Shown here piece by piece: positions 1-64,000 of a stretch of DNA of 64,000 nucleotides. The DNA comes from Erythrobacter sp. BLCC-B19 (lineage in GTDB: Bacteria > Pseudomonadota > Alphaproteobacteria > Sphingomonadales > Sphingomonadaceae), in NCBI RefSeq assembly GCF_028621955.1, contig NZ_CP117516.1, positions 2,006,001-2,070,000 on the forward strand, written 5' to 3'. The notes below the pieces were generated by a model, which was given only the letters and a program-made list of their open reading frames with translations, made no database searches and was not told the DNA's origin. A program made the position numbers and the translations under genes. Position 1 is the first letter of the stretch, and every line of letters begins with the position of its first letter.

Positions 1-1320
1 GTCAGCCTGCCCTGCCAGCACCAGGGTAAAACTGTCCGCCACCGTCCAGAGCAGCACACGCCCCTGCCCGCGCTGCTGCCATCCCGCCAGCACCGCGCCT
101 TCGGCATCGGCGACAACCGGCACAAAGGTGGCCCCGGTGCGCACCAAGAAGCGGGTAAGCTCGGGCGCCGGGTCTTCGAAGGTGTTGAGGCCTTCGGGAA
201 CATCCGCGCTGCCGGGGCCGCGGCGGAAGGCCAGCGCCTCAGCCTCGGCGGCGAGCGGGGGGAGGGCGACGGTCGCAACCTCGCTGCCGCCTTCGGCCAC
301 CAACCCGAGCGCGCGCCAGTTCTGGCGGGTTGCGGCTGAGGCAGGAGCGCTCATGCGCACCACCACGCCCAGCCCGCCATTCACCGCCTGCGCCAGCGCC
401 GCCCTTCCGCCGCCGCCGATGGCTGCGAGCGCGGCATCGTCGATCATCACCACATCTGCCTCGCGCAGGGCGGCAGGGTCGATCCGCGCGCCGCCGCCGC
501 CCAGATCGACCCCCGCGCCTGCATCGAGGCGGCTGGCAAGGTCGAACCCGGCATCTTCGGCCCAGCGGCGCAGATACTTGGCCTCGGGCGAGGGTGCGCC
601 GATCAGCAGCACCCGCAAGGGTTGGGGCGCGGCAAGGGTGCGCAGCGGGACAGGGGTGTCGGAGACGATCGCCTTGTCGTTCCCGCGCAAGCGAAGCGTA
701 AAGGTCGCAAGGCCCGGCGCGCGCGCCGTGCTGCCGAGCGTGAACGCGCCGTCCGGCCCGATGTCCCGCTGATCGACCAGACGCCCTGCCGGGTCGAGCA
801 GTTCGGCCGTCCCGCCCGCCAGCCCCTCGGCCTCGCCGCCCAGCGCGAAGACTGCGCCGGCCGGGGTATCGGCGGGCGGATCGAGCCGGATCAGCCCGCG
901 CGGGCTTGGCAAGGGGGTGAAGGCGACAGGCAGGCTCGCGCCGGCTTCCAGGTCGCGCGCGGGCAACCCGCGCCCGAGGATCCGCAGGCGCTGCACCTGC
1001 CCGTGACGACGCAGCGCGGTGGCGAGATCGGGCACGCGCTCGGCCCCTGCCAGCACCGGGGCTTCGGGCAGGGCGACCAGCCGCTCGCCCGGCGCGGCGC
1101 GGGTGCCCGGCGGGGTCTCGGCGGTTGCGACCACCAGCGTCTCGCCGCCGACCGGCAGCAGCGGGGGGAACAGCGTCAGAAAGAGCAGCGCGCCGCTCGC
1201 CAGCGACAGCAGCGCCAGCACGCCACCCCGCCAGTCTCGCCGCGCCAGCAGCAGCCGCCCCGCCGCCGCCAGCGCGCCCGCGCCGATGAGCAGCGCGGCG
1301 AGTGTCTCCGGCCCCGGCAT
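1..1320 (-). CDS. Membrane protein with glutamine-amidotransferase-like domain (C-terminus cut by window edge)
   Basis: The frame is open from an ATG at 1320 to base 1 (440 codons) with no stop, so the C-terminus lies outside the window. The start overlaps the previous stop as TGATG, which argues for translational coupling. The N-terminus has two hydrophobic helices (about residues 5-25 and 33-52). Near the visible end are an acidic strand followed by an Ala-rich helix and a Gly-Leu-Gly-Val segment, then a VLLWTVADS-like stretch. This resembles the class-I amidotransferase-like fold of large membrane proteins that close MoxR/DUF58/BatA operons. I see no clear Cys-His-Glu triad, so it is probably a non-enzymatic relative. 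The family call rests on context and the partial fold pattern, and the function is unknown. Confidence 0.6.
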   Translation of the reverse strand, partial: MPGPETLAALLIGAGALAAAGRLLLARRDWRGGVLALLSLASGALLFLTLFPPLLPVGGETLVVATAETPPGTRAAPGERLVALPEAPVLAGAERVPDLATALRRHGQVQRLRILGRGLPARDLEAGASLPVAFTPLPSPRGLIRLDPPADTPAGAVFALGGEAEGLAGGTAELLDPAGRLVDQRDIGPDGAFTLGSTARAPGLATFTLRLRGNDKAIVSDTPVPLRTLAAPQPLRVLLIGAPSPEAKYLRRWAEDAGFDLASRLDAGAGVDLGGGGARIDPAALREADVVMIDDAALAAIGGGGRAALAQAVNGGLGVVVRMSAPASAATRQNWRALGLVAEGGSEVATVALPPLAAEAEALAFRRGPGSADVPEGLNTFEDPAPELTRFLVRTGATFVPVVADAEGAVLAGWQQRGQGRVLLWTVADSFTLVLAGQAD

Positions 1321-3428
1321 CAGCGCAAGCCCTGCGTGTAGCGGCGGCCCAGCGCCCCGCCATCGTCGCGGCGGCGCACGGCGGTGGGGGGGCGGGTGAG
1401 CACCGTCCACAACTGGCCGCGCAAGCCATCGCGCCGCGCCTGCGAATCCGGCGCAGCGCGCAGCGCGTCAATCGCGGCCAGCACGGCGAGGGGATCGCCG
1501 ATCCGCGCGGTGTTGGCGCGCACCCAGCGCTCCAGCCCGGCAAGGTCGATCCGGCCCGGCTGCGCCAGCGCGCGCCACGCGGTCGCGGGCACGGCATCGT
1601 CGATGGCAAAGGGGGTGAGCTGTGCGCCCTTGCCGACGATCCCCACCCGCTTGCCGGTCAGCCGCCGCGCCATGTCGATCGGTGGCTGCTGCGTTCCAAT
1701 GCGCGGCAGATAGATGCGGGTCGCCTGCTGGATCTGCTTGATATACTGGAGCGCCTTGTTCTCGAACGGCAGCGCCGCCTCGGGCTTGCCGGTGCGCAGG
1801 TTCACCTCCGCCTCCCACATCGCATCGAGCGCGGCCTTCAAGAGCTTGCGGGTGTCGGGATCGAGCAGGGTTGCCGCTTCGCTCTCGTCATGGACGTGGC
1901 CATATTCGGCTGTGACATCGCCGATGGCCCCGAACACCGGGGGCTTGCGGTCATTGCTGTGATCGTGCCCGTCGCCGTCGTAATGTTCCGGCTCGGCAGG
2001 TTCGTCCTTTTCGGCGATGGGGAGCGGGGGCTTGGGGACTTCCTCCGCCTCCATCCCGACAAACTGGCCATAGCGCAGCCGCAGCAACCGCTGATCGACC
2101 CCGATCGCGTCGGAACGCTGCATGAAATCGTCCGCTGACAGGTTTTTGCGCTGTTTTATCAGCGCTTCGGTGTCGATGATCACCTGCCGCTGGCTGCGGA
2201 AATAGGCGGGCATCTGCTGCTTGGCCATGAGGTCGAGCCCTTCCGCTTCCATCGCGCGGGGCGAGGGGTAGCGCAGGATCACGCCGGGGCCGCGCACGAT
2301 CTGCGGCTCGGGGGAACGGGTGTCGGCGATGGTCAGCTGGGCGACCAGATCGCTCCCCGGCACGAGGCCATAGGCGCCAAGCGGCAGATCGATCACGAAC
2401 CGCCGCCGCCGGGGATCGCCGGTGCCGCGAACGGTGATGCTGCGTTCGGCAAAGCGGACATTCTCCCCCTCGCCGATAGCGGTGGTGAGGGTCAGTCGGG
2501 CGATGGCATCGACGGCGTAATCATCGCTCGCCTCGAAGATGATCCGCCAGCTGCGTTGGCCCGGCGTCATCATCACAAGGCCCGAGGCCGGTTCGATCAC
2601 GCGCACCTGCGGTGGTTCGTCGGCGATGGGTTCGAGCCGGTGTGCGGGCTGTTCGCCGGGCATGGCGGCGGCGGTGATGCGGTAGAGCGCAGGGCTGTCG
2701 AGGCGGAGCGCGCCTTGCCAGCCTTCGCTTGTGCGCGCGAGCGGGATCGCCTGACCGCCGATCAGCTGCACCGCCGCAGCGGTGGGGGCGGGGTCAAAGC
2801 CCAGCGTCCATTCGATCTGCGATCCGGCAGGCGCGCGGATATCGAGGCTGTCGGCGTAGGAGGGGGCAAGTCCGGTATAGGCGGGCGGCACGATCCTCAC
2901 CCGCTGGCCGGTCAGGCGCGGCGCTCCTGCCGGGGCGGCGGTGCCCGAGGGGGCAGGGGCGAGCGGGGGCGTGTCGGATTGCTGCGCCTGCCACAGGGCG
3001 ATCCCTGCGAGCGCCGCCAAGCCAAGCCCCCACGCCAGCGCGATCCGGCGGCGCGGCAAGCGGTCGGCAAGGCTCGCGGGATCGAGCGCGGCGATGCGCG
3101 CGGCGATGCGATCGGCCTGCAATTGCTGAAAGGGGGTGAGCGGCCCCTCGCTGAAGGCGAGCGCCGCGCTGTCCTCAAGGCTGCCCTCGCGGGCATTGAG
3201 GCGGCGCACCAGCCAGCTCTCGTCGAAGCGCGCGGTGCGTTGCAGGGTCAGCCAGCCAAGCGCCGCGCCACCCGCAATCAGCAGCCCTGCCGCGAGCGCA
3301 GCCCCGCCCAGCACCCAGCCGAGCGCCGCCAGCACCAGCACCGCCGGGCTGCCGATCAAGACCGCCTCGGCGGCAGCCGCGCGGCGCGCAGGGGCGAGCC
3401 AGATGTCGGGGCGCTGGGCGATGCTCAT
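1320..3428 (-). CDS. DUF4175-like large membrane protein with His/Asp-rich loop
   Basis: This is a 702-residue protein. Hydrophobic helices lie near residues 20-60 and 128-146, followed by a long extracytoplasmic-type region with beta-rich segments and Pro/Ala linkers. It matches the general plan of DUF4175-type proteins found downstream of BatA-like genes in alphaproteobacterial MoxR clusters. Around residues 478-515 there is a loop very rich in His and Asp (HYDGDGHDH and GHVHDE), which could bind metal. The start overlaps the upstream gene's stop by 4 nt and the stop overlaps the next start by 1 nt, so it is in the middle of a coupled operon. The DUF assignment is from recognition, not a search. 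The biochemical role is unknown; the context suggests a part of a MoxR-driven envelope complex. Confidence 0.6.
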   Translation of the reverse strand: MSIAQRPDIWLAPARRAAAAEAVLIGSPAVLVLAALGWVLGGAALAAGLLIAGGAALGWLTLQRTARFDESWLVRRLNAREGSLEDSAALAFSEGPLTPFQQLQADRIAARIAALDPASLADRLPRRRIALAWGLGLAALAGIALWQAQQSDTPPLAPAPSGTAAPAGAPRLTGQRVRIVPPAYTGLAPSYADSLDIRAPAGSQIEWTLGFDPAPTAAAVQLIGGQAIPLARTSEGWQGALRLDSPALYRITAAAMPGEQPAHRLEPIADEPPQVRVIEPASGLVMMTPGQRSWRIIFEASDDYAVDAIARLTLTTAIGEGENVRFAERSITVRGTGDPRRRRFVIDLPLGAYGLVPGSDLVAQLTIADTRSPEPQIVRGPGVILRYPSPRAMEAEGLDLMAKQQMPAYFRSQRQVIIDTEALIKQRKNLSADDFMQRSDAIGVDQRLLRLRYGQFVGMEAEEVPKPPLPIAEKDEPAEPEHYDGDGHDHSNDRKPPVFGAIGDVTAEYGHVHDESEAATLLDPDTRKLLKAALDAMWEAEVNLRTGKPEAALPFENKALQYIKQIQQATRIYLPRIGTQQPPIDMARRLTGKRVGIVGKGAQLTPFAIDDAVPATAWRALAQPGRIDLAGLERWVRANTARIGDPLAVLAAIDALRAAPDSQARRDGLRGQLWTVLTRPPTAVRRRDDGGALGRRYTQGLR

Positions 3429-4567
3429 GCGGCGAACCTGCGCGCGCGGCTCGCCAGCCAGCGTTCGGCGGCGAAGGCGAGCGCGATCAGCACAGCGAGC
3501 CAGTCGCCAAGCTCGCGCGGGGGGAGGGGATAGGGCTTGGTTCCCGCCACCGGCGCAAAGGCGGCGGCGCTGACGCGGGCGGGCGGGGGTGCGGGCGGCG
3601 ATACCAGATCGCGCAGCGACGAGGCAAAGCCGGGCGCGAGCAGATCGGGCATGGCGGCAGGTTCAAGCGCGCGGGTGAAGCGCATCAGCCGCCCTGCACC
3701 CAAGGGGCCGCCTTCGACCAGCGGCGCGCCCGCCTCGTCCGTCCACACGGGCGCAGTGGCGGCGGGCATGGCTACCTCAGCGGCAGGTCCGAGCAGCGCC
3801 GTGCCGCCCTCGCTGACCCAGTCGGTCACGCTGCCGGGCACGGGGCCGGGGGTCAGCCACACCAGCACCTGATCGGCAGGCGGCAAGTCGGTGCCGGTCG
3901 CAGCCTCGAAGCGCGGCGCATCGCTCCACGCCTCGGCGGCAGCGCGGAAGTAGCGCAAGGATGCGGTCTGGCCCGGCGCATAGCGCACGGCGAGCGCCGG
4001 AGCGGGGGGCGGCGCGGGGGTGGCGGCGGGGGCGGGGCTATCGACGATCCGCCACCGGGCCTTGCGGGTCAGCCGCAAGGGCGCGGCATCGACCCCGGCG
4101 AGCACCGGGGGGACGAGGATCGTCAGCGAGGCCTCGGGCGGCAATTCGGCGTCGAACTGGCGGATCAGGCTGGAGGCTGCGCCCGGCGCAGGCGCGGCGG
4201 TGCCCTCCACGGCGGGGAAGCCCGGCGCGATCCAGCGCAGATTGGCCTCAGCCCCGGCAGCAGCACGCGCGGCGGCGGGGTCGACCCCCGGCGCAACCAG
4301 CACCCGCGCGCCCGTGTCTTCCCACCCCAGCACCGCAGGCCGCGCCAGCAGCAGGGCGAGCAGTGCCACCAGCAGCAGCCGCAGCGCCAGCAGCACCCAC
4401 TCGTCAAACCGCAAGCGGCGGCGCGGGCGCGGCAGCGGGTCGAGCCAGCGCAGCGCGGCGAAATCGAGCGGCACTTCCTCCGTCCGGCGCCGCAGGTGCA
4501 CCAGCAGCGGCACCGCCAATGCGGCGAGCGCGGCAAGACCCAGCGGGAACAGCAGCAGCGGGCTCAC
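3425..4567 (-). CDS. BatA-domain membrane protein (aerotolerance family)
   Basis: The protein has 380 residues. The first about 80 residues carry the classic BatA N-terminal signature (TIGR02226 type): a hydrophobic start, a VPLLVHLRRR segment, the RWLDPLPRPRRRLR basic stretch and then a second long Leu-rich helix ending near an LARP motif. The middle is a soluble region without an obvious MIDAS motif. A third membrane helix is followed by an Arg-rich C-terminus (residues about 350-380). It overlaps the DUF58 gene by 4 nt and the DUF4175-like gene by 4 nt. In related systems BatA-like proteins work with MoxR ATPases and vWA proteins in the envelope. The substrate is unknown. Confidence 0.8.
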   Translation of the reverse strand: MSPLLLFPLGLAALAALAVPLLVHLRRRTEEVPLDFAALRWLDPLPRPRRRLRFDEWVLLALRLLLVALLALLLARPAVLGWEDTGARVLVAPGVDPAAARAAAGAEANLRWIAPGFPAVEGTAAPAPGAASSLIRQFDAELPPEASLTILVPPVLAGVDAAPLRLTRKARWRIVDSPAPAATPAPPPAPALAVRYAPGQTASLRYFRAAAEAWSDAPRFEAATGTDLPPADQVLVWLTPGPVPGSVTDWVSEGGTALLGPAAEVAMPAATAPVWTDEAGAPLVEGGPLGAGRLMRFTRALEPAAMPDLLAPGFASSLRDLVSPPAPPPARVSAAAFAPVAGTKPYPLPPRELGDWLAVLIALAFAAERWLASRARRFAA

Positions 4568-5460
4568 GCAGGCGGCGCTCCGCGTCCGAAGAACACGTGC
4601 AGCGGACGGTCAATGCTCTCGTCCAGCACCAACGCGGTGTGGCGGATGCCGGCTGTGTCGAGCCTTTCGGCCAGCGCCGCCCGCGCCGCAGCGAACCGGG
4701 CGAGGAAGCTGTCGCGCAAGGCCGTGCCATCGCCGATCAGGTGCTCGCCGGTTTCGGGATCGAGGAAGCGGTAGCCGCCGTCGAAGGGGAAATCGCGCTC
4801 CTCTACGGTCAGCACCTGAACGCAGAGCACCTCGCGCCCGGCCTTGGCGAGCCGTTCGATCAGGGCAATCCCCCCCTCGTCGAAGCAATCGGAGAGGAAG
4901 AACACCAGATCATTCGCCCCGATCCGTTCCCACAGGGGCGCAAGCGTGGCGGCATCGGGGAAGGTGCCAGCGGGTTCCAATCGCGCCAGATCAAGCTGCA
5001 AGCGATCGCGCTGGGCGCGGCCTGCTGCCGGTTCTGCCACTCCCAGCCCACCTTGCGCCAGCGTGATCCAGCCGAAACGGTCGCCCTGCATCTGCGCCAG
5101 TTCGGCAATGCACAGCGCCAGCAGCCCCGCCGCATCGCTGCGCGTCCAATCGGGCCGGGCGCGGTCGGCCTGACGCATCGAGGCGCTCGCGTCGATCAGC
5201 ATCCAGACCGCAATCGGGCTTTCCTCCTCCGCCTCGCGCACGAAGAACTTGTCGGAGCGGGCGAACAGCTTCCAGTCGATCCGGCGCGGCTCGTCACCCG
5301 GCTCGTAGGCGCGGTATTGCGCAAACTCTAACCCTGCGCCCTTGTTGCGGCTGGCATGCATCCCGAAGCCCCGGTCGCCCATGTCGCGCCGGGTGGTGAG
5401 CCGCAGCCGCTTCAACCGGCTGCGGATCGCGGGCGGGATGACGAGCGGCGTGCGCGCCAT
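4564..5460 (-). CDS. DUF58 family protein (vWA-like partner of MoxR)
   Basis: A 298-residue protein with the DUF58 core signature YEPGDEPRRIDWK at residues 52-64, followed by the acidic REAEEE run. A vWA-type MIDAS motif, DASAS, is at residues 90-94. No transmembrane segment is evident, so it is likely cytoplasmic or peripheral. It starts 3 nt after the stop of the MoxR ATPase gene, the usual MoxR-DUF58 pairing. MoxR/DUF58 pairs are thought to act as chaperone-like systems that mature or regulate envelope and metal-dependent enzymes. Here they are flanked by DUF4159 and BatA-like genes. The DUF58 call is secure, the physiological target is not. Confidence 0.9.
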   Translation of the reverse strand: MARTPLVIPPAIRSRLKRLRLTTRRDMGDRGFGMHASRNKGAGLEFAQYRAYEPGDEPRRIDWKLFARSDKFFVREAEEESPIAVWMLIDASASMRQADRARPDWTRSDAAGLLALCIAELAQMQGDRFGWITLAQGGLGVAEPAAGRAQRDRLQLDLARLEPAGTFPDAATLAPLWERIGANDLVFFLSDCFDEGGIALIERLAKAGREVLCVQVLTVEERDFPFDGGYRFLDPETGEHLIGDGTALRDSFLARFAAARAALAERLDTAGIRHTALVLDESIDRPLHVFFGRGAPPA

Positions 5461-5463
5461 GGC

Positions 5464-6471
5464 CTAGGCCGTTGGCGGCGGCAGGTGGGCGAGCAGGCTT
5501 GCGACGATATCGTCGGTGCTCTTGCCCTCGGCCTCGGCAGCGAAGGAGAGCAGCAGGCGGTGGCGCAGCACGGGGGCGGCGAGCGCGGCAATATCCTCGC
5601 GCGTGGCGGCGAGCCTGCCGTGGAGCAGCGCGCGCGCCTTGGCGCACAGCACCAGCGCCTGGCCTGCGCGCGGGCCTGCACCCCAGCGCACATAGGTGGC
5701 GACATCGGCGGGCGCCTGTGCATCGCCGGGCCGGCTCGCGCGCACCAAGGTGGTGATCCATTCGAGCAGGTCGCCCGACAGGTAAACCTCGCGCACCATC
5801 GCCTGCAACGCCAGCACATCCTCTGCCGCCATCACGCAAGGCACCTCATCGCCCGCGCTGCCGGTGGTGCGGGCGAGAATGTCGCGCTCTTCCGCCGCGG
5901 TCGGATAGCCGACCCGCACCAGCAGCAGGAAGCGGTCAAGCTGGGCTTCGGGCAGGGGATAGGTGCCCGCCTGTTCGAGCGGGTTCTGGGTCGCCAGCAC
6001 GAAGAAGGGGCGGGGCAGCTGATAGGTCTGCCCGCCATAGCTGACGGTCTTTTCCTGCATCGCCTCCAGCAGCGCGGCCTGCGTCTTGGGGGGCGTGCGG
6101 TTGAGTTCGTCGGCCAGCAGCAGGTTGGTGAAAACCGGGCCCTTCTGGAACCGGAAGCTGCGGTGGCCGGTGCCGTGGTCTTCCTCCAGCAGTTCCGTGC
6201 CGAGAATGTCGCTCGGCATCAGGTCGGGGGTGAACTGGACGCGGCGGAAATCGAGCCGCAGCGCTTCGCCCAGCGTGCGCACCAGCAGCGTCTTGCCGAG
6301 GCCGGGCACGCCTTCGAGCAGACAATGCCCGCCCGCCAGCAGGCCGATCAGCAATTGTTCGACCACATCCTCCTGCCCGACAATCGCGGTGGCGATCGCG
6401 CGCTTCAGATCGCCGATGCGGGCCGTGCGCTGTTCGATTGCGGCGCTCTGTGCCGCTGTATCCTCACTCAC
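5464..6471 (-). CDS. MoxR family AAA+ ATPase
   Basis: A 335-residue protein with Walker A GVPGLGKT (residues 54-61), Walker B/DELN motif at 121-124 (LLLADELNRTPPKTQ), a sensor-1 ATQNP segment and an AAA_lid_2 type C-terminus. This is the AAA_3 (MoxR) architecture at full length. The start is a GTG 15 nt after the stop of the DUF4159 gene, with only a weak ribosome-binding site. MoxR ATPases act as chaperones for metal-cofactor or vWA-domain proteins. The adjacent DUF58 and BatA-like genes are the expected partners. Confidence 0.95.
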   Translation of the reverse strand: MSEDTAAQSAAIEQRTARIGDLKRAIATAIVGQEDVVEQLLIGLLAGGHCLLEGVPGLGKTLLVRTLGEALRLDFRRVQFTPDLMPSDILGTELLEEDHGTGHRSFRFQKGPVFTNLLLADELNRTPPKTQAALLEAMQEKTVSYGGQTYQLPRPFFVLATQNPLEQAGTYPLPEAQLDRFLLLVRVGYPTAAEERDILARTTGSAGDEVPCVMAAEDVLALQAMVREVYLSGDLLEWITTLVRASRPGDAQAPADVATYVRWGAGPRAGQALVLCAKARALLHGRLAATREDIAALAAPVLRHRLLLSFAAEAEGKSTDDIVASLLAHLPPPTA

Positions 6472-6485
6472 CTGCTTTCAACCCT

Positions 6486-7223
6486 TCAATTGCTGAGCGC
6501 ATACATGATGATGTTCACCCCGAAGCGGGTGTTGTCTTCCGCCAGGAAGCGCTTGTTGCGCCAGTCGTAATCCCATTCGCAGCCGTAATCCTTGTTGCTG
6601 TAGAGCAGCCCCAGACGGCCGTTGATGGTAATGCCCTTGAGGTAATCGTGAATGAGGTCATCGCCCCAGCCGTTCAGTTCAAAGGAGGTCGCGGGCGGGC
6701 CGTCGAACTTGAAGAAGCTCGAATAGAGCGGGTGGGTGTTGGGCAGTTTCTTCAGGGCGTCCGCGCCGAAGATGCTCGCCACCTGCGCCTCGAAGGACTT
6801 GGCGAACAGCCCGTCGATGTCGTGGTTGCAGTCATCGACGAACACGAACCCGCCGTTCCTCACGTAGCGTTCGAAATTGCGGCGTTCGGCGGCGGAGAAT
6901 TCGACCGCCTTGTGCCCGGCGAGATAGCAGAACGGCGCGGCGAGCATCCGGGGATCGGCAAGGTCGATCACGTGTTCCTTGGGATCGACCTTGAGAGTGG
7001 TGTAGTCGATCAGCGAGGTAATGAGGTTGGCCGGCATCCGCTGATCGACGTCCCAGTCGCCCGAGTTGTACTTGAGCCGGGTGAACCAGAAATCATAGCC
7101 CGCCGCCCCGGGGCTGCCGGGGCGCGATTGTGCGGCGGCGCGGGTGCCCGGCAAGGCCGCAGCCGCGAGCGCGCCGGTCAGCAGCCTTAGAAAACCGGCG
7201 CGGGTTGTGCCTTGGTGGCTCAT
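6486..7223 (-). CDS. DUF4159 domain-containing exported protein
   Basis: A 245-residue protein. The N-terminus (residues 1-32) is a signal peptide with a short Arg-containing n-region, a Leu/Ala-rich core and an AAAQ cleavage-like end. The mature part begins with a YDFWFTRLKYNSGDWDVD segment and continues with VFVDDCNHDIDG and GCEWDYDW motifs typical of DUF4159. DUF4159 is commonly encoded in MoxR/DUF58/BatA clusters, sometimes fused to the BatA domain. Here it is a separate gene between PmbA and MoxR. The fold resembles a ThuA/amidotransferase-like domain. Its function in the complex is unknown. Confidence 0.85.
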   Translation of the reverse strand: MSHQGTTRAGFLRLLTGALAAAALPGTRAAAQSRPGSPGAAGYDFWFTRLKYNSGDWDVDQRMPANLITSLIDYTTLKVDPKEHVIDLADPRMLAAPFCYLAGHKAVEFSAAERRNFERYVRNGGFVFVDDCNHDIDGLFAKSFEAQVASIFGADALKKLPNTHPLYSSFFKFDGPPATSFELNGWGDDLIHDYLKGITINGRLGLLYSNKDYGCEWDYDWRNKRFLAEDNTRFGVNIIMYALSN

Positions 7224-7251
7224 CTGGCCCGCGCCTGCCCGTTCTTTGGTG

Positions 7252-8574
7252 TCAGACAGCGTCCGACAGCGAGGTGAAGGTGAAGTCCCTGAGCTTCATC
7301 GCCGGAACCATCATGCTGCCATCCTCAACCCGCACCGACCGGCCGAGTTCCTCGATGTTGTTGAGCATGATCACCGGGCTTTCGTTGAAGCGGAAGTTCT
7401 TGATCGGATACTTCAGCTGGCCGTTCTCGATGTAGAAGGTGCCGTCGCGGGTGAGGCCGGTGAGCAGCACGGTCTGCGGATCGACCATGCGGATATACCA
7501 GGTGCGGGTCACCAGAATGCCGCGTTCGGTGCCTGCAATCAGTTCCGAGGTCGATTTGGTGCCGCCTTCCATGATGGTGTTGCCCCATCCGGCGGTTTCG
7601 GGCTTGCCCTGCTTGTTCGCCCAGTAGCGGCTGTATTGCAGGTTGGCGACCTTGCCGCCGTCGATGATCATAGTCTTCTGGCGCGGCAGCCCGTCGCCGT
7701 CCCACGGCATGGCAGGCACGGTGGGGTTGGCGGGATCGGTGTAGATCATCACCCGCGGGTCCATGATCTGCTCGCCGATCTTGTTGCCGCCGCCCTGCTT
7801 GGAGAGGAAGCTGCGCCCTTCATCGGCCGAGCGCGCATCGAAGAAGTTCATCATGAAGCTGATAAGCCCAGATGCCGCCGCCGGTTCGAGGATGACGGTG
7901 TACTTGCCCGGCTCCAGCGCCTGCGCATCGACCGAGGCGGCCGCCTTGCGCATCGCGATCTGCACATCGTCGCCCGCATCAAGGCTGGCGATGTCCTTGA
8001 CGTTGCTCGCGACCCAGCCCGACCCGCGCCCGTCCTCGGTACGCACGGTGCAGGTGTAATCGGCGATGGTCGATTTCTGATAGCCGAAATTGCCGTTCGA
8101 ATTGGCATGGGCAAAGAAGGTGTGCCCGTCTTCGAGGAAGCCTGCGGCGATCAGCCCCTGTTCCCTGCACGGCAGGATCGAGGCTTCGGCGATCTTCGCG
8201 CGGGCTTCGGCGGTCAGCGCGGCGGTGGCTTCGCTGTAGGTGTCGGTCGCGGTGTAGGTCTGTTTGGCCACGGGGGGCATATATTCGGGGTTTTCCGGGG
8301 CCAGCTTGGCCAGATCCTCGGCCCGGCGCACCACCCGTTCAAGGCTGGCATCGTCGAACTGGTTGATCGAGGCGGTGCCCACGCGCTTGCCATAGGCGAC
8401 CTCGACCGCCAGCTGCACGTCATCGACGATACCCGACGTCGAGATGTCGTTGCGCGCAAAGCGGACGTTGCCGCCGATCCCGCCGCTCAGCACCGCGCTG
8501 GTGTTGTCGGCGGTCGACAGGGCGATCACCTTGTCGAGAATGGCCTTGGCCTGCGCTTCAGTCAGAATGCTCAT
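7252..8574 (-). CDS. pmbA: PmbA/TldE-like protein (TldD/PmbA family)
   Basis: This is the non-catalytic TldE/PmbA-type member of the TldD/PmbA pair. It lacks the HExxxH zinc motif found in its neighbour, as expected for TldE. I chose the ATG at 8574 because a good AGGAG-type site (GAGGAGAG) lies about 7 nt upstream; another start 27 nt upstream overlaps the tldD stop but lacks that spacing. The protein then has 440 residues. TldD-TldE form a heterodimeric metalloprotease that unfolds and cleaves peptides, for example in microcin B17 and CcdA processing. The gene directly follows tldD (23 nt) and precedes the MoxR block, suggesting co-expression. Confidence 0.88.
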   Translation of the reverse strand: MSILTEAQAKAILDKVIALSTADNTSAVLSGGIGGNVRFARNDISTSGIVDDVQLAVEVAYGKRVGTASINQFDDASLERVVRRAEDLAKLAPENPEYMPPVAKQTYTATDTYSEATAALTAEARAKIAEASILPCREQGLIAAGFLEDGHTFFAHANSNGNFGYQKSTIADYTCTVRTEDGRGSGWVASNVKDIASLDAGDDVQIAMRKAAASVDAQALEPGKYTVILEPAAASGLISFMMNFFDARSADEGRSFLSKQGGGNKIGEQIMDPRVMIYTDPANPTVPAMPWDGDGLPRQKTMIIDGGKVANLQYSRYWANKQGKPETAGWGNTIMEGGTKSTSELIAGTERGILVTRTWYIRMVDPQTVLLTGLTRDGTFYIENGQLKYPIKNFRFNESPVIMLNNIEELGRSVRVEDGSMMVPAMKLRDFTFTSLSDAV

Positions 8575-8597
8575 GTCAGTCTCTCCTCGCGCGAAGC

Positions 8598-10232
8598 TCA
8601 ACCCAGCGACCGGGCGGTGTTGATGACGTTGATGCCGTCGAAACGGGTGGTCGAGGAGCCGTGGCTCACCGCCGAAATCTGGCTCGGTTGGCCCTTGCCG
8701 TCGAAGAACGAGCCGAACATCCGGTAATCGCTCTCGTCACAGATCGCCGAGCACGATCCCCAGAATTCAGGCGTGCGCATCTGGTAGGCGACATCCTCGA
8801 TCATGGGGCCAAGCTTGCCGTTCTTGATCTCGTAGAACACCGTGCCGCCGAACTGCGCGTTGTAGCGCTGCTGGTCGATCGAGAAGGAACCGCGCCCGGC
8901 GATGTAGATGCCGTTTTCGACCCCTGCGATCATGTCGGCGGGGGTCATCGGGGTCTTGCCGGGGGCAAGGCTGACGTTCGCCATGCGCTGGAACTGCACG
9001 CTCGACCAGCTGTCGGCGTAGCAGCAGCCGTCGCTTTCGGTCTTGCCGACGATATGCGCCTGATCGCGGATGGTCTGGTAGTCGACCAGGATGCCGTCCT
9101 TGACCAGATCCCAGCGCTTGCACTTCACGCCTTCGTCGTCATAGCCGACCGCGCCGAGGCTGCCGACCTGGGTCTTGTCGGCGAACAGGTTGACGATCTC
9201 GCTGCCGTATTTGAACGCGGCATCGCGCTTGTCGATCGTGGCAAAGCTGGTGCCGGCGTAGTTCGCTTCGTAGCCCAGCACGCGGTCGAGCTCGAGCGGG
9301 TGACCGACGCTTTCGTGGATGGTGAGGCCGAGGTGGTTGGGGTCGAGCACCAGATCATACTTGCCCGGCTTGACCGAAGGCGCCTTGAGCTTGGCCTGCG
9401 CGTCCCGGGCCGCGGCGATCGCGTCTTCCTTCATGTCGTAGGACATGCCGTAAGTGGTCAGCCCGTTGGGCAGCACGAACTTGTCTTCGGCGCGCCCGTC
9501 CAGGTATTCATAGCCGAGCCCCATCGGCGCCGAGAGCCCCTCGCGCGAGCGGAACTTGCCGGTGGTGGTGTCGACCGCGGTGACGGTGGTCGGCGCCCAG
9601 ATGCGGTGCACGTCCTGATCGATGTAGGAACCATCGGTCGAGGCGAAATATTTCTGCTCGTTGACGAGGAACAGCAGCGAATTGACGAAGCTGGCGCCGG
9701 CATTGAGCGCCGAATCGTTCACATCCATCAGCAGCGCGACCTTGTCGGCGATGGGAACTTCCATCGCGTTCTTCTTGATCGGCGTGCGCCAGCTGACCTC
9801 GCCCACGCCGGGGGTGGGGGCGAGCTGGACGGCGGTGGTCTGAATCCGGGCGTTGGCCTTGGCGATGGCGGTCGCCTGCCGGGCAGCAGCGGCAACCGCG
9901 TCCTCGGTCATCACGTTGGTCGCGGCAAAGCCCCATGCCCCGTCAGCGATCACGCGCACCCCGGTGCCGGTCGACTCGGTGTTGACGATGTTCTCGACAT
10001 TGCGTTCGCGGGTGATGACGAACTGGCGCAGATAGCGGCCGACGCGCACGTCACAGTAAGACGCCCCCGCGTCGGTCGCCGCCGCCAGCGCCGCATCGGC
10101 GAGGCGCTTCTTCACGGCGATGTCGATGCCGTCCTGCAATTGTTCGGCAGCAATCGCCTTGCCGAAGATCGAGGGCGATAGCGCAGCGCCTGTAAAGAAG
10201 GTGCTGAGCGCCAAAAAGTCCCGTCTGTCCAC
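8598..10232 (-). CDS. tldD: TldD-like zinc metalloprotease with twin-arginine-like N-terminus
   Basis: The active-site motif HESVGH (residues 306-311) fits the HExxxH zinc signature of TldD. A longer open frame runs upstream, but a GTG at 10232 has a GGGAG ribosome-binding site 7 nt away and gives an N-terminus MDRRDFLALSTFF. That RRDFL segment plus the following hydrophobic stretch and an AIAA end resemble a Tat signal peptide, which would make this an exported TldD-family enzyme rather than the usual cytoplasmic one. The product is 544 residues. It is the first gene of the minus-strand operon that includes PmbA, DUF4159, MoxR and DUF58. Confidence 0.9.
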   Translation of the reverse strand: MDRRDFLALSTFFTGAALSPSIFGKAIAAEQLQDGIDIAVKKRLADAALAAATDAGASYCDVRVGRYLRQFVITRERNVENIVNTESTGTGVRVIADGAWGFAATNVMTEDAVAAAARQATAIAKANARIQTTAVQLAPTPGVGEVSWRTPIKKNAMEVPIADKVALLMDVNDSALNAGASFVNSLLFLVNEQKYFASTDGSYIDQDVHRIWAPTTVTAVDTTTGKFRSREGLSAPMGLGYEYLDGRAEDKFVLPNGLTTYGMSYDMKEDAIAAARDAQAKLKAPSVKPGKYDLVLDPNHLGLTIHESVGHPLELDRVLGYEANYAGTSFATIDKRDAAFKYGSEIVNLFADKTQVGSLGAVGYDDEGVKCKRWDLVKDGILVDYQTIRDQAHIVGKTESDGCCYADSWSSVQFQRMANVSLAPGKTPMTPADMIAGVENGIYIAGRGSFSIDQQRYNAQFGGTVFYEIKNGKLGPMIEDVAYQMRTPEFWGSCSAICDESDYRMFGSFFDGKGQPSQISAVSHGSSTTRFDGINVINTARSLG

Positions 10233-10654
10233 GCGAATTCTCCCCGACCGGGCCGGCGCAGCGCTCCGGGTGATCCGAAGCCTTGCCGGCAATTGCCTTG
10301 TAGCGGGGCAAACTGGTCGACAGCCTGCCGACAGGTCAAACCCTTTGGTCTGACTGCCGACACAATCCATGCCGCCTGTGACATCGCGCCCCGCGTCGCG
10401 CCATGTCCTAGACCCGCGATGGCGAGGGATGGGCGATGCCACCGACGAAGCGCGTGACTTTATCGACGAACAGGCCACGGCCCCCGGCCAAGTGGCACGC
10501 GTGATTGACCGGCCCCCGGCGGCTCTGTCACAGGGTTGAGGCGCAATCAGTCGGGGGCGGCGGTGCAGCAATTTCGGCTTGCGGTGAAACCCCGGGGGCG
10601 ATGCCAGCGAATGATGCCCGGCGCAGCAAGGTCGCTGGCAAGAAGGGGAATTCG
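10233..10654. promoter_or_regulatory. Divergent intergenic region between tldD operon and TonB receptor
   Basis: This 422-bp stretch holds no convincing gene. It must contain the promoters of the tldD operon (minus) and the TonB receptor (plus), but I see no strong sigma-70 boxes. A 36-codon open frame starts at 10429 (MGDATDEARDFIDEQ...) and ends before 10545. Its Shine-Dalgarno is too close to the ATG and I do not recognise it, so it is not called as a gene. Confidence 0.35.
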
Positions 10655-13600
10655 ATGAACATGACTGTCCTGCGGGCCGCCCTCTGGTCGAGCGCGCTGG
10701 GTGCGGGGCTGGTGCTCGGCGCGCAGCCCGCAATGGCGCAGCAGGCGGGCCTGACGATCGCGGTGGTGGACGAGACCGGCGCGCCGGTTGCCGATGCGAC
10801 CGTGGTTATCGCCAACCCCGCGATCGGCCTGACCCGCGAAGTGCGCACCGATGCGCGCGGGCGGGCGCAGGTCGAAGGCCTGACCACGGCGGGCGAGTAT
10901 CAGGTCTCGATCCCCGCCGGCGCAGGCCATGCCGCGCTGGCCGCGCAGCCCGTCGAACTGCGCGCCAACTTTGCCCGCAGCGTGACGCTGCAACTCGCCC
11001 CTGCCGCTGCCAGCGAGATTACCGTCACCGCCGCGCGCGCGATTACCGCGCTCAACACCGCCAATGCCGAAATTTCCGCATCGCTGGGGCGTGAACAGCT
11101 GGTGGCGCTGCCGATCGAAGGGCGCGATGTGCTCAGCGCGCTGATCCGCCTGCCCAATGTCGTCCCTTCGACCGGGTTCTTCCCCGAAGCGCCGTCCATT
11201 TCGATCAACGGCTCCAACGGCCTCGACACCAATTACCTGATCGACGGGCTCGACAATAACGAGAACTTTTTGGGCGGGATCAAATTCCCCGTGCCGCTGG
11301 GTTTCACCCGCGAAGTGACCGTGCTGGCGAACTCCTATTCCGCCGCCTATGGGCGCACTGCGAACGGGATCGTGAATTATACCACCCCATCGGGCAGCAA
11401 TAGCTTTACCGGAGAGGCCTATGCCTTGGTTCGACCCGGCAGGCCGCTCGACTCCCAGTCGCCTTTCCCCCGCCGCGACCTGTCGGGCAACCCTGTGGGC
11501 GAGAGCTTCGAACGCTATCAGGCGGGCTTTGCGATTGGCGGGCCGATCGCGCGGGATCGCACCTTCTTCTATGCCAATTACGAATACACCCGTGATCGCA
11601 ACACGCAGGTGGTCGATGCGCCCTTGTTGGGGATTGTCGATGACGTCACCGGCAACAACCAGTTCCAGCTCGCCTCGCTGCGGCTCGATCACCGGCTGAC
11701 GGCGGATTGGACGCTGGGCCTGCGCGCCAATATCGGGCGCGTCACCATCGACCGGCCCGGCGGCGCGCTGGGCGGGGGCAATGCGACCTTCCCGTCAGCC
11801 GGATCGCAGCAGGATCGCAATTCGACGTTGGTCGCTGCCACCGCCAGCTATGCCGGCGATGCGTGGAGCTATGACGGGGCGCTGCAATACAGCCGCTTCC
11901 GCTGGGACTATGGCGAGGCGATCGGCGGGCCGGGGCCGCAGGTGACGATCCGCGCGCCATCGGGGCTGGTGGCAGGCTTGGTCGGGCATCCGGGCTATGT
12001 GTTCGACAGTCTGGAAGAGACCTGGCAGACCACCCACCGCCTCCAGCGCGATCTTGGCGCACACCGGCTGCGGGTGGGCGGCGATGTGATCGCGTCGGAC
12101 TTCGCCTTGCTGGGCGGGGGCAACCCTGATGGCAACTTCACCGTCGATCTGACGAGCGCGCAACTCGCCAGCCTGTCACCGCGCGGGTTGGGACTGACGG
12201 CCGAGGACGTGCTGGCGCTCAATCCGGCGGTTGCCAATTATGCGGTCGAACTGCGCCCGCAGAGCTTCGGGACAAGGCAGACCTTGATTGCGCTCTACCT
12301 CGAAGACGAATGGAGCCTTGCACCCAATGTCACCGCCACGCTGGGCCTGCGCTGGGATTACGATACCCTGACCGAGCGCGGTGGCGGTGATGGCGATAGC
12401 GACAACATCGCGCCCCGCTTTGCCTTGAACTGGCAGCCCGATGCGCGATCGTCCGTGCGGTTCGGGGCGGGGATCTTCACCGGCAAGCTGAGCTATGCGG
12501 TCGTCTCGGACGCATTGCAGCGCAACACCACCTCGGCCGGGTTCCTGAGCCAGCTGGCGCAGTTGCAGGCGCGCGGGGCCATTCCGGCGGGAGTCGATCT
12601 GGCCGACATCACCTTCGCCGGTAACCTCACCGCATCGCCCCCCTGTGCCACGGTCAGCGCCTGCCCAAGCCCGGCGCAGGTGCAGGCCTTGCGCGATACG
12701 GCGACCTTGGGCGAGGGGCGCATCCTCAGCACCACCGGCTATGACAACCCATGGAGCGTGCAGGTGAGCGGCGGCTATCAATATGCCGCAACAGGCAACC
12801 TGACCCTGTCGGTCGATGCGCTCTACAGCCGCTCGCACAATCTGGTGCGGCTGCGCGACCTGAACGCGCCTGCGCCCTTCACGCCCAATCTTGCAAATCT
12901 CACCGACGCGAACATCGCCGCCTTGCGTGCCTTGCCTGATAACGCCGCGCGGCTGGTGCTGGCGCAGAGCCTCGGGCTGGTGCGATCACAGGCCGCCGCC
13001 GATGCCACGCGCCCGATTGCGCTGGTGCCGGGCGGCGCGCGGCAGATCACCGTGTCCGAAACCGCAGGCGAGGCGGAATATCTCGCGCTGATCCTGCAAG
13101 CGATCAAGGCGCGGGGGCAGGATGATTACGCCTTCCGCGTCAGCTACACGCTCTCGCGGCTCAGGAACGATACCGACGACATCAATTTCCGCAGCGCCAA
13201 CAGCAACGACTTTGCCAGCGAATGGGGGCCGTCGGCTAATGACCGGCGGCACGTTATCTCGGCGGTGGGGTATCTCTACCCGGCAGATGGTCTGACGCTG
13301 ACCTTGGCCGGGCTGTTCCAGTCGGGCCAGCCGGTCAATCTGGTGCCCGATGCGCGCATTTTCGGCACGCAGGATCTGAACGGCGACGGGGCGAGCTTTG
13401 GCGAGAATTACCTCGGAAATTCGGATCGCTACCCCGGCGAGACGCGCAATTCGGCGCGTCTGCCGTGGTCGGCGACGGTGGACTTTGGCGCGCGCTATGC
13501 CCTGCCGGTGCTGGGCGGGCGGATCACGCTGAGCGCGGATGTGTTCAACATCTTCAACGCCAACAACCAGAGCGGCTTTGCCAATGCGGCAACGACCTCG

Positions 13601-13693
13601 AACCAGATCCAGTTCGGCGGGGGTGCGGGTTTCGTGCAGCGCAATGCCGCCCCGCCGCGGCAGTTCCAGTTCGGGTTGGCGATGGGCTTCTAG
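10655..13693 (+). CDS. Oar-like TonB-dependent receptor with N-terminal carboxypeptidase-regulatory-like domain
   Basis: A 1012-residue outer-membrane protein. I chose the ATG at 10655 because AAGGGGAA lies just upstream and a clean signal peptide follows (ending in PAMAQQ near residue 28). Residues about 30-110 form a carboxypeptidase-regulatory-like/Ig-type domain (VVDETGAPVADATVVI). A plug domain follows, with a LPIEGRDVLSALIRLPNV motif and an SINGSNGLDTNYLIDG segment, then a large beta barrel ending in a terminal Phe (LAMGF). This is the Oar/CarboxypepD_reg TonB receptor type. Its stop overlaps the convergent tetR stop in a shared CTAG. The substrate is unknown. Confidence 0.92.
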   Translation: MNMTVLRAALWSSALGAGLVLGAQPAMAQQAGLTIAVVDETGAPVADATVVIANPAIGLTREVRTDARGRAQVEGLTTAGEYQVSIPAGAGHAALAAQPVELRANFARSVTLQLAPAAASEITVTAARAITALNTANAEISASLGREQLVALPIEGRDVLSALIRLPNVVPSTGFFPEAPSISINGSNGLDTNYLIDGLDNNENFLGGIKFPVPLGFTREVTVLANSYSAAYGRTANGIVNYTTPSGSNSFTGEAYALVRPGRPLDSQSPFPRRDLSGNPVGESFERYQAGFAIGGPIARDRTFFYANYEYTRDRNTQVVDAPLLGIVDDVTGNNQFQLASLRLDHRLTADWTLGLRANIGRVTIDRPGGALGGGNATFPSAGSQQDRNSTLVAATASYAGDAWSYDGALQYSRFRWDYGEAIGGPGPQVTIRAPSGLVAGLVGHPGYVFDSLEETWQTTHRLQRDLGAHRLRVGGDVIASDFALLGGGNPDGNFTVDLTSAQLASLSPRGLGLTAEDVLALNPAVANYAVELRPQSFGTRQTLIALYLEDEWSLAPNVTATLGLRWDYDTLTERGGGDGDSDNIAPRFALNWQPDARSSVRFGAGIFTGKLSYAVVSDALQRNTTSAGFLSQLAQLQARGAIPAGVDLADITFAGNLTASPPCATVSACPSPAQVQALRDTATLGEGRILSTTGYDNPWSVQVSGGYQYAATGNLTLSVDALYSRSHNLVRLRDLNAPAPFTPNLANLTDANIAALRALPDNAARLVLAQSLGLVRSQAAADATRPIALVPGGARQITVSETAGEAEYLALILQAIKARGQDDYAFRVSYTLSRLRNDTDDINFRSANSNDFASEWGPSANDRRHVISAVGYLYPADGLTLTLAGLFQSGQPVNLVPDARIFGTQDLNGDGASFGENYLGNSDRYPGETRNSARLPWSATVDFGARYALPVLGGRITLSADVFNIFNANNQSGFANAATTSNQIQFGGGAGFVQRNAAPPRQFQFGLAMGF

Positions 13694-14280
13694 CCCGCGC
13701 GCCCGAGCGTGCGGGCGAGCAGGGTGAGGGTGTCCTGCGCCGAGCCGGGGGGCATGGTGCCGGCCAGCTCCAGCCCGACCGCGCCGTGCAGCGCCGACCA
13801 GATCAGCCCCTCGGTCGCGCGCGCCTCGGCTTCGGGGATGCCGCGTGCAATCAACCGGTCGCCGATCACCGATAGCGTCGCGCGCGCCCGCGCCACGGCG
13901 CGTCCCAGCGGGCCGTCGGCCGCGTCGTCCTGCTGGGTGAGGCCGAACATCAGGCGATAGGTGTGCGCGTTGGCGAGCGCGAAGCCGATATAGGCGCGGC
14001 CCATCGCGACGGCCTTGGCCGTGCCATCGCCCGGCGTGTCGGCATGGGCGGCCTCGAGCCGGGCGGCGAAGGTCTCGAACCCGCGGATGCGCACTGCGGT
14101 GAGGATTTCCTCGCGGCTGGCGAAGTAGCGATAGGGGGTCATCGGGCTGACCTCCAGCGCGGCGGCAATCTGGCGCATCGAGACGTTCTCGGCCCCGCGC
14201 TCGGCAAACAGGGCGGCGGCGACATCGCACACCCGCTCCTTGAAGCGCGCAAGATCAGCGTCGGAGAGGGGGCGGGACAC
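13690..14280 (-). CDS. TetR/AcrR family transcriptional regulator
   Basis: A 196-residue protein. The N-terminal TetR helix-turn-helix is clear (residues about 15-60: VAAALFAERGAENVSMRQIAAAL...PMTPYRYFASREEIL). The ligand domain resembles the WHG/TetR_C_33 type (ARAYIGFALANAHTYRLMFGL-like). The gene is divergent from the flavoprotein at 14417, and the region between them holds two TTACAnTGTAA palindromes, so it most likely represses itself and that oxidoreductase. Confidence 0.93.
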   Translation of the reverse strand: MSRPLSDADLARFKERVCDVAAALFAERGAENVSMRQIAAALEVSPMTPYRYFASREEILTAVRIRGFETFAARLEAAHADTPGDGTAKAVAMGRAYIGFALANAHTYRLMFGLTQQDDAADGPLGRAVARARATLSVIGDRLIARGIPEAEARATEGLIWSALHGAVGLELAGTMPPGSAQDTLTLLARTLGRAG

Positions 14281-14302
14281 GGAGGGCCTTTCGCAAGCTG
14301 GG

Positions 14303-14340
14303 TTGACGGTTTCATCTTACAGTGTAAATTTACATTGTAA
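14303..14340 (+). promoter_or_regulatory. Promoter with double palindromic TetR-type operator
   Basis: Two 11-bp palindromes, TTACAGTGTAA (14317-14327) and TTACATTGTAA (14330-14340), sit 2 bp apart in an AT-rich island. A sigma-70-like promoter for the plus strand overlaps them: TTGACG at 14303-14308, a 16-bp spacer and TAAATT at 14325-14330. TetR binding here would block transcription of the flavoprotein and, on the other strand, of tetR. Confidence 0.65.
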
Positions 14341-14416
14341 ACCGTCGCGCTCCGCCGAATCGCAAGCCGCGTTAAAGGCGGCGGCCCGGATGGACTTCAT
14401 CACCTTGGGGAATGTC

Positions 14417-15820
14417 ATGACCACCATCGCAACCGACTATCTGATCATCGGCGCGGGCGCAGTGGGGATGGCCTTTGCCGACACGATGATCGCCGAAAGC
14501 GATGCCCATGTGACGATCATCGACCGCCAGTCGCGCCCCGGGGGGCACTGGAACGACGCTTACGGCTTTGTCGCGCTGCACCAGCCCTCGGCCTTCTACG
14601 GGGTGAACTCGCTGCCGCTGGGCGAGAACCGCAAGGACACGCACGGGGTCAATGCCGGGCTTTACGAGCTGGCATCAGGCCCCGAGGTGAGCGGCTATTA
14701 CGACAGGGTGATGCGGCAGAAGCTGCTGCCGTCGGGGCAGGTGACCTATCTGCCGATGCACGAATGGCATGATGATGGCCGCGCGGTATCGCTGATGTCG
14801 GGCGAAGCGACGGCGATCACGGTGCGGCGCAAGGTGGTATACAGCGCGCACAATGCCCCGGTGATCCCGGCCAACCACACCCCGCGCTTCGCTGTGGCTG
14901 AAGGCGTGCGCATGGTTCCCCCCGGCGCGCTGCCCCGCCTGTGGCTGGCGCCCGAGCGCCCCGATCGCTTCGTGGTGCTGGGTGCGGGCAAGACCGCGAT
15001 GGATGCGATCGGCTGGCTGCTCGCCATGGGCACCCCGGCGGATGCGATCCAGTGGATCAAGCCGCGCGACAGCTGGCTGATTGACCGCACCGGCACCCAG
15101 CCGGGTGAGGAGTTCTTCGACGATGTGTTCGGCCGCCAGCTCGCCCAGATGCAGGCCTTCGCGCAAGGCACCTCGCCCGAGGACATCTTCGCGCGGCTGG
15201 AAGCGGCAGGCGTGATGCTGCGGATCGACCCGGACGTGACGCCCACCATGTTCCACTACGCCACGATCTCGCGGGGCGAGGTGGCCGAACTGCGGCGCGT
15301 GACCAATGTCGTGCGCAAGGGCCGGGTGACAGCGATCACCCCCGATGCGATCCTGCTGGAAGAGGGTAGCGAACCGGCGCTGGCGGGTGCGCTCTATGTC
15401 GATTGCACCGCCTCTGCGGTCGAGCCGCGGCCTGCCGTGCCGATCTTTCAGGGCGAGCGGATCATCCCGCAGCTGGTGCGCGTCCCGCAGCCGTGCTTCT
15501 CGGCGGCGTTGATCGCTTTCGTTGAGGCGCATTACCCCGATGACGATGCGGCCAAGAACGCGCTGTGCCGGACCGTGCCTTTCCCGCAAGACCTCAAGAG
15601 CTACCTCACCACCAACATCGTCAACATCATGAACCAGGGGACGTGGTTCACCGACGAAAAGCTGGGGGCGTGGATCAGGCAGAGCCGTCTCGACGGGTTC
15701 GGCAAGATCGCCGCCGGGATCGACCGCAGCGATGCGGCGCGGGTGGCCATCTTGCAGGAACTGCGCGCCACCGGGCCTGCGGCGGTCGCCAACCTGATGC
15801 GGCTGGCGGCGGCGGCTTAG
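14417..15820 (+). CDS. FAD/NAD(P)-binding oxidoreductase
   Basis: A 467-residue flavoprotein. The ATG at 14417 follows a GGGGA site. The N-terminus is a Rossmann dinucleotide fold (YLIIGAGAVGMAFADTM), followed by an acidic strand end and an RPGGHWNDAYGF motif typical of flavin monooxygenase-like proteins. A second GxGxxxA dinucleotide motif (VVLGAGKTAMDAIG) is near residue 190. There is no signal peptide. It is divergent from a TetR gene across an operator and is likely induced by that regulator's ligand. The substrate is unknown. Its stop overlaps the stop of the convergent gene downstream. Confidence 0.8.
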   Translation: MTTIATDYLIIGAGAVGMAFADTMIAESDAHVTIIDRQSRPGGHWNDAYGFVALHQPSAFYGVNSLPLGENRKDTHGVNAGLYELASGPEVSGYYDRVMRQKLLPSGQVTYLPMHEWHDDGRAVSLMSGEATAITVRRKVVYSAHNAPVIPANHTPRFAVAEGVRMVPPGALPRLWLAPERPDRFVVLGAGKTAMDAIGWLLAMGTPADAIQWIKPRDSWLIDRTGTQPGEEFFDDVFGRQLAQMQAFAQGTSPEDIFARLEAAGVMLRIDPDVTPTMFHYATISRGEVAELRRVTNVVRKGRVTAITPDAILLEEGSEPALAGALYVDCTASAVEPRPAVPIFQGERIIPQLVRVPQPCFSAALIAFVEAHYPDDDAAKNALCRTVPFPQDLKSYLTTNIVNIMNQGTWFTDEKLGAWIRQSRLDGFGKIAAGIDRSDAARVAILQELRATGPAAVANLMRLAAAA

Positions 15821-16245
15821 CCTGCGATAACCGTCAGCAGCCGGCGCGCGACCCAGCCTGACCGGCACGGGCCGTCATAGGCGTGGGCCTTGCCGGCAAT
15901 CGGCATCGAGACCCGGCATTCGGATACGTCTGGGCCGCCCAGGGGCTCGGGGTAGATGATGCCCACCCACTGCCCGTCGGCGCTGGTCGCGCACAGCAGC
16001 ACTTCCTGTCCCGGCAGCAGCTTGTAGAGCCTGCGCGCCTTGAGGCTGGGCGCGGCGCGCACCGCGACAAAGCCGTCGCCGCCTTCGCGCAAGGGGACGA
16101 TCACGGCCACGCTGGGGCAGGCGTCGATGTCCTGCTGCCCGCCGACCATCACGGGGCGGTCTGCGGGCGGCTTGGCGGCCACCGGGAGAGCCAGCGCCAG
16201 CGCGGCCAGCACGGCGGCTGCGCTGCGGCTCGTCCGCTGGCGCAT
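15817..16245 (-). CDS. Small exported protein with SH3-like fold
   Basis: A 142-residue protein from the ATG at 16245, which overlaps the previous stop as TGATG behind AAGGGG; an ATG 12 nt upstream is possible. The N-terminus is a signal peptide (residues about 1-25, ending VAAKP). The mature part contains a GDGFVAVRAAPSLKARRLYKLLPGQEVLLC segment, the pattern of bacterial SH3 (SH3_3) domains, and four cysteines that may form disulfides. It is translationally coupled to the DUF3617 lipoprotein gene. Its role is unknown. Confidence 0.65.
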   Translation of the reverse strand: MRQRTSRSAAAVLAALALALPVAAKPPADRPVMVGGQQDIDACPSVAVIVPLREGGDGFVAVRAAPSLKARRLYKLLPGQEVLLCATSADGQWVGIIYPEPLGGPDVSECRVSMPIAGKAHAYDGPCRSGWVARRLLTVIAG

Positions 16246-16727
16246 CACCCCTTGCATTCGCCGATGCGTTCGCTGGTCAGGCTCATTTCCATATTGGCCT
16301 TGCCGCCCGGCAGCTTGTCGTCGGTGACTTCACCCGACATCACCATTGTGACCTTGTCGGGGGTATAGGTGCCCGTCATCGCCATTTTCGGCGCGCCGAT
16401 GCCGGTCATGCCCTTGCACACCATCGTCCCCGACATGGTGCCGCCGCCCTGCTTGAAATCCTCCATCGTGCAGTCGCCCTGCTGCATCCCGCTCGACATG
16501 GTGCGCACCCCGGCCTTGGCTTCCTCGGGGCTCATGCAGGCTTCGGTGGTCTGGCTCTGGCCAAGCATCGCCTTGGCGCGCTCGGCGACTTCGGGCGGCG
16601 CGCCCGGAATCTCGAACTTGGTCATCGCCATGGTGTTCTTCCAGTTGCCCGGATTGAGCTCGCCATCGGCCTGCCCGCAGGCGGCGAGAATGGCGATCAG
16701 GGGCAGGGTGGCAATTGCGTGTTTCAT
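16245..16727 (-). CDS. DUF3617 domain lipoprotein
   Basis: A 160-residue lipoprotein. The signal peptide ends with a lipobox ILAAC at residues 13-17. The mature part starts GELNPGNWKNTMAMTKFEIPG and carries a Cys-containing CMSPEEA segment and CTMEDFKQGGGTMSGTMVC. This is the DUF3617 pattern common in Sphingomonadales. It probably sits in the periplasm anchored to a membrane. It lies upstream of, and overlaps, the SH3-like gene. Confidence 0.88.
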   Translation of the reverse strand: MKHAIATLPLIAILAACGQADGELNPGNWKNTMAMTKFEIPGAPPEVAERAKAMLGQSQTTEACMSPEEAKAGVRTMSSGMQQGDCTMEDFKQGGGTMSGTMVCKGMTGIGAPKMAMTGTYTPDKVTMVMSGEVTDDKLPGGKANMEMSLTSERIGECKG

Positions 16728-16753
16728 GCTGGTTTCCTTGTGAAGATGCGGTG

Positions 16754-17863
16754 TCAGCCGAGGCAGCCGCAGGGGATATAGCGTTGGCTGGCCGGGTTGA
16801 TCGAAATGCTGGCGGTCGAAGTGCCGAAGGTGCCGCCGCCCATGTAGTCCTCGTAGAAATAATGGACATTGGCGGTGCAGTATTTCGCGCCGCGCGCCAG
16901 AATGGCGACGGTGGTTTCGCGCTCGGTCGGGATGCCGGTGATCTCGTTGCGCTCGACATCCCAGTTCTCGCCAATGCCGACCGCGCGCAGGATCGTCATG
17001 TCCGGATTGCTCGAAATACGCCGAGCCTCGGACAAGGCCCGCGACTCCAGCGCTGCGCTCGCCGTGGCCCCGCGCTTGGTGTTGCAGATGGCGGTGTTGC
17101 CGGGGGTGAAGGCGTTCGCCGGAACGGTGAGGTTGAAACGCCCCGAGGCGACCACCCCTGCGGCGATGAACTGGTCATTCCCGATCGCGGTTTCAGGGAT
17201 CACCTCCATCGTGATGGTGTGCGTGCCGGGTTTCAGCAGCCCGATCGCGGTGGCCTTCGACAGCATTTCCATGAACACGTCCGTACCCGGGGTCAGCTGC
17301 GCGCCAATCGTGTTGATGAACTGTCCGCGCCAGGTGGTCCAGGTCTTGTGATCGCCCGGGTTGCCCCACGGGAACATCGTGGTTTCGAAGACCTGTCCGG
17401 CAACCGTGAAGCGTGCCTTGTAACGCACCCCGTCGGCATAGACCGCGCTCGCTGCCATCCCGTTGGCCGCAGCAATGGCATTGACCGCAGATGTCTGGGT
17501 GAAGACGCGGAAGAACATCGGCTGGCCGAGCGTGAAATCGCTGACGATATCGGCCTCGGTGATTGCGCCGATGCCCAGATCCTTGCGCAGGAAGACGATC
17601 TGGCTCTGATGCGCAGCGTGGACGGCGTTGTGAACGCCCTGATCTTGTATCGCACCGGCGCCGGTGCTCGCGGTCGTGGACGGCTTGTCCGCCGCCGGAA
17701 CGGGCAGCGGACGGCGGGTCGGCCGGGCGCTCTGGTCGCCGCTGGCACCGGGCAGCTTGCTGCGCGCCTCCTCGAACCGCTTGAACGGATCCTGCGCCGA
17801 AAGCTGCGCTCCGGCGAGCATGGTGCCGCCCAGCGCGGCAAGCAGACAAATGTGGCGTCGCAT
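16754..17863 (-). CDS. Exported protein of unknown function
   Basis: A 369-residue protein. A longer frame continues upstream, but the ATG at 17863 has a GGGAGG site and begins a signal peptide (MRRHICLLAALGGTMLAGAQLSAQ). A Pro/Thr/Ala-rich linker runs to about residue 65. A globular region follows with FRVFTQTSAVNAI, MFPWGNPGDHKTWTTWRGQF and a C-terminal YFYEDYMGGGTFG segment. It ends in a Cys-Gly-Cys motif. I do not recognise the family. It is probably periplasmic or surface-exposed and lies 26 nt upstream of the DUF3617 gene, likely in the same transcript. Confidence 0.7.
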   Translation of the reverse strand: MRRHICLLAALGGTMLAGAQLSAQDPFKRFEEARSKLPGASGDQSARPTRRPLPVPAADKPSTTASTGAGAIQDQGVHNAVHAAHQSQIVFLRKDLGIGAITEADIVSDFTLGQPMFFRVFTQTSAVNAIAAANGMAASAVYADGVRYKARFTVAGQVFETTMFPWGNPGDHKTWTTWRGQFINTIGAQLTPGTDVFMEMLSKATAIGLLKPGTHTITMEVIPETAIGNDQFIAAGVVASGRFNLTVPANAFTPGNTAICNTKRGATASAALESRALSEARRISSNPDMTILRAVGIGENWDVERNEITGIPTERETTVAILARGAKYCTANVHYFYEDYMGGGTFGTSTASISINPASQRYIPCGCLG

Positions 17864-17995
17864 CAAGACCCTCCCGTGATTGACGGATGGGTTGTCTGCG
17901 CCAGCACCCCCGCGCTCACCATCCCCCCATCTGGCGGGGGTGCCGCGCCCGGCCGGCTGTGGTCTGTTCATCGGGAGATCAGAAAGGACAGGCAG

Positions 17996-18433
17996 ATGGG
18001 TTTCTGGAGCACCTTGTTCGGCGGCGGCTCGGCCGAAGAGCGAGCGGCCAAGGCGCAGGCCAAGGCCGACCGGCGCGCCGCGCGCGAGGCAGCCGAGGCG
18101 GCGGAGAAGACGCAGCTCTATCTCCAGCTGTTCGACCGGGCGCTGGGCAATGATCCTGAGAACGCCGCGCTCGGCCAGCGCACCAAGGCGGCGATCAAGC
18201 TGGTGCTGGCGAATGAACTGACCATGGGGCGCGAGGCGTGGCTTGCCATCGCGCGCGACCACCCGTCCGAACTCGCCACGGCGCTCGAACAGGTGGGCGT
18301 GTGCTACCATCTCGAAAAGGACTACGCGGCGGCGCTCAGGCATTACGACGATGCCATCCGGGTCGGTGCGGACGCCGATCAGCTGGCCGACAATATCGCA
18401 GAGGCGAGGAAGGGCCTTGCCGGACTTGGCTGA
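17996..18433 (+). CDS. Small TPR-like protein of unknown function
   Basis: A 145-residue protein without signal peptide; the ATG at 17996 follows an AAAGGA site. Residues about 10-45 are an Ala/Lys/Glu-rich charged helix, likely coiled coil. The C-terminal half reads like a tetratricopeptide pair (ATALEQVGVCYHLEKDYAAALRHYDDAIRVGAD). It may be an adaptor protein. It is followed after 58 nt by the response regulator gene, so it may be in that transcript. No family was recognised beyond TPR-like. Confidence 0.65.
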   Translation: MGFWSTLFGGGSAEERAAKAQAKADRRAAREAAEAAEKTQLYLQLFDRALGNDPENAALGQRTKAAIKLVLANELTMGREAWLAIARDHPSELATALEQVGVCYHLEKDYAAALRHYDDAIRVGADADQLADNIAEARKGLAGLG

Positions 18434-18491
18434 GTATTGGCGCCGGTTGAAGCGCCTTGCCGATAAGATCATAACATGGGTTGCAAGCAAG

Positions 18492-19208
18492 ATGGACATG
18501 ATGATGGCGCACGGCGAGCAGGATGATGTTGCCACTGACCCCGGACCGGGCAGGGCGGCCCGCGTCATCATTGTCGAGGATGACGAACGCCTGCGCACCT
18601 ACGCCATCGACGCGCTGGCCGCTGCGCCCGAGATTGCCGTGGTCGGCGATGCCGGCTGCCTTGCCGACGGCCTGCCGCTGGTCGATCTGCTGCCCGATCT
18701 GGCGCTGCTCGATCTCGGCCTGCCCGATGGCAGCGGGATCCGGGTGATCGAGGCGATCCGCGCGCGTGTGCCTGCCTGCAAGGTGCTGGTCTTCACTGTG
18801 TTCGAAGACCGCGCGAGCGTGCTGGGCACGCTCAAGGCCGGGGCGGATGGCTATATCCTCAAGGACACCAGCGCCGACATGGTGCTCGCCCATGTGCGCG
18901 CGACGCTGGCGGGCGAGACCCCGATCAGCGCGCGCGCGGCGAGCCATCTGCTGAGCCTCGTTCGCGATGAGCCGGTGGCCGAAACCTCCGAGCCCGACGC
19001 CCCCCACCTCTCCCCGCGCGAGCGCGAGCTGCTCGAATATCTCGCGCGCGGCCTCTCCCGCAAGGAAGCCGCACGGGTGATGAACCTTTCGCCCTACACG
19101 GTCGCCGAATATGTGCAGGGCATCTACCGCAAGCTGCACGTCAAATCGCGCGGCGAGGCGGTGTTCGAGGCGATCCAGGCGAAGCTGATCCGCATCGACC
19201 GGGAGTAG
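18492..19208 (+). CDS. NarL/FixJ-type response regulator
   Basis: A 238-residue regulator. The receiver domain has the acidic pair in VEDDE, the phospho-acceptor Asp74 (LALLDLGLPDGSG), Thr102 and Lys124. A LuxR-type helix-turn-helix closes the protein (LSPRERELLEYLARGLSRKEAARVMNLSPYTVAEYVQGIYRKL). Several ATGs occur close together (18492, 18498, 18501, 18504), so the exact start is uncertain. The most likely partner is the HisKA_3-type sensor kinase at 27180, a family that pairs with NarL regulators; the eight kilobases between them hold a giant autotransporter and DUF1176 genes, which are candidate targets. Confidence 0.9.
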   Translation: MDMMMAHGEQDDVATDPGPGRAARVIIVEDDERLRTYAIDALAAAPEIAVVGDAGCLADGLPLVDLLPDLALLDLGLPDGSGIRVIEAIRARVPACKVLVFTVFEDRASVLGTLKAGADGYILKDTSADMVLAHVRATLAGETPISARAASHLLSLVRDEPVAETSEPDAPHLSPRERELLEYLARGLSRKEAARVMNLSPYTVAEYVQGIYRKLHVKSRGEAVFEAIQAKLIRIDRE

Positions 19209-19214
19209 CCGGAA

Positions 19215-19230
19215 GGGGGAAACTTCCCCC
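19215..19230 (+). terminator. Possible hairpin after response regulator
   Basis: GGGGGA, a 4-nt loop and TCCCCC form a 6-bp stem 6 nt after the stop codon. There is no T-run, so intrinsic termination is doubtful. It could be an mRNA-stabilising hairpin. Confidence 0.3.
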
Positions 19231-19314
19231 CACCCCCCTCCTCTGTGGGGATATGCCAAACCGCCCGCGGGGCCGAAAGCGACATGGAAATCAGCACCCT
19301 GGAGGGGAGTTTCC

Positions 19315-22300
19315 ATGCCTGTTACCCGTCGCCGTATCGCCCACGCCGCCTTGCTGGCGTCCGCCTCGTTCCTGTCGATGACCCTCGCGAGCGAGGCGCA
19401 GGCGCAGTGTGTGCCGACCCCGACGCAGCCATTGAACAACATCACTACTGACAGCACGATCGTCTCGTGCACGGGCAGCGTGAACGGGCCGGTCATCACG
19501 GTGAACGCCGATGGCGTCAACGTGGATACCAATGGTCCGGGGACCAACGTGTCGGGCGCCAACATCACCGTCACGGGCAACAGCAATGCCGTTCAGGTTC
19601 GCAACGGCGCGATCCTGAACGGGTCGCAAATCGCCCTGAACGGCACCGGAAACACGATGCTCTACGGGAGCGGCGCCGTTTCGAATGGTTCGATCGTCAA
19701 TATCAGCGGCGCGAATTCGCAGCTGCTTTTCCTGTCCGGATCGCAAGTCACCCAGAATCCCGGCCAGACGACCATCTCGGCGCTCGCGGGTCAGCAGAAC
19801 AGCATCGTGATCTTTGCGGGCGGCGGCCTTTTCACGACCGGCGGCAACGGACAATATCTGATCACCGGAGGCACCGGGAACCAGAACGTGGTGATCGACG
19901 GCTTCTTCGTCGCGCCGAGCGATGGGCTCGCCATCGCGCTGGGTGACGGGGATGACAGCATCGCCATCGGCGGGGCCGCGAACATCTCCACTCAAGCTTC
20001 CGGTATCGCCCTGTTCAATGGCGGCGCGGGCACCGACACCTTCAGTATCAATGATGACGGGATGTGGATCCACGACACGGTCGGGTTCGAGGTCATCAAC
20101 ATCAACCCCAACACCGCCATCACCCTGACCGGCAGCAATGCCGACGCGGTCCAGTTCAATGTGCAGGGCGGCAGTGTCACGGTGACCAGCGGCGCTGCGC
20201 TGGGGGTTGCAAACAGCACGGTTGATATCGGCCAGTTCGGCGAGCTCACGCTTGCCTACACCGCATCGGCCAGCTTCAATAACACGCTGACCGGCAGCGG
20301 CCGGCTCAATGTCGATTCCTCGGGCAACACGATCACCTTCGGCGGTGACGGCACCGGGTACTCGGGTGCGGTCGTGATCAGCGGCGGCACGACTGCGGCT
20401 CTGGGGCAAGCGGGTGCAGTCGGCACCGGCGGCATCATCAACAACGGGACGATCTCCTGGAGCGATTTCGATCTTGCCAACAACATCGCGGGCATCGGAA
20501 ATCTGATCTATACCGGGGTTGGCACCGGCGACCTCAGCGGAGCGAACAGCTTCAGCGGCGGCATCGACATCCGCAGCGGCAGCCTGCGCGTGACGACTGC
20601 CGGCGCGCTGGGTACCGGCGCGGTCACCAGCACCACGGGTGGGGTCATCCTGCAATTCGACAATGGCGCCTATCAGGCGCTGGCCAACGACCTTACTGGC
20701 GGGCTGGTGCTCGCCAAGACCAGCGGCGGCGTGCTCGAACTGACCGGCACCAACACCTACACCGGCGGCACGCTGATCGATACCGGCGCGATCCGCGTCG
20801 ACAGCTTCGCGCGGCTCGGCACCGGGCAGGTCATCGCCAATGCGGGCGGCAGCCTGATCCTCAACTACAATGGCTCGGGCCAGCTGCTGCAGACCACCAC
20901 CTTCCTCACCGGTGCGGGCTCCTTCATCAAGGAGGGCAACGGCGATGTGGTAATGGACCTCGTCAGCACCTACACCGGCGGCACCATCATCCGCGAAGGC
21001 CGCCTCGGCCTCAACGACGGCTTGGCGCTGGGCACCGGTGCGATCCAGATTGATGCGGGCGCGGAGCTGGGCGTCGGCGGGATCATTCTGAACAATGACC
21101 TCACCGGCGGCGGCCTCGTCCGCAAGACTGCGAGCAACACCGTCGAACTGAACGGCAACAATATCGGCTTTGTCGGAACCATTCTCGTCGAAGACGGCGA
21201 TATGCTCGTCACCAACGGCAATGCGCTGGGCAGCGGTACCTTGCAGATCAATAGCGGCACGGCCGTCTACATCAATGCGACCGCGGATTCGGTGATGGCC
21301 GCGAGCCTGACCGGTGCGGGCAATTTCGAGAAGGCGGGTGCGGGCCGGATCACGCTGACGGGCAATGGCTCGCAGTTCGGCGGGAACATCGCGATCCAGA
21401 ATGGCACTCTGCAGATTGCGGGCGACCAGAACATCGGCACCAGCCCCGGGGGCGTGTTCATCAACACGCTCGGCACGCTGCAACTCGACACCGCGGGGAG
21501 CACCAACCTTGCCACCGTGGTCTATGGCAGCGGCAAGGTGGTGAAGACCGGAACCGGCACGGTTTTCATGACGGGTGCCAACACCTATTCGGGCGGCACC
21601 GATATCCAGCAGGGCGCGATCCGGGTGACCGATGTGGGCGTGCTCGGCACCGGGGCGATCACGGTGCAGGCGGGCGCGGCGCTCGACCTGTCGATTGCCG
21701 GCGCACAGACCCTCAGCCAGAATGTCACGGGGGCAGGGATCCTGCGCAAGTCCGATAGCGGCGATCTGACGCTGCTGTCCAATGGCCTGACCGGCGGGGT
21801 CGACATTGTCGGCGGGCGGGTGATCGTGAACAGCGCGGCCGCGATCGGCGGCGGGCCGGTGACGACCGCGGCGGGCACCCGGCTGGTGTTCGACAATGCC
21901 GCGACCGAAGTCAGCAACACCCCGATCAGCGGCGCGGGCGGGCTGACCAAGACCGGCACTGGCCTGCTCGTGATGAACAACGCCAACAGCTTTACCGGCG
22001 GCACGCTGATCAGCGCCGGGCGGCTCGGGCTGAATGACGGCATGGGCCTCGGCACCGGCACCATCACGATCCAGCAGGGCGCGATCCTCGGGATCGGCGG
22101 GGTCAATGTCGCCAATGCCATCGTCGGCGCGGGGCAAGTCATCAAGACCGCCAACAACACCGCGACCCTCACCGGCAACAACGCCTATTCGGGCGGGACC
22201 GATATCCAGCAGGGCGCGGTGCGCGTCACCAACCCGGCATCGCTCGGCACCGGCGGGGTGCAGATGGCGAGCGGCACGCAACTGATCGTCGACTACAGCG

Positions 22301-24192
22301 GGGCGAACAATGTCGCGCTGAACAATGTCCTCAGTGGCGCGGGCGCGCTAGTGAAGGATGGTAGCGGCACGGTGGTGATGAACGCGCAAGGGAACACCTA
22401 CAGCGGCGGCACCACGATCAACGCCGGTCGCCTCGGCCTCAACTTCGGCGATGCGCTGGGCACTGGCGCGGTGACCATCGCCAGCGGAGCGGAGCTCGCG
22501 ATCGGCGACATCCAGCTGGCCAACAACGTGTCGGGCGCAGGGCGGATCATCAAGACCAGCGCTGGCACGTCGAGCCTCACCGGCACCAACACCCATAGCG
22601 GCGGGATCGCGATCCAGGCCGGGGTCCTGGCGGTAAGCGGCAACGGGGCGCTCGGCACCGGGACGGTGAGCATCGGCAGCGGGGCGAGCCTCGACTACAC
22701 CAATGCCGCCGCCGCGACCTTCAGCAATGGCCTGTCAGGGGCGGGGACGTTCACCAAGCTGGGCGCAGGACAACTGACCTTCGCCAGCAACTTCACCATC
22801 GGCGCGCTCGCCTTGCAGGCCGGGCGCACCCGGATCAACACCGTGGCGACCACCAACGCAACCGTCGCTGCCGGGGCCACGCTCGACGGCACGGGGCGGA
22901 TCATTGGCAACCTCGTCAACAACGGCACGGTCGCGCCGGGCAACAGCATCGGCACGCTGACGGTGCAGGGCAACTATACCCACAATGCAACCGGCGTGCT
23001 GGAGGTGGAGTTCGACGCCAACGGCAATATCGACCTGCTCGACGTCACCGGCAATGCGGTGCTCAACGGCGGGACGATCCGCTTTGTCGGGATTGGCGGG
23101 GCCGAGGGGCAGGGGGGCACCTTCCTGCGCACTGGCGGCAGCGTGACCGGCACCTTCAGCACCATCGAGACTGTCGGCGCGCAGCTGCCGCTGGCGGTTT
23201 TCTATACCGCCAACACCGGACAGATGGCGCCTTCGGTGGTGACGGCGCGGCCTTCGACCTTCAATGCGCAGGCGCTGGCGGCGGCGGACACGGCCTTCGC
23301 CTTCATCGACACGCTGGGCGTTGTCGACGCGCGCCATGGCCGGGGCAACCGCGTGTGGCTGAGCGGCTTCGGCGCCTGGGGCAGCCGCAGCGCATCGGGC
23401 ACGACGCTGGCCTATGATCACGAAACCCGCGGGATCAGCGGCGGGATCAACCTCGATATGGGGGGCAACTTCACCCTCGGCGGGGCGCTGGGCTGGGCCA
23501 AGGGCGACATCGAGCTGGGCAGCAATGGCGGCGGCGGCGATCAGACCCACACGCTGGGCAGCCTCAACCTGCGCTATGGCACCGACGACATCACGCTGGG
23601 CGTTGGCATGGTGCTCGGCAATGTCGATCAGGCGACCTTGCGCAATGTCAGCTTCAACGGCTTTTCGGGCAGCGTCAGCGGCGAGACCGAGAGCGATATC
23701 GTCGCCTTCTTCGCCGAAGCCGGCGTGCCGCTTGGCGAGACGGGCGGGTGGAACTTCGCCGTCAACGCCCGCGGCAGCGTGGTGCGGCAGGAGCAGGACG
23801 GCTACACCGAAAGCGGCACCAGCCCGCTGCGCCTGCGGCTTGGGAATATTGCCACCGAATCGGTCGAAGGCGTGGGCCGCCTCACCGCGACCACGCGGCT
23901 GTGGGATGGCAATGTCGGGGCCGAGGAGAACGCGTCGGGGCTCGATCTCAGGGTCGATCTGGGCGGGCGCTATCTCGCGCTGCAGGGTGATCGGCCGATC
24001 CCGGTGACCTTCGCGGTGAGCAATGCCGGCATCGTCCTGCAAGGCGATACCCGCGACACCGCCCAGGCGATCGGCGGTCTGGCGCTGGATTACACCACCA
24101 GCAGCGGCGCGATCTTCAGCCTCGGCTATCGCGGCGAGATCGGCAAGACCGATCGCCATGCTGTGCAGGCGGGCATCAGCATTGCATTCTGA
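19315..24192 (+). CDS. Giant autotransporter adhesin with PATR repeats
   Basis: A 1625-residue type Va secretion protein. A GGAGGGG site precedes the ATG. The signal peptide covers residues 1-31 (ending SEAQAQ). The passenger (about 32-1320) is a beta-helix rich in Gly, Asn and Thr, with at least eight autotransporter-associated beta-strand repeats of the type N-T/S-Y/F-S/T-G-G-T followed by LGTG. A PGNSIGTLTVQGNY motif marks the end of the passenger. The translocator barrel occupies about residues 1343-1625, starting RVWLSGFGAWG and ending in a terminal Phe (GISIAF). It is probably a surface adhesin or biofilm protein. Confidence 0.93.
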   Translation: MPVTRRRIAHAALLASASFLSMTLASEAQAQCVPTPTQPLNNITTDSTIVSCTGSVNGPVITVNADGVNVDTNGPGTNVSGANITVTGNSNAVQVRNGAILNGSQIALNGTGNTMLYGSGAVSNGSIVNISGANSQLLFLSGSQVTQNPGQTTISALAGQQNSIVIFAGGGLFTTGGNGQYLITGGTGNQNVVIDGFFVAPSDGLAIALGDGDDSIAIGGAANISTQASGIALFNGGAGTDTFSINDDGMWIHDTVGFEVININPNTAITLTGSNADAVQFNVQGGSVTVTSGAALGVANSTVDIGQFGELTLAYTASASFNNTLTGSGRLNVDSSGNTITFGGDGTGYSGAVVISGGTTAALGQAGAVGTGGIINNGTISWSDFDLANNIAGIGNLIYTGVGTGDLSGANSFSGGIDIRSGSLRVTTAGALGTGAVTSTTGGVILQFDNGAYQALANDLTGGLVLAKTSGGVLELTGTNTYTGGTLIDTGAIRVDSFARLGTGQVIANAGGSLILNYNGSGQLLQTTTFLTGAGSFIKEGNGDVVMDLVSTYTGGTIIREGRLGLNDGLALGTGAIQIDAGAELGVGGIILNNDLTGGGLVRKTASNTVELNGNNIGFVGTILVEDGDMLVTNGNALGSGTLQINSGTAVYINATADSVMAASLTGAGNFEKAGAGRITLTGNGSQFGGNIAIQNGTLQIAGDQNIGTSPGGVFINTLGTLQLDTAGSTNLATVVYGSGKVVKTGTGTVFMTGANTYSGGTDIQQGAIRVTDVGVLGTGAITVQAGAALDLSIAGAQTLSQNVTGAGILRKSDSGDLTLLSNGLTGGVDIVGGRVIVNSAAAIGGGPVTTAAGTRLVFDNAATEVSNTPISGAGGLTKTGTGLLVMNNANSFTGGTLISAGRLGLNDGMGLGTGTITIQQGAILGIGGVNVANAIVGAGQVIKTANNTATLTGNNAYSGGTDIQQGAVRVTNPASLGTGGVQMASGTQLIVDYSGANNVALNNVLSGAGALVKDGSGTVVMNAQGNTYSGGTTINAGRLGLNFGDALGTGAVTIASGAELAIGDIQLANNVSGAGRIIKTSAGTSSLTGTNTHSGGIAIQAGVLAVSGNGALGTGTVSIGSGASLDYTNAAAATFSNGLSGAGTFTKLGAGQLTFASNFTIGALALQAGRTRINTVATTNATVAAGATLDGTGRIIGNLVNNGTVAPGNSIGTLTVQGNYTHNATGVLEVEFDANGNIDLLDVTGNAVLNGGTIRFVGIGGAEGQGGTFLRTGGSVTGTFSTIETVGAQLPLAVFYTANTGQMAPSVVTARPSTFNAQALAAADTAFAFIDTLGVVDARHGRGNRVWLSGFGAWGSRSASGTTLAYDHETRGISGGINLDMGGNFTLGGALGWAKGDIELGSNGGGGDQTHTLGSLNLRYGTDDITLGVGMVLGNVDQATLRNVSFNGFSGSVSGETESDIVAFFAEAGVPLGETGGWNFAVNARGSVVRQEQDGYTESGTSPLRLRLGNIATESVEGVGRLTATTRLWDGNVGAEENASGLDLRVDLGGRYLALQGDRPIPVTFAVSNAGIVLQGDTRDTAQAIGGLALDYTTSSGAIFSLGYRGEIGKTDRHAVQAGISIAF
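20548..22700 (+). repeat. PATR-encoding tandem repeat region inside autotransporter
   Basis: At least eight units encode the PATR consensus, beginning near 20548, 20755, 20966, 21583, 21986, 22180, 22394 and 22586. Spacing is irregular, which suggests expansion and decay. Near-identical DNA (ending GATATCCAGCAGGGCGCG) occurs at about 21600 and 22200, which could support slippage or recombination. Confidence 0.7.
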
Positions 24193-24209
24193 CGCAAGCC
24201 CCCCTTGCG
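24193..24209 (+). terminator. Hairpin directly after autotransporter stop
   Basis: CGCAAG, five C, CTTGCG form a perfect 6-bp stem that begins immediately after the TGA. No T-run follows. It may protect the 3' end of the long mRNA or attenuate read-through into the DUF1176 gene. Confidence 0.35.
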
Positions 24210-24261
24210 CAGAGTCCGGGGCCAATCCTTGACCCAAACCGGCACCGGACGGGCGAGACCA

Positions 24262-25410
24262 GTGGCACAAGTGACCTCGCCACCGGTCTCGCCCATTTTC
24301 CTGCTGGCGCTGCTGCTGACGCTGCTGGCCGCTGCTGCCCCGCTGCGGGCCGAAACCCCCGCCCCGCCCGAAATGCCGCGCTATCTGCGCCAGCTCGACA
24401 CGCCGGTGAACGCCGGGGACTGGACGCTGCAATGCGATGGGGCGGCCTTCTGCCAGATCATCGGTGTGGTGACACCGCCGCGCAACCACATCGGGGTGCG
24501 CACCGTGGTGATGATCAGCCGCGGCATCGCGCGGGACGCGCCCTTCAAGCTGCGGCTGGCGTTTCTCGATTCAACCGGCGCGCTCGCCGTGCCCCCGCCC
24601 GAGGACTACTGGCGGTTGATCCCGCGCGGACGGCTGCGGGGGCGGCGCGCGCTGCCGCTGGGGCTGGGGCCGATGGAGCCTGACGGGGCCTACCGCGCCT
24701 CGCCCGAGGCTGCCGCCGCCATCATCGCCGCGCTTCAGGCATGGCCGGGCGCAGCGGTGCATAATGGCGAGCGGGTGATCGCCCGGATGCCGCGCGGCAA
24801 TCTTGTCCGGCTGCTGCGCCGGATGGAGCGGTTGCAACACCCCGCCACCGATCCCCTGACCCCGGCCGAACGCAGCGCGTGGCTTCAGGAATACCACTAT
24901 ACCGTCCATCGCGGCGCTCCGGACGAGGACAGCGAGACCTATCCCGCGCCCGAGCCGGTCGAGGCGGCCTGCGGGGCGAGCGCGCTCGCCAACCGGCCCT
25001 TCGTCTATCGCATCGGCCCTGCGCACCGGCTGTGGGTCGCCGAATGTCCCGATGGCCACCACATCTTCCTCCACCCCGATGGCGGCGAGGCGCGGCACTT
25101 CGAGATCCGCGAAACCGACGGGGCGGTGCGGCGGCATGACTATGCCGGGGTCGGCGAAGACGGGCTGCTGGTGCTGCAACTGCCCGGCAGGGGCGGGCGG
25201 ATCGATTGCGGGCATTGGGTCAGGTTCGGCTGGGCGGGGACAGGCTTCGCGATGATCCTCAACCGCCGTTATGACCGCTGCCGCGTCGTGCCCTATGATT
25301 TCTGGCCGCGCGTCTGGTCGCCCACCAGCTGGCGATATGCCGGGCAAACCCCCTCAGATGGAGGGGATGCGCCCCCCTCGCCCGAGGGGGTAGGGCAGCC
25401 CCGATCGTAG
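24262..25410 (+). CDS. DUF1176 family exported protein, copy 1
   Basis: About 382 residues if the GTG at 24262 is the start. No ATG is available; TTG codons at 24205 and 24229 are alternatives. A strong hydrophobic signal segment (IFLLALLLTLLAAAAPLRA) follows. The mature protein has WTLQCDGAAFCQIIG, the paired-Cys strand typical of DUF1176, and later RLWVAECPDGHHIFL and CGHWVRFGWAGTGFAMI. A second DUF1176 gene lies 600 bp downstream. The last about 20 codons are encoded by a palindromic repeat (see 25373-25390), so the natural C-terminus may have been altered. The function of DUF1176 is unknown. Confidence 0.75.
   Translation: MAQVTSPPVSPIFLLALLLTLLAAAAPLRAETPAPPEMPRYLRQLDTPVNAGDWTLQCDGAAFCQIIGVVTPPRNHIGVRTVVMISRGIARDAPFKLRLAFLDSTGALAVPPPEDYWRLIPRGRLRGRRALPLGLGPMEPDGAYRASPEAAAAIIAALQAWPGAAVHNGERVIARMPRGNLVRLLRRMERLQHPATDPLTPAERSAWLQEYHYTVHRGAPDEDSETYPAPEPVEAACGASALANRPFVYRIGPAHRLWVAECPDGHHIFLHPDGGEARHFEIRETDGAVRRHDYAGVGEDGLLVLQLPGRGGRIDCGHWVRFGWAGTGFAMILNRRYDRCRVVPYDFWPRVWSPTSWRYAGQTPSDGGDAPPSPEGVGQPRS
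25373..25390. repeat. Palindromic GC-rich repeat inside the 3' end of the DUF1176 gene
   Basis: CCCCCTCG, CC, CGAGGGGG is a perfect 8-bp stem. It lies next to a CCCCTCagatGGAGGGG hairpin just upstream (about 25350-25366). Such paired C-rich/G-rich hairpins are typical of scattered intergenic repeats in GC-rich alphaproteobacteria. Here they supply the codons of the tail PSDGGDAPPSPEGVGQ. Confidence 0.4.
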
Positions 25411-25428
25411 ATACAAGGGGGGAATGCC

Positions 25429-26016
25429 GTGAACGCCCGTGCCCGGCCATGGATTGGCCTGTGTTTCAAGCTGATGGCGGCGCTCGCGCTGATCATCGCC
25501 TTCGTGTTCTTCATGCGGATGCAGGAGGAACAGTCCGCCAACGACAAGCTGCGCAATCAGGGCGTGGTCTCGCGGGCGCTGGTGGTCGACAAGGCCAAGG
25601 ACAGCCTCACCACCCAACATTCGGGCCTGCGGCGCCGCAGTTCAGGCTATACGACCGAGACCGACCTGTGGGTGCTGACCGTGCGCCATGTGCCCAAATC
25701 GACCGTCGCCTATGCCGATTACCCGGCGAAGGTGAAGGAGAGCGATCTGCCCACCGCCCCGGCGCTGACCGGTGATCCGATGACAGATTCGGCCCATCAG
25801 GGGATCATGTGGGTCTCGCAAGAGGTGTATGATGCGGCCAAGGTCGGCGATATGCTGACCGTGGTGAACACCCCGTGGGATAGCGAAAGCCCGGTGCTGG
25901 TGACCGAGGTGGAGGCGTTCGATCCCTCGCCCTTCTATCCCGGCATCGCCGTGTCGCTGATCCTGTCGGCGGTGTTTGCCGCGATCGGCTGGCGCAGGCG
26001 CTGGTGGCATGGCTAG
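25429..26016 (+). CDS. DUF3592-like two-helix membrane protein
   Basis: A 195-residue protein from a GTG start behind AGGGGGGAA. One transmembrane helix is near the N-terminus (residues about 10-28) and one near the C-terminus (about 166-186), with a beta-rich extracytoplasmic domain between, ending in a short Arg/Trp tail. This is the layout of DUF3592 proteins. It lies between the two DUF1176 genes and overlaps the second by 8 nt. The function is unknown. Confidence 0.65.
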   Translation: MNARARPWIGLCFKLMAALALIIAFVFFMRMQEEQSANDKLRNQGVVSRALVVDKAKDSLTTQHSGLRRRSSGYTTETDLWVLTVRHVPKSTVAYADYPAKVKESDLPTAPALTGDPMTDSAHQGIMWVSQEVYDAAKVGDMLTVVNTPWDSESPVLVTEVEAFDPSPFYPGIAVSLILSAVFAAIGWRRRWWHG

Positions 26017-27112
26017 AGCCAGCCTTGCGGCCCTGGCTCTGGTGCTGGCGGCCAGCACTGCACGCGCGGAGGATTCCGCCCCCGGAGACTGGACCGCGCC
26101 CGAGGTCACCGAGTTTTCCGACTGGTCGGTCGCCTGCGACAATGCGCGCGAATGCACGGCGGTCAGCATCTCGCGCGCGTTTGTCGCCCGCGTCGAGGCC
26201 AATGATCCGGGCGATTACGCCCAGCCGCGCCTGTGGGTGAAGCGCCGCGCCGGGCCGGACGAGCCGGTGCGCGTCTTCCTCGACACCACCACCTGGGGAG
26301 AGGCGGGCGCTGGGCCGGGGCCGGTGCTGCTCCACGTGCTCAGGGACTGCGACGGCGAATGCGTTGGCCCCGCCTATCCTCTGATCGCGCTGGAGCCGGG
26401 CCGCTATGAACTTGCGCCGCCTTATGTCGCGACCTTCCTTGCCGAAAGCACCACCACCAGCCACGCCGCGACCCGCTTTGCCGATGGCGAGATGCACGGG
26501 ATCATCACCACCGCCGGGATGACCGCCGCCCTGCGCTTCATCGACGAGGTGCAGGAACGCCGCGAGACGGTGACGGCGATCTTCGCCAAGGGGCCGCGCC
26601 CGGCCTCCACCGTCCCGCCCGCGCCGCGCCTGCCAGAGGTGAAGGTGACGCGCGGCGAGGAGGCCGCCGACAACGCCGTGCCTGCCGTCAACGCCGCGCT
26701 GTTCGTCGAACAGGCGAGGCTTTGCCCGGATGTCGATCTTGACGGCCCCGATCCCTTCCGCGCGCGCTGGCGGCTGGCAAGCGGGCAATTTCTCTGGTCA
26801 TTGGGCTGTTCGGGCAATCCGGATGCACCGCGCCGTCTGTGGCTGATCGAGACACCGGGCAAGGGCGTGGCGACCTTCACTTTCCCCCGCCCCGAACAGG
26901 GCCGCGCTGCCTTGCCGCCGGTGCTGCCCGATAGCGCCTTCGATCCGGCGAGCGGGATGATTACCGCCTATGCCGGGCGGCTGTGCGGCTGGCGGCGGCG
27001 CTGGACGTGGACCGGCACGGCGTTCGAAATGGTCGATGCGGTGGAAATGCCGTCCTGTTTCGGCATACCTCTGCATCAATGGCTCCAGACCTACCGGGCG
27101 GTGCCGGATTGA
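26009..27112 (+). CDS. DUF1176 family exported protein, copy 2
   Basis: A 367-residue protein. The ATG at 26009 overlaps the previous gene's stop by 8 nt (ATGGCTAG). The signal peptide is residues 1-20 (ASTARA). The mature part has DWSVACDNARECTAVSISR near the N-terminus and LSLGC-type and GRLCGWRRRWTWTGTAFEMVDA segments near the C-terminus, the DUF1176 pattern. It is a diverged paralogue of the gene at 24262. Both are probably periplasmic and share a locus with a two-component system. Confidence 0.85.
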   Translation: MARASLAALALVLAASTARAEDSAPGDWTAPEVTEFSDWSVACDNARECTAVSISRAFVARVEANDPGDYAQPRLWVKRRAGPDEPVRVFLDTTTWGEAGAGPGPVLLHVLRDCDGECVGPAYPLIALEPGRYELAPPYVATFLAESTTTSHAATRFADGEMHGIITTAGMTAALRFIDEVQERRETVTAIFAKGPRPASTVPPAPRLPEVKVTRGEEAADNAVPAVNAALFVEQARLCPDVDLDGPDPFRARWRLASGQFLWSLGCSGNPDAPRRLWLIETPGKGVATFTFPRPEQGRAALPPVLPDSAFDPASGMITAYAGRLCGWRRRWTWTGTAFEMVDAVEMPSCFGIPLHQWLQTYRAVPD

Positions 27113-27179
27113 CATGGGGCGCGACCCCGGACAGCCTCGGGTCGATTGGCTGTCATGGGGCTATTCGGGAGGGGGCTGA

Positions 27180-29096
27180 ATGAACCTGTCGCCAAGGATG
27201 CGCAGCTGGCTGTTGGCCGCGCTGTTCCTGCTGTTCTCGCAAATGCTGTTCTGGCCGCTGGTCGACTTTGCCGAGCGGATCACCCGCCCGGACGAAATCG
27301 ATCCGCGCGGCGAGATCACCTTCACCGCGCTCGATGAAAACCGCAAGGTGATCGCGGGCGGGGAGGTCTTCACCGCCAAGCGCCAGAAACAGCAGGGCTA
27401 TTATGCGCCGCTGGTGCCGGGGGCGGCCTATGCGCGCTTTGCCATTCCCTTCGATGTCGCCGATCCGCAAGCGCCCACCGGCTTTTATATGTCGCTGCGC
27501 GATGATGTGGCGGAGGTGCGGCTCAATGGGATGATCGCCCAGCCCGAAGTGACCGTCTCGCGCCAGCAGGGCAGCGTCAATGTCGGCCCGCATTTCGTGC
27601 CCTTGCCGCCCGCTGCGCTGCGCAAGGGGGCTAACCTGCTGGAGCTCGACGTGCGCGTCACCGGCACCGTCAACGACTTCCCCACCTTCGCCATCGGCGA
27701 TGCCGACGCGCTCGCCCGCGCGCACCGCTGGCGCACCTTCATGCTGCTCGATCTGCCGCTGGCCGGGATCGCGCTCCAGCTGTTCACCGTGCTGCTTTGC
27801 GCGGTAGTGGTGTGGCCGCGCGAAGATCGGCCACGGATCAACGCGATCATGCTGCTGCTGGGCCTCAGCGCCGCATCGACTGCCGTTCTATCCTACATTC
27901 CGCCGACCTGGCCCTTTGCCATCACGATCGGGCTTTATGTCCTGAGCAGCGCAGGGATCGGTCTGGCGGCCATCCACTATGCCCAGAGTGATGGGGCCGT
28001 GACGCTTGTGCCAGAACGGGCGCTGCGTTGGGCTTGGCTGGCGCTGCCGGTGCTGGTGGCGGTGCCCATGGCATGGGGTCATCTGGAGCCTGCCAGCGCG
28101 CCGGCGCTGATTGCCGCGACCGTCAAGGCCTCGTTCTGGTTCGTCAGCGCCCTGTGCGCGCTGGCCGCCCTTCTGCTGGCGCTGGCAGCCGCGCGCGGCG
28201 GCATGGCCGCGTGGTTCGAGCGGATGGTGCTCACCGTCAGCTTCTGTTTCTTCATCCTCGACCGGCTGGGGAGCATCTTTGAACTCCACTCGCTGTTCGA
28301 TGCATCGCTGCCGCTGACCCTGCCGTGGTCGCCCATCGTCGGCGTTCCGCTGGGCCTGTCGATGATCCTGTCGCTTGCCCGGCAGGCGAGCGAGGCACGG
28401 CGCACCGTGGTGCGATCGAACGAAATCCTCGCCGCCCAGCTGACCGAGCAGAACGCCAAGCTCGAAGCCAGCTACGAAGCACAAAAGCAGCTGCTTCAGC
28501 GCGAGGTGATGCTGGTGGAACGCCAGCGGATCGTGCGCGATATGCATGACGGGATCGGCGGGCAGCTGCTCGGGCTGATGATGCAGGTGAGGGGCGGGGG
28601 CGCGTCGCCGGTCGAGGTCGAACAGGGGCTTCAGGCCAGCATCGCCGACTTGCGGCTGATCGTCGATTCGATGGATTCGGCGGAAGAAGGCCTTGCCGAA
28701 ACCATGCGTTCCTTCGAACACCGCGTCCGCCCGCAGGTCGAGGCGGCCGGGATCGCGCTCGATTTCGTGGCCGAGGTGGACGAGAGCCTCGACCTTGGCC
28801 CGCGCCCGACCTTGCAACTGCTGCGTATCCTGCAGGAAGCCGTGACCAATGCGATGCGCCATTCGCGCGCGCGGCGGATTGCGGTGGCAGGAAGCGCGGG
28901 CGCGCAGGGGCCGATCCGCATCACGATCAGCGACAATGGCACAGGCCTGCCCGAAGGCTACCGGCGCGGGCGGGGGCTCACCAGCATGGAAACGCGCGCG
29001 CGCAATCTCGGCGGGGCGCTGACCATCGTCACCGGCAGCGAAGGCACCTGCCTGACGCTGGAAGTGCCGGTGACAGCCCCCGATCCCTCTGCCTGA
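27180..29096 (+). CDS. Membrane sensor histidine kinase (HisKA_3/NarX type)
   Basis: A 638-residue kinase. A GGGAGGGGG site precedes the ATG. The N-terminal helix (about 10-30) leads to a beta-rich extracytoplasmic domain (about 35-180), then about seven helices (about 185-395), resembling 7TMR-DISM sensors. A coiled coil (about 398-440) follows. The dimerisation domain carries His456 in RQRIVRDMHDGIGGQ. The ATPase domain has the N-box LQEAVTNAMRHS, ISDNGTGL and the G2 box GRGLTSMETRARNLGG. The family pairs with NarL-type regulators, and the closest candidate is the one at 18492. Confidence 0.93.
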   Translation: MNLSPRMRSWLLAALFLLFSQMLFWPLVDFAERITRPDEIDPRGEITFTALDENRKVIAGGEVFTAKRQKQQGYYAPLVPGAAYARFAIPFDVADPQAPTGFYMSLRDDVAEVRLNGMIAQPEVTVSRQQGSVNVGPHFVPLPPAALRKGANLLELDVRVTGTVNDFPTFAIGDADALARAHRWRTFMLLDLPLAGIALQLFTVLLCAVVVWPREDRPRINAIMLLLGLSAASTAVLSYIPPTWPFAITIGLYVLSSAGIGLAAIHYAQSDGAVTLVPERALRWAWLALPVLVAVPMAWGHLEPASAPALIAATVKASFWFVSALCALAALLLALAAARGGMAAWFERMVLTVSFCFFILDRLGSIFELHSLFDASLPLTLPWSPIVGVPLGLSMILSLARQASEARRTVVRSNEILAAQLTEQNAKLEASYEAQKQLLQREVMLVERQRIVRDMHDGIGGQLLGLMMQVRGGGASPVEVEQGLQASIADLRLIVDSMDSAEEGLAETMRSFEHRVRPQVEAAGIALDFVAEVDESLDLGPRPTLQLLRILQEAVTNAMRHSRARRIAVAGSAGAQGPIRITISDNGTGLPEGYRRGRGLTSMETRARNLGGALTIVTGSEGTCLTLEVPVTAPDPSA

Positions 29097-29156
29097 GGGG
29101 ATTGGCCAAGCGGCAGCCCCCGCGCACCCTTCCGCTGCACAAGAGGGAGGGAGACG

Positions 29157-30098
29157 ATGATGCACCGAGGGACACTGACGCTTGCCCTGACACTGGCGGC
29201 GGTGCTGGCCGCTGCGCCCGCCGCAGCCCAGCGCGCGCCGCGTGAAGGGCGCGCAGGCGCAGGCCCGGCTAGCGCGCAGGCCGACAGCCCCAACCCGGTC
29301 AAGCGCACCTGGGACTTCACCAAGCGCTTCGGCATCCCGCGCTTCGATCCACAGGATTGCACCAGCGATCCGGCGCGCCTTGCGGCCATGCTGGAAGATT
29401 ACAACGCCCGCGTTGATGCCTTCCTCGCCGGGCCGACCGACCCCAAGAAGCTGGGGCTGGAGCGGAAGAACTACGTCAAGCAGGTGCTCGGCACGGCGCG
29501 CGATATCGCCGCCTGGCGCGAGACTTTCGAGGCGACCGGCCAGCGCTCGCCCGACAGCGATGTGCCTCCGCTCGCGGCCGATATCTGCCGCGCGCAGATG
29601 CAGCGTCACCAGCTGCTGGCGCTGCGCGACGGGCTGAGAGCGATGGCGCGGGTCTATCCCGACATGGCCGAAATCGCCCCGCAGCTGGCCGAGGCCGATG
29701 CCGCGCTGGCGCAGATGGGCGATGACGCCGCGATCCGCCGCAAGGTTGAGGCCAACCGCGCCGCCGCGCTGGCGCAGGTGCGGATGAAGCCGCCTGTGGC
29801 CAGAAACCCGGCGCTGGAAAAGGGCCTGCATGACGGCTTTGCCCGTCTGGTGCCGGACGAGACGATCCTGCGCCTCCACCTCTACAGTTCAGATTGGTAT
29901 GTTCACCGCAACGCGATCACCAGCGTGCCCGAATATCGCCAGATCGGCGCATGGGTGGCGACGCGGCGCAGCGACGGGACGTGCTGGATCAGCGGGATCG
30001 ACCTGTGGCAGAACTACACCGGCGGCGGCTTTGATGCGGGGGAATACAAGCTCGGCCGCGCCCCGCAGCAGATCCTGTGCGAGAACCTGCCGGGCTGA
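29157..30098 (+). CDS. Exported protein of unknown function
   Basis: A 313-residue protein. An AGGGAGGGAGA site precedes two consecutive ATGs. A signal peptide (residues 1-25, ending AAAQ) and a Pro/Ala linker are followed by a helical region (about 60-220) with DPARLAAMLEDYNARVDAFL and RAQMQRHQLLALRDGL. A C-terminal alpha/beta part has LYSSDWYVHRNAITSVPEYRQIGAWV. I do not recognise the family. It may be transcribed with the sensor kinase, 60 nt upstream. Confidence 0.7.
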   Translation: MMHRGTLTLALTLAAVLAAAPAAAQRAPREGRAGAGPASAQADSPNPVKRTWDFTKRFGIPRFDPQDCTSDPARLAAMLEDYNARVDAFLAGPTDPKKLGLERKNYVKQVLGTARDIAAWRETFEATGQRSPDSDVPPLAADICRAQMQRHQLLALRDGLRAMARVYPDMAEIAPQLAEADAALAQMGDDAAIRRKVEANRAAALAQVRMKPPVARNPALEKGLHDGFARLVPDETILRLHLYSSDWYVHRNAITSVPEYRQIGAWVATRRSDGTCWISGIDLWQNYTGGGFDAGEYKLGRAPQQILCENLPG

Positions 30099-30198
30099 TC
30101 GGCAGCGGGCCTGTTCGCAGGCCGGATTTGCGCCTATGAGGGGGCGCGTTCGGCCCGTGTTCAGTGAAAGGGTCGTCAAGCACTGACCCCGAAACACT

Positions 30199-30732
30199 GT
30201 GTCCCGGCCACCCATTTCCCCTTCCGCCTCGCTCGAAGAGGCCTTTCTGGCGCAGAGCGAACGGCTGCTGCGCTTCGTGCGTGCGCGCGGGGCAGGTGAA
30301 GCGGCGGAGGACATTGTGCAGGAACTGTGGCTGCGGCTCGCGGCTGCGCCCGATCCGGTGGCAGCGGCGCAGATCGGTTACATGATGCGCGCGGCTGACC
30401 GGCTGATGATCGACCGCTATCGCTCGCAGCGGCAGGCGCGCGCGCGGGAACAGGCCTGGGCCGAGCTGCAGCCGGGCCTTGCCGACAACATCGCCCCGGC
30501 GCCCGCGCCCGACCGCGCCATCGCCGCGCGCCAACAGGTCGCCGCGGTTCAGACGGCGCTGGATGCGATCGGTCCGCGTGTCGCCGCAATCCTGCGCCGC
30601 CACCGGATCGATGGTGTCAGCCAGCGCGACATCGCCGCCGAATTCGGCATCAGCCTGAGCACGGTAGAGAGCGACTTGCGACGCGCCTACGCCGCCATCC
30701 TCGAAGTCAGGAGGACGCTCGATGAGGCTTGA
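30199..30732 (+). CDS. FecI-like ECF sigma factor
   Basis: A 177-residue sigma factor from a GTG start. Region 2 is visible in LEEAFLAQSERLLRFVRARGAG...AEDIVQELWLRL and region 4 in DGVSQRDIAAEFGISLSTVESDLRRAYA. It is followed by a FecR gene, a receptor with an STN signalling domain and an autotransporter, the standard order of iron-type cell-surface signalling. It would activate the receptor and probably the autotransporter when released by FecR. Confidence 0.93.
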   Translation: MSRPPISPSASLEEAFLAQSERLLRFVRARGAGEAAEDIVQELWLRLAAAPDPVAAAQIGYMMRAADRLMIDRYRSQRQARAREQAWAELQPGLADNIAPAPAPDRAIAARQQVAAVQTALDAIGPRVAAILRRHRIDGVSQRDIAAEFGISLSTVESDLRRAYAAILEVRRTLDEA

Positions 30733-30771
30733 GCGCAATGGCTCCGTCTTGCAGACAGGAGACTGTTTGCG

Positions 30772-31698
30772 ATGAAACCTGACCTGCCAATCCACGATGC
30801 CGCCCTCCACTGGGCGCTGCAGACGGGCGAGCCCGATTTTGCCGATTGGGATGCCTTTACGGCATGGCTGGAGGCCGATCCGGCGCATGGGCGGGCCTAT
30901 GACGCCGCACAGGTCGCGCTGGATGAGGCGGCAGCGCTGGTTCCTGCGAGCGAAACCGAACCTGTCGCCGCCAATGACAACGCCCCCGGCTGGCTTTCAG
31001 GCGGGCGGGCGTGGCTCGGCGGGGCGGTGGCAGCTGCACTGGTGCTGGCCACGACCTTTCTGATCGGGTTCTGGCCGCAGGGCGAGGCGCTGTATGTCAC
31101 CGCGCCGGGCGAGACCCGGCTGATTGCGCTGGACGATGGCAGCAGCGTGACGCTCGGCGGGGGTAGCCGCCTGACCATCGAAGGCGCGCGCGCGGCGCGG
31201 CTGGAGAGCGGGCAGGCGCTCTTCACCATCCGCCATGACGCGGCCGATCCTTTCGTGCTGCAAGCTGGCGCGACCCGGCTGGTCGATGCGGGGACAGTGT
31301 TCGATGTGCGGATGGTCGGCACCAGTCTCGATGTCGCCGTGGCCGAGGGCGCGGTGATCATCGACCCGCAGGCGCAAGGCGTGAGGGTGGACGCGGGCCA
31401 GCGCGCGGTCGGCACTGACGGCGTGTTTCGCGTCGACCGGTTCGATGCTGCCTCGGTGGGCGAATGGAGCCGCGGGCGGATCACCTTCCAGAACGCGACC
31501 CTCGCCGACATCGCTGCCGATCTGACCCGCGCGACCGGCACGACCTTCACCAGCACCGACAGCGCCACGCGCCTGTCAGGCAGTATCGCGCTCGATGCGG
31601 TAAAGGCCGATCCGCGCGCGCTGGAAGGGCTGCTGGGTGTCCGGGTGCGTCCGCGCACGGATGGCGAGGGGGAGGGCTGGGTGATCGCTGCCCGCTGA
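30772..31698 (+). CDS. FecR family anti-sigma regulator
   Basis: A 308-residue inner-membrane protein. The cytoplasmic N-terminal DUF4880-type domain (WALQTGEPDFADWDAFTAWLEADPAHGRAYD) precedes one membrane helix (about 83-101). The periplasmic FecR domain has APGETRLIALDDGSSVTLGGGSRL and a GTVFDVRMVG motif, and the C-terminal part resembles an STN-like fold. It relays the receptor signal to the sigma factor encoded 40 nt upstream. Confidence 0.94.
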   Translation: MKPDLPIHDAALHWALQTGEPDFADWDAFTAWLEADPAHGRAYDAAQVALDEAAALVPASETEPVAANDNAPGWLSGGRAWLGGAVAAALVLATTFLIGFWPQGEALYVTAPGETRLIALDDGSSVTLGGGSRLTIEGARAARLESGQALFTIRHDAADPFVLQAGATRLVDAGTVFDVRMVGTSLDVAVAEGAVIIDPQAQGVRVDAGQRAVGTDGVFRVDRFDAASVGEWSRGRITFQNATLADIAADLTRATGTTFTSTDSATRLSGSIALDAVKADPRALEGLLGVRVRPRTDGEGEGWVIAAR

Positions 31699-31702
31699 TG
31701 CC

Positions 31703-34162
31703 ATGAGACCGCTCATCCCGCTTGCCGCCATCGCCATGCTGGCCGCGCCGGCCGCGCTCGAAGCGCGGTCGGTTGAGCTGGCCGTGCCCGCTGGCACCGT
31801 GGCCGAGGCGGCGATCGCGATTGCGCGCGCGACCAATGCCAGCATCGTGATCGCCGATCCCGCACAGGGGGCGCGGCGGATTGCCCCCATCGTCGGCCGG
31901 ATGGATGCCGGTGAGGCCGTCCACAAGCTTGCCCGGGCAAGCGGGATGCAGGCGGTGAAGGTCGGCCCCAATGCCTGGCGGCTGGTCGCCGCGCCGCCCC
32001 GAAGGTCGCTGCTGAAGCGCGCCCGCCCGGCAACCTCGCCGTCGGCACCGGCGCGCGCGGCGCAGTCCGAAGGCTCGGAGGAGACCGAAGGCGCGCCCAT
32101 CATCGTCACAGCGACCAAGCGCGATCTGGCCTTTGGCGAAGTGGCCGCGCAGGTCACGTTGCTTGATGGCGACGTGCTCCAGCGCGGCGGGGTGGGCGGC
32201 ACCGAGAAGATCATGCAGCGCGCCGCCAGCGTCAGCTCGACCTATCTCGGCAGCGGACGCAACAAGCTGTTCATCCGCGGCATTGCGGATTCGAGCTTCA
32301 CCGGGCCGACGCAGGCAACCGTCGGCCAGTATTTCGGCGACCTGCGCCTGTCCTACAACGCCCCCGACCCCGACCTGCGCCTGTCCGACATGGAGCGGGT
32401 CGAGATCCTCGAAGGGCCGCAGGGCACGCTCTACGGCGCTGGTTCGCTCGGCGGGATCATCCGGCTGGTGCCGCGCGCGCCGGAACCGGGCGAGACCAGC
32501 CTCGTCGTTTCGGGCGGGGCGAGCGCGATCGTCAATGGCGAGCCGGGCGGCGATGCCCATGCGACCATGAACCTGCCGCTGGCAGGCGAGACAGCGACGC
32601 TGCGCCTCAATCTCGATGCGGCAACGCTTGGCGGCTATATCGACAAGCCGCTGATCGGGCAGCGCAATGTCAACCGCACCGATATCCTGTCGGGCCGCGC
32701 GGCGCTCAGGGTCGACATCGCGCCCGATTGGCAGGCCGATGTGATCCTGCTGGGGCAGGATACGCAGGCCGCCGACAGCCAGTATGCCGACCGCGTCAGC
32801 GCGCGCGCGCTTGAAAGCTCGGCGCAGGTGACGGAGGGCAGCCGGGCGCAATACGGGCAGGCGCAGCTGGTGCTAAGCGGACGGATCGGCGGGGTGCGGA
32901 TCAAATCGTCGACCGGGATCGGCGCGCAGGATCTGACCGAGCGATACGATGCCACCGCCCCCGGCAGCGCGCCGCGCCTGTTCAGCCAGCGCGGGCAGAC
33001 GCACATGATCGCCAACGAAACCCGCATCTGGCAGCCGGTGGGCAAGGGGAGCGGACTGGGCTGGGTGCTGGGCACCAGCGTGATCGACAGCCGCAACACC
33101 CTGACCCGCGCGCTGGGCCTTGCAGGGCAGCCGCCTGCCGCCACCACCGGGGTCGAGAACACCGTGTTCGAGATCACCGGCTATGGCGAGGCGAGTTATC
33201 GCCTGCTTCCGATCCTGACCCTGGCGGCGGGCCTGCGCGCCACCACGGTCGAGCTGGGGGGCGAAGGCGAGAATGTTCCGCTCCAGATCGCGCTGGCGGG
33301 CCGTGCGGTCACTGCCACCCGGCGCGAGACCGCCTATCTCCCCTCTGCCTCGGCCCTGCTCGACGTCGGCGAGGATGGCCGCGCCTACCTGCGCTATCAG
33401 GAGGGCTTCCGGCCCGGCGGGCTGGCGGTGTCGGGCGAGTTCGTGCGGCAGTTCCGATCCGATCATGCCCGCACCATCGAACTGGGCGGCGGCTGGGGCG
33501 TGCCGGGGCGCGGGGATTTCGACCTTTCGGCCAGCCTGTCCTATACCCATTGGCGCGACATTCAGGCCGATTTCATCGACGAGCGGGGCTTGCCCACCAC
33601 CGCCAATATCGGCACCGGCAGGATCTGGTCGGCCAGCTTGTCCGGCAGCGTGCGGCTTGCGCCGGGCCTGAGGCTTGAGGCCGGAGCGACGATCAACGAC
33701 AGCGAAGTCGATGTCCCGGTGTTCTTCTCGCTTACCCCGCTGACGCTCACCGGGTTCAACATCCAGCCGCCGCGCGGGGCGGAAAGCGCCGCGCGCATCC
33801 TTGCCGCCCCGCGCCTCAGCCGCATCCCCAACATCGCGCGTTTTTCCGGCCGGACGGGGCTGACATGGCGGCGCGAATTCGGGAATGGCACCGCGCTCGA
33901 GGCTGACGGCTGGATCAGCTATATCGGCAAGTCGCGGCTCGGGATCGGGCCGGAACTGGGTGAATTGCAGGGCGATTATCTCGACAGCGGGATGATCCTG
34001 CGCTTCGGGCGCGACAATGCCGGGCTGACGCTGACGCTCAGCAACCTGTTCGACAGCGAAGGCAACCGCTTTGCGCTCGGCACGCCGTTCAGCACGGGGC
34101 GCGCGCAGACGACACCGCTCCAGCCGCGCACCATCCGCATCGGGTTCGACATCCGGTTCTAG
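31703..34162 (+). CDS. TonB-dependent receptor with STN signalling domain
   Basis: An 819-residue outer-membrane receptor. After the signal peptide (about 1-22), residues about 25-95 form the secretin/TonB short N-terminal domain (VAEAAIAIARATNASIVIADP) that contacts FecR. A Pro/Ala linker, the plug (VEILEGPQGTLYGAGSLGGIIRLV) and a 22-strand-type barrel follow, ending with an aromatic Phe. This is the FecA-type transducer of the locus. The ligand is unknown, and the iron theme is only inferred from family habits. Confidence 0.93.
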   Translation: MRPLIPLAAIAMLAAPAALEARSVELAVPAGTVAEAAIAIARATNASIVIADPAQGARRIAPIVGRMDAGEAVHKLARASGMQAVKVGPNAWRLVAAPPRRSLLKRARPATSPSAPARAAQSEGSEETEGAPIIVTATKRDLAFGEVAAQVTLLDGDVLQRGGVGGTEKIMQRAASVSSTYLGSGRNKLFIRGIADSSFTGPTQATVGQYFGDLRLSYNAPDPDLRLSDMERVEILEGPQGTLYGAGSLGGIIRLVPRAPEPGETSLVVSGGASAIVNGEPGGDAHATMNLPLAGETATLRLNLDAATLGGYIDKPLIGQRNVNRTDILSGRAALRVDIAPDWQADVILLGQDTQAADSQYADRVSARALESSAQVTEGSRAQYGQAQLVLSGRIGGVRIKSSTGIGAQDLTERYDATAPGSAPRLFSQRGQTHMIANETRIWQPVGKGSGLGWVLGTSVIDSRNTLTRALGLAGQPPAATTGVENTVFEITGYGEASYRLLPILTLAAGLRATTVELGGEGENVPLQIALAGRAVTATRRETAYLPSASALLDVGEDGRAYLRYQEGFRPGGLAVSGEFVRQFRSDHARTIELGGGWGVPGRGDFDLSASLSYTHWRDIQADFIDERGLPTTANIGTGRIWSASLSGSVRLAPGLRLEAGATINDSEVDVPVFFSLTPLTLTGFNIQPPRGAESAARILAAPRLSRIPNIARFSGRTGLTWRREFGNGTALEADGWISYIGKSRLGIGPELGELQGDYLDSGMILRFGRDNAGLTLTLSNLFDSEGNRFALGTPFSTGRAQTTPLQPRTIRIGFDIRF

Positions 34163-34238
34163 AAAAAATCGCGGGCGGCCAAGGTTGGTGCGCGATGCCT
34201 CCGTCTCCTGAAGCAAAGGATCAGGAGGAAACCCCTAA

Positions 34239-37200
34239 ATGCACCCCCGTACGCTTCTCGCCGGCACGGCCCTTGCCGCGCTGGCTCAGCCCCTTGCCGC
34301 CCAGACCGTCATCAGCACCGCGCGCACGACGCCGGTGGTGACCTCGACCGTCAATGGCGGGCAGCCCAATGACGTACGGATCGAGACGGCGGGGTCGGTC
34401 ACCGTCACCAGCGGGACGGCGGTGACGGTCGACAGCAACAATTCGGTGACCAACGCGGGCAACATCACCATCAGCAATGCCGACAATGCCACCGGCATTC
34501 TGGTGACAGGCGCGCGCACGGCCAACATCACCAATTCCGGCACGATCACGATCGACGAGACCTACACCGCCACCGACAGCGATAATGACGGCGACCTTGA
34601 TGGGCCTTTCGCGGTGGGCACCGGCCGCACCGCGATCCGCATCGATGGCCCGCTGACCGGCAATCTCAGCCACACCGGCACCATCGTGGTCGAAGGCAAC
34701 GCCTCGGCCGGAATCCGCGCCAATGCCGCGATCACCGGCACCTTCACCCATGAAGGCAAGACCACTGTCACCGGCAACAATTCGGTCGGCGTGGCGATGG
34801 GCGACATTTCGGGCAATGTGCGCCTCGCGGGAGAGATCACCGCGCGCGGCGGCAATTCGCAGGGCGCGGTGCTCGGCGGCAATCTCGGCGGTGCGCTGCG
34901 GGTGCAGAGCACCATCACGGTCAGCGGCTATCGCACCGTGCCGGCCCCGACCGACGTTTCCAAGCTCGATGCCGACGATCTGCTGCAAGGCGGCAGTGCG
35001 CTGGTGATCGAGGGCAATGTCGCCAAGGGCATCATCTTCGAAATCGCCCCGACCGATTCGGTCGCGAGCGACAATGACGAGGACAAGGACGGGATCGAGG
35101 ATGCCAAGGAAGGCACCACCCGGATCATCGCCTATGGCGCAGCCCCCGCGGTGCAGATCGGCGGCACCACCAATGACATCACCATCGGCGCGACCGAGGG
35201 CACGGCGAATAATTTCGGCATCATCATGTCGGGCATCATTCTGGGCGATGGTGTCTATGCCGGGGTCAATGGCACCGGGATGCGGATTGGCGGTCGCGGG
35301 GCGGATGTGACCATCACCAACGGGATGCAGATCAATGGCAGCATCGGCGGCGCGGCGCGCGATGGCAATGCGACCGGGCTTGAACTGGGCACGGGCACCA
35401 CTCTGCCGGTGCTGAACAATGCCGGCACGCTGGTAGCCAACGTCAGCGGCACCGCGACCGGCACCGGGCGCGCGACCGCGCTGCTGATCGCCGAGGGTGC
35501 CTCGCTGCCGATCCTGCGCAACTCCAAGTCGATCAGTGCCGCCACCACCACGGCGGGCAGCGCCTTTGCGATCCGCGACCTTTCGGGCACGCTCGGACTG
35601 ATCGAAAACAGCGGTGCGATTGCCGCGAGCGGGGCGGACGCGGCCTCGACCCGCAATGTCGCGATCGACCTGTCGGCACGCACCGGCGACAGCATCATCC
35701 GTCAGACCGTGGTGAGCAGCGGCAATGCCGCGCCCTCGATCACCGGAGACATCCGGTTCGGCAGCGGCTCGGATCTCCTCGAATTGCTCGACGGCGTGGC
35801 AAGCGGCACGGTTAGCTTCGGCGGCGGCACCAACCGCTTTGTCCTGAGCGGCGATGCAGCCTTCAGCGGCACGTCGGACTTTGGCGGCGGAGCGGGCACG
35901 CTTTCGCTGGCTGACACCGCGGTCTTTTCGGGCCGGTTGCTCAATGCGCAGAACGTCGGCGTGCAGCTTTCCGCCGGTACGCTGGTGCTGACGGGGACGA
36001 ACAACATTGCCAGCCTCAATGTCGGTGCGACCGGGGTGATCGGCGTGACCGTGGGCGGCGCGGCCGACGTCAACACCGCGATCAATGTCAGCGGCAACGC
36101 CACCTTCGCGAGCGGATCGAAGCTGCGTATTCGCCTTGCCGATCTCACCATCACCGGCGGCACCTATTCGGTGCTGACCGCGGGCAGCCTCACAGGCGCG
36201 AGCAACCTTGCCGCCGACAGCGCGCTGGTGCCGTTCCTCTACAAGGCCACGCTGGGGGTGAGCGGGAACACCATCAACGTGGCGATCAACCGCAAGGCGA
36301 CCAGCGAGCTTGGCCTCAATGTCACTGAAAGCGCGGCCTTCGATCCGCTGTTCGCTGCGCTGTCGAAGGACGCCAAGGTCGCCGACCTGTTCCTCAACAT
36401 CGGCACCGCCGAGGTGTTTCAGGCCTATGTTGCGGCAACCATGCCCGATCACGCGGGCGGCAGCTTTGAAGGCCTCAGCCAGGGTCTGCGCGCCTTTGAC
36501 CGGCACTTCATGGACCCCAACTCGCCCTTCGATGAAGAAGGCAAGTTCCGCATCATCGCCGATTTCGCCAACTGGAACGCCGACAAGGAGCGCGGCCAAT
36601 CGGCTGACTTCGACCTTACCGGCCTCGGGTTCCGGCTGGGCGGCGAATATCTGACCAAGGCGGGCGCCTTCGGGGTGACCGGCAGCTGGCTGTGGAACAA
36701 GCACAAGTCGGGCTTCTTCGACAATTCGGTGCTGAGCGACAGCTATGAAGCCGGCGCGCATTGGCGCGGCAAGTTCGGCCCCGTCATCAGCTTTGCCCGC
36801 GTGGGTCTGGGCAAGGCCGATTTCTCGGGCAGCCGCGTGGTCGCAGGCGGCACCGGCACCAATGCCTTCAGCTACACCATCAACCGCGCCTGGAAAGGCG
36901 ACTTCGTCACGGCGACTGGCGGCGTCTCGATCGAGGGCGGCGGGCAGTTCTTCTTCTTCCGCCCGTCACTGGTGGTCGATTACCTGCGGCTGAAGGAAGA
37001 CGGCTATACCGAAACCGGCGGCGGCAATGCGCTGAACCTGACGGTCGAGGGCCGTTCGAGCAAGGAAGTCGGCATCAACGGCGCGGTTGCCGTCGGGGCC
37101 GATCTGTGGGGGATGCAGGCGCGCGATACCGGCTGGTTCCGGCTTGAGGCCGAGGGCGGCTGGCGCGAATTGCTGACCAACGAGCTGGGCGCGACCCGTG

Positions 37201-37382
37201 CGCGCTACAACACCGGCAACCAGTTCACCCTGACGCCGGAAAGCCGCGACAGCGGCTGGTTCGCCCGCGCCCGCGCGCTGGGCGGGGACGGCAGCTACAA
37301 GATCGCCGGCGAGTTGGGCCTTGAGGAACAGTTCGGCCAGATCGGCTATAGTTTGCGCGCGTCGATCCGCTTCGGCTGGTGA
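34239..37382 (+). CDS. Autotransporter with acidic calcium-binding-like repeats
   Basis: A 1047-residue type Va autotransporter. AGGAGG at 34223-34228 is an ideal ribosome-binding site. The signal peptide is residues 1-21. The passenger (about 22-740) is Gly/Asn/Thr-rich beta-helix with two acidic inserts, TDSDNDGDLDG near residue 113 and SDNDEDKDGIED near residue 285, resembling thrombospondin type-3-like calcium sites. The barrel is about residues 765-1047, ending SIRFGW. It follows the TonB receptor by 76 nt and is probably part of the FecI regulon. Confidence 0.9.
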   Translation: MHPRTLLAGTALAALAQPLAAQTVISTARTTPVVTSTVNGGQPNDVRIETAGSVTVTSGTAVTVDSNNSVTNAGNITISNADNATGILVTGARTANITNSGTITIDETYTATDSDNDGDLDGPFAVGTGRTAIRIDGPLTGNLSHTGTIVVEGNASAGIRANAAITGTFTHEGKTTVTGNNSVGVAMGDISGNVRLAGEITARGGNSQGAVLGGNLGGALRVQSTITVSGYRTVPAPTDVSKLDADDLLQGGSALVIEGNVAKGIIFEIAPTDSVASDNDEDKDGIEDAKEGTTRIIAYGAAPAVQIGGTTNDITIGATEGTANNFGIIMSGIILGDGVYAGVNGTGMRIGGRGADVTITNGMQINGSIGGAARDGNATGLELGTGTTLPVLNNAGTLVANVSGTATGTGRATALLIAEGASLPILRNSKSISAATTTAGSAFAIRDLSGTLGLIENSGAIAASGADAASTRNVAIDLSARTGDSIIRQTVVSSGNAAPSITGDIRFGSGSDLLELLDGVASGTVSFGGGTNRFVLSGDAAFSGTSDFGGGAGTLSLADTAVFSGRLLNAQNVGVQLSAGTLVLTGTNNIASLNVGATGVIGVTVGGAADVNTAINVSGNATFASGSKLRIRLADLTITGGTYSVLTAGSLTGASNLAADSALVPFLYKATLGVSGNTINVAINRKATSELGLNVTESAAFDPLFAALSKDAKVADLFLNIGTAEVFQAYVAATMPDHAGGSFEGLSQGLRAFDRHFMDPNSPFDEEGKFRIIADFANWNADKERGQSADFDLTGLGFRLGGEYLTKAGAFGVTGSWLWNKHKSGFFDNSVLSDSYEAGAHWRGKFGPVISFARVGLGKADFSGSRVVAGGTGTNAFSYTINRAWKGDFVTATGGVSIEGGGQFFFFRPSLVVDYLRLKEDGYTETGGGNALNLTVEGRSSKEVGINGAVAVGADLWGMQARDTGWFRLEAEGGWRELLTNELGATRARYNTGNQFTLTPESRDSGWFARARALGGDGSYKIAGELGLEEQFGQIGYSLRASIRFGW

Positions 37383-37390
37383 TGCGCGCC

Positions 37391-37435
37391 GGGTGCCGGC
37401 CTCTGATTGCCCCCCCGCACGGCCGGCCGGCACCC
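37391..37435. terminator. Bidirectional hairpin between convergent genes
   Basis: GGGTGCCGGCC at 37391-37401 and GGCCGGCACCC at 37425-37435 form a perfect 11-bp stem with a 23-nt C-rich loop. It lies between the autotransporter stop and the stop of the convergent haemoglobin gene. No T-run is present on either side. Confidence 0.5.
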
Positions 37436-37455
37436 ACCCGTTCCGGGGCGCAGGA

Positions 37456-37992
37456 TCAGCGCTCCACCACGTCGCCCGACATCGGCGCGAGTTTTGCCAG
37501 CAGGCGGTTCTGCGCGGCAAACGGCACCTTGGCCTCGCGCATCGCGATCTGGAGATTTTCGACCAGCGCGTTCATGTCGGCCTTGGTCACGCCCATGTCG
37601 GTGTGCGCGGTCTTCATGTCGCGCCCGGTGTAATCGCAGCCTGCGCCCAGCAGATAGCAGAACTGTTCGGAGAGCGTCCGCTTGAGGCGCACCATGTCGT
37701 GCGCGGCGAAGATGTCGGCGATGCGCGGGTCGGCCTCGGACAGCTCGACCGTGCGCGCCGCGATCCGGGCAATCCCCTCGCGCCCGCCGAAGGCTGCGAC
37801 CAGCCCGGCGCTGTCATAGGGCGTGGCCCCGGCGTTGGCGTTGGACTGATCGTAGGGCTCGACCGGAATTTCACCGGTGACAGGATCGCGCTCCTTGGTC
37901 TCGACCCCGAATTCGGCGTCCCAGTCAGTGCCCTCGGCGGGCGCCTGCTGCATGAGCATCAGGAAGGCAGAGGCGGCGGTGGTCAGCAGCAT
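37456..37992 (-). CDS. Group 1 truncated haemoglobin with signal peptide
   Basis: A 178-residue protein from the ATG at 37992 (GAAAGG upstream). Residues 1-19 look like a signal peptide (MLLTTAASAFLMLMQQAPA). Residues about 60-178 match truncated haemoglobin: YDSAGLVAAFGGREGIARI, the B/E-helix region and proximal His130 in MKTAHTDMGVTKADMN. Two cysteines (C112, C119) sit in the E-F region. It binds haem and probably O2, NO or peroxide, here in the periplasm. It lies 16 nt downstream of the DUF3034 gene. Confidence 0.87.
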   Translation of the reverse strand: MLLTTAASAFLMLMQQAPAEGTDWDAEFGVETKERDPVTGEIPVEPYDQSNANAGATPYDSAGLVAAFGGREGIARIAARTVELSEADPRIADIFAAHDMVRLKRTLSEQFCYLLGAGCDYTGRDMKTAHTDMGVTKADMNALVENLQIAMREAKVPFAAQNRLLAKLAPMSGDVVER

Positions 37993-38008
37993 GGCGGGCC
38001 TTTCGAAA

Positions 38009-39088
38009 TCAGAATGCGACCTGCGCCGACACAAAGCCGCCGCGCTGATCGGGGATGGTGGCGATCGAGCCGAGGTCGACATAGGCCGCCGCGAGGGTCA
38101 GATTGTCGGTGAGGGCGTAGGCGGCGAAAATGTCCATCCAGTCATCGTCGCCAAGCCCGAGATTGTCGGGCTTGCTGCGATACTCTGCCCCCACCACCGC
38201 ACGGCGCGACAGCTGGTAGCCCAGCGATCCTTCGAATTGCAGCTTGTAGCCTGCGCCCGCCGCCGATCCGAAGCCGAGCAGGCCGAGTTCGTTCGCCTCG
38301 GTATAGCGCAGCGTCGCGTTGACCAGCAGGCTGCGCGCGAGCAGCAGCTTGGTGGCGCTGATGGTGTAATCCGTGCCGTCATCATCCGCCGCGCCGAGCG
38401 CGCGCACCAGCGCGCCGTCACGGCTGCGCTTGTGCTCCACGCCCACCGCGATCTGCGGCAGCCAGCTCTCGCCATAGACAAGGTCGCCCGCCACGCGCAG
38501 CTTGGCGCCGAAGGTGTCGAGGTTGAAGGTGTAGCCCTGCCCGATCCCCAGAAGCGCGCCGATGTCGCGCGTGTCGAAATCGGCGCGGGCGTAGGACAGC
38601 TCCAGCCGGTCGCCAAAGCCCAGCGCCACGCCGTAGGAGCGCCAGCCGAAATCAGCCAGTTCGATCGCGCTTGCATGGCCCGAAATCCCGATCCCGCCGG
38701 GCATCTGCCGTCCGCCGATGGTGGCCCAGCGTGCGATGCCGCCGCCCGATGATCCTTCCACGGTGCTGATCGCATTGGTCAGCAGCAGCTTGCCGCCCTT
38801 CAGCACATCGACCTTGCCGATCCGCACCCCGCCGCTCGCGTCGCTGGCAAAAGCGTTAGCTTCCCCGATCGGCTGCAGCGCGCGCAGTTCGGCAGGGCGA
38901 GTCGGGCCGTGATCCAGCGCCACAGCCTGTGCCGCGATTTGCGGCAGCGCGCGTTCGGCTGACGGCGCGGGGCTTTCCAGCACCGGCACGAAGGCGATGT
39001 GGGGCGCTGCATCGGGCAAGGTGAGGGCTGCTGGGGCCAGCGTCAGCACGTTGAGAAGTGTTAGGCTCATTCGTGCCGCGTTAGGCAT
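38009..39088 (-). CDS. DUF3034 family outer-membrane protein
   Basis: A 359-residue protein; an ATG at 39070 is an alternative start. A signal peptide (to about residue 26) is followed by a GGVRIGKVDVLKGGKLLLTNAISTVEGSSGGGIARWATIGG stretch that is diagnostic of DUF3034. The rest alternates amphipathic strands (YGVALGFGDRLELSYARADF) and ends in a terminal Phe, as for an outer-membrane barrel. It is divergent from the cupredoxin-like/GGDEF-EAL pair and upstream of the truncated haemoglobin gene, an association I recognise from other proteobacteria. The function is unknown. Confidence 0.88.
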   Translation of the reverse strand: MPNAARMSLTLLNVLTLAPAALTLPDAAPHIAFVPVLESPAPSAERALPQIAAQAVALDHGPTRPAELRALQPIGEANAFASDASGGVRIGKVDVLKGGKLLLTNAISTVEGSSGGGIARWATIGGRQMPGGIGISGHASAIELADFGWRSYGVALGFGDRLELSYARADFDTRDIGALLGIGQGYTFNLDTFGAKLRVAGDLVYGESWLPQIAVGVEHKRSRDGALVRALGAADDDGTDYTISATKLLLARSLLVNATLRYTEANELGLLGFGSAAGAGYKLQFEGSLGYQLSRRAVVGAEYRSKPDNLGLGDDDWMDIFAAYALTDNLTLAAAYVDLGSIATIPDQRGGFVSAQVAF

Positions 39089-39161
39089 GGTAGCGTAAAC
39101 ATCACCTAAACCACGAAGCGAGGGAATTTTAAGGGTTCGATCTTAGTTGACCGCATCAACT

Positions 39162-39800
39162 ATGCGACCACGTAATCTTCCTAGGTTTGCAGGCCTGTCG
39201 ATGCTGCTGGCGTTGGCCGCAGCACCCGTGCTGTTGCCTGATGCCCTTGCCGCCGGCCCTGCCTCCTTGCGCGTGCAGGTGGTCGACGAACGCGGCGTGC
39301 CGGTGCGCGATGCGGTGGTCGAACTGCGCAGCAACAAGGGCCACACCGGGCCGATTCGCTTCCCCTGGAAGATGGGCATGGCGCAGAAGAACCGCGAATT
39401 CACCCCCGGCACGCTGATCGTTGCCAAGGGCAGCACCGTGGCCTTTCCCAATCTCGATAATGTGCGCCATTCGATCTACAGCTTTTCCAAGCCCGCGCGG
39501 TTCGAGATCGAGCTGTATGGCCGCGACCAGACCCGCACGCAGGGCTTCGCCGTGGCGGGCAGCGTCAAGCTGGGCTGCAACATCCATGACGAGATGCGCG
39601 GCTATATCCGCGTCACCGATACGCCCTATGCCGCCAAGACCGACACCAACGGCTATGTCACGCTCACCGGGATGCCCGGTGGCGGGGCGAGCCTGACGGT
39701 GTGGCACCCCGCACTGCGGGCGCCCGGCAATGAGAGCAAGTCACCCATAACCATCAACGGCGGATCGCAGACGCACAAGCTTAGAGTTGCAATGCGATGA
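39162..39800 (+). CDS. Cupredoxin-like (methylamine-utilisation-type) periplasmic protein
   Basis: A 212-residue protein. The ATG at 39162 begins a signal peptide (residues 1-31, ending ALAAG). The domain has the four type-1 copper ligands in order: His103 in VRHSIYSF, then Cys139, His142 and Met145 in the CNIHDEM motif. This suggests a mononuclear blue copper site, although annotation as methylamine utilisation protein is only by similarity. It overlaps the GGDEF/EAL gene by 4 nt, which implies a linked sensing role. Confidence 0.85.
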   Translation: MRPRNLPRFAGLSMLLALAAAPVLLPDALAAGPASLRVQVVDERGVPVRDAVVELRSNKGHTGPIRFPWKMGMAQKNREFTPGTLIVAKGSTVAFPNLDNVRHSIYSFSKPARFEIELYGRDQTRTQGFAVAGSVKLGCNIHDEMRGYIRVTDTPYAAKTDTNGYVTLTGMPGGGASLTVWHPALRAPGNESKSPITINGGSQTHKLRVAMR

Positions 39801-42130
39801 TCCTTGCCAAATCGCCGGCGCACGTTGCGCTGGCCCGCCTTGCGGCGCTGCGATTTGGTTCGCTGCGCAGCCGCATTGCGTTGCTCTATGCCGGGCTGTT
39901 CGCCGCGGTGCTTGGACTTGTCGTCAGCCTTGCCGCCGGCGGGCTTGCCCGCTTTGCCGAGAGCGGCGCGGCCAAAGACCTCGGCGCGAATGCCCGCGTG
40001 TTCGACGAAATCCTCGCCGCCCGCGCGCGCCAGATGGGCGATCAGGCAGGCGTGCTGGCGCATGACTTCGGCTTTCGCGAGGCGGTGGCCACGGGCGACG
40101 CGCCGACCATCGCCAGCGCGCTCACCAGCCTGGAAGGCCGGGTGCGCAGCGACATGGCCTTCGTCCTGACGCTTGATGGCGAGGTGCTGGCTGCCGATGC
40201 CACCGGCGTGCCCGCGCCCGAAACGCTGTGGACGCGGCTCGACGCGGGCGGCACGCGCGGGATCATCGCTTCGGACAAGGGTCTCGCGCTCGCGGCTGCC
40301 GCGCCGATCGAAGCGCCCGATCTGATCGGCTGGCTGGTGATCGCCCAGCCGCTCGACCGGGCCGAGCTTGACCGGCTGGTCGAACTCGCCCCGATTGCGC
40401 TGGAGGCGCAAGTGGTTGAAGCTACGGGCCAACCCGTCTGGCTGCGGCAAGCCAAGGCCAATGACGTGTTCGAACGCGATGCGGGGGGCGAGCGCTTTCT
40501 CAACCACGTCTCCGACCTGCCGGTGTTGCAGGACGGCATCGCCCCGCGGCTGGTGCTGCGCCACCCGCTGGCCGAATCGCTGGCCGCCTATGACACCTTC
40601 AAGGGTTGGCTCATCGCGCTCGCCGTCGGGGGCATCGCGCTGGTTCTGGGATTGAGCTGGAAGGTCGCGCGCTCGGTCACCGAACCGCTCCAGCAGCTCG
40701 ACGCGGCCACCCGCCTGATTGGCGAGGGCCGCGAAGTCACGCTCGCGGTCGAGACCGATGACGAGATCGGGCGGCTGGCCGACAGCTTCAACACCATGGT
40801 CCGCGCGATCGAGGAGCGCGAGCGCGAGATCATCCATGTCGGCCTGCACGACGGGCTGACCGGCCTGCCCAACCGCAAGCTCTTCACCGAACAGCTCGCC
40901 ACCATGCTCGGCCGCCGCCGCGCGGGCGAGAAGGTGATGGTGGCCTATGTCGATCTCGACGACTTCAAGATGGTCAACGACACGCTTGGCCATCCGGCGG
41001 GCGATGCCCTGCTGCGGACCGTCGCCGATCACCTGCGCGAAGACCTGCCCGATGCGCTGATCGCGCGGCTGGGGGGCGATGAATTCGCGATTCTCATCGA
41101 CGGGATCGAGGAGAAGGCGAGCCTCGGCATCATCGCCGACAAACTCCAGCGCAGCTTCGACCGGCCGATCACCATCGATGGTCAGGCCGCGTCCTGCGGG
41201 GCGAGCATTGGCATCGCCATGGCCCCCGTCGATGGCGAGGACGGCATCACGCTGATGCGCAACGCCGATCTTGCGCTTTACCGGGCCAAGCATGAAGGCA
41301 AGGCGACCTACCACTTCTTCGAGCCTGCGCTTGATGAAGCCGCGCGCCAGCGCCGCCAGCTGGAACTTGATCTGCGCGCCGCGATCAAGGACGGCGGGTT
41401 CGAACTGAACTTCCAGCCGCTTTATTCGCTAGCCGAAAAGCGCCTGACGGGGTTCGAGGCGCTGATCCGCTGGAACCATCCGACCCGCGGGCGCATCAGC
41501 CCGGTCGAGTTTATCGGCCTTGCCGAGGAAACCGGCCTGATCATCCCGATCGGCGAATGGGTGCTGCGCGAGGCGTGCCATCAGGCGAGCACCTGGCCCG
41601 CCGATGTCTCGGTCGCGGTCAATGTCAGCCCCAAGCAGTTTACCGCCACCGGCCTTGCCAGCACGGTGCTGTCGGCCCTGTCGGCGAGCGGCCTTGCCCC
41701 GCATCGGCTGGAGCTGGAAATCACCGAGAGCATCTTCATCGCCGATGTCGATGCGACCATGGCGACGCTGCATTCGCTGCGCGCGCTGGGGATCAGGATT
41801 GCGCTCGACGATTTCGGGACGGGCTATTCCTCATTGAGCTATCTGCGCTCCTTCCCGTTCGACAAGGTCAAGATCGACAAGAGCTTCGTCGAGGATCTGG
41901 GCACCAGCAGCAACGGCCATGCGGTGATCCGCGCGATCACCACGCTCGCCAATGCGCTGGGAATGGAAACGCTGGCCGAAGGGGTGGAGGACATTGCCCA
42001 GTTCGAAGTGCTCGAACGCGAAGGCTGCCAGAACATCCAGGGCTATCTGTTCTCCAAGCCGGTTGCCGCCGACGCGGTGGCAGGCCTGCTGCGCGACGGG
42101 GCGGGATACCAGCGCCAGCTGCGCGCCTGA
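39797..42130 (+). CDS. Membrane GGDEF-EAL cyclic-di-GMP protein with HAMP
   Basis: A 777-residue protein. One helix (about 33-56) and a second (about 270-292) flank a periplasmic double-Cache-like sensor domain. HAMP follows (about 295-345). The GGDEF domain carries an intact GGDEF motif at residues 426-430, so cyclase activity is possible. The EAL domain has EAL at 554-556 and DDFGTGYSS with its metal-binding Asp pair, so phosphodiesterase activity is also likely. The ATG overlaps the upstream stop by 4 nt. The periplasmic input may come from its cupredoxin-like partner. Confidence 0.95.
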   Translation: MILAKSPAHVALARLAALRFGSLRSRIALLYAGLFAAVLGLVVSLAAGGLARFAESGAAKDLGANARVFDEILAARARQMGDQAGVLAHDFGFREAVATGDAPTIASALTSLEGRVRSDMAFVLTLDGEVLAADATGVPAPETLWTRLDAGGTRGIIASDKGLALAAAAPIEAPDLIGWLVIAQPLDRAELDRLVELAPIALEAQVVEATGQPVWLRQAKANDVFERDAGGERFLNHVSDLPVLQDGIAPRLVLRHPLAESLAAYDTFKGWLIALAVGGIALVLGLSWKVARSVTEPLQQLDAATRLIGEGREVTLAVETDDEIGRLADSFNTMVRAIEEREREIIHVGLHDGLTGLPNRKLFTEQLATMLGRRRAGEKVMVAYVDLDDFKMVNDTLGHPAGDALLRTVADHLREDLPDALIARLGGDEFAILIDGIEEKASLGIIADKLQRSFDRPITIDGQAASCGASIGIAMAPVDGEDGITLMRNADLALYRAKHEGKATYHFFEPALDEAARQRRQLELDLRAAIKDGGFELNFQPLYSLAEKRLTGFEALIRWNHPTRGRISPVEFIGLAEETGLIIPIGEWVLREACHQASTWPADVSVAVNVSPKQFTATGLASTVLSALSASGLAPHRLELEITESIFIADVDATMATLHSLRALGIRIALDDFGTGYSSLSYLRSFPFDKVKIDKSFVEDLGTSSNGHAVIRAITTLANALGMETLAEGVEDIAQFEVLEREGCQNIQGYLFSKPVAADAVAGLLRDGAGYQRQLRA

Positions 42131-42131
42131 G

Positions 42132-42461
42132 CTATTGCCTCGCTTCGCCCTGGGCCTGAACGTGAACCATGTAATCGGCAATCGCGGGGATCGCGGCAGG
42201 ATCGACCGGAGCCTTGTAGACCTTGATCATCTTGCCCGCGATCTCCTCCCACTTCTCGCGGCTAACCTTGGGCTGCTGGAGCAGGGTCGAGGGCGAATGG
42301 CAGGCGGTGCAATTGGCGAGCACGGCATCGCGCCCCGGGCCGTCGGGCAGGTCGATCGGATCGTCGGGCAAGGTGATGCTGGCATCGGCAAAGCTCGCCT
42401 TGGGCGCCGCATCGCAGGCCGTCAGCAGCGCGAGCAGGGGGAGGATCAGCGCGGCTCTCAT
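42132..42461 (-). CDS. sorB: Sulfite dehydrogenase cytochrome c subunit (SorB-like)
   Basis: A 109-residue lipoprotein-like cytochrome. The ATG at 42461 overlaps the SorA stop (ATGA). A lipobox LLTAC ends at Cys16. One haem-binding motif CTACH occupies residues 51-55, and Met78 (IAGKMIK) is a likely sixth ligand. It would take electrons from the molybdenum subunit and pass them to the respiratory chain. It is the last gene of the minus-strand sulfur operon, 1 nt from the convergent GGDEF/EAL stop. Confidence 0.88.
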   Translation of the reverse strand: MRAALILPLLALLTACDAAPKASFADASITLPDDPIDLPDGPGRDAVLANCTACHSPSTLLQQPKVSREKWEEIAGKMIKVYKAPVDPAAIPAIADYMVHVQAQGEARQ

Positions 42462-43666
42462 TGTGCCCTCAGGGTGATGCGTTCGATCACGTTGCGGGCA
42501 TAGCCCGATGGGTTCCACGCCAGTGTCTCGGGTTGCATCGCGCCTTTGACGTTGGTGGCCCGCACGCCGATGTCGGCGAGGTCACCCGACACGCTCGGCA
42601 GTTCGACCTGCCAGCGGCGGAAGGCGTAAGGGCCGTGTTCGTCCGGGCCGAGAGAGCAGGGGATCGACCATCCCGCCCCCACCAGATCGACCCGCTCCAG
42701 CGCCGCATCGCCGCCGAAGGCCATCCCCTCCAGCACCAGCGGCTTGCCCTTCGCAACCGCCGCGCCATCGGCATGGCTGGTGATGAAGGCGCGCGGGGGC
42801 ATGGCGGTAATGGGCACAGTATCGAAGTCCTTGTCCGCCGGCGTGATCGGCTGGGCGGGCATCCGGTAGGACTTGGCGACGTAATAGCTCTCATCCTCGC
42901 CGGTCAGCACTTCGATGGTCGAGAGCATCTTGACCCAATAGGTCGAAAACCACCCCGGAACCACGATCCGCAGGGGGAAACCGTGGAGGATCGGCAGCGG
43001 TTCATCATTCATCGCCCAGGCCACCAGCACATCGTCGCGCATCGCGATGTCCATCGGCAGCGACTTGATGAACTGCGGCGCGCCGTCGGTCAGCGGCACA
43101 TCGAGGCCCGCATAGCGCACGCGCTTCGCCCCCTCGGCCACCCCGGCTTTCGCCAGCACATCCCTGAGCCGCACCCCGGTCCACTTGGCGCAGGCCATCG
43201 CGCCATTGCCCCACTGGGTGCCGGTGACGCGCGGGGTCGAGAGACCCCGGCCGTTGCCCGCGCACTGGTTGACCGCGACGACCGAGATATGCTCGCCCGC
43301 CGCCGCCACCTCGTCGAGCGTCAGCGATACCGCCTTTGTCACCGCCCCGCCAATCGCCACACGGTGCTCGGCGGCTGTGATGCTGGTGGGCATATCCCAG
43401 TTCCAGCGCACGAAATGGCGGTCATTGGGGGTAATCACCCCTTCGCGGAACACCTCCATCGGGGCTTCGAGCAGCGGGGGGCGGATGCGCTGGACGATCA
43501 TCTCGCCCTTGCCGGGGAAGGCAGGGGTGGTGGGCCTCAGGCTCGGCCCGCCGGGGAGGGCAAGGTCGATCATCCGCCCGGCCTGCTGCGCCAGCAAGGG
43601 CGCGGCGAGCGCCGCGGTGCCGGCGCCCGCGATCAGCGCGCGGCGGGTGAGACGCGCCTCGTTCAT
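42458..43666 (-). CDS. sorA: Sulfite dehydrogenase molybdopterin subunit (SorA-like)
   Basis: A 402-residue enzyme with a Tat-type signal (LTRRALIAGAG). The oxidoreductase molybdopterin domain carries the molybdenum-ligating Cys135 in the VNQCAGNGRG motif, and a Mo-co dimerisation domain follows. It should oxidise sulfite to sulfate in the periplasm, passing electrons to the SorB cytochrome. The start overlaps the upstream stop (ATGA). The neighbouring desulfonation genes make sulfite the obvious substrate. Confidence 0.92.
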   Translation of the reverse strand: MNEARLTRRALIAGAGTAALAAPLLAQQAGRMIDLALPGGPSLRPTTPAFPGKGEMIVQRIRPPLLEAPMEVFREGVITPNDRHFVRWNWDMPTSITAAEHRVAIGGAVTKAVSLTLDEVAAAGEHISVVAVNQCAGNGRGLSTPRVTGTQWGNGAMACAKWTGVRLRDVLAKAGVAEGAKRVRYAGLDVPLTDGAPQFIKSLPMDIAMRDDVLVAWAMNDEPLPILHGFPLRIVVPGWFSTYWVKMLSTIEVLTGEDESYYVAKSYRMPAQPITPADKDFDTVPITAMPPRAFITSHADGAAVAKGKPLVLEGMAFGGDAALERVDLVGAGWSIPCSLGPDEHGPYAFRRWQVELPSVSGDLADIGVRATNVKGAMQPETLAWNPSGYARNVIERITLRAQ

Positions 43667-44274
43667 GCCTTGGCCCCCTCCAGCCTGTCGATCAAGGCGC
43701 CGATATCGGCGACTTCAAGCCCGTGGGCGGCGATCAGATCGCCGATATCGTCGATCCGCGCCATCTCGCCATCGTCGCGCATGATCGAGCAGATCACCGC
43801 CGCATCGCCCGCGCCTGCCATCCGCGCGAGGTCAATCGACGCCTCGCAGGCCGAGGCCCGCACCAGCACGCCGCCGGCCTGCGCGATCAGCGGGAAGACG
43901 TGGCCGGGGGAATGGATGTGCGCCGAACTCGCCCCGTCAGCCATCGCCACCCGCACCGTATGCGCGCGGTCGGCTGCCGAAATGCCGGTCGACACGCCTT
44001 CCGCCGCCTCGATCGAGCGGGCGAAGGGCCGTCCGGTCTGACGCGCCGTGCCGGGGTTCACGAGGCTGAGGCCCAGCTGCGCCGCCCGCTCGGGCGTCAC
44101 CGCCAGACAGATCAGCCCGCGCCCGTGGGTGGCCATGAAATTGATCGCTTCGGGCGTCACATAGCGCGCGGCGACCATCAGGTCGATGTCCCCGCCGCGC
44201 AGCCGGTCGCCTGCGATCACGACCATGCGCCCCGCTGCCACTGCCGCGAGCGCCGCGTCCAGCCCGGCAGGCAT
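43663..44274 (-). CDS. RibB-like DHBP synthase paralogue lacking the acidic catalytic loop
   Basis: A 203-residue protein that aligns with 3,4-dihydroxy-2-butanone 4-phosphate synthase. Conserved segments include RGLICL, GVSTGISAADRAHTVRVA, SPGHVFPL and CEASIDLARMAG. The acidic DDEDRENEGD loop that binds magnesium and does catalysis is replaced by AGDRLRGGDIDL (residues 21-32), so the two key Glu are gone. It probably is not a normal riboflavin enzyme. Its location between the FMN reductase and SorA, overlapping both genes, ties it to flavin-dependent desulfonation. Confidence 0.85.
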   Translation of the reverse strand: MPAGLDAALAAVAAGRMVVIAGDRLRGGDIDLMVAARYVTPEAINFMATHGRGLICLAVTPERAAQLGLSLVNPGTARQTGRPFARSIEAAEGVSTGISAADRAHTVRVAMADGASSAHIHSPGHVFPLIAQAGGVLVRASACEASIDLARMAGAGDAAVICSIMRDDGEMARIDDIGDLIAAHGLEVADIGALIDRLEGAKA

Positions 44275-44846
44275 CAGGCCAGATCCCGCCCGGCGGCAAA
44301 GCTCTTGGCGCCGAGCACCACCTGCTTGCCGACGAGTTCGAGCTGCCCGCGCGCGCGTTCATCCAGACATTCGCCATCGGGGGAAAACAGCCCGCGATAG
44401 GTGCGGATCGTCGCGCCCATCGGGGTCGGCCAGCCGCGCAGGGCATGGGTGATCGCACGCATCGTCAGCAGCGTCGACATCGAGGCCTGATCGCCGAAAG
44501 CGGTCGCAATCAGTCCGACCGCGCGGCCATCAAGATAGGGACGTTCATCGCGGGCGAGGTCTTCAAGGTAATCGAGCGCGTTCTTGATCACGCCTGAAAT
44601 CGTGCCGTGATAGCCGGGCGCGGCGACCAGCAGGCCATCGGCCTGCCGCACCGCCTCGACCAGCTCCGCGCCCATCGCCGCGGTGTGGCCGGGGCCGAGA
44701 TAATGCGGCAGGCCCGCGCAATATTCCCCGCCGAACACCGTCACCTCGGCCCCTTCGGCCGCGGCAATCCCGGCGGCCAGGCGCAGCGCCTGTTCGGTCG
44801 AGGAGCCGGGGTTCACCGTGCCGCCAAGGGCTACAATACGGGTCAT
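44274..44846 (-). CDS. NADPH-dependent FMN reductase (SsuE-like)
   Basis: A 190-residue flavodoxin-like reductase (PF03358 type). The ATG at 44846 overlaps the GlpD stop, and the stop overlaps the RibB-like start (TGATG). The N-terminus IVALGGTVNPGSSTEQALR is the phosphate-binding loop, and PGYHGTISGVIKNALDYLEDL is the conserved flavin-binding segment of SsuE/MsuE reductases. It should supply FMNH2 to the SmoC-like monooxygenase at 55376. A. tumefaciens SmoA is, as I recall, from another flavin-reductase family, so this would be a functional replacement. Confidence 0.85.
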   Translation of the reverse strand: MTRIVALGGTVNPGSSTEQALRLAAGIAAAEGAEVTVFGGEYCAGLPHYLGPGHTAAMGAELVEAVRQADGLLVAAPGYHGTISGVIKNALDYLEDLARDERPYLDGRAVGLIATAFGDQASMSTLLTMRAITHALRGWPTPMGATIRTYRGLFSPDGECLDERARGQLELVGKQVVLGAKSFAAGRDLA

Positions 44847-46330
44847 GCGGGAGTTGTCCTTTCGGTGATGTATGCCGCGAGACGGGCGGTCTGTTCGGGG
44901 GTGAAGTGCAGCCCCAGCTTGGTGCGCCGCCACAGCACGTCTTCGGCACTGCGCGCCCATTCGCGGGCGATCAGGTGATCGACTTCGGCTGCGGTCAGCC
45001 CATGGCCGAAATCCTCGCCCAGATCGGCGGCAGACTTGGCCGCGCCGAGAAACTCCGCCGCGACCGTGCCGTAAAGCCGCACCAGCCGCGCGGCGCGGGT
45101 CTCGGTGAGGAAGGGATAGCGCTCCGCCAGATCGCGGGCGAGGGCAGGGGCATCGAACCGCCCGAAATCCCCGCCGGGCAGAAACGCCCCGCCCGTCCAG
45201 TCCGCGCCCGCCAGCACCGGCAGGAAGGGCACCAACTTGCTGATCGCCTCGGCGCTGAGTTCGCGGTAGGTGGTGATCTTGCCGCCGAACACCGACAGCA
45301 GCGGCGCTTCGCCCGGCCCGCCGTCAATCTCGAAACGGTAACCGCGCGTCGCCGCCTCGGGCCGGCCCGATCCGTCGTCGACCAAGGGGCGCACCCCGGA
45401 ATAGGTCCACACAACATCGGCAGGCGTCACGGGTGTGCGGAAATACTCGGAGGCTCCGGCGCACAGATAGGCGATTTCTTCCGGGGACGCGCGCACTTCA
45501 TCAAGGCTGCCGTGGTGATCGACATCGGTGGTGCCGATCAGAGTGAAGTCCTGCTCGTAGGGGATGGCAAAGAAGATCCGCCCGTCGGGCAGCTGGAAGA
45601 AATAGGCGAAGTCGTGGTCGAACAGCTTCTTCACCACGATGTGCGAGCCGCGCACCAGCCGCATCCTTTGCGCCGAAGGCTCACCGGCGCGGCCCAAGAG
45701 GTCGAGCACGCGCGGCCCGGCGGCATTGACCACGGCGCGCGCGGTGAAGACCTCGCCCCCCGCCTCGATCCGCCAGTGATCGCCCGCGCGCGAAAGCGCC
45801 GTCACCTCGCAGCGGGTGCGCACTTCGGCCCCGCGGTCGGCGGCATCGCGGGCGTTCAAGACCACCAGCCGCGCATCATCGACCCAGCCATCCGAATAGG
45901 CGAAGGCGCGGGTGTAATCGCCCTTCAGCACCGCGCCTGCCGGGTGGCGAGTCAGATCGACGCTCTCAGCCGAGGGCAGGTATTTGCGCCCTCCGATATG
46001 GTCGTAAAGGAACAGCCCCAGCCGCAGCAGCCAGCGCGGGCGCAGGCCGGGGCGGTGGGGGAGGATGAAGCGCAGCGGCCAGATGATGTGCGGCGCAATG
46101 CCCCACAGCACCTCGCGCTCGGTCAAGGCCTCGCGCACGAGGGCAAACTCGTAGTGCTCCAGATAGCGCAGCCCACCATGGATCAGCTTGGTGGAGTTGG
46201 ACGAAGTGCCCTCCGCCAGATCGCCCCGCTCCAGCAGCAGCACCTTCGCCCCGCGCCCGGCGGCATCGCGCGCGATCCCTGCGCCGTTCACGCCGCCGCC
46301 GATCACCGCGAGATCAAATAGGGTGCTCAT
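44843..46330 (-). CDS. glpD: Glycerol-3-phosphate dehydrogenase GlpD
   Basis: A 495-residue FAD enzyme. The N-terminal dinucleotide motif GGGVNGAGIARDAAGRG (from residue 11), TSSNSTKLIHGGLRYLE and GVRPLVDDGSG are classic for GlpD. It oxidises sn-glycerol-3-phosphate to dihydroxyacetone phosphate at the membrane. The ATG overlaps the stop of the exporter gene (ATGA). In this operon it may process the glycerol released from sulfoquinovosyl glycerol, after phosphorylation by a kinase not in the window. Confidence 0.95.
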   Translation of the reverse strand: MSTLFDLAVIGGGVNGAGIARDAAGRGAKVLLLERGDLAEGTSSNSTKLIHGGLRYLEHYEFALVREALTEREVLWGIAPHIIWPLRFILPHRPGLRPRWLLRLGLFLYDHIGGRKYLPSAESVDLTRHPAGAVLKGDYTRAFAYSDGWVDDARLVVLNARDAADRGAEVRTRCEVTALSRAGDHWRIEAGGEVFTARAVVNAAGPRVLDLLGRAGEPSAQRMRLVRGSHIVVKKLFDHDFAYFFQLPDGRIFFAIPYEQDFTLIGTTDVDHHGSLDEVRASPEEIAYLCAGASEYFRTPVTPADVVWTYSGVRPLVDDGSGRPEAATRGYRFEIDGGPGEAPLLSVFGGKITTYRELSAEAISKLVPFLPVLAGADWTGGAFLPGGDFGRFDAPALARDLAERYPFLTETRAARLVRLYGTVAAEFLGAAKSAADLGEDFGHGLTAAEVDHLIAREWARSAEDVLWRRTKLGLHFTPEQTARLAAYITERTTPA

Positions 46331-47418
46331 GCGATCACCCACTGGGCGAAAGCGAGCGCGACCACAAGCGAAGCGATGGTCGCCGCCAGCACCGGCATCA
46401 CCGCGCGCCAGCCAAGGCCCAGCAGCAGATCGGTGCGGGTGCGCATCGCGGTCGCGGTGACGGCGAGCAGCAGCAGGGTCTTGGACGCGGTTAGCGCATG
46501 GGCGGCCAGCATCGGGGGCAGGGGGATGAGCGAATTGATCGCCACCAGCCCCAGAAAGGCGAGGATGAAGCCCGGCAGCATCGGCACCCGCGCGCGGCCC
46601 ACGCCTGCGGGCAGAGGCTCGGCCTTGGCGATCCACAGCGCGGCGAGCGTCACCAGCGGGGCGAGCATGGCCACACGAGTAAGCTTCACCACGGTCGCCT
46701 GCGCGCCCGCTGCGTCGGACACGGCAAAGCCTGCGCCGATCGCCTGCGCCACATCATGGATCGACGCGCCGACAAGGAACCCCGCCTGCGCATCGGAAAA
46801 GCCCAGCATCTGCGTCAGCGGCGGATAGGTGACGAGCGCGATGGCCGACGCGGCTGCGAGGATCACAAGGGTCAGGGTGAATTGCGCCTGATCGATCCGT
46901 TCCCGCCCGATCACGCCATAGAGCGCGAGCGCGGCCGAAGCGCCGCAGATCGCGGTCGCCCCGCCGCCAAGGAGCCCGGCCGATGCGCTCTGCCCGGTCG
47001 CGCGCGCGGCGGCGAGCGCGGCGAGAAGCGCGGCGGCCATGACCAGCGCGAGGCCTGCGAAAGGCACCAGGCCCATCGCCGCCACCTGTGCAGCGGTGAC
47101 CTGACAACCGAGCAGCACGATCCCGGCGCGAAGCCCGTGGCGCGAGGCCGCGTCGAGCCCGTCATGGGTGCGCGGGTCGGCGGAGGCGAAATTGACCGCA
47201 AGTCCGATCAACAGGCCCGCAAGGATCACCGGCACGCCGTAATTCTGCGCCAGCCATGCGGCCGCGGCCCCGGCAATCGCGGCAATCGCAAGGCCGGGGA
47301 CGAAGCGCGACAGCGGCTTCTTCTGCACCGAGACTGCCGCTGCCGAATCGGCGAGCATGATCTCGCCGAACAGGTCGCCGGCAAAAGCCTCGAAATCGGG
47401 GCGCGCGTCGCGCTTCAT
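46327..47418 (-). CDS. YeiH-type putative sulfate/sulfite exporter
   Basis: A 363-residue membrane protein with about ten helices of the YeiH/UPF0324 family. Characteristic segments are RAGIVLLGCQVT, GGATAICGASAALA and VGASIHDVAQAIGAG. A charged cytoplasmic N-terminal extension precedes helix 1. Such exporters are often encoded with sulfonate degradation genes, where they remove sulfite or sulfate. It is the first gene of the overlapping six-gene string, 74 nt after the MFS gene. Confidence 0.88.
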   Translation of the reverse strand: MKRDARPDFEAFAGDLFGEIMLADSAAAVSVQKKPLSRFVPGLAIAAIAGAAAAWLAQNYGVPVILAGLLIGLAVNFASADPRTHDGLDAASRHGLRAGIVLLGCQVTAAQVAAMGLVPFAGLALVMAAALLAALAAARATGQSASAGLLGGGATAICGASAALALYGVIGRERIDQAQFTLTLVILAAASAIALVTYPPLTQMLGFSDAQAGFLVGASIHDVAQAIGAGFAVSDAAGAQATVVKLTRVAMLAPLVTLAALWIAKAEPLPAGVGRARVPMLPGFILAFLGLVAINSLIPLPPMLAAHALTASKTLLLLAVTATAMRTRTDLLLGLGWRAVMPVLAATIASLVVALAFAQWVIA

Positions 47419-47492
47419 GCCGGTTGATCCGTCTTCTGTCTCACGGTGTCACATCCCTACCCCGCGCCGCCCGCTTTGGCAAGGCAGCGCGC

Positions 47493-48758
47493 CTATTCGA
47501 ACAGGTCGACCTCGTCCTCGGGGCGGCGGATTTCGGGCAGGAGCATGTGGAACCACGCCAGCGCGATCAGATAGGACGCGGCGGCGAAGACGAACAGCGG
47601 GACGAAGCCGAACCCGGCATCGAGCACCCGCCCGGTGATCAGGCTGATCGCCACCCCGCCCATATTGCCCATGAAGGCGCCAAACGCCGTCACCCGCCCG
47701 ACCTTGGCCTGCGGGACGACATCGGTGATGGTGGAGAACAGCGAGAGCGAGAAGCCCTGATGGCCCGCCATCACCACCCCGATCATTACCGCCACCGGCC
47801 AGAACGAATGGAGGCTGAGCACCAGCGGCAGCGGCGCGACGATCAGGGCGGATGCCAGCATCACGCTCTTGCGCACGCGGTTGGGGCTCCAGCCGGCCTC
47901 CAGCAGCCGGGTCGAGGCCCAGCCCGCCAGCAGCGCGCCCAATCCCGATCCGGCAAAGGCAATCGCCAGCGGCACCGCCAGTTCGAGCGTCGATAGGCCG
48001 AAGACCTTGCGGTAGTAATCGGCGAGCCAGAAATTGATGAACCACCAGGTCATGTCCGACAGCGCCTTGGCGACGACGATGGCCCAGGTGGAGCGGCTCG
48101 CCAGGATCGCGCCATAGCGGTCGGCGTCGGCCTGTGCCGCGTTTTGCGCAGGTGTTGCCGGGTCATTGCGCAGTTGATGCACGCCCCGTGCGAGCCACAT
48201 CCACGCGATGAGCGAGGCAAACCCGCCGATCCCGCCCGCCACCAAGGCTCCGCGCCAGCCCACCGAAAGCGCCAGCGCCGGGATCACGAAGGGCATCGCA
48301 ATCGTCCCCGCACCCGCCAGCAAGGTCGCAAAACCGAAGGCGAAAGAGCGCTTGTCGGGCGGGAACAGCGCGGCGACGGTCTTGATCGTCAGCGGGGTCT
48401 GCACCGCCTCGGTCACCCCCAGCCCGACGCGGGCGGCCACCACCTGCCAGGTCGTCAGCGCCCAGCCATGCGCCACCGCCGCAAGGCTCCACGCAGAAGC
48501 GCCGACCTGCATCGAACGGTTCACCCCCAGCCGGTCAACCAGCCAGCCGGTGAACAGGAAAGCGAAGGCGGCAGAGAACTGCGTAACCGCGGCCAGATCG
48601 CCGAAGTCACTGTCACTCCAGCCGAAATCGGCCATCATGTCGGGCTTGAGGATGGCGATGATCGGGCGATCCATCGCGTTGAACACCCCCGCGATGCACA
48701 GCACCGTGAACAGCGACCAGCGCAGGCGGGTGCCAAGGGGCGAGTTGAACTGGGCCAT
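47493..48758 (-). CDS. MFS transporter, likely for sulfoquinovose or its glycoside
   Basis: A 421-residue protein with 12 predicted helices and the MFS motif DRLGVNR after helix 2. AGGAGG precedes the ATG at 48758 with 5-nt spacing. It resembles the anion:cation (hexuronate/ACS) branch that carries acidic sugars. Its place between the TonB receptor and the sulfur operon suggests inner-membrane import of sulfoquinovose or sulfoquinovosyl glycerol, doing the job of the ABC transporter in A. tumefaciens. The substrate is inferred from context only. Confidence 0.87.
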   Translation of the reverse strand: MAQFNSPLGTRLRWSLFTVLCIAGVFNAMDRPIIAILKPDMMADFGWSDSDFGDLAAVTQFSAAFAFLFTGWLVDRLGVNRSMQVGASAWSLAAVAHGWALTTWQVVAARVGLGVTEAVQTPLTIKTVAALFPPDKRSFAFGFATLLAGAGTIAMPFVIPALALSVGWRGALVAGGIGGFASLIAWMWLARGVHQLRNDPATPAQNAAQADADRYGAILASRSTWAIVVAKALSDMTWWFINFWLADYYRKVFGLSTLELAVPLAIAFAGSGLGALLAGWASTRLLEAGWSPNRVRKSVMLASALIVAPLPLVLSLHSFWPVAVMIGVVMAGHQGFSLSLFSTITDVVPQAKVGRVTAFGAFMGNMGGVAISLITGRVLDAGFGFVPLFVFAAASYLIALAWFHMLLPEIRRPEDEVDLFE

Positions 48759-48807
48759 CACGGCCTCCTATCGGGCACAGGGCAGGGCAGGGCAAGGCAC
48801 GCGCGAG

Positions 48808-48839
48808 ACAAAAGAGGCCGCCGGATCGCTCCGACGGCC
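48808..48839 (-). terminator. Rho-independent terminator after the TonB receptor
   Basis: On the minus strand, GGCCGTCGGA, loop GCGA, TCCGGCGGCC form a 10-bp stem with one G-T wobble, followed by TCTTTTGTC. It should end most receptor transcripts before the MFS gene, so the receptor and the downstream operon can be expressed at different levels. Confidence 0.75.
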
Positions 48840-48868
48840 CCCTGTTTCGTTCACACCGTCACGCGGGA

Positions 48869-51184
48869 TCAGAACGTGCGCACGCGCAAGCTGACGCCGA
48901 AATAGCGGTCCGCATCGCGCGGGATCTGCAAGCGGCGGCCGCCTTCGATGTTGAGCAGCACGTAGCTTTCGTCGGTGATGTTGCGGGCGTGGAAGGTCAC
49001 GCGGTACTTGTCGTCCGGGTCCGAGAAGCCGACCGAGGCGTTCCAGATGCCGTAGGGGTCGATCCGGGTCGAGGCCGCCTGCCCAAGGTCGGAATACTGC
49101 GTGCTGGTGTGGCGGTAATCGGTGTTGAGGTACAGCGTCACCCCGCCCAGCTCCTTGGTGTAGTCCCCGCCAACGGTGTAGGTGAACTTCGGCGCGAGCG
49201 GCAGCACGGTGCCGTTGCGTGCGTCGGGTGCGCCCGTGGTCGGGTTGGGGTTGAACTCGGTCACCCGCGCATCGGCATAGGCCGCGCTGGCACGCAGGTT
49301 GAGGCCGTCAGCCGGGTTGACCACGAGGTCGGCCTCGAAGCCCTCGCTCTTCACCTTGCCCGCATTGGTCAGGTTCGAGATCGTCGCGCCGTTCACCACG
49401 ATGAAGTTGTTCGCCTGGAACCCGTCATAGGTGACGGTGAAGGCGGCCACGTTCAGCTGCACGCGGTTGTCAAGGAATTGCGACTTCACCCCGATTTCGA
49501 AGCTGTCGGACAGCTCCTCGTCGATCGGCACCGCGTTGTTGGGGGCGGTGTGGTTGAAGAACACGTTGAAGGCCGGGCCCTTGTAACCGCGGGTGTACGA
49601 GCCGTAGAGCATGACGTCGTCGCTCGGCTTGAACTGGATCGCGGCGCGGCCCGAAAGGTTGCCATTGTCGGTCGATCCGCGGCTGGTGTTGGTGCCGTTG
49701 CCGCCATTGGCGATGAGGCCGCCGGCAGGGTTGAGGTTGGTGCCCGGGCCAGCCGCCGGGAGCCCGGTGGCAAGGTTCACCGCCGGCGCGCGGGTGTGGC
49801 TGAAGCGCAGCTTGTCCCAGGTGTAGCGCAGGCCGCCGGTCAGCGAGAGCTGCTCGGTGATCTCGTAGGTCGCCTGACCGAACAGCGCGTAGTTCTGCGA
49901 ACGCACATCGCTGCGCGAGGTGGCGCTGGGGAACAGCGTGTTGACGCGGTCATTGACGTTGCAGGGGATCGCTCCGCCCGGCAGCGCAGCCAGCGTGGAG
50001 GTGGTGCAGGTGATCCCGCTGCGGGTGAAATCCTGCGTGTTGTCCGACTGCCACGCGAACGCGCCGACCTGATAGTAGAAGGGATTGGTCTGGTCCGAGG
50101 CGAGGCGGATTTCGGCCGAAACCTGCTCGGTCTTGACCGTGCCGTTGTCATGCAGCTGGCCCGCGCCGACAATCGCGCGCGGCAGGAAGTCGCCTTCGCG
50201 GATTTCGGTGTTTTCCCAGTTGCGATAGCCGAGCACGACGCTGAGCGTGTGGGTGTCGGTGATGTCGAAATCGCCGGTCCCGGTCAGGCTCCACTGCTGG
50301 TCTTCGGTGCGGGTGACAAGGTCGTTGTTGACGAAGCGCTGGTTCTCGCCCTGCGCCACGCCGCCGGGCAGCGCCAGCAGCGCATCCTGCACCGCGCCGC
50401 GGCTCGCGCCGGTCACGTCGACGCAGCAATCATCATCGGCCTTGTAGTAATCGGCGATCAGGCGGACGGTGTTGCCGCCGTCGTCGTAATCCATGATGCC
50501 GCGCACGCCATAGCGCTTGTAGCCGTTGATGTCCTCGTTGCGGCCACCGAAGATGTTGGTGATGTTGCCATCGAAGCTGCCATAGAACCCGGTCACGCGG
50601 GCGCTGAGGTTTTCACCGAGCGGGCCGGAAATGGCCGCGCGCATCCGGTATTCCTCACCTTCGAACCAGTCGGCGTTGACTTCGGCTTCGAAGGTGTCGG
50701 TGCCGCCCTTGGAGACGATGTTGACAAGGCCCGCCGAGGCGTTGCGGCCGAACAGCGTGCCCTGCGGGCCGCGCAGGACTTCGAGCCGCTGGAGGTCGAC
50801 GAGGTCCATGAAGGCCTGGCCCGAACGCGACAGCACCACGCCGTCGACAACGGTGGACACAGAAGGCTCTGCCGCGACCGAGAAACTGATCGTGCCCACG
50901 CCGCGCATCACGATCGCGCTGTTGGCGCTGGTGGTGCCCTTGCGGAAGGTCACCGAGGGGACGACCGAGCTGATGTTCTCAAGGCTGGTGACGCCCGCCT
51001 GGATCAGCCGGTCACCCGAAACCGCGGCAATCGCGATCGGCACGTCCTGGACGTTTTCCTCGACCTTCTGGGCGGTTACGATGATTTCTTCGACCTGCGC
51101 CATCGCCGGGGCGGTGGCGAGAAGGGCGAAGGTGCTGGCGCTGAGGCCGAGAGCCTTGAGCGCAAAACGGGTGGTGGCGGACAT
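48869..51184 (-). CDS. TonB-dependent receptor, candidate sulfoquinovoside importer
   Basis: A 771-residue outer-membrane receptor. A GGGGAGAG site precedes the ATG. The signal peptide (1-29, ending AMAQ) leads into a TonB-box-like EEIIVTAQKVEENVQDVPIAI segment, the plug (LEVLRGPQGTLFGRNASAGLVNIVSKGG) and a barrel ending in Phe. It belongs to the large Sphingomonadales receptor family that imports glycans and aromatics. It is divergent from the sulfoquinovosidase gene across 164 bp, so it probably imports sulfoquinovosyl glycerol or lipid-derived sulfoquinovosides. The substrate is inferred. Confidence 0.9.
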   Translation of the reverse strand: MSATTRFALKALGLSASTFALLATAPAMAQVEEIIVTAQKVEENVQDVPIAIAAVSGDRLIQAGVTSLENISSVVPSVTFRKGTTSANSAIVMRGVGTISFSVAAEPSVSTVVDGVVLSRSGQAFMDLVDLQRLEVLRGPQGTLFGRNASAGLVNIVSKGGTDTFEAEVNADWFEGEEYRMRAAISGPLGENLSARVTGFYGSFDGNITNIFGGRNEDINGYKRYGVRGIMDYDDGGNTVRLIADYYKADDDCCVDVTGASRGAVQDALLALPGGVAQGENQRFVNNDLVTRTEDQQWSLTGTGDFDITDTHTLSVVLGYRNWENTEIREGDFLPRAIVGAGQLHDNGTVKTEQVSAEIRLASDQTNPFYYQVGAFAWQSDNTQDFTRSGITCTTSTLAALPGGAIPCNVNDRVNTLFPSATSRSDVRSQNYALFGQATYEITEQLSLTGGLRYTWDKLRFSHTRAPAVNLATGLPAAGPGTNLNPAGGLIANGGNGTNTSRGSTDNGNLSGRAAIQFKPSDDVMLYGSYTRGYKGPAFNVFFNHTAPNNAVPIDEELSDSFEIGVKSQFLDNRVQLNVAAFTVTYDGFQANNFIVVNGATISNLTNAGKVKSEGFEADLVVNPADGLNLRASAAYADARVTEFNPNPTTGAPDARNGTVLPLAPKFTYTVGGDYTKELGGVTLYLNTDYRHTSTQYSDLGQAASTRIDPYGIWNASVGFSDPDDKYRVTFHARNITDESYVLLNIEGGRRLQIPRDADRYFGVSLRVRTF

Positions 51185-51348
51185 GAAGTTTCTCTCCCCT
51201 GCAACGTGATCGGGTCATTCGGGCGCGGAACCAGATCATCGCCCGTGCGGTCGATCTTTCGCCGTTCGGGTTGCGCTTTCTGTCACGATCTGTCAAGCGG
51301 TGTCAGACCGGACAGAGGGACAGTCCGGGGCAAGGATACGGGACGGGA
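51185..51348. promoter_or_regulatory. Divergent control region of the sulfoquinovose genes
   Basis: This region separates the receptor (minus) and the sulfoquinovosidase (plus) and should carry both promoters. Repeated TGTCA units occur at about 51281, 51291 and 51301, and TGTC-N6-GACA (51301-51314) forms an inverted repeat. These are candidate operators for the LacI regulator at 53328. No convincing sigma-70 boxes were seen. Confidence 0.4.
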
Positions 51349-53331
51349 ATGGTGCAACTGACGCCATGCGAGGGGGGATTTGACCTGCATCTGGCAGGCC
51401 GCGCCCTCCTGCGCCACAGGCCTGATTGTCCCTCTATTTCCGTAGCTTGTGGCGATCCGCAGGTGGTGATGGTGCGCGGCAATTTCCGCCTCTCCGACCG
51501 CCCTGTGGCAGCAAGGCCACTGTCAGCCTGCGAAGTGCGCGAAGACGGCGCGGTGCGGCTTTCGAGCGACGATGGCACGGCTTCGGCGACGGTGCAGTTG
51601 CATGGCGCGCGGCTCACCGTCGCAGCAGCGGGCGCGCAGAACCGCGTCACGCTCGATTTCGCGCTGGGCGAGGGCGATGTGCTGTGGGGCGGGGGCGAGC
51701 AGATGAGCTACCTTGCCCTCAATGGCCGCAACTTCCCGATCTGGACCAGCGAGCCGGGAGTCGGCCGCGAACCCGGCACGCACCTCACCGATCAGGCGAG
51801 TGCCGATGGCAGCTTTGCGGGCGGGGATTACTGGACGACCAACTATCCCGAACCCACCGTGCTGTGTTCGGCAGGCTGGGCGCTGAGCCTCGCCAATGCC
51901 GAATATGCCGAACTCGACGCGCGTGAGGCGGGGCGGTTGCGAATCCACGTGTGGTCGGGCGAGGTCGTCATCGACCTGTTCGAAGGCACCCCCGCCGAAC
52001 TCACCTGCCAGCTCGGGGCACGGTTCGGCCAGCGCCAGCCCTTGCCCGAATGGGCGCTGGGCGGTGCGATTGTCGGACTGAAACAGGGCGAAGCCAGCTT
52101 CGACCGGCTCGAAGCGCTGATCGAAGCTGGCGCGGCTGTCTCGGGTCTGTGGTGCGAGGACTGGGTCGGCATCCGCGAGACCAGCTTCGGCCGCCGCCTG
52201 TTCTGGGACTGGCAGTGGAACGCCGAGCGCTACCCCGATCTGCCCGCGCGCATCGCCGCCCTCAAGGCCCGCGGCATCCGCTTTCTGGGCTATGTGAACC
52301 CGTACCTCGCGGTCGACGGCCCGCTTTACCCCGAAGCTGCGGCCAAGGGCTACTTCGCGCGGCAGATCGACAGCGACGCGCCCTATGCGGTCGACTTTGG
52401 CGAGTTTTACGCAGGCGTCGTCGACTTCACCAACCCCGAAGCCGCCGAATGGTTCGCCGAGGAAGTGATCGGCAAGCGGATGCTCGATTTCGGCCTCGAT
52501 GGCTGGATGGCGGACTTTGGCGAATACCTGCCCACCGACCTCAGGCTCCACGATGGCGACCCGATGCAGGAGCACAACCGCTGGCCGGTGCGCTGGGCCG
52601 AGGTCAACGCCCGCGCTGTCGCTTCAAGGGGGCGGACGGGGGATGTGCTGTGGTTCATGCGCGCCGGGCACACCGGGGTGCAGGCCCATTGCCCCCTGCT
52701 GTGGGCGGGCGACCAGTCGGTCGACTTCTCGCGCCATGACGGGATCGGCACGGTGATCACCGCTGCGCTGTCATCGGGGCTGGTGGGCAATGCCTTCAGC
52801 CATTCCGACATCGGCGGCTACACCAGCCTGTTCGGCAATGTCCGCACACCCGAACTGATGCTGCGCTGGTACGAACTCGGCGCGTTCGGCCCGGTATTCC
52901 GCACTCACGAAGGCAACCGCCCGGACGACAACCTCCAGATCGATTCGACCGCAGAGCTGATCGAGGGCTTTGTCCGCTGGAGCCGCGTTCACGCAGCGCT
53001 CGCGCCCTATGCGCGGCATCTGGTCGCTGCGGCGCAGGCCACCGGCCTTCCGGCACAGCGCGCGCTGTTCCTGCACTTCCCTGACGACGCCGAAACCTTC
53101 ACCATTCAGGATCAGTACCTTTATGGGGACGACATGATGGTGGCACCGGTGATCGAAGCAGGGGCGGCAGAGCGCCGCGTCTATCTGCCCGAGGGGCAAT
53201 GGCGGCACCTGTGGAGCGGGCAGGACTACGCGCCCGGCTGGCATGATGTGCCAGCGCCCATCGGCGCGCCGCCGGTGTTCTATCGCCCTGACAGCGCCTT
53301 TGCCTCGCTGTTCGGGAGCCTCGCCCAATGA
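51349..53331 (+). CDS. smoI: Sulfoquinovosidase (GH31, YihQ/SmoI family)
   Basis: A 660-residue GH31 enzyme without signal peptide, so cytoplasmic. It matches YihQ closely in WMADFGEYLPTD (nucleophile Asp389), WAGDQSVDF (acid/base Asp455), HSDIGGY and RTHEGNRP. The sulfonate pocket follows the published KERWY pattern: Lys245, Glu270, Arg283, Trp286 and Tyr491, the same numbering I recall for the A. tumefaciens enzyme. It cleaves sulfoquinovosyl glycerol to sulfoquinovose and glycerol. The ATG at 51349 is chosen after an ACGGGA site; an upstream in-frame extension lacks homology. The stop overlaps the LacI start (ATGA). Confidence 0.95.
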   Translation: MVQLTPCEGGFDLHLAGRALLRHRPDCPSISVACGDPQVVMVRGNFRLSDRPVAARPLSACEVREDGAVRLSSDDGTASATVQLHGARLTVAAAGAQNRVTLDFALGEGDVLWGGGEQMSYLALNGRNFPIWTSEPGVGREPGTHLTDQASADGSFAGGDYWTTNYPEPTVLCSAGWALSLANAEYAELDAREAGRLRIHVWSGEVVIDLFEGTPAELTCQLGARFGQRQPLPEWALGGAIVGLKQGEASFDRLEALIEAGAAVSGLWCEDWVGIRETSFGRRLFWDWQWNAERYPDLPARIAALKARGIRFLGYVNPYLAVDGPLYPEAAAKGYFARQIDSDAPYAVDFGEFYAGVVDFTNPEAAEWFAEEVIGKRMLDFGLDGWMADFGEYLPTDLRLHDGDPMQEHNRWPVRWAEVNARAVASRGRTGDVLWFMRAGHTGVQAHCPLLWAGDQSVDFSRHDGIGTVITAALSSGLVGNAFSHSDIGGYTSLFGNVRTPELMLRWYELGAFGPVFRTHEGNRPDDNLQIDSTAELIEGFVRWSRVHAALAPYARHLVAAAQATGLPAQRALFLHFPDDAETFTIQDQYLYGDDMMVAPVIEAGAAERRVYLPEGQWRHLWSGQDYAPGWHDVPAPIGAPPVFYRPDSAFASLFGSLAQ

Positions 53332-54332
53332 GCCGCGCCAATATCCGTGATGTCGCCGCCCGCGCGGGCGTTGCGGTCAAGACCGTCAGCCGCGTGCTCA
53401 ACGGCCACCCCTATGTCAGCGCCGAGCTCAAGGCGCGGGTCGAGCAGGCGATGGCCGATCTCGACTACCGTCCCTCGGTTGCGGCGCGCATCCTGTCGGG
53501 CGCGAAGTCGGGGCAAGTGGCGCTGATCTACGACAATCACAGCCCCTATTACATGTTCCAGATCCAGAAGGGCTGCTGGGACGTGTGCCATGAAAGCGGC
53601 ATCCGCCTGCTGGCCCAGCCGGTCGACGTCGCCGATCCGCGCGTCGGCGAGCAGGTGCGCGGGCTGGTGAGCGAGACGCATGTGGACGGCATCATCCTGT
53701 CCTCCCCCGTTACCGATTGCGATCCGGTGCTGCGCGCGCTGGAGACGATGGATGTGCCCTTCGTGCGCATCTCGCCGGGCACCAACCATGCGCTCACATC
53801 ATCCGTGTTCATGGACGACGCGCAGGCCGCCGACGACATGACCACGCATCTCATCAATGCAGGCCACCGCCGCATCGGGTTCATCAAGGGCCACACCAAC
53901 CACATGGCCTCGGACGATCGCCTGTTCGGATACCGCCGCGCGCTTGACCGGGTCGGCATCCCGTTCGAGCCCAATCTCGTGGTCGACGGCGAGTTCGATT
54001 TCGACAGCGGGGTGCGGGGCGCCAAGGCGCTGCTGGATCAGTCCGCGCGCCCGACCGCGATCTTCGCCTCGAACGACGACATGGCCGCAGGCGTGCTGGC
54101 CGTGGCGCATGACCGGGGGATCAATGTCCCCGCCGATCTTTCGGTGGCCGGCTTCGACGATACCACGCTGGCGCGCACGGTCTGGCCGCCGCTCACCACC
54201 ATTCGCCAGCCGATGGCGGAACTTGCCCGCACCGCCACCCAAATCCTGATCGCAGGCGGGGACATCACCCACAAACGCCTGCCCCACGACCTTGTCGAGC
54301 GCGCCTCGGTCGCTCCACCCAAGAGGAACTGA
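53328..54332 (+). CDS. LacI family transcriptional regulator of sulfoquinovose genes
   Basis: A 334-residue regulator. The N-terminal LacI helix-turn-helix (IRDVAARAGVAVKTVSRVLNGHPYVS) is followed by the periplasmic-binding-protein-like ligand domain (INAGHRRIGFIKG, FASNDDMAAGVL, VAGFDDTTLARTVWPPLTTIRQP). It lies between the sulfoquinovosidase (4-nt overlap) and the reductase (2-nt gap), so it is likely a repressor that responds to sulfoquinovose or a derivative. Confidence 0.93.
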   Translation: MSRANIRDVAARAGVAVKTVSRVLNGHPYVSAELKARVEQAMADLDYRPSVAARILSGAKSGQVALIYDNHSPYYMFQIQKGCWDVCHESGIRLLAQPVDVADPRVGEQVRGLVSETHVDGIILSSPVTDCDPVLRALETMDVPFVRISPGTNHALTSSVFMDDAQAADDMTTHLINAGHRRIGFIKGHTNHMASDDRLFGYRRALDRVGIPFEPNLVVDGEFDFDSGVRGAKALLDQSARPTAIFASNDDMAAGVLAVAHDRGINVPADLSVAGFDDTTLARTVWPPLTTIRQPMAELARTATQILIAGGDITHKRLPHDLVERASVAPPKRN

Positions 54333-54334
54333 CA

Positions 54335-55249
54335 ATGAGTGAACTGCCCCTGCCGCCTGCAACGCGCCGTCTTGGTACGAGCGCTATCGAGGTCTCTCCC
54401 ATCGCCTGGGGGATGTGGCGGCTGGCCGAAGATGGCCGCACCGCCGCCGATGCGGCCAAGCTGGTGCACGCGGCGCTGGATGCGGGGATCACCTTCCTCG
54501 ACACCGCCGACATCTATGGCTTCGACGGCACCGGGGGCTTCGGCGATGCCGAGGTGCTGCTGGGCGAGGTGCTGGCGGCTGACCCTTCGCTGCGGGGCCG
54601 CATGGTGCTGGCGACCAAGGGCGGCATCCTGCCCCCGCTGCCTTACGACCAGAGCGCTGACTATCTGCGCAAGGCTATCGACGCTTCGCTCAGCCGCCTT
54701 CAGGTGGACAGTGTTGACCTGTGGCAGATCCACCGCCCCGATATCCTCGCCCACCCGCAGGAGGTGGCCCGCGTGCTCGACGATGCGGTGGCAAGCGGCA
54801 AGGTGAAGGCGCTGGGGGTGTCGAATTTCACGCAGCCCCAGATCGCCGCGCTCCAGCACTTCCTCGGCAACAAGCTGGTGGCGACCCAGCCCGAGATCAG
54901 CCCCTTGCGGATCGACTGCTTCGAGAATGGCGAATTGGATCAGGCGATGATGATGGGCCTCACCCCGCTGGCATGGTCGCCGCTCGGCGGCGGGCGTCTC
55001 GCCGCGCCGGAAACCGCGCGGGATAAAGCCGTGGCCGCCGCGCTCGATGCGGTGGCCGAGGCGCAGGGCGTGTCGCGCACGGTCGCGGCCTATAGCTGGC
55101 TGATGGCGCATCCGGCGGGGATCGTGCCGATCATCGGCTCGCAGAACGCGGCCCGCATCGCCGAAGGGGCGCAGGCGCTCACCGTGCGCTGGACGCGCAC
55201 CGAATGGTACGCCGTGCTGGTCGCCGCGCGGGGCGTGCCGCTGCCATAA
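54335..55249 (+). CDS. smoB: Aldo-keto reductase, SmoB-like 6-oxo-glucose reductase
   Basis: A 304-residue aldo-keto reductase with the full catalytic tetrad Asp56, Tyr61, Lys95 and His133. A GAGGAA site precedes the ATG. NAD(P)H binding is indicated by the C-terminal IVPIIGSQNAARIAE segment. In the sulfo-SMO pathway SmoB reduces 6-dehydroglucose, released by the monooxygenase, to glucose. The call rests on position between the sulfoquinovosidase/LacI and the monooxygenase. A general AKR role cannot be excluded from sequence alone. Confidence 0.85.
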   Translation: MSELPLPPATRRLGTSAIEVSPIAWGMWRLAEDGRTAADAAKLVHAALDAGITFLDTADIYGFDGTGGFGDAEVLLGEVLAADPSLRGRMVLATKGGILPPLPYDQSADYLRKAIDASLSRLQVDSVDLWQIHRPDILAHPQEVARVLDDAVASGKVKALGVSNFTQPQIAALQHFLGNKLVATQPEISPLRIDCFENGELDQAMMMGLTPLAWSPLGGGRLAAPETARDKAVAAALDAVAEAQGVSRTVAAYSWLMAHPAGIVPIIGSQNAARIAEGAQALTVRWTRTEWYAVLVAARGVPLP

Positions 55250-55260
55250 CCGCCAACCCC

Positions 55261-55352
55261 CGTTCGGGCTGAGCTTGTCGAAGCCCTGTCCTTCTTGGGA
55301 TTATGCGGGGGCCACAAGACAAGACGGCCCTTCGACAAGCTCAGGGCGAACG
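55261..55352. repeat. REP-like inverted repeat (TGAGCTTGTCGAAG type)
   Basis: The left arm at 55261-55283 and the right arm at 55330-55352 are inverted copies with 21 of 23 positions matching, around a 46-nt centre that itself has partial complementarity. The TGAGCTTGTCGAAG core is a common dispersed intergenic repeat in Sphingomonadales. It sits between smoB and smoC and could stabilise or attenuate the message. Confidence 0.75.
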
Positions 55353-55375
55353 TAAACTGGGATGGGAACGAAGCC

Positions 55376-56467
55376 ATGACTGACCAGCAACAATGCGAAA
55401 TCGCGTGGTTTTCCGCGCTGTGCGACGACGATTACGAGTTCCTCGGCGTGCCCGACAAATACCTCCAGTCAAGCTGGGAGCATTGCCGCAACCTCGTGCT
55501 GCGCGCGGAAGAGGGCGGGTTCGACAATATCCTGCTGCCCTCGGGCTATCAGCTGGGGGTGGACACCACGATCTTCGCGGCTGCCGTCGCCACGCAGGTC
55601 AAGCGCATCAAGCTGCTCTGGGCGACCCGCATGGGCGAGGACTGGCCGCCGCAGCTCGCGCGCCGGATCGCCACGCTTGACCGCATTCTCGGGCCGAACG
55701 CGGCAGGCACCGGGGGCAGGCTCAACGTCAACATCATCTCGTCCGATATGCCGGGCGAGAAGATCGAGAGCGGCCCGCGCTACCGCCGCGGCACCGAGAT
55801 CATGAAGATCGTCAAGACGCTGCTGAACGGCGAGCACCTCGATTTTCAAGGCGAGTTCTACAACCTCAAGCTCGATCCGCCGCGCATCACGACCCTGTCG
55901 GGCAAGTGCCCGCCGTTCTACTTCGGCGGCCTCAGCCACGAAGCGCGCGAATGTGCGGCCGAGGCGGCGGATGTCTACCTGATGTGGCCCGACACGATGG
56001 ACAAGGTGCGCGAGAACATCGCCGACCTCAAGGATCGCGCGGCGAAATATGGCCGCACCCTCAAGTTCGGCTACCGCGTCCACGTGATCGTGCGCGAGAC
56101 CGAGGACGAGGCGCGCCACTATGCCGACCGCCTGCTCTCCAAGCTCGACGACGAGGCAGGCCGGGCGATCCGCGAAAAGAGCCTCGATGCCAAGAATTAC
56201 GGCGTCCAGCGCCAGCAGGAACTGCGCGGCGCAGCGGATGGCGACGGCTTCGTCGAGGAGAACCTGTGGACCGGCATCGGCCGGGCGCGGTCAGGCTGCG
56301 GGGCGGCGATCGTCGGCACCCCCGACCAGGTGCTCGCCAAGCTGCGCGCCTATCAGGCCGAAGGGATCGAGGCGTTCATCCTCTCGGGCTATCCGCACAT
56401 GCAGGAAGCCGATCTCTTCGCGCGCCATGTGCTGCCCCACATCCAGCACGGCCCGTTGGAGATGTAG
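55376..56467 (+). CDS. smoC: FMNH2-dependent sulfoquinovose monooxygenase (SmoC-like, LLM class)
   Basis: A 363-residue luciferase-like flavin monooxygenase of the SsuD branch. Landmarks are GGFDNILLPSGYQLGVD, LLWATRMGEDWPPQLARRIATLD, GGRLNVNIISSD, the YRRGTEIMKIVKTLL helix and the C-terminal RARSGCGAAIVGTPDQVLAKL loop, which in SsuD-type enzymes closes over flavin and sulfonate. It should split sulfoquinovose with O2 and FMNH2 into sulfite and 6-oxo-glucose. The context with a sulfoquinovosidase and SmoB-like gene makes sulfoquinovose the best substrate; another alkanesulfonate remains possible. A weak Shine-Dalgarno precedes the ATG. Confidence 0.9.
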   Translation: MTDQQQCEIAWFSALCDDDYEFLGVPDKYLQSSWEHCRNLVLRAEEGGFDNILLPSGYQLGVDTTIFAAAVATQVKRIKLLWATRMGEDWPPQLARRIATLDRILGPNAAGTGGRLNVNIISSDMPGEKIESGPRYRRGTEIMKIVKTLLNGEHLDFQGEFYNLKLDPPRITTLSGKCPPFYFGGLSHEARECAAEAADVYLMWPDTMDKVRENIADLKDRAAKYGRTLKFGYRVHVIVRETEDEARHYADRLLSKLDDEAGRAIREKSLDAKNYGVQRQQELRGAADGDGFVEENLWTGIGRARSGCGAAIVGTPDQVLAKLRAYQAEGIEAFILSGYPHMQEADLFARHVLPHIQHGPLEM

Positions 56468-56561
56468 AACGGCGCGTCAGGGGCGCGGAGTCGCAGGCGC
56501 GATTCCTCGCCCCTTGCGCCTCTGCTGTCGCGCTTTGACGCGTTTTCGGCGGGTCTTGCCG

Positions 56562-56577
56562 TGTTTCACGTGAAACA
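56562..56577. other. parS centromere-like site (ParB binding)
   Basis: TGTTTCACGTGAAACA is a perfect 16-bp palindrome identical to the bacterial parS consensus. It lies in the intergenic region upstream of the acyl-CoA dehydrogenase gene. Chromosomal parS sites cluster near the replication origin and load ParB-CTP clamps, so this window is probably within the origin-proximal part of a chromosome. No parA, parB or dnaA gene is in view. Confidence 0.88.
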
Positions 56578-56693
56578 TGACGCTAGGGCGCGGCGGGCTT
56601 GCGGCACGCCTCGTCAAAACCCTCTTTTCCGCATCCCCGCGCCGTGACAAAGCGTATCGCAAAGGCAGAAACGGCAGTCTGGAGAGAGACCCA

Positions 56694-57887
56694 ATGAACC
56701 TCGAATTCACCCCCGAAGAACAGGCCTTCCGCGAGGAAGTGCGCGCCTTCATCGCCGAAAATCACCCCAAGGAGCTGGGCGATTTCGGGATGCGCGAAGA
56801 CATGACCCGCGAAGAAATGGTCGCCTGGCACAAGATCCTCGGCCGCAAGGGCTGGTCGGTTCCGGCATGGCCCGTCGAGTATGGCGGCACCGGCTGGACG
56901 GCGACCCAGCGCTACATCTGGTCGGAAGAAAACGCCCGCGCCAACACCTTCATGCCGCTGCCTTTCGGCGTGTCGATGGTCGGCCCGGTGATCTACACCT
57001 TCGGCAGCGAAGAGCAGAAGGCCAAGCACCTCCCCGGCATCCGCAGCGGTGAAGTGTGGTGGTGCCAAGGCTATTCGGAGCCCGGCGCGGGCTCTGACCT
57101 TGCGAGCCTCAAGACCACCGCGGTGCGTGATGGCGACCACTATGTGATCAACGGCCAGAAGACCTGGACGACGCTTGCCCAGCACGCCGACTGGGGCTTT
57201 TTCCTGTGCCGCACTGACCCGACGGCCAAGCAGCAGGAAGGCATCAGCTTCATCCTCGTCGACATGAAGACGCCGGGTGTGGAAGTGAAGCCGATCAAGC
57301 TGCTCGACGGCGGCTACGAGGTCAACGAGACCTGGCTCACCGACGTGCGCGTGCCGGTCGAGAATCTGGTGGGCGTGGAGAACAAGGGCTGGACCTACGC
57401 CAAGTTCCTGCTCGCCCACGAACGCAGCGGCATTGCCGGCGTGGCGCGCAGCAAGCGTGGCATTGAAAAGCTTCGTGAAATTGCCGCGCACGAGACGCTC
57501 GACGGCGCGCCGCTGATCAAGGATTTCGACTTCGCCAAGAAGGTGAGCCAGCTCGAAATCGACCTCGCCGCGCTCGAAATCACCGAACTGCGCACGCTCG
57601 CGGGCGAGCAGGCGGGCAAGGGGCCGGGGCCGGAAAGCTCGATCCTCAAGATCAAGGGCACCGAGATCCAGCAGCGCCTCACGGAACTGACCCTCGAGGC
57701 GGTCGGCACCTACTCCGCGCCTTACATGGGCGGGGTGTCGAACGACAATTCGAACGAACACCCGGTCGGCCCCGACTATGCCCAGCACGCTGCGGCGACC
57801 TATTTCAACATGCGCAAGACCAGCATCTATGGCGGATCGAACGAGATCCAGCGCAACATCATCACCAAGATGATCCTCGGTCTGTAA
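56694..57887 (+). CDS. Acyl-CoA dehydrogenase, subunit 1
   Basis: A 397-residue enzyme. GGAGAGAG precedes the ATG at 56694; the frame is open further upstream across the parS site, but without homology. The N-terminal helical domain, the YSEPGAGSDLASLKT FAD-binding strand, GQKTWTTLAQHADWGF and the C-terminal KTSIYGGSNEIQRNIITKMIL are typical. It pairs with the following gene, 23 nt away, like the heteromeric FadE/ChsE-type dehydrogenases used for steroid or branched acyl chains. Confidence 0.93.
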   Translation: MNLEFTPEEQAFREEVRAFIAENHPKELGDFGMREDMTREEMVAWHKILGRKGWSVPAWPVEYGGTGWTATQRYIWSEENARANTFMPLPFGVSMVGPVIYTFGSEEQKAKHLPGIRSGEVWWCQGYSEPGAGSDLASLKTTAVRDGDHYVINGQKTWTTLAQHADWGFFLCRTDPTAKQQEGISFILVDMKTPGVEVKPIKLLDGGYEVNETWLTDVRVPVENLVGVENKGWTYAKFLLAHERSGIAGVARSKRGIEKLREIAAHETLDGAPLIKDFDFAKKVSQLEIDLAALEITELRTLAGEQAGKGPGPESSILKIKGTEIQQRLTELTLEAVGTYSAPYMGGVSNDNSNEHPVGPDYAQHAAATYFNMRKTSIYGGSNEIQRNIITKMILGL

Positions 57888-57910
57888 GACACGAGACGGG
57901 AGAGACAGAC

Positions 57911-59041
57911 GTGGATTTCAACTTCACCGAAGAACAGGGCATGGTGCGCGACGGCCTCTCGCGGCTGGTGCGTGAGCAATACGGCTTCGAGGAGCGCCGC
58001 AAGGCGATTGCCAGCGGGGCTGGTTGGCGGCCCGAGGTGTGGGCGCAGCTGGCAGAGCTGGGCATTCTCGGGATGCCCTTCTCCGAGGCCGATGGCGGCT
58101 TTGGCGGCGGCGCGGTCGATGCGATGGTCATTATGGAGGAATTCGGCAAGGGTCTGGTGATCGAGCCCTTCCTTCCCACCGTGGTCTGCGCCGGCGGCTT
58201 CCTCAAGCACGGGGGCACCGCGGCGCAGAAGGAAGAGCATATCGGCGCGATCGTCTCGGGGGCGGCGGTGTTCGCCTTCGCCTATGCCGAGCCCAAGGGC
58301 CGCTATGACTATGCCGACCTCGAAACCACCGCCAAGAAGGACGGCGCGGGCTACGTGCTGAACGGCCACAAGGCGGTCGTGATCGGCGCGCCCTGGGCGA
58401 GCCACCTCGTCGTCACCGCGCGCACCGGCGGCGAGCGGCGTGATCGGAGCGGCGTTTCGGTCTTCGTGCTCGCCAAGGACACCCCCGGCGTCACCACGCG
58501 CGATTATGTGACGGTCGATGGCCGCCGCGCCTCGGAAGTCTATTTCGAGAACGTGGCCGTCGGCGCCGACGCGCTGATCGGCGCGGAGGGCGAGGGGCTG
58601 GCGCTTATCGAACTCGTCACCGACGAAGCCATCGCCGCGCTGTGCGCCGAGGCCTGCGGGGCGATGAAGGTCGCCCACGCGATGACCGTGGAATACAGCC
58701 GCCAGCGCAAGCAGTTCGGCGTGCCCATCGGATCATTCCAGGTGCTCCAGCACCGCATGGTCGATATGTACACGGCCTATGAAACCGCCGTTTCGCTGAC
58801 CTACCTTGCGACCCTGCGCCTCGGCAGCGACGAGCGCACCCGCAAGCTGGCGGTCAGCGCGGCCAAGGTCGGCGTCGGCCAGTCGGCGCGGCTGATCGGG
58901 CAGGAAGCGATCCAGATCCACGGCGGCAACGGCGTGACCGATGAATATGCCATCGGCCACTATTTCAAGCGGTTGACGATCTTCGACAGCGAATTCGGCA
59001 ATGTCGACCACCACCTGAAGCGCCACGTCGCCCTCAGCTGA
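57911..59041 (+). CDS. Acyl-CoA dehydrogenase, subunit 2
   Basis: A 376-residue protein from a GTG behind GGGAGAG. It has the acyl-CoA dehydrogenase fold (FTEEQGMVRDGLSRLVREQYGF, GMPFSEADGGFGGG, RQKQFGVPIGSFQVLQHRMVDMY) but a shorter, altered central FAD strand. The C-terminus QIHGGNGVTDEYAIGHYFKRL replaces the IYGGSNEIQ segment of subunit 1. Such pairs form alpha2-beta2 heterotetramers with the active sites split between subunits. A strong terminator follows. Confidence 0.92.
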   Translation: MDFNFTEEQGMVRDGLSRLVREQYGFEERRKAIASGAGWRPEVWAQLAELGILGMPFSEADGGFGGGAVDAMVIMEEFGKGLVIEPFLPTVVCAGGFLKHGGTAAQKEEHIGAIVSGAAVFAFAYAEPKGRYDYADLETTAKKDGAGYVLNGHKAVVIGAPWASHLVVTARTGGERRDRSGVSVFVLAKDTPGVTTRDYVTVDGRRASEVYFENVAVGADALIGAEGEGLALIELVTDEAIAALCAEACGAMKVAHAMTVEYSRQRKQFGVPIGSFQVLQHRMVDMYTAYETAVSLTYLATLRLGSDERTRKLAVSAAKVGVGQSARLIGQEAIQIHGGNGVTDEYAIGHYFKRLTIFDSEFGNVDHHLKRHVALS

Positions 59042-59064
59042 GGCGCACCGCGCATGACACGCAC

Positions 59065-59099
59065 AACCCCGCGCTTGGCCAGCCCGAGCGCGGGGTTTT
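59065..59099 (+). terminator. Rho-independent terminator of the acyl-CoA dehydrogenase operon
   Basis: AACCCCGCGCT (59065-59075) and AGCGCGGGGTT (59087-59097) form a perfect 11-bp stem with an 11-nt loop, followed by TTC. It lies 24 nt after the stop codon of the second dehydrogenase subunit. Confidence 0.85.
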
Positions 59100-59145
59100 C
59101 TGTGTGCGCTGTAACCCCCCGGCGCACCGGGGCGAACCGGGCCGC

Positions 59146-59670
59146 ATGAGAGCGGACGAGCCTACCCTTGCGCGGTTGATGGCGCTATCGCAGCAGGGCG
59201 ACCGGCAGGCCTATGGGGCGCTGCTGGAGGCCTGCCAGCGCTGGCTGCGCGCCTATTACAGCCGCCGCATCGCGCCCGCGCAGCTTGACGATCTGGTGCA
59301 GGAAACGCTGATCGCGCTGCACTCCAAACGCGCCTCGTGGGATGCCTCGCGGCCGTTCCTGCCGTGGCTCGCGGCGATTGCGCGCTATCGCTGGGTCGAT
59401 CACCTGCGCCGCCTCTACCGCGCCGATGTGCAGGAACTCCACGAGGAACTGATCGGCACCGACGATGAGCCCGCCGTTGCCGCGCGCATCAGCATTGACC
59501 GGCTGTTGGGGCTGCTTCCCCCGGCGCAGGAACGCGCCATTGCCCTCGTCAAGATCGAGGGTCTGAGCATCGCCGAGGCCGCTGCTGCCACCGGGCAGAG
59601 CGAAAGCCTCGTCAAAGTGAACATCCACCGCGGCCTCAAGAAACTCGCCGCCATGATCGAGAAAGAATGA
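59146..59670 (+). CDS. SigF-like ECF sigma factor
   Basis: A 174-residue sigma factor. Region 2 is visible in LDDLVQETLIALHSKRASWDASRPFLPWLAAIARYRWVDHLRR and region 4 in EGLSIAEAAAATGQSESLVKVNIHRGLKKL. Its stop overlaps the start of the NrsF gene (ATGA), the arrangement of Caulobacter SigF-NrsF. It should be freed under metal or oxidative stress. The ATG at 59146 is chosen as the start consistent with region 2 spacing. Confidence 0.93.
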   Translation: MRADEPTLARLMALSQQGDRQAYGALLEACQRWLRAYYSRRIAPAQLDDLVQETLIALHSKRASWDASRPFLPWLAAIARYRWVDHLRRLYRADVQELHEELIGTDDEPAVAARISIDRLLGLLPPAQERAIALVKIEGLSIAEAAAATGQSESLVKVNIHRGLKKLAAMIEKE

Positions 59671-60317
59671 CAATGGAGCGCAATTCCGATGCCCTGATCG
59701 CGCAGCTGGTCGAAGGGCTGGAGCCGGTGCAGCCCCTGCGCTTCGGCACCGGCATGGCGCTGGCGCTGGCGGCCGCCACCGTTTCGGCCGTCATGGTGAT
59801 CGCTATGTTCGGCCTGCGCGCTGACCTTGCTGCGGGCCAGTTCGATCCGATGCATATTGTCTCGACCGGACTGTTCCTCGGCCTTGGCCTTGCCGCGAGC
59901 GTGACGGTGATCGTGATGAGCCGTCCGCTGGTGGGCAGCGATCACTCAGGCTGGCGCTGGGCGGCGGGGATGGCGGCGCTGCTGCCGCTCGCGGCGCTGA
60001 TCGTGGGCCTCAGCCGGGGCGAGGGCGCGGAGCTGATAACGCCCGCCGATCACGGGATGCAGTGCTTTATCGTCGGTGGGGCAGCCTCGCTGCTCGTCTT
60101 TGCCGCGCTGGTGGCATGGCTGCGCCGCGGCGCGCCGACGGCACCGGATCGCGCAGGCCTCGTGGCCGGGATCGCAGCCGGAGCTTTCGGCACCTTCGCC
60201 TTTGCCCTGCATTGCCCGGACAATGACATCGTCCATATTGGACTGTGGCACAGCGCCCCGGTGTTCGCGATGGCGGGGCTGGGCCGCGCGGTGGTGCCGT
60301 CCCTGATCCGCTGGTAG
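59667..60317 (+). CDS. nrsF: NrsF family anti-sigma factor (DUF1109)
   Basis: A 216-residue inner-membrane protein with six predicted helices. It matches the NrsF/DUF1109 family. Two cysteines, Cys133 (HGMQC) and Cys183 (ALHC), are 50 residues apart, as are the two sensing cysteines reported in Caulobacter NrsF. They probably sense metal or oxidative stress and release the sigma factor encoded just upstream. The start overlaps that gene's stop. Confidence 0.92.
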   Translation: MTMERNSDALIAQLVEGLEPVQPLRFGTGMALALAAATVSAVMVIAMFGLRADLAAGQFDPMHIVSTGLFLGLGLAASVTVIVMSRPLVGSDHSGWRWAAGMAALLPLAALIVGLSRGEGAELITPADHGMQCFIVGGAASLLVFAALVAWLRRGAPTAPDRAGLVAGIAAGAFGTFAFALHCPDNDIVHIGLWHSAPVFAMAGLGRAVVPSLIRW

Positions 60318-60324
60318 GCTAGCC

Positions 60325-62154
60325 TCAGCCGCGTCCCTTGGGCTTGCCATTCGGCTTGCCCTGCGGCTTCCCAAACGGTTTGCCCTGCGGCTTTCCCGGC
60401 CCCTTGGTGAAGTGCCGCGGCTTGGCATACCCCGCACCAGCGTTGGCTGCGGGGGCGGCATCGCTCTTCCCCTTGAAGTGCCGTTGCGGCGCGGGGCCGG
60501 CATTGGCCTTGCCGCGCCGGGCATTCTCGCGCGCAGCCATGCGCGGCGGTTCGGCCGAATGTTCGATGGCGATATAGCCGCCGTTCTCCTCGCTCCCTGC
60601 GGTGGCGGCAACCGCTTCGGCGAACTTGCCGGCAATCGCGCGGGGAATCTGGAAATAGGTCTCGGCATGGGCGATGCGGATCGCGCCGATCTCGTTGCGG
60701 GTGATGTGCCCGCGGCGGCAGATCAGCGGCATCACCCAGCGCGGATCGGCGTTCTGGCGGCGGCCGATATCCATGCGGAACCACACCGTATCCTCGAACC
60801 CCTCGCGGTGGCGCGCCTTGTTTGCCTCACGCTGGGCCTCGTGGCTTTGGGCGAGCAGTTCTTCCGGCTCGGGCATGGAGGCGCGGTGGGCCTGCACCAG
60901 CATCGCCGCGATCTCCTGCGGGCTGCGGCTTTCGAGCAGGGTGTCGGCCAGCTCACGGTCGGCATCGGTGACCTCGACCGGCTGCATCAGCTTGTCGAGC
61001 AGGCGCACGCGGTCTGCCGCGACAATATCCTCGCGGCTGGGCGCGGCGATCCATTCGGCATTGATCCGCGCATGGCGCAGCATGGCTTCCACCCGCTTGC
61101 GGCGTGGGAAGGGGACGATCAGGGCGGCGATGCCCTTCTTGCCCGCGCGGCCCGTTCGGCCCGAGCGGTGCTGGAGCGTTTCGGCATCACGCGGGATTTC
61201 GACGTGGATGACGAGGCTCAATGAAGGCAGGTCGATCCCGCGCGCGGCGACGTCGGTGGCGACGCAGACGCGGGCGCGGCGATCACGCAGGGCTTGCAAG
61301 GCCTGATTGCGCTCCTGCTGCGAATGCTCGCCCGACAGCGCGACGACGCCGAAACCGCGCTCCTGCAAGGTTGCGTGCAGGTGTCGCACATTGTCGCGCG
61401 TGGCGCAGAACAGGATCGCGGTCTCCGCCTCGTGGAAGCGCAGCAGGTTGACCACGGCGTTCTCGATTTCCGACGGGGAGACGGTGATCGCCTGATAGGC
61501 AATATCGCCATGCCCGCGTTCTTCGGAGCGGGTCTCGATCCGCAGCGCATCGCGCTGGTAACGGCGGGCGAGGGCTTCGATCGGGCGCGGCATGGTGGCC
61601 GAGAACATCAGCACGCGGCGATCCTCGGGCGTGGCGTCGAGGATTTCTTCGAGCTCCTCGCGGAAACCCATGTCGAGCATTTCGTCGGCTTCATCCAGCA
61701 CCACGGCCGACAGCGCCGACAGGTCAAGCGCGCCGCGCTCCAGATGATCGCGCAACCGGCCCGGGGTGCCGACCACGATGGTTGCGCCGGCCTGCAAGGC
61801 GCGGCGTTCGACCTGCGGGTTCATGCCCCCGACACAGGTGGCAATGCGCGCGCCTGCCGATTTGTAGAGCCAGTCAAGCTCGCGCGCGACCTGCAAGGCC
61901 AGCTCGCGCGTGGGCGCGATTACCAGAGCGAGCGGCGCCTGGGCGCGGCGGACATGGCCGTCCTCGCCCAGCACCTGATCGGCAAAGGCAAGGCCGAAGG
62001 CGACCGTCTTGCCCGACCCGGTCTGCGCCGAGACCACCAGATCGCGCCCCGCCGCCTCCGGCTCCAGCACGGCGGCCTGCACCGGGGTGAGCGTTTCATA
62101 GCCGCGAGTGGTCAGGGCCGCGGCAAGGCCGGCGGGAAGGGCGGGAAAAGACAT
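60325..62154 (-). CDS. DEAD-box RNA helicase (DbpA-type)
   Basis: A 609-residue helicase. The Q-motif (LTPVQ), Walker A AQTGSGKT (43-50), PTRELA, TPGR, VLDEADEML, SAT, VATDVAARGIDLP and HRSGRTGRAG motifs are all present. A DbpA-type RNA-binding domain follows (about residues 455-530: WFRMDIGRRQNADPRWVMPLICRRGHITRNEIGAIRI). The C-terminus is a low-complexity, basic tail with repeated GKPQGKPFGKP units. It likely acts in ribosome assembly or RNA decay. Confidence 0.95.
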   Translation of the reverse strand: MSFPALPAGLAAALTTRGYETLTPVQAAVLEPEAAGRDLVVSAQTGSGKTVAFGLAFADQVLGEDGHVRRAQAPLALVIAPTRELALQVARELDWLYKSAGARIATCVGGMNPQVERRALQAGATIVVGTPGRLRDHLERGALDLSALSAVVLDEADEMLDMGFREELEEILDATPEDRRVLMFSATMPRPIEALARRYQRDALRIETRSEERGHGDIAYQAITVSPSEIENAVVNLLRFHEAETAILFCATRDNVRHLHATLQERGFGVVALSGEHSQQERNQALQALRDRRARVCVATDVAARGIDLPSLSLVIHVEIPRDAETLQHRSGRTGRAGKKGIAALIVPFPRRKRVEAMLRHARINAEWIAAPSREDIVAADRVRLLDKLMQPVEVTDADRELADTLLESRSPQEIAAMLVQAHRASMPEPEELLAQSHEAQREANKARHREGFEDTVWFRMDIGRRQNADPRWVMPLICRRGHITRNEIGAIRIAHAETYFQIPRAIAGKFAEAVAATAGSEENGGYIAIEHSAEPPRMAARENARRGKANAGPAPQRHFKGKSDAAPAANAGAGYAKPRHFTKGPGKPQGKPFGKPQGKPNGKPKGRG

Positions 62155-62284
62155 GGGGAGGAACTTTCAGGAAGGAATGTGCAAGCCGCAGCGGGCGAGC
62201 AAAAGGGCGACGCAGCGCGTCAATCGCGCGGCCCATACACACAATTGCCCGGTTTGGCTTGCGCTTTCGTCGCGCGCGGCAGAC

Positions 62285-62551
62285 CTATTCAGGCTGATCC
62301 GTGGCCGCGGCCAGCATATCCATCAGATTGCGCGCCGCCTCGCGGCTTTCCTCGTCGGGGAAAGCGACATCGAGATCGGGCGCTTCGCCCAGCACCAGGA
62401 GCAGGCTCCACAGGGCAAAACGCTGGCCCGGATCGGCGGTCATGCCGAAATCGACCCGCATCCGCTCGACCCCCGCGGGCAGCGCGGCAGGCGCAACCGC
62501 AGCGAGATCGCGGGTACCGAAATAGCGCTGGAGGAGATCGGCCATGTTCAT
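62285..62551 (-). CDS. Small conserved-looking hypothetical protein
   Basis: An 88-residue acidic protein without signal or membrane segment. It starts MNMADLLQRYFGTRD and ends with a short helix rich in acidic residues; a second ATG 6 nt downstream is possible. It follows the LacI gene by 14 nt on the same strand, so it is probably co-transcribed. I do not recognise the family. Confidence 0.6.
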   Translation of the reverse strand: MNMADLLQRYFGTRDLAAVAPAALPAGVERMRVDFGMTADPGQRFALWSLLLVLGEAPDLDVAFPDEESREAARNLMDMLAAATDQPE

Positions 62552-62565
62552 CGGCGGGCGGCCTC

Positions 62566-63591
62566 TCAGGCGGTTTCGCGGATCACGAGTTCGGGCGGGA
62601 GGACGAGGCTCTCGGTCGTCTCGCCAGCAAGCCGTCGCAGCAGCAATTCGACCAGCCCGCGCGCGCCGGCGGCAATGTCCTGCCGCACGGTGGTGAGCGG
62701 CGGCACGGTCTGCCGGGCAATCGGGAGGTCGTCGAACCCGACCAGCTTGATCGTGCCGGGCGCAGCGATGCCCTGACGGCGCAGCTCAGTGAGGCACAGC
62801 GCTGCAAGGGTATCGGTGGCAGCGAAGATCCCGTCGATCTGCCCGGCGTGCTGGGCGATATGGCCGGCGATTTCCGCACTCGCGCGGTCGGGAGAAAGGT
62901 GCGTCGGCAGCGCGATGATCGGCGGCAGACCCAGCCTTGCGGCAACATCCTGCGCCCCGGCGAAACGCGCGGCGAATTCGATCGCGCCGGTGTCGCCCAG
63001 GAACACCAGCCGCCGCGCGCCCGCTGCCGCCAGCCGTTCGGCCGCCAGCCGTCCGCCCAGCCGATTGTCCGTGCCAACCACGCAGTGCCGCTGCCCTTCG
63101 GTGTGGTTGCCCCACACCACCATCGGCAGATAGCCCTCAGCGACGTCTTCGATCCGGTCGTACTGGTCGGACTGGCCGATCACGATGACGCCGTCGATCA
63201 TGCCCGAACCGATGAACCGGTCGAGCCAGTCCGCGTCAGTTTCGGGCACCACGCGGCGCAGCATCAGGTCATAGCCCTCGCGCGTGAGTTCATCGGCGAG
63301 ATGGCCGAGCAGGGTCATGAAGAAGCCGTCGGACACCTGCTGGCGGCTGTCATGGCCCAGCGGGATGACCACGCCGATCACCCCGGTTTTCTGTCGCCTG
63401 AGGCCGCTCGCCATCTGGTTGGGGCGGAAGCCGTGTTCGCGCGCGAGCGCCTCGATCCGTTCGCGGGTCTTGGCGTTGACGAGGCTCTTGCCCGCCAGCG
63501 CGCGGCTGACAGTGCCGGTCGACACCCCGGCCAGCCGCGCCAGATCGGAAATGTTGCGCACCACGGGGCGCGGCTGCCTGTCCTCGGTCAT
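62566..63591 (-). CDS. LacI family transcriptional regulator
   Basis: A 341-residue regulator with a LacI helix-turn-helix at residues about 14-60 (ISDLARLAGVSTGTVSRALAGKSLVNAKT) and a periplasmic-binding-protein-like domain (GVIGVVIPLGHDSRQQ, VGFDDLPIARQTVPPLTTVRQD). It resembles GntR/GalR-type sugar regulators. It is divergent from the esterase gene and a CG-centred palindrome lies between them, so it may control itself and that gene. Confidence 0.93.
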   Translation of the reverse strand: MTEDRQPRPVVRNISDLARLAGVSTGTVSRALAGKSLVNAKTRERIEALAREHGFRPNQMASGLRRQKTGVIGVVIPLGHDSRQQVSDGFFMTLLGHLADELTREGYDLMLRRVVPETDADWLDRFIGSGMIDGVIVIGQSDQYDRIEDVAEGYLPMVVWGNHTEGQRHCVVGTDNRLGGRLAAERLAAAGARRLVFLGDTGAIEFAARFAGAQDVAARLGLPPIIALPTHLSPDRASAEIAGHIAQHAGQIDGIFAATDTLAALCLTELRRQGIAAPGTIKLVGFDDLPIARQTVPPLTTVRQDIAAGARGLVELLLRRLAGETTESLVLPPELVIRETA

Positions 63592-63721
63592 CGCCTATCC
63601 GTTGCCAGACCTTGTTCGCGCGGGGTGCCGTCCAGCGGCGTTGGGCGATCAGCCTAGCGGGCTGGCTGGCGCGGATCAAGCCGCGCACAAGGGCTTGAGC
63701 CGCTGCCCCGCGGCGCGCTAG

Positions 63722-63731
63722 AAACCGGTTC
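63722..63731. promoter_or_regulatory. Candidate LacI-type operator
   Basis: AAACCGGTTC contains the perfect palindrome AACCGGTT with a central CG, the hallmark of many LacI-family operators. It lies 20 bp upstream of the esterase ATG and divergent from the LacI gene. Binding is a guess based on position and pattern. Confidence 0.4.
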
Positions 63732-63751
63732 GAGATGAGAGGTGGAGCCGT

Positions 63752-64000
63752 ATGTTTCGATGGGTTGCCGCGCTGCTGGTGCTGGTGGGACTTGCCATGC
63801 CGCTAAGCGCCGAGGATCATGGCCGGACGATCGAATATGAGCGGATCGCGGCTGCCGGCCTGCCCGATCAGCGCCTGACGATCTGGCTGCCACCGGGCTA
63901 TGATGCGGCAACCGAGCGCTATCCGGTGCTCTATATGCACGACGGGCACAATCTGTTCGATCCGGCCAAATCCAACTTCAACAAGGTCTGGGCGGCCGAC
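63752..64000 (+). CDS. Exported esterase/alpha-beta hydrolase (C-terminus cut by window edge)
   Basis: Only the first 83 codons are in the window. A GGTGGAG site precedes the ATG. The signal peptide is residues 1-20 (ending LSAED). The mature part starts an esterase D/IroE-like fold: LTIWLPPGYDAATERYPVLYMHDGHNLFD. The catalytic Ser-Asp-His lie beyond the edge. Such PF00756 esterases hydrolyse acyl esters or siderophores in the periplasm. Confidence 0.85.
   Translation, partial: MFRWVAALLVLVGLAMPLSAEDHGRTIEYERIAAAGLPDQRLTIWLPPGYDAATERYPVLYMHDGHNLFDPAKSNFNKVWAAD

Follow-up and report, generated by a model that had tools for sequence, protein, structure and literature searches.

Results

Organization of the locus

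The window, that is the whole stretch of 64,000 nucleotides of Erythrobacter sp. BLCC-B19 that was analysed, contains two divergently oriented groups of genes between positions 42132 and 56467 (Table 1). Profile searches recovered, at its place and in the expected families, the gene set that the original prediction had named for this region; SorA, SorB and YeiH are referred to here as family-like because their scores lie below the NCBIfam cut-offs. Two features that had been overlooked previously, a 15-bp box and a RibB look-alike, are listed as well. The genes yeiH, glpD, fre, ribB-like, sorA and sorB follow one another with overlapping gene ends at all five junctions (an ATGA overlap in the case of sorA-sorB), from which we infer their co-transcription and because of which the SorAB-like genes are considered part of the operon. 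The downstream acyl-CoA dehydrogenases (56577-59041) are of the pimeloyl type and present in some loci only, and were not counted with the cluster.

Table 1. Genes and sequence elements of the locus, with positions in the window.
Feature	Position	Strand	Basis
SorB-like monohaem c-type cytochrome	42132..42461	-	NF052246 67 bits, cut-off 93; CTACH haem motif
SorA-like molybdenum sulfite dehydrogenase	42458..43666	-	2blf 273 bits; NF052245 411 bits, cut-off 600
RibB-like protein (DHBP synthase fold) without catalytic Glu38, His153, Glu174	43663..44274	-	PF00926 204 bits
FMN reductase (fre), proposed FMNH2 supplier of the monooxygenase	44274..44846	-	PF03358 82 bits
GlpD, glycerol-3-phosphate dehydrogenase	44843..46330	-	NF009906 732 bits, cut-off 352
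YeiH-type putative sulfite/sulfate exporter	46327..47418	-	PF03601 156 bits; TIGR00698 85 bits, cut-off 233
MFS transporter, proposed inner-membrane SQ/SQ-glycerol importer	47493..48758	-	PF07690 160 bits
TonB-dependent outer-membrane receptor, proposed SQ-glycerol uptake	48869..51184	-	PF00593, PF07715
15-bp box TGTCAAGCGGTGTCA, divergent promoter	51291..51305	+	conserved at SMO loci
GH31 sulfoquinovosidase, KERWY type	51349..53331	+	5ohy 765 bits; KERWY residues
LacI-family regulator	53328..54332	+	PF00356, PF13377; start overlaps GH31 end
AKR, SmoB/SquF type (6-dehydroglucose to glucose)	54335..55249	+	PF00248; 7bbz best
SMO, FMNH2-dependent sulfoquinovose monooxygenase, SmoC/SquD type	55376..56467	+	best PDB matches 7olf, 7oh2

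Predicted core enzymes of sulfoquinovose (SQ) degradation

The SMO protein matches 7olf (366 bits, E 3e-108; 53% identity over 347 positions) and 7oh2 (362 bits, E 3e-107; 52%), which we take to be the SmoC proteins of R. oryzae and A. tumefaciens, respectively, the names of the PDB entries being different; the next-best solved proteins are 7jv3 (203 bits) and E. coli SsuD (186 bits). For the AKR, the entries 7bbz (197 bits) and 7bby (194 bits), presumably SmoB structures, are followed by a match of 142 bits. GH31, the sole GH31 enzyme found in the genome, is closest to 5ohy and 5ohs (763 bits), which we assume to be the Agrobacterium SQase, and 5aed, whose listed name includes sulfoquinovosidase, scores 585 bits. 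All five positions of KERWY, the sulfonate-binding motif of GH31 sulfoquinovosidases, are identical between GH31 and 5ohy (K271, E296, R309, W312 and Y517, counted from the ORF start at 51271). These matches bear out, at the sequence level, both the KERWY sulfoquinovosidase call and the sulfo-SMO reading of the original prediction. The gene-set search of sphingomonads that had been suggested found GH31 and AKR together with SMO in 60 of 60 full-span loci, and the gene order is thus far from chance. Excerpts of PMC13372026 give as a criterion for sulfo-SMO/ASMO a SmoB/SquF-type AKR within 10 ORFs of the SQ monooxygenase; here, the two genes are neighbours and lie within this distance.

A conserved box in the divergent promoter

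The 15-bp box was first read in the promoters of 24 loci, hand-picked for spread, and of the window, and is present in all 25. It was afterwards searched for in 159 genomes, 40 SMO-positive and 119 SMO-negative, a division on which the Fisher tests ignore kinship. Twelve genomes, all SMO-positive, carry a single copy 3951-4159 bp upstream of SMO, whereas the exact box is missing from 28 of the 40 SMO-positive genomes; the backwards control pattern gave one match in one genome (G207). Judged by its position and conservation, the box is probably a LacI-family operator.

Transport and glycerol genes

An MFS gene is found in 57, a YeiH-type exporter in 46 and GlpD in 44 of the 60 full-span loci, and 38 contain a TonB receptor at at least 50% identity. 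These four genes are therefore usual in sphingomonad loci and were dismissed as what sets the locus apart. The MFS protein matches TIGR00893 distantly (106 bits, cut-off 395). GlpD is the single match in the genome at E <= 1e-20. No glycerol kinase was seen in the cluster and GlpK is present elsewhere in the genome, so that of the predicted route to dihydroxyacetone phosphate (DHAP) the GlpD step is encoded in the cluster and the DHAP step depends on a kinase coded outside it. A literature search for SQ and TonB-dependent returned nothing on SQ uptake among titles and abstract openings.

The SorAB-like pair

SorA matches the solved Starkeya SorA protein 2blf, and its N-terminus appears twin-arginine-like by eye; the genome has one other PF00174 gene, which is MsrP-like. 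As in Starkeya novella SorAB, the window pair combines a Mo domain with a separate haem c subunit, and the Mo ligand Cys104 as well as Arg55 and Tyr236 are kept in 10 of 10 same-genus rows. In contrast to the S. novella protein, the active-site His57 is replaced by Asn and Trp231 by Tyr in the same ten rows, unlike in all 21 readable sphingomonad SorA rows outside the genus. The branch of the window SorA group is long (0.54) in the second SorA tree, from which L034 (distant) and L129 (wrong frame), both on very long branches in the first tree, were left out. SMO-linked SorA genes fall into three lineages, with a single clade being rejected (AU p 1.6e-56), which suggests that SorA was recruited into SMO loci repeatedly. 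SorA occurs anywhere in the genome in 12 of 40 SMO-positive versus 7 of 119 SMO-negative genomes, and near SMO in 4 of the 12. No paper that treats sulfite oxidation by SorA in connection with SQ was found among titles and abstract openings.

A RibB-fold protein next to the FMN reductase

The RibB-like protein shares with RibB (DHBP synthase) the fold, its model (pLDDT 91.7) reaching a TM score of up to 0.94 by query length, and Arg37, whose V. cholerae equivalent touches the phosphate according to excerpts of PMC5228156. It differs from RibB at the catalytic residues: Glu38 and His153, which also bind the metal, and Glu174 are all missing in 33 of 33 readable rows of the alignment (counted without L022 and L082, which were in the wrong reading frame), with Gly and Ala at the first two positions in the window protein. 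Glu40 is changed to Asp, a mild substitution, and an invariant Arg has appeared at Thr93; a more distant row, L142, keeps Glu38 and has lost His153 and Glu174. V. cholerae RibB loses its activity when Glu39, Glu41 or His154 is mutated (PMC5228156), residues that are taken here to correspond to Glu38, Glu40 and His153, respectively. The gene is nevertheless under purifying selection (dN/dS 0.10-0.14), and it adjoins the FMN reductase gene (6-54 bp) in 22 of the 22 named loci that hold it; two of the 11 other same-genus loci with the RibB-like gene at this place, L024 and L028, have no SorA there. The FMN reductase itself shows a weak resemblance to flavin reductases of known structure, with 34 bits for the best PDB match. 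The RibB-like protein seems, judging from its residue losses, to be no longer able to make DHBP and to be a conserved component tied to the FMN reductase, and its Pfam naming as a vitamin B2 enzyme is probably wrong.

Genome matches were counted at E <= 1e-50, a level at which 40 genomes had none, and RibB-like proteins were told from RibBA among the 159 genomes by an identity of at least 61% (13 genomes) or by a short frame near SMO (G128 and G192, 53% identity, confirmed by alignment); canonical matches have up to 54% identity. On this basis, the gene is present in 15 of 40 SMO-positive versus 0 of 119 SMO-negative genomes, with no match in 25 of the SMO-positive ones. Two of the 15 copies (G174 and G208) have one stop within the matched stretch, which may be the natural gene end. 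In a search of 387 same-class genomes, including its own, the window copy (337 bits) was the only one above 234 bits among the matches listed; most of these sit in open frames of at least 360 aa, and two are 210-aa frames (G361, 226 bits; G441, 223 bits). This gives a weak indication that the gene is restricted to sphingomonads, of which the sample has few. No Rfam match to an FMN riboswitch or other RNA was obtained at gathering scores in 36000-64000, and no literature joining SQ with ribB was found.

Discussion

The locus is very probably of the sulfo-SMO (sulfo-ASMO) type of sphingomonads, with a single divergent LacI-controlled promoter; from sequence, we infer its reactions, the transport directions and the operator role of the box. 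SQ-glycerol would enter via the TonB receptor and the MFS transporter and be split by GH31 into SQ and glycerol. The FMN reductase would provide FMNH2 to SMO, which would convert SQ to 6-dehydroglucose and sulfite, and the AKR would reduce 6-dehydroglucose to glucose, while glycerol would yield DHAP through GlpK and GlpD. Sulfite would be sent out by the YeiH-type exporter; in the periplasm, the SorAB-like pair would turn it into sulfate and hand the electrons to cytochrome c. The RibB-fold protein would be a further conserved component tied to the FMN reductase.

The pathway is neither new nor the first for sphingomonads: the sulfo-ASMO pathway of Novosphingobium aromaticivorans was reportedly described by Liu et al. 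in 2021, and the sulfo-SMO locus of Agrobacterium tumefaciens is said to have been described by Sharma et al. in 2022. In excerpts, two reviews credit sulfo-ASMO to N. aromaticivorans, a sphingomonad whose SQase-containing cluster encodes SquD and SquF, as here (PMC9594981, PMC12890257), and 13C-SQ labelling points to Novosphingobium (PMC13372026, excerpt). That cluster reportedly lacks the flavin reductase SsuE, according to an excerpt of PMC9594981, whereas the window has a putative FMN reductase, in a comparison covering SQase, SquD, SquF and SsuE. The A. tumefaciens locus resembles the window in having SmoC, SmoB and SQase, and probably also in the part played by a flavin reductase. Agrobacterium, from which reviews describe the pathway as well, imports SQ-glycerol by an ABC importer, as stated in the same excerpt (PMC9594981), in contrast to the TonB receptor and MFS transporter found here. 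Ruegeria sp. TM1040, of the Roseobacter type, shares SMO, AKR, a putative flavin reductase and a nearby YeiH-type exporter, but has a TRAP transporter, and GH31, SorAB and RibB are not annotated in the 21 kb stretch. The description of the locus as a more self-contained version of the pathway is partly supported, by the SorAB-like genes in the operon and not by the TonB receptor, MFS transporter, YeiH and GlpD. What is unusual is that the SorAB-like pair is coupled to the operon and that a RibB look-alike is present.

It is very improbable that the locus serves general alkanesulfonate scavenging, with an SsuD-like enzyme acting on simple sulfonates and GH31 on ordinary alpha-glucosides. SMO belongs to the SsuD superfamily (TIGR03565 248 bits, below the cut-off of 518) and GH31 passes PRK10426 (821 bits, cut-off 553), named alpha-glucosidase by NCBIfam in a description that is presumably older than the SQase work. 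However, the bits of SMO to 7olf and 7oh2 are about twice those to SsuD, GH31 has the complete KERWY set, AKR and GH31 accompany SMO throughout the full-span loci, and no SsuABC-type gene was among the ORFs scanned beside SMO. The SorAB-like pair could also be a related molybdoenzyme with another substrate, sulfite merely being exported. The sub-threshold scores, the changes at His57 and Trp231 and the long branch speak for this possibility; we regard it as unlikely, as the Mo ligand, Arg55 and Tyr236 are retained, sorB adjoins sorA and separate SorA genes of other lineages occur in like loci.

In Photobacterium lux-rib operons, ribB boosts the FMN supply, and the RibB-like gene might likewise encode an ordinary second DHBP synthase raising the FMN supply for the monooxygenase. 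The fold, the Pfam assignment (DHBP_synthase), the neighbouring FMN reductase gene, the luciferase-family enzyme of the locus and the mild change at Glu40 fit such a role. It is nonetheless very unlikely given the loss of all three catalytic residues, one of which is kept in L142 alone, the inactivity of the V. cholerae mutants at the presumed equivalent positions and the presence outside the cluster of a RibBA-sized gene with a RENEGD motif. We give even chances to the RibB-fold protein being a functional component new to FMN-dependent desulfonation. A riboflavin-synthesis enzyme that has lost its metal site would then have been repurposed, together with the FMN reductase, and would serve the SQ monooxygenase by carrying or protecting FMNH2 or, alternatively, by binding a 6-sulfo or 6-dehydro sugar. 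If the RibB look-alike does serve the monooxygenase, it would be an example of two-component flavin systems gaining helpers.

SQ is the sulfur sugar of plant membranes, and, according to the abstract of PMC12890257, few organic sulfur compounds are more abundant. As the locus appears to span the route from SQ-glycerol to sulfate, one cell could do what other routes divide among species. The 15-bp box provides a marker for many such loci, as well as a candidate operator.

A variant of a known sulfoquinovose pathway

Neither the pathway assigned to this locus nor its kind of host is new; what is present here is a variant. Sulfo-ASMO has been described for A. tumefaciens and N. aromaticivorans, and the N. 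aromaticivorans cluster is said to be without SsuE (excerpts of PMC12890257 and PMC9594981). Likewise, Novosphingobium was labelled from 13C-SQ, with sulfo-SMO found in related genomes (PMC13372026, excerpt), and GH188 SQases are reported for Roseobacter (PMC10755693, excerpt). The word TonB is absent from the main texts of these four papers, nor do their excerpts mention a SorAB or RibB gene at any SQ locus. The original prediction of a distinct, more self-contained version of the pathway holds only in part: pathway and host kind were known, but the window's variant is probably characterized by in-operon sulfite oxidation, along with a probable shared operator and an apparently repurposed RibB-fold protein, as judged from sequence.

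Features of the locus and of related loci
Feature	Sequence	Strand	Position
SorB	window	minus	42132-42461
SorA	window	minus	42458-43666
RibB-like	window	minus	43663-44274
FMN reductase (fre)	window	minus	44274-44846
GlpD	window	minus	44843-46330
YeiH-type	window	minus	46327-47418
MFS	window	minus	47493-48758
TonB receptor	window	minus	48869-51184
15-bp box TGTCAAGCGGTGTCA	window		51291-51305
GH31	window	plus	51349-53331
LacI	window	plus	53328-54332
AKR	window	plus	54335-55249
akr-smo gap	window		55250-55375
SMO	window	plus	55376-56467
Pimeloyl-CoA dehydrogenase-like pair	window		56577-59041
ECF sigma/NrsF-type anti-sigma	window		59104-60317
Autotransporter-like frame	L028		14677-17859
TPR-sulfotransferase	L167 (pLA3)		4446-6164
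SMO and sulfo-ED region	L168		1-13053
AKR-SMO region	L171 (pKN1)		10977-20060

Gene identities and organization

Pfam and NCBIfam scans positioned the named genes and bore out the predicted gene list. The proposed KERWY sulfoquinovosidase is also supported by sequence, as the GH31 protein contains K271, E296, R309, W312 and Y517 (numbered from the open frame starting at 51271), presumably the SQase motif, and matches the solved structures 5ohy and 5ohs with 765 and 763 bits. SMO matches 7olf (366 bits, 53% identity) and 7oh2 (362 bits, 52%), followed by 7jv3 (203) and SsuD (186), and the AKR matches 7bbz (197 bits) and 7bby (194), the following match scoring 142. We take these pairs to be SQase, SmoC and SmoB structures, respectively, most of which bear other names in the PDB. 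Searches of the genome, a single 3.6 Mb contig, found this GH31 as the only one, a single GlpD match and two PF00174 genes, the one outside the cluster being MsrP-like; GlpK is encoded outside the cluster (614 bits against a cut-off of 590).

Six consecutive minus-strand genes (yeiH, glpD, fre, ribB-like, sorA and sorB) overlap by ATGA or TGATG at each of their five junctions, which makes it very probable that the sulfite-oxidising genes share a transcript with the exporter and flavin reductase genes. The plus-strand genes begin with the overlapping GH31 and lacI, after which gaps of 2 and 126 bp separate lacI from akr and akr from smo. Within the akr-smo gap is an inverted repeat, GCTGAGCTTGTCGAAG ... 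CTTCGACAAGCTCAG, noticed by eye and resembling a dispersed repeat. Downstream lie two genes like pimeloyl-CoA dehydrogenase, present in only some related loci, and an ECF sigma factor gene followed by an NrsF-type anti-sigma gene.

The box between the TonB receptor and GH31 genes is probably a LacI operator serving both arms. It is present in all 25 loci examined, with GC instead of GG in two, and is the sole match in the window at up to two mismatches (0.10 expected). An exact search of 159 genomes found single copies in 12. All 12 are SMO-positive, with the box 3951-4159 bp ahead of SMO, and the remaining 28 of 40 SMO-positive genomes have no exact copy; the backwards control pattern matched once, in one genome.

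The RibB-like protein

The RibB-like protein is 43% identical to E. coli RibB (1g57, whose numbering is used) and carries Gly, Asp, Ala, Cys and Ser in place of Glu38, Glu40, His153, Thr154 and Glu174. Across 33 rows (two of 35 dropped; L033 and L086, apparently one genome, counted twice), position 38 is Gly (26), Arg (5) or Asp (2), position 153 Ala (32) or Thr (1) and position 174 Ser (29) or Ala (4), with Glu40 to Asp and Thr93 to Arg in every row; Arg37, Asp42, Thr107, His136 and Arg150 are invariant. In a wider alignment of 20 rows, only L142 retained Glu38, but not His153 or Glu174. In V. cholerae RibB, mutating Glu39, Glu41 or His154, taken as E. coli 38, 40 and 153, abolished activity, and Arg38 (E. 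coli 37) contacts the phosphate (PMC5228156, excerpt). A separate RibBA-sized gene with the RENEGD motif is also present in the genome. Against six same-genus loci, dN/dS (Nei-Gojobori script) was 0.10-0.14 for the RibB-like gene, 0.05-0.08 for SMO and 0.12-0.18 for GH31. The AlphaFold model (pLDDT 91.7) gave 47 Foldseek matches at E <= 0.001, all DHBP synthases or RibBA/RibBX-type proteins. Together, these results indicate that the predicted fold and, by dN/dS, selection are kept, and that DHBP synthesis has probably been lost.

The gene was found in 15 of 159 genomes, all SMO-positive, and on the SMO contig in 14 (gap at most 11.1 kb; separate contigs in G170). In all 22 named loci holding it among the best 80 of 184 encoding stretches, the FMN reductase gene shares its strand at a distance of 6-54 bp, across several gene orders. 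A parallel is the lux-rib operon, where flavin supply is encoded next to a luciferase-family enzyme; its ribB, however, is catalytic. Our best guess is that the repurposed protein helps the flavin reductase/monooxygenase pair.

Probable sulfite oxidation

Three arrangements place SorA near SMO: the gene follows the RibB-like gene in the window's genus, lies beyond YeiH in G061, G149 and G207, and comes directly after SMO in Novosphingobium L104, L106, L107 and L110. A single gain followed by moves and losses could account for these, but is less likely, since SMO-linked SorA formed three separate groups in a 31-row tree, each with an unlinked SorA as nearest neighbour, and a single clade was rejected (AU p 1.6e-56). 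Repeated recruitment of sulfite oxidation to the SQ pathway would thus be the simplest reading. Linked or unlinked, SorA occurs in 12/40 SMO-positive versus 7/119 SMO-negative genomes (Fisher p 2e-4, kinship ignored), being near SMO in only 4 of the 12. In window-genus SorA, His57 is replaced by Asn and Trp231 by Tyr (10/10 rows), both being kept in the other 21 readable rows; assuming the role generally ascribed to these residues, the substitutions would speak against sulfite oxidation.

Distribution among relatives

Of 159 genomes of the family, sampled at a completeness of at least 90%, 40 carry an SMO homologue (E <= 1e-60), as do 18 of 61 relatives, the window's genome counted in both. 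Among the best 80 of 184 encoding stretches, the closest named SMO relatives are from Porphyrobacter/Erythrobacter. Sixty of the 80 extend 9 kb or more upstream and 4 kb or more downstream of SMO. The gene set was recovered there for GH31 and AKR (60/60 each), LacI (58), MFS (57), YeiH-type (46), GlpD (44) and the TonB receptor (38 at at least 50% identity, weaker matches in others), and for SorA in 4; this count and those of FMN reductase (18) and RibB-like (17) are too low because the 10 kb flank stops short of these three genes in the window-like arrangement. In longer stretches from the window's genus with the RibB-like gene in the window-like place, SorA lies beyond it in 9 of 11 loci and is missing in L024 and L028. 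In L028, the next long frame, on the opposite strand, resembles a large autotransporter by eye. The arrangement of L032 differs from other window-genus loci.

Copies also occur on plasmids: at E <= 1e-80, SMO has matches in 29 plasmid records, 14 of which fall below 60% identity. N. pentaromativorans pLA3 carries consecutive TonB receptor, GH31, LacI, AKR, SMO, GlpD and glycerol kinase genes, which supports the glycerol arm. Adjoining this SQ locus, a TPR-sulfotransferase gene (PF13469, 145 bits) lies between two TonB receptor genes. On a Rhizobium sp. WSM4643 plasmid (L168), an SMO homologue (71% identity), with no aldo-keto reductase annotated adjacent to it, adjoins an apparent sulfo-ED set and ABC importer; two SQ routes may thus share one locus. 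In Sphingobium yanoikuyae pKN1, the SMO context differs: an AKR-SMO pair, with no GH31 annotated in the region, is accompanied by MFS, sulfatase, phytanoyl-CoA dioxygenase-family and TonB receptor genes.
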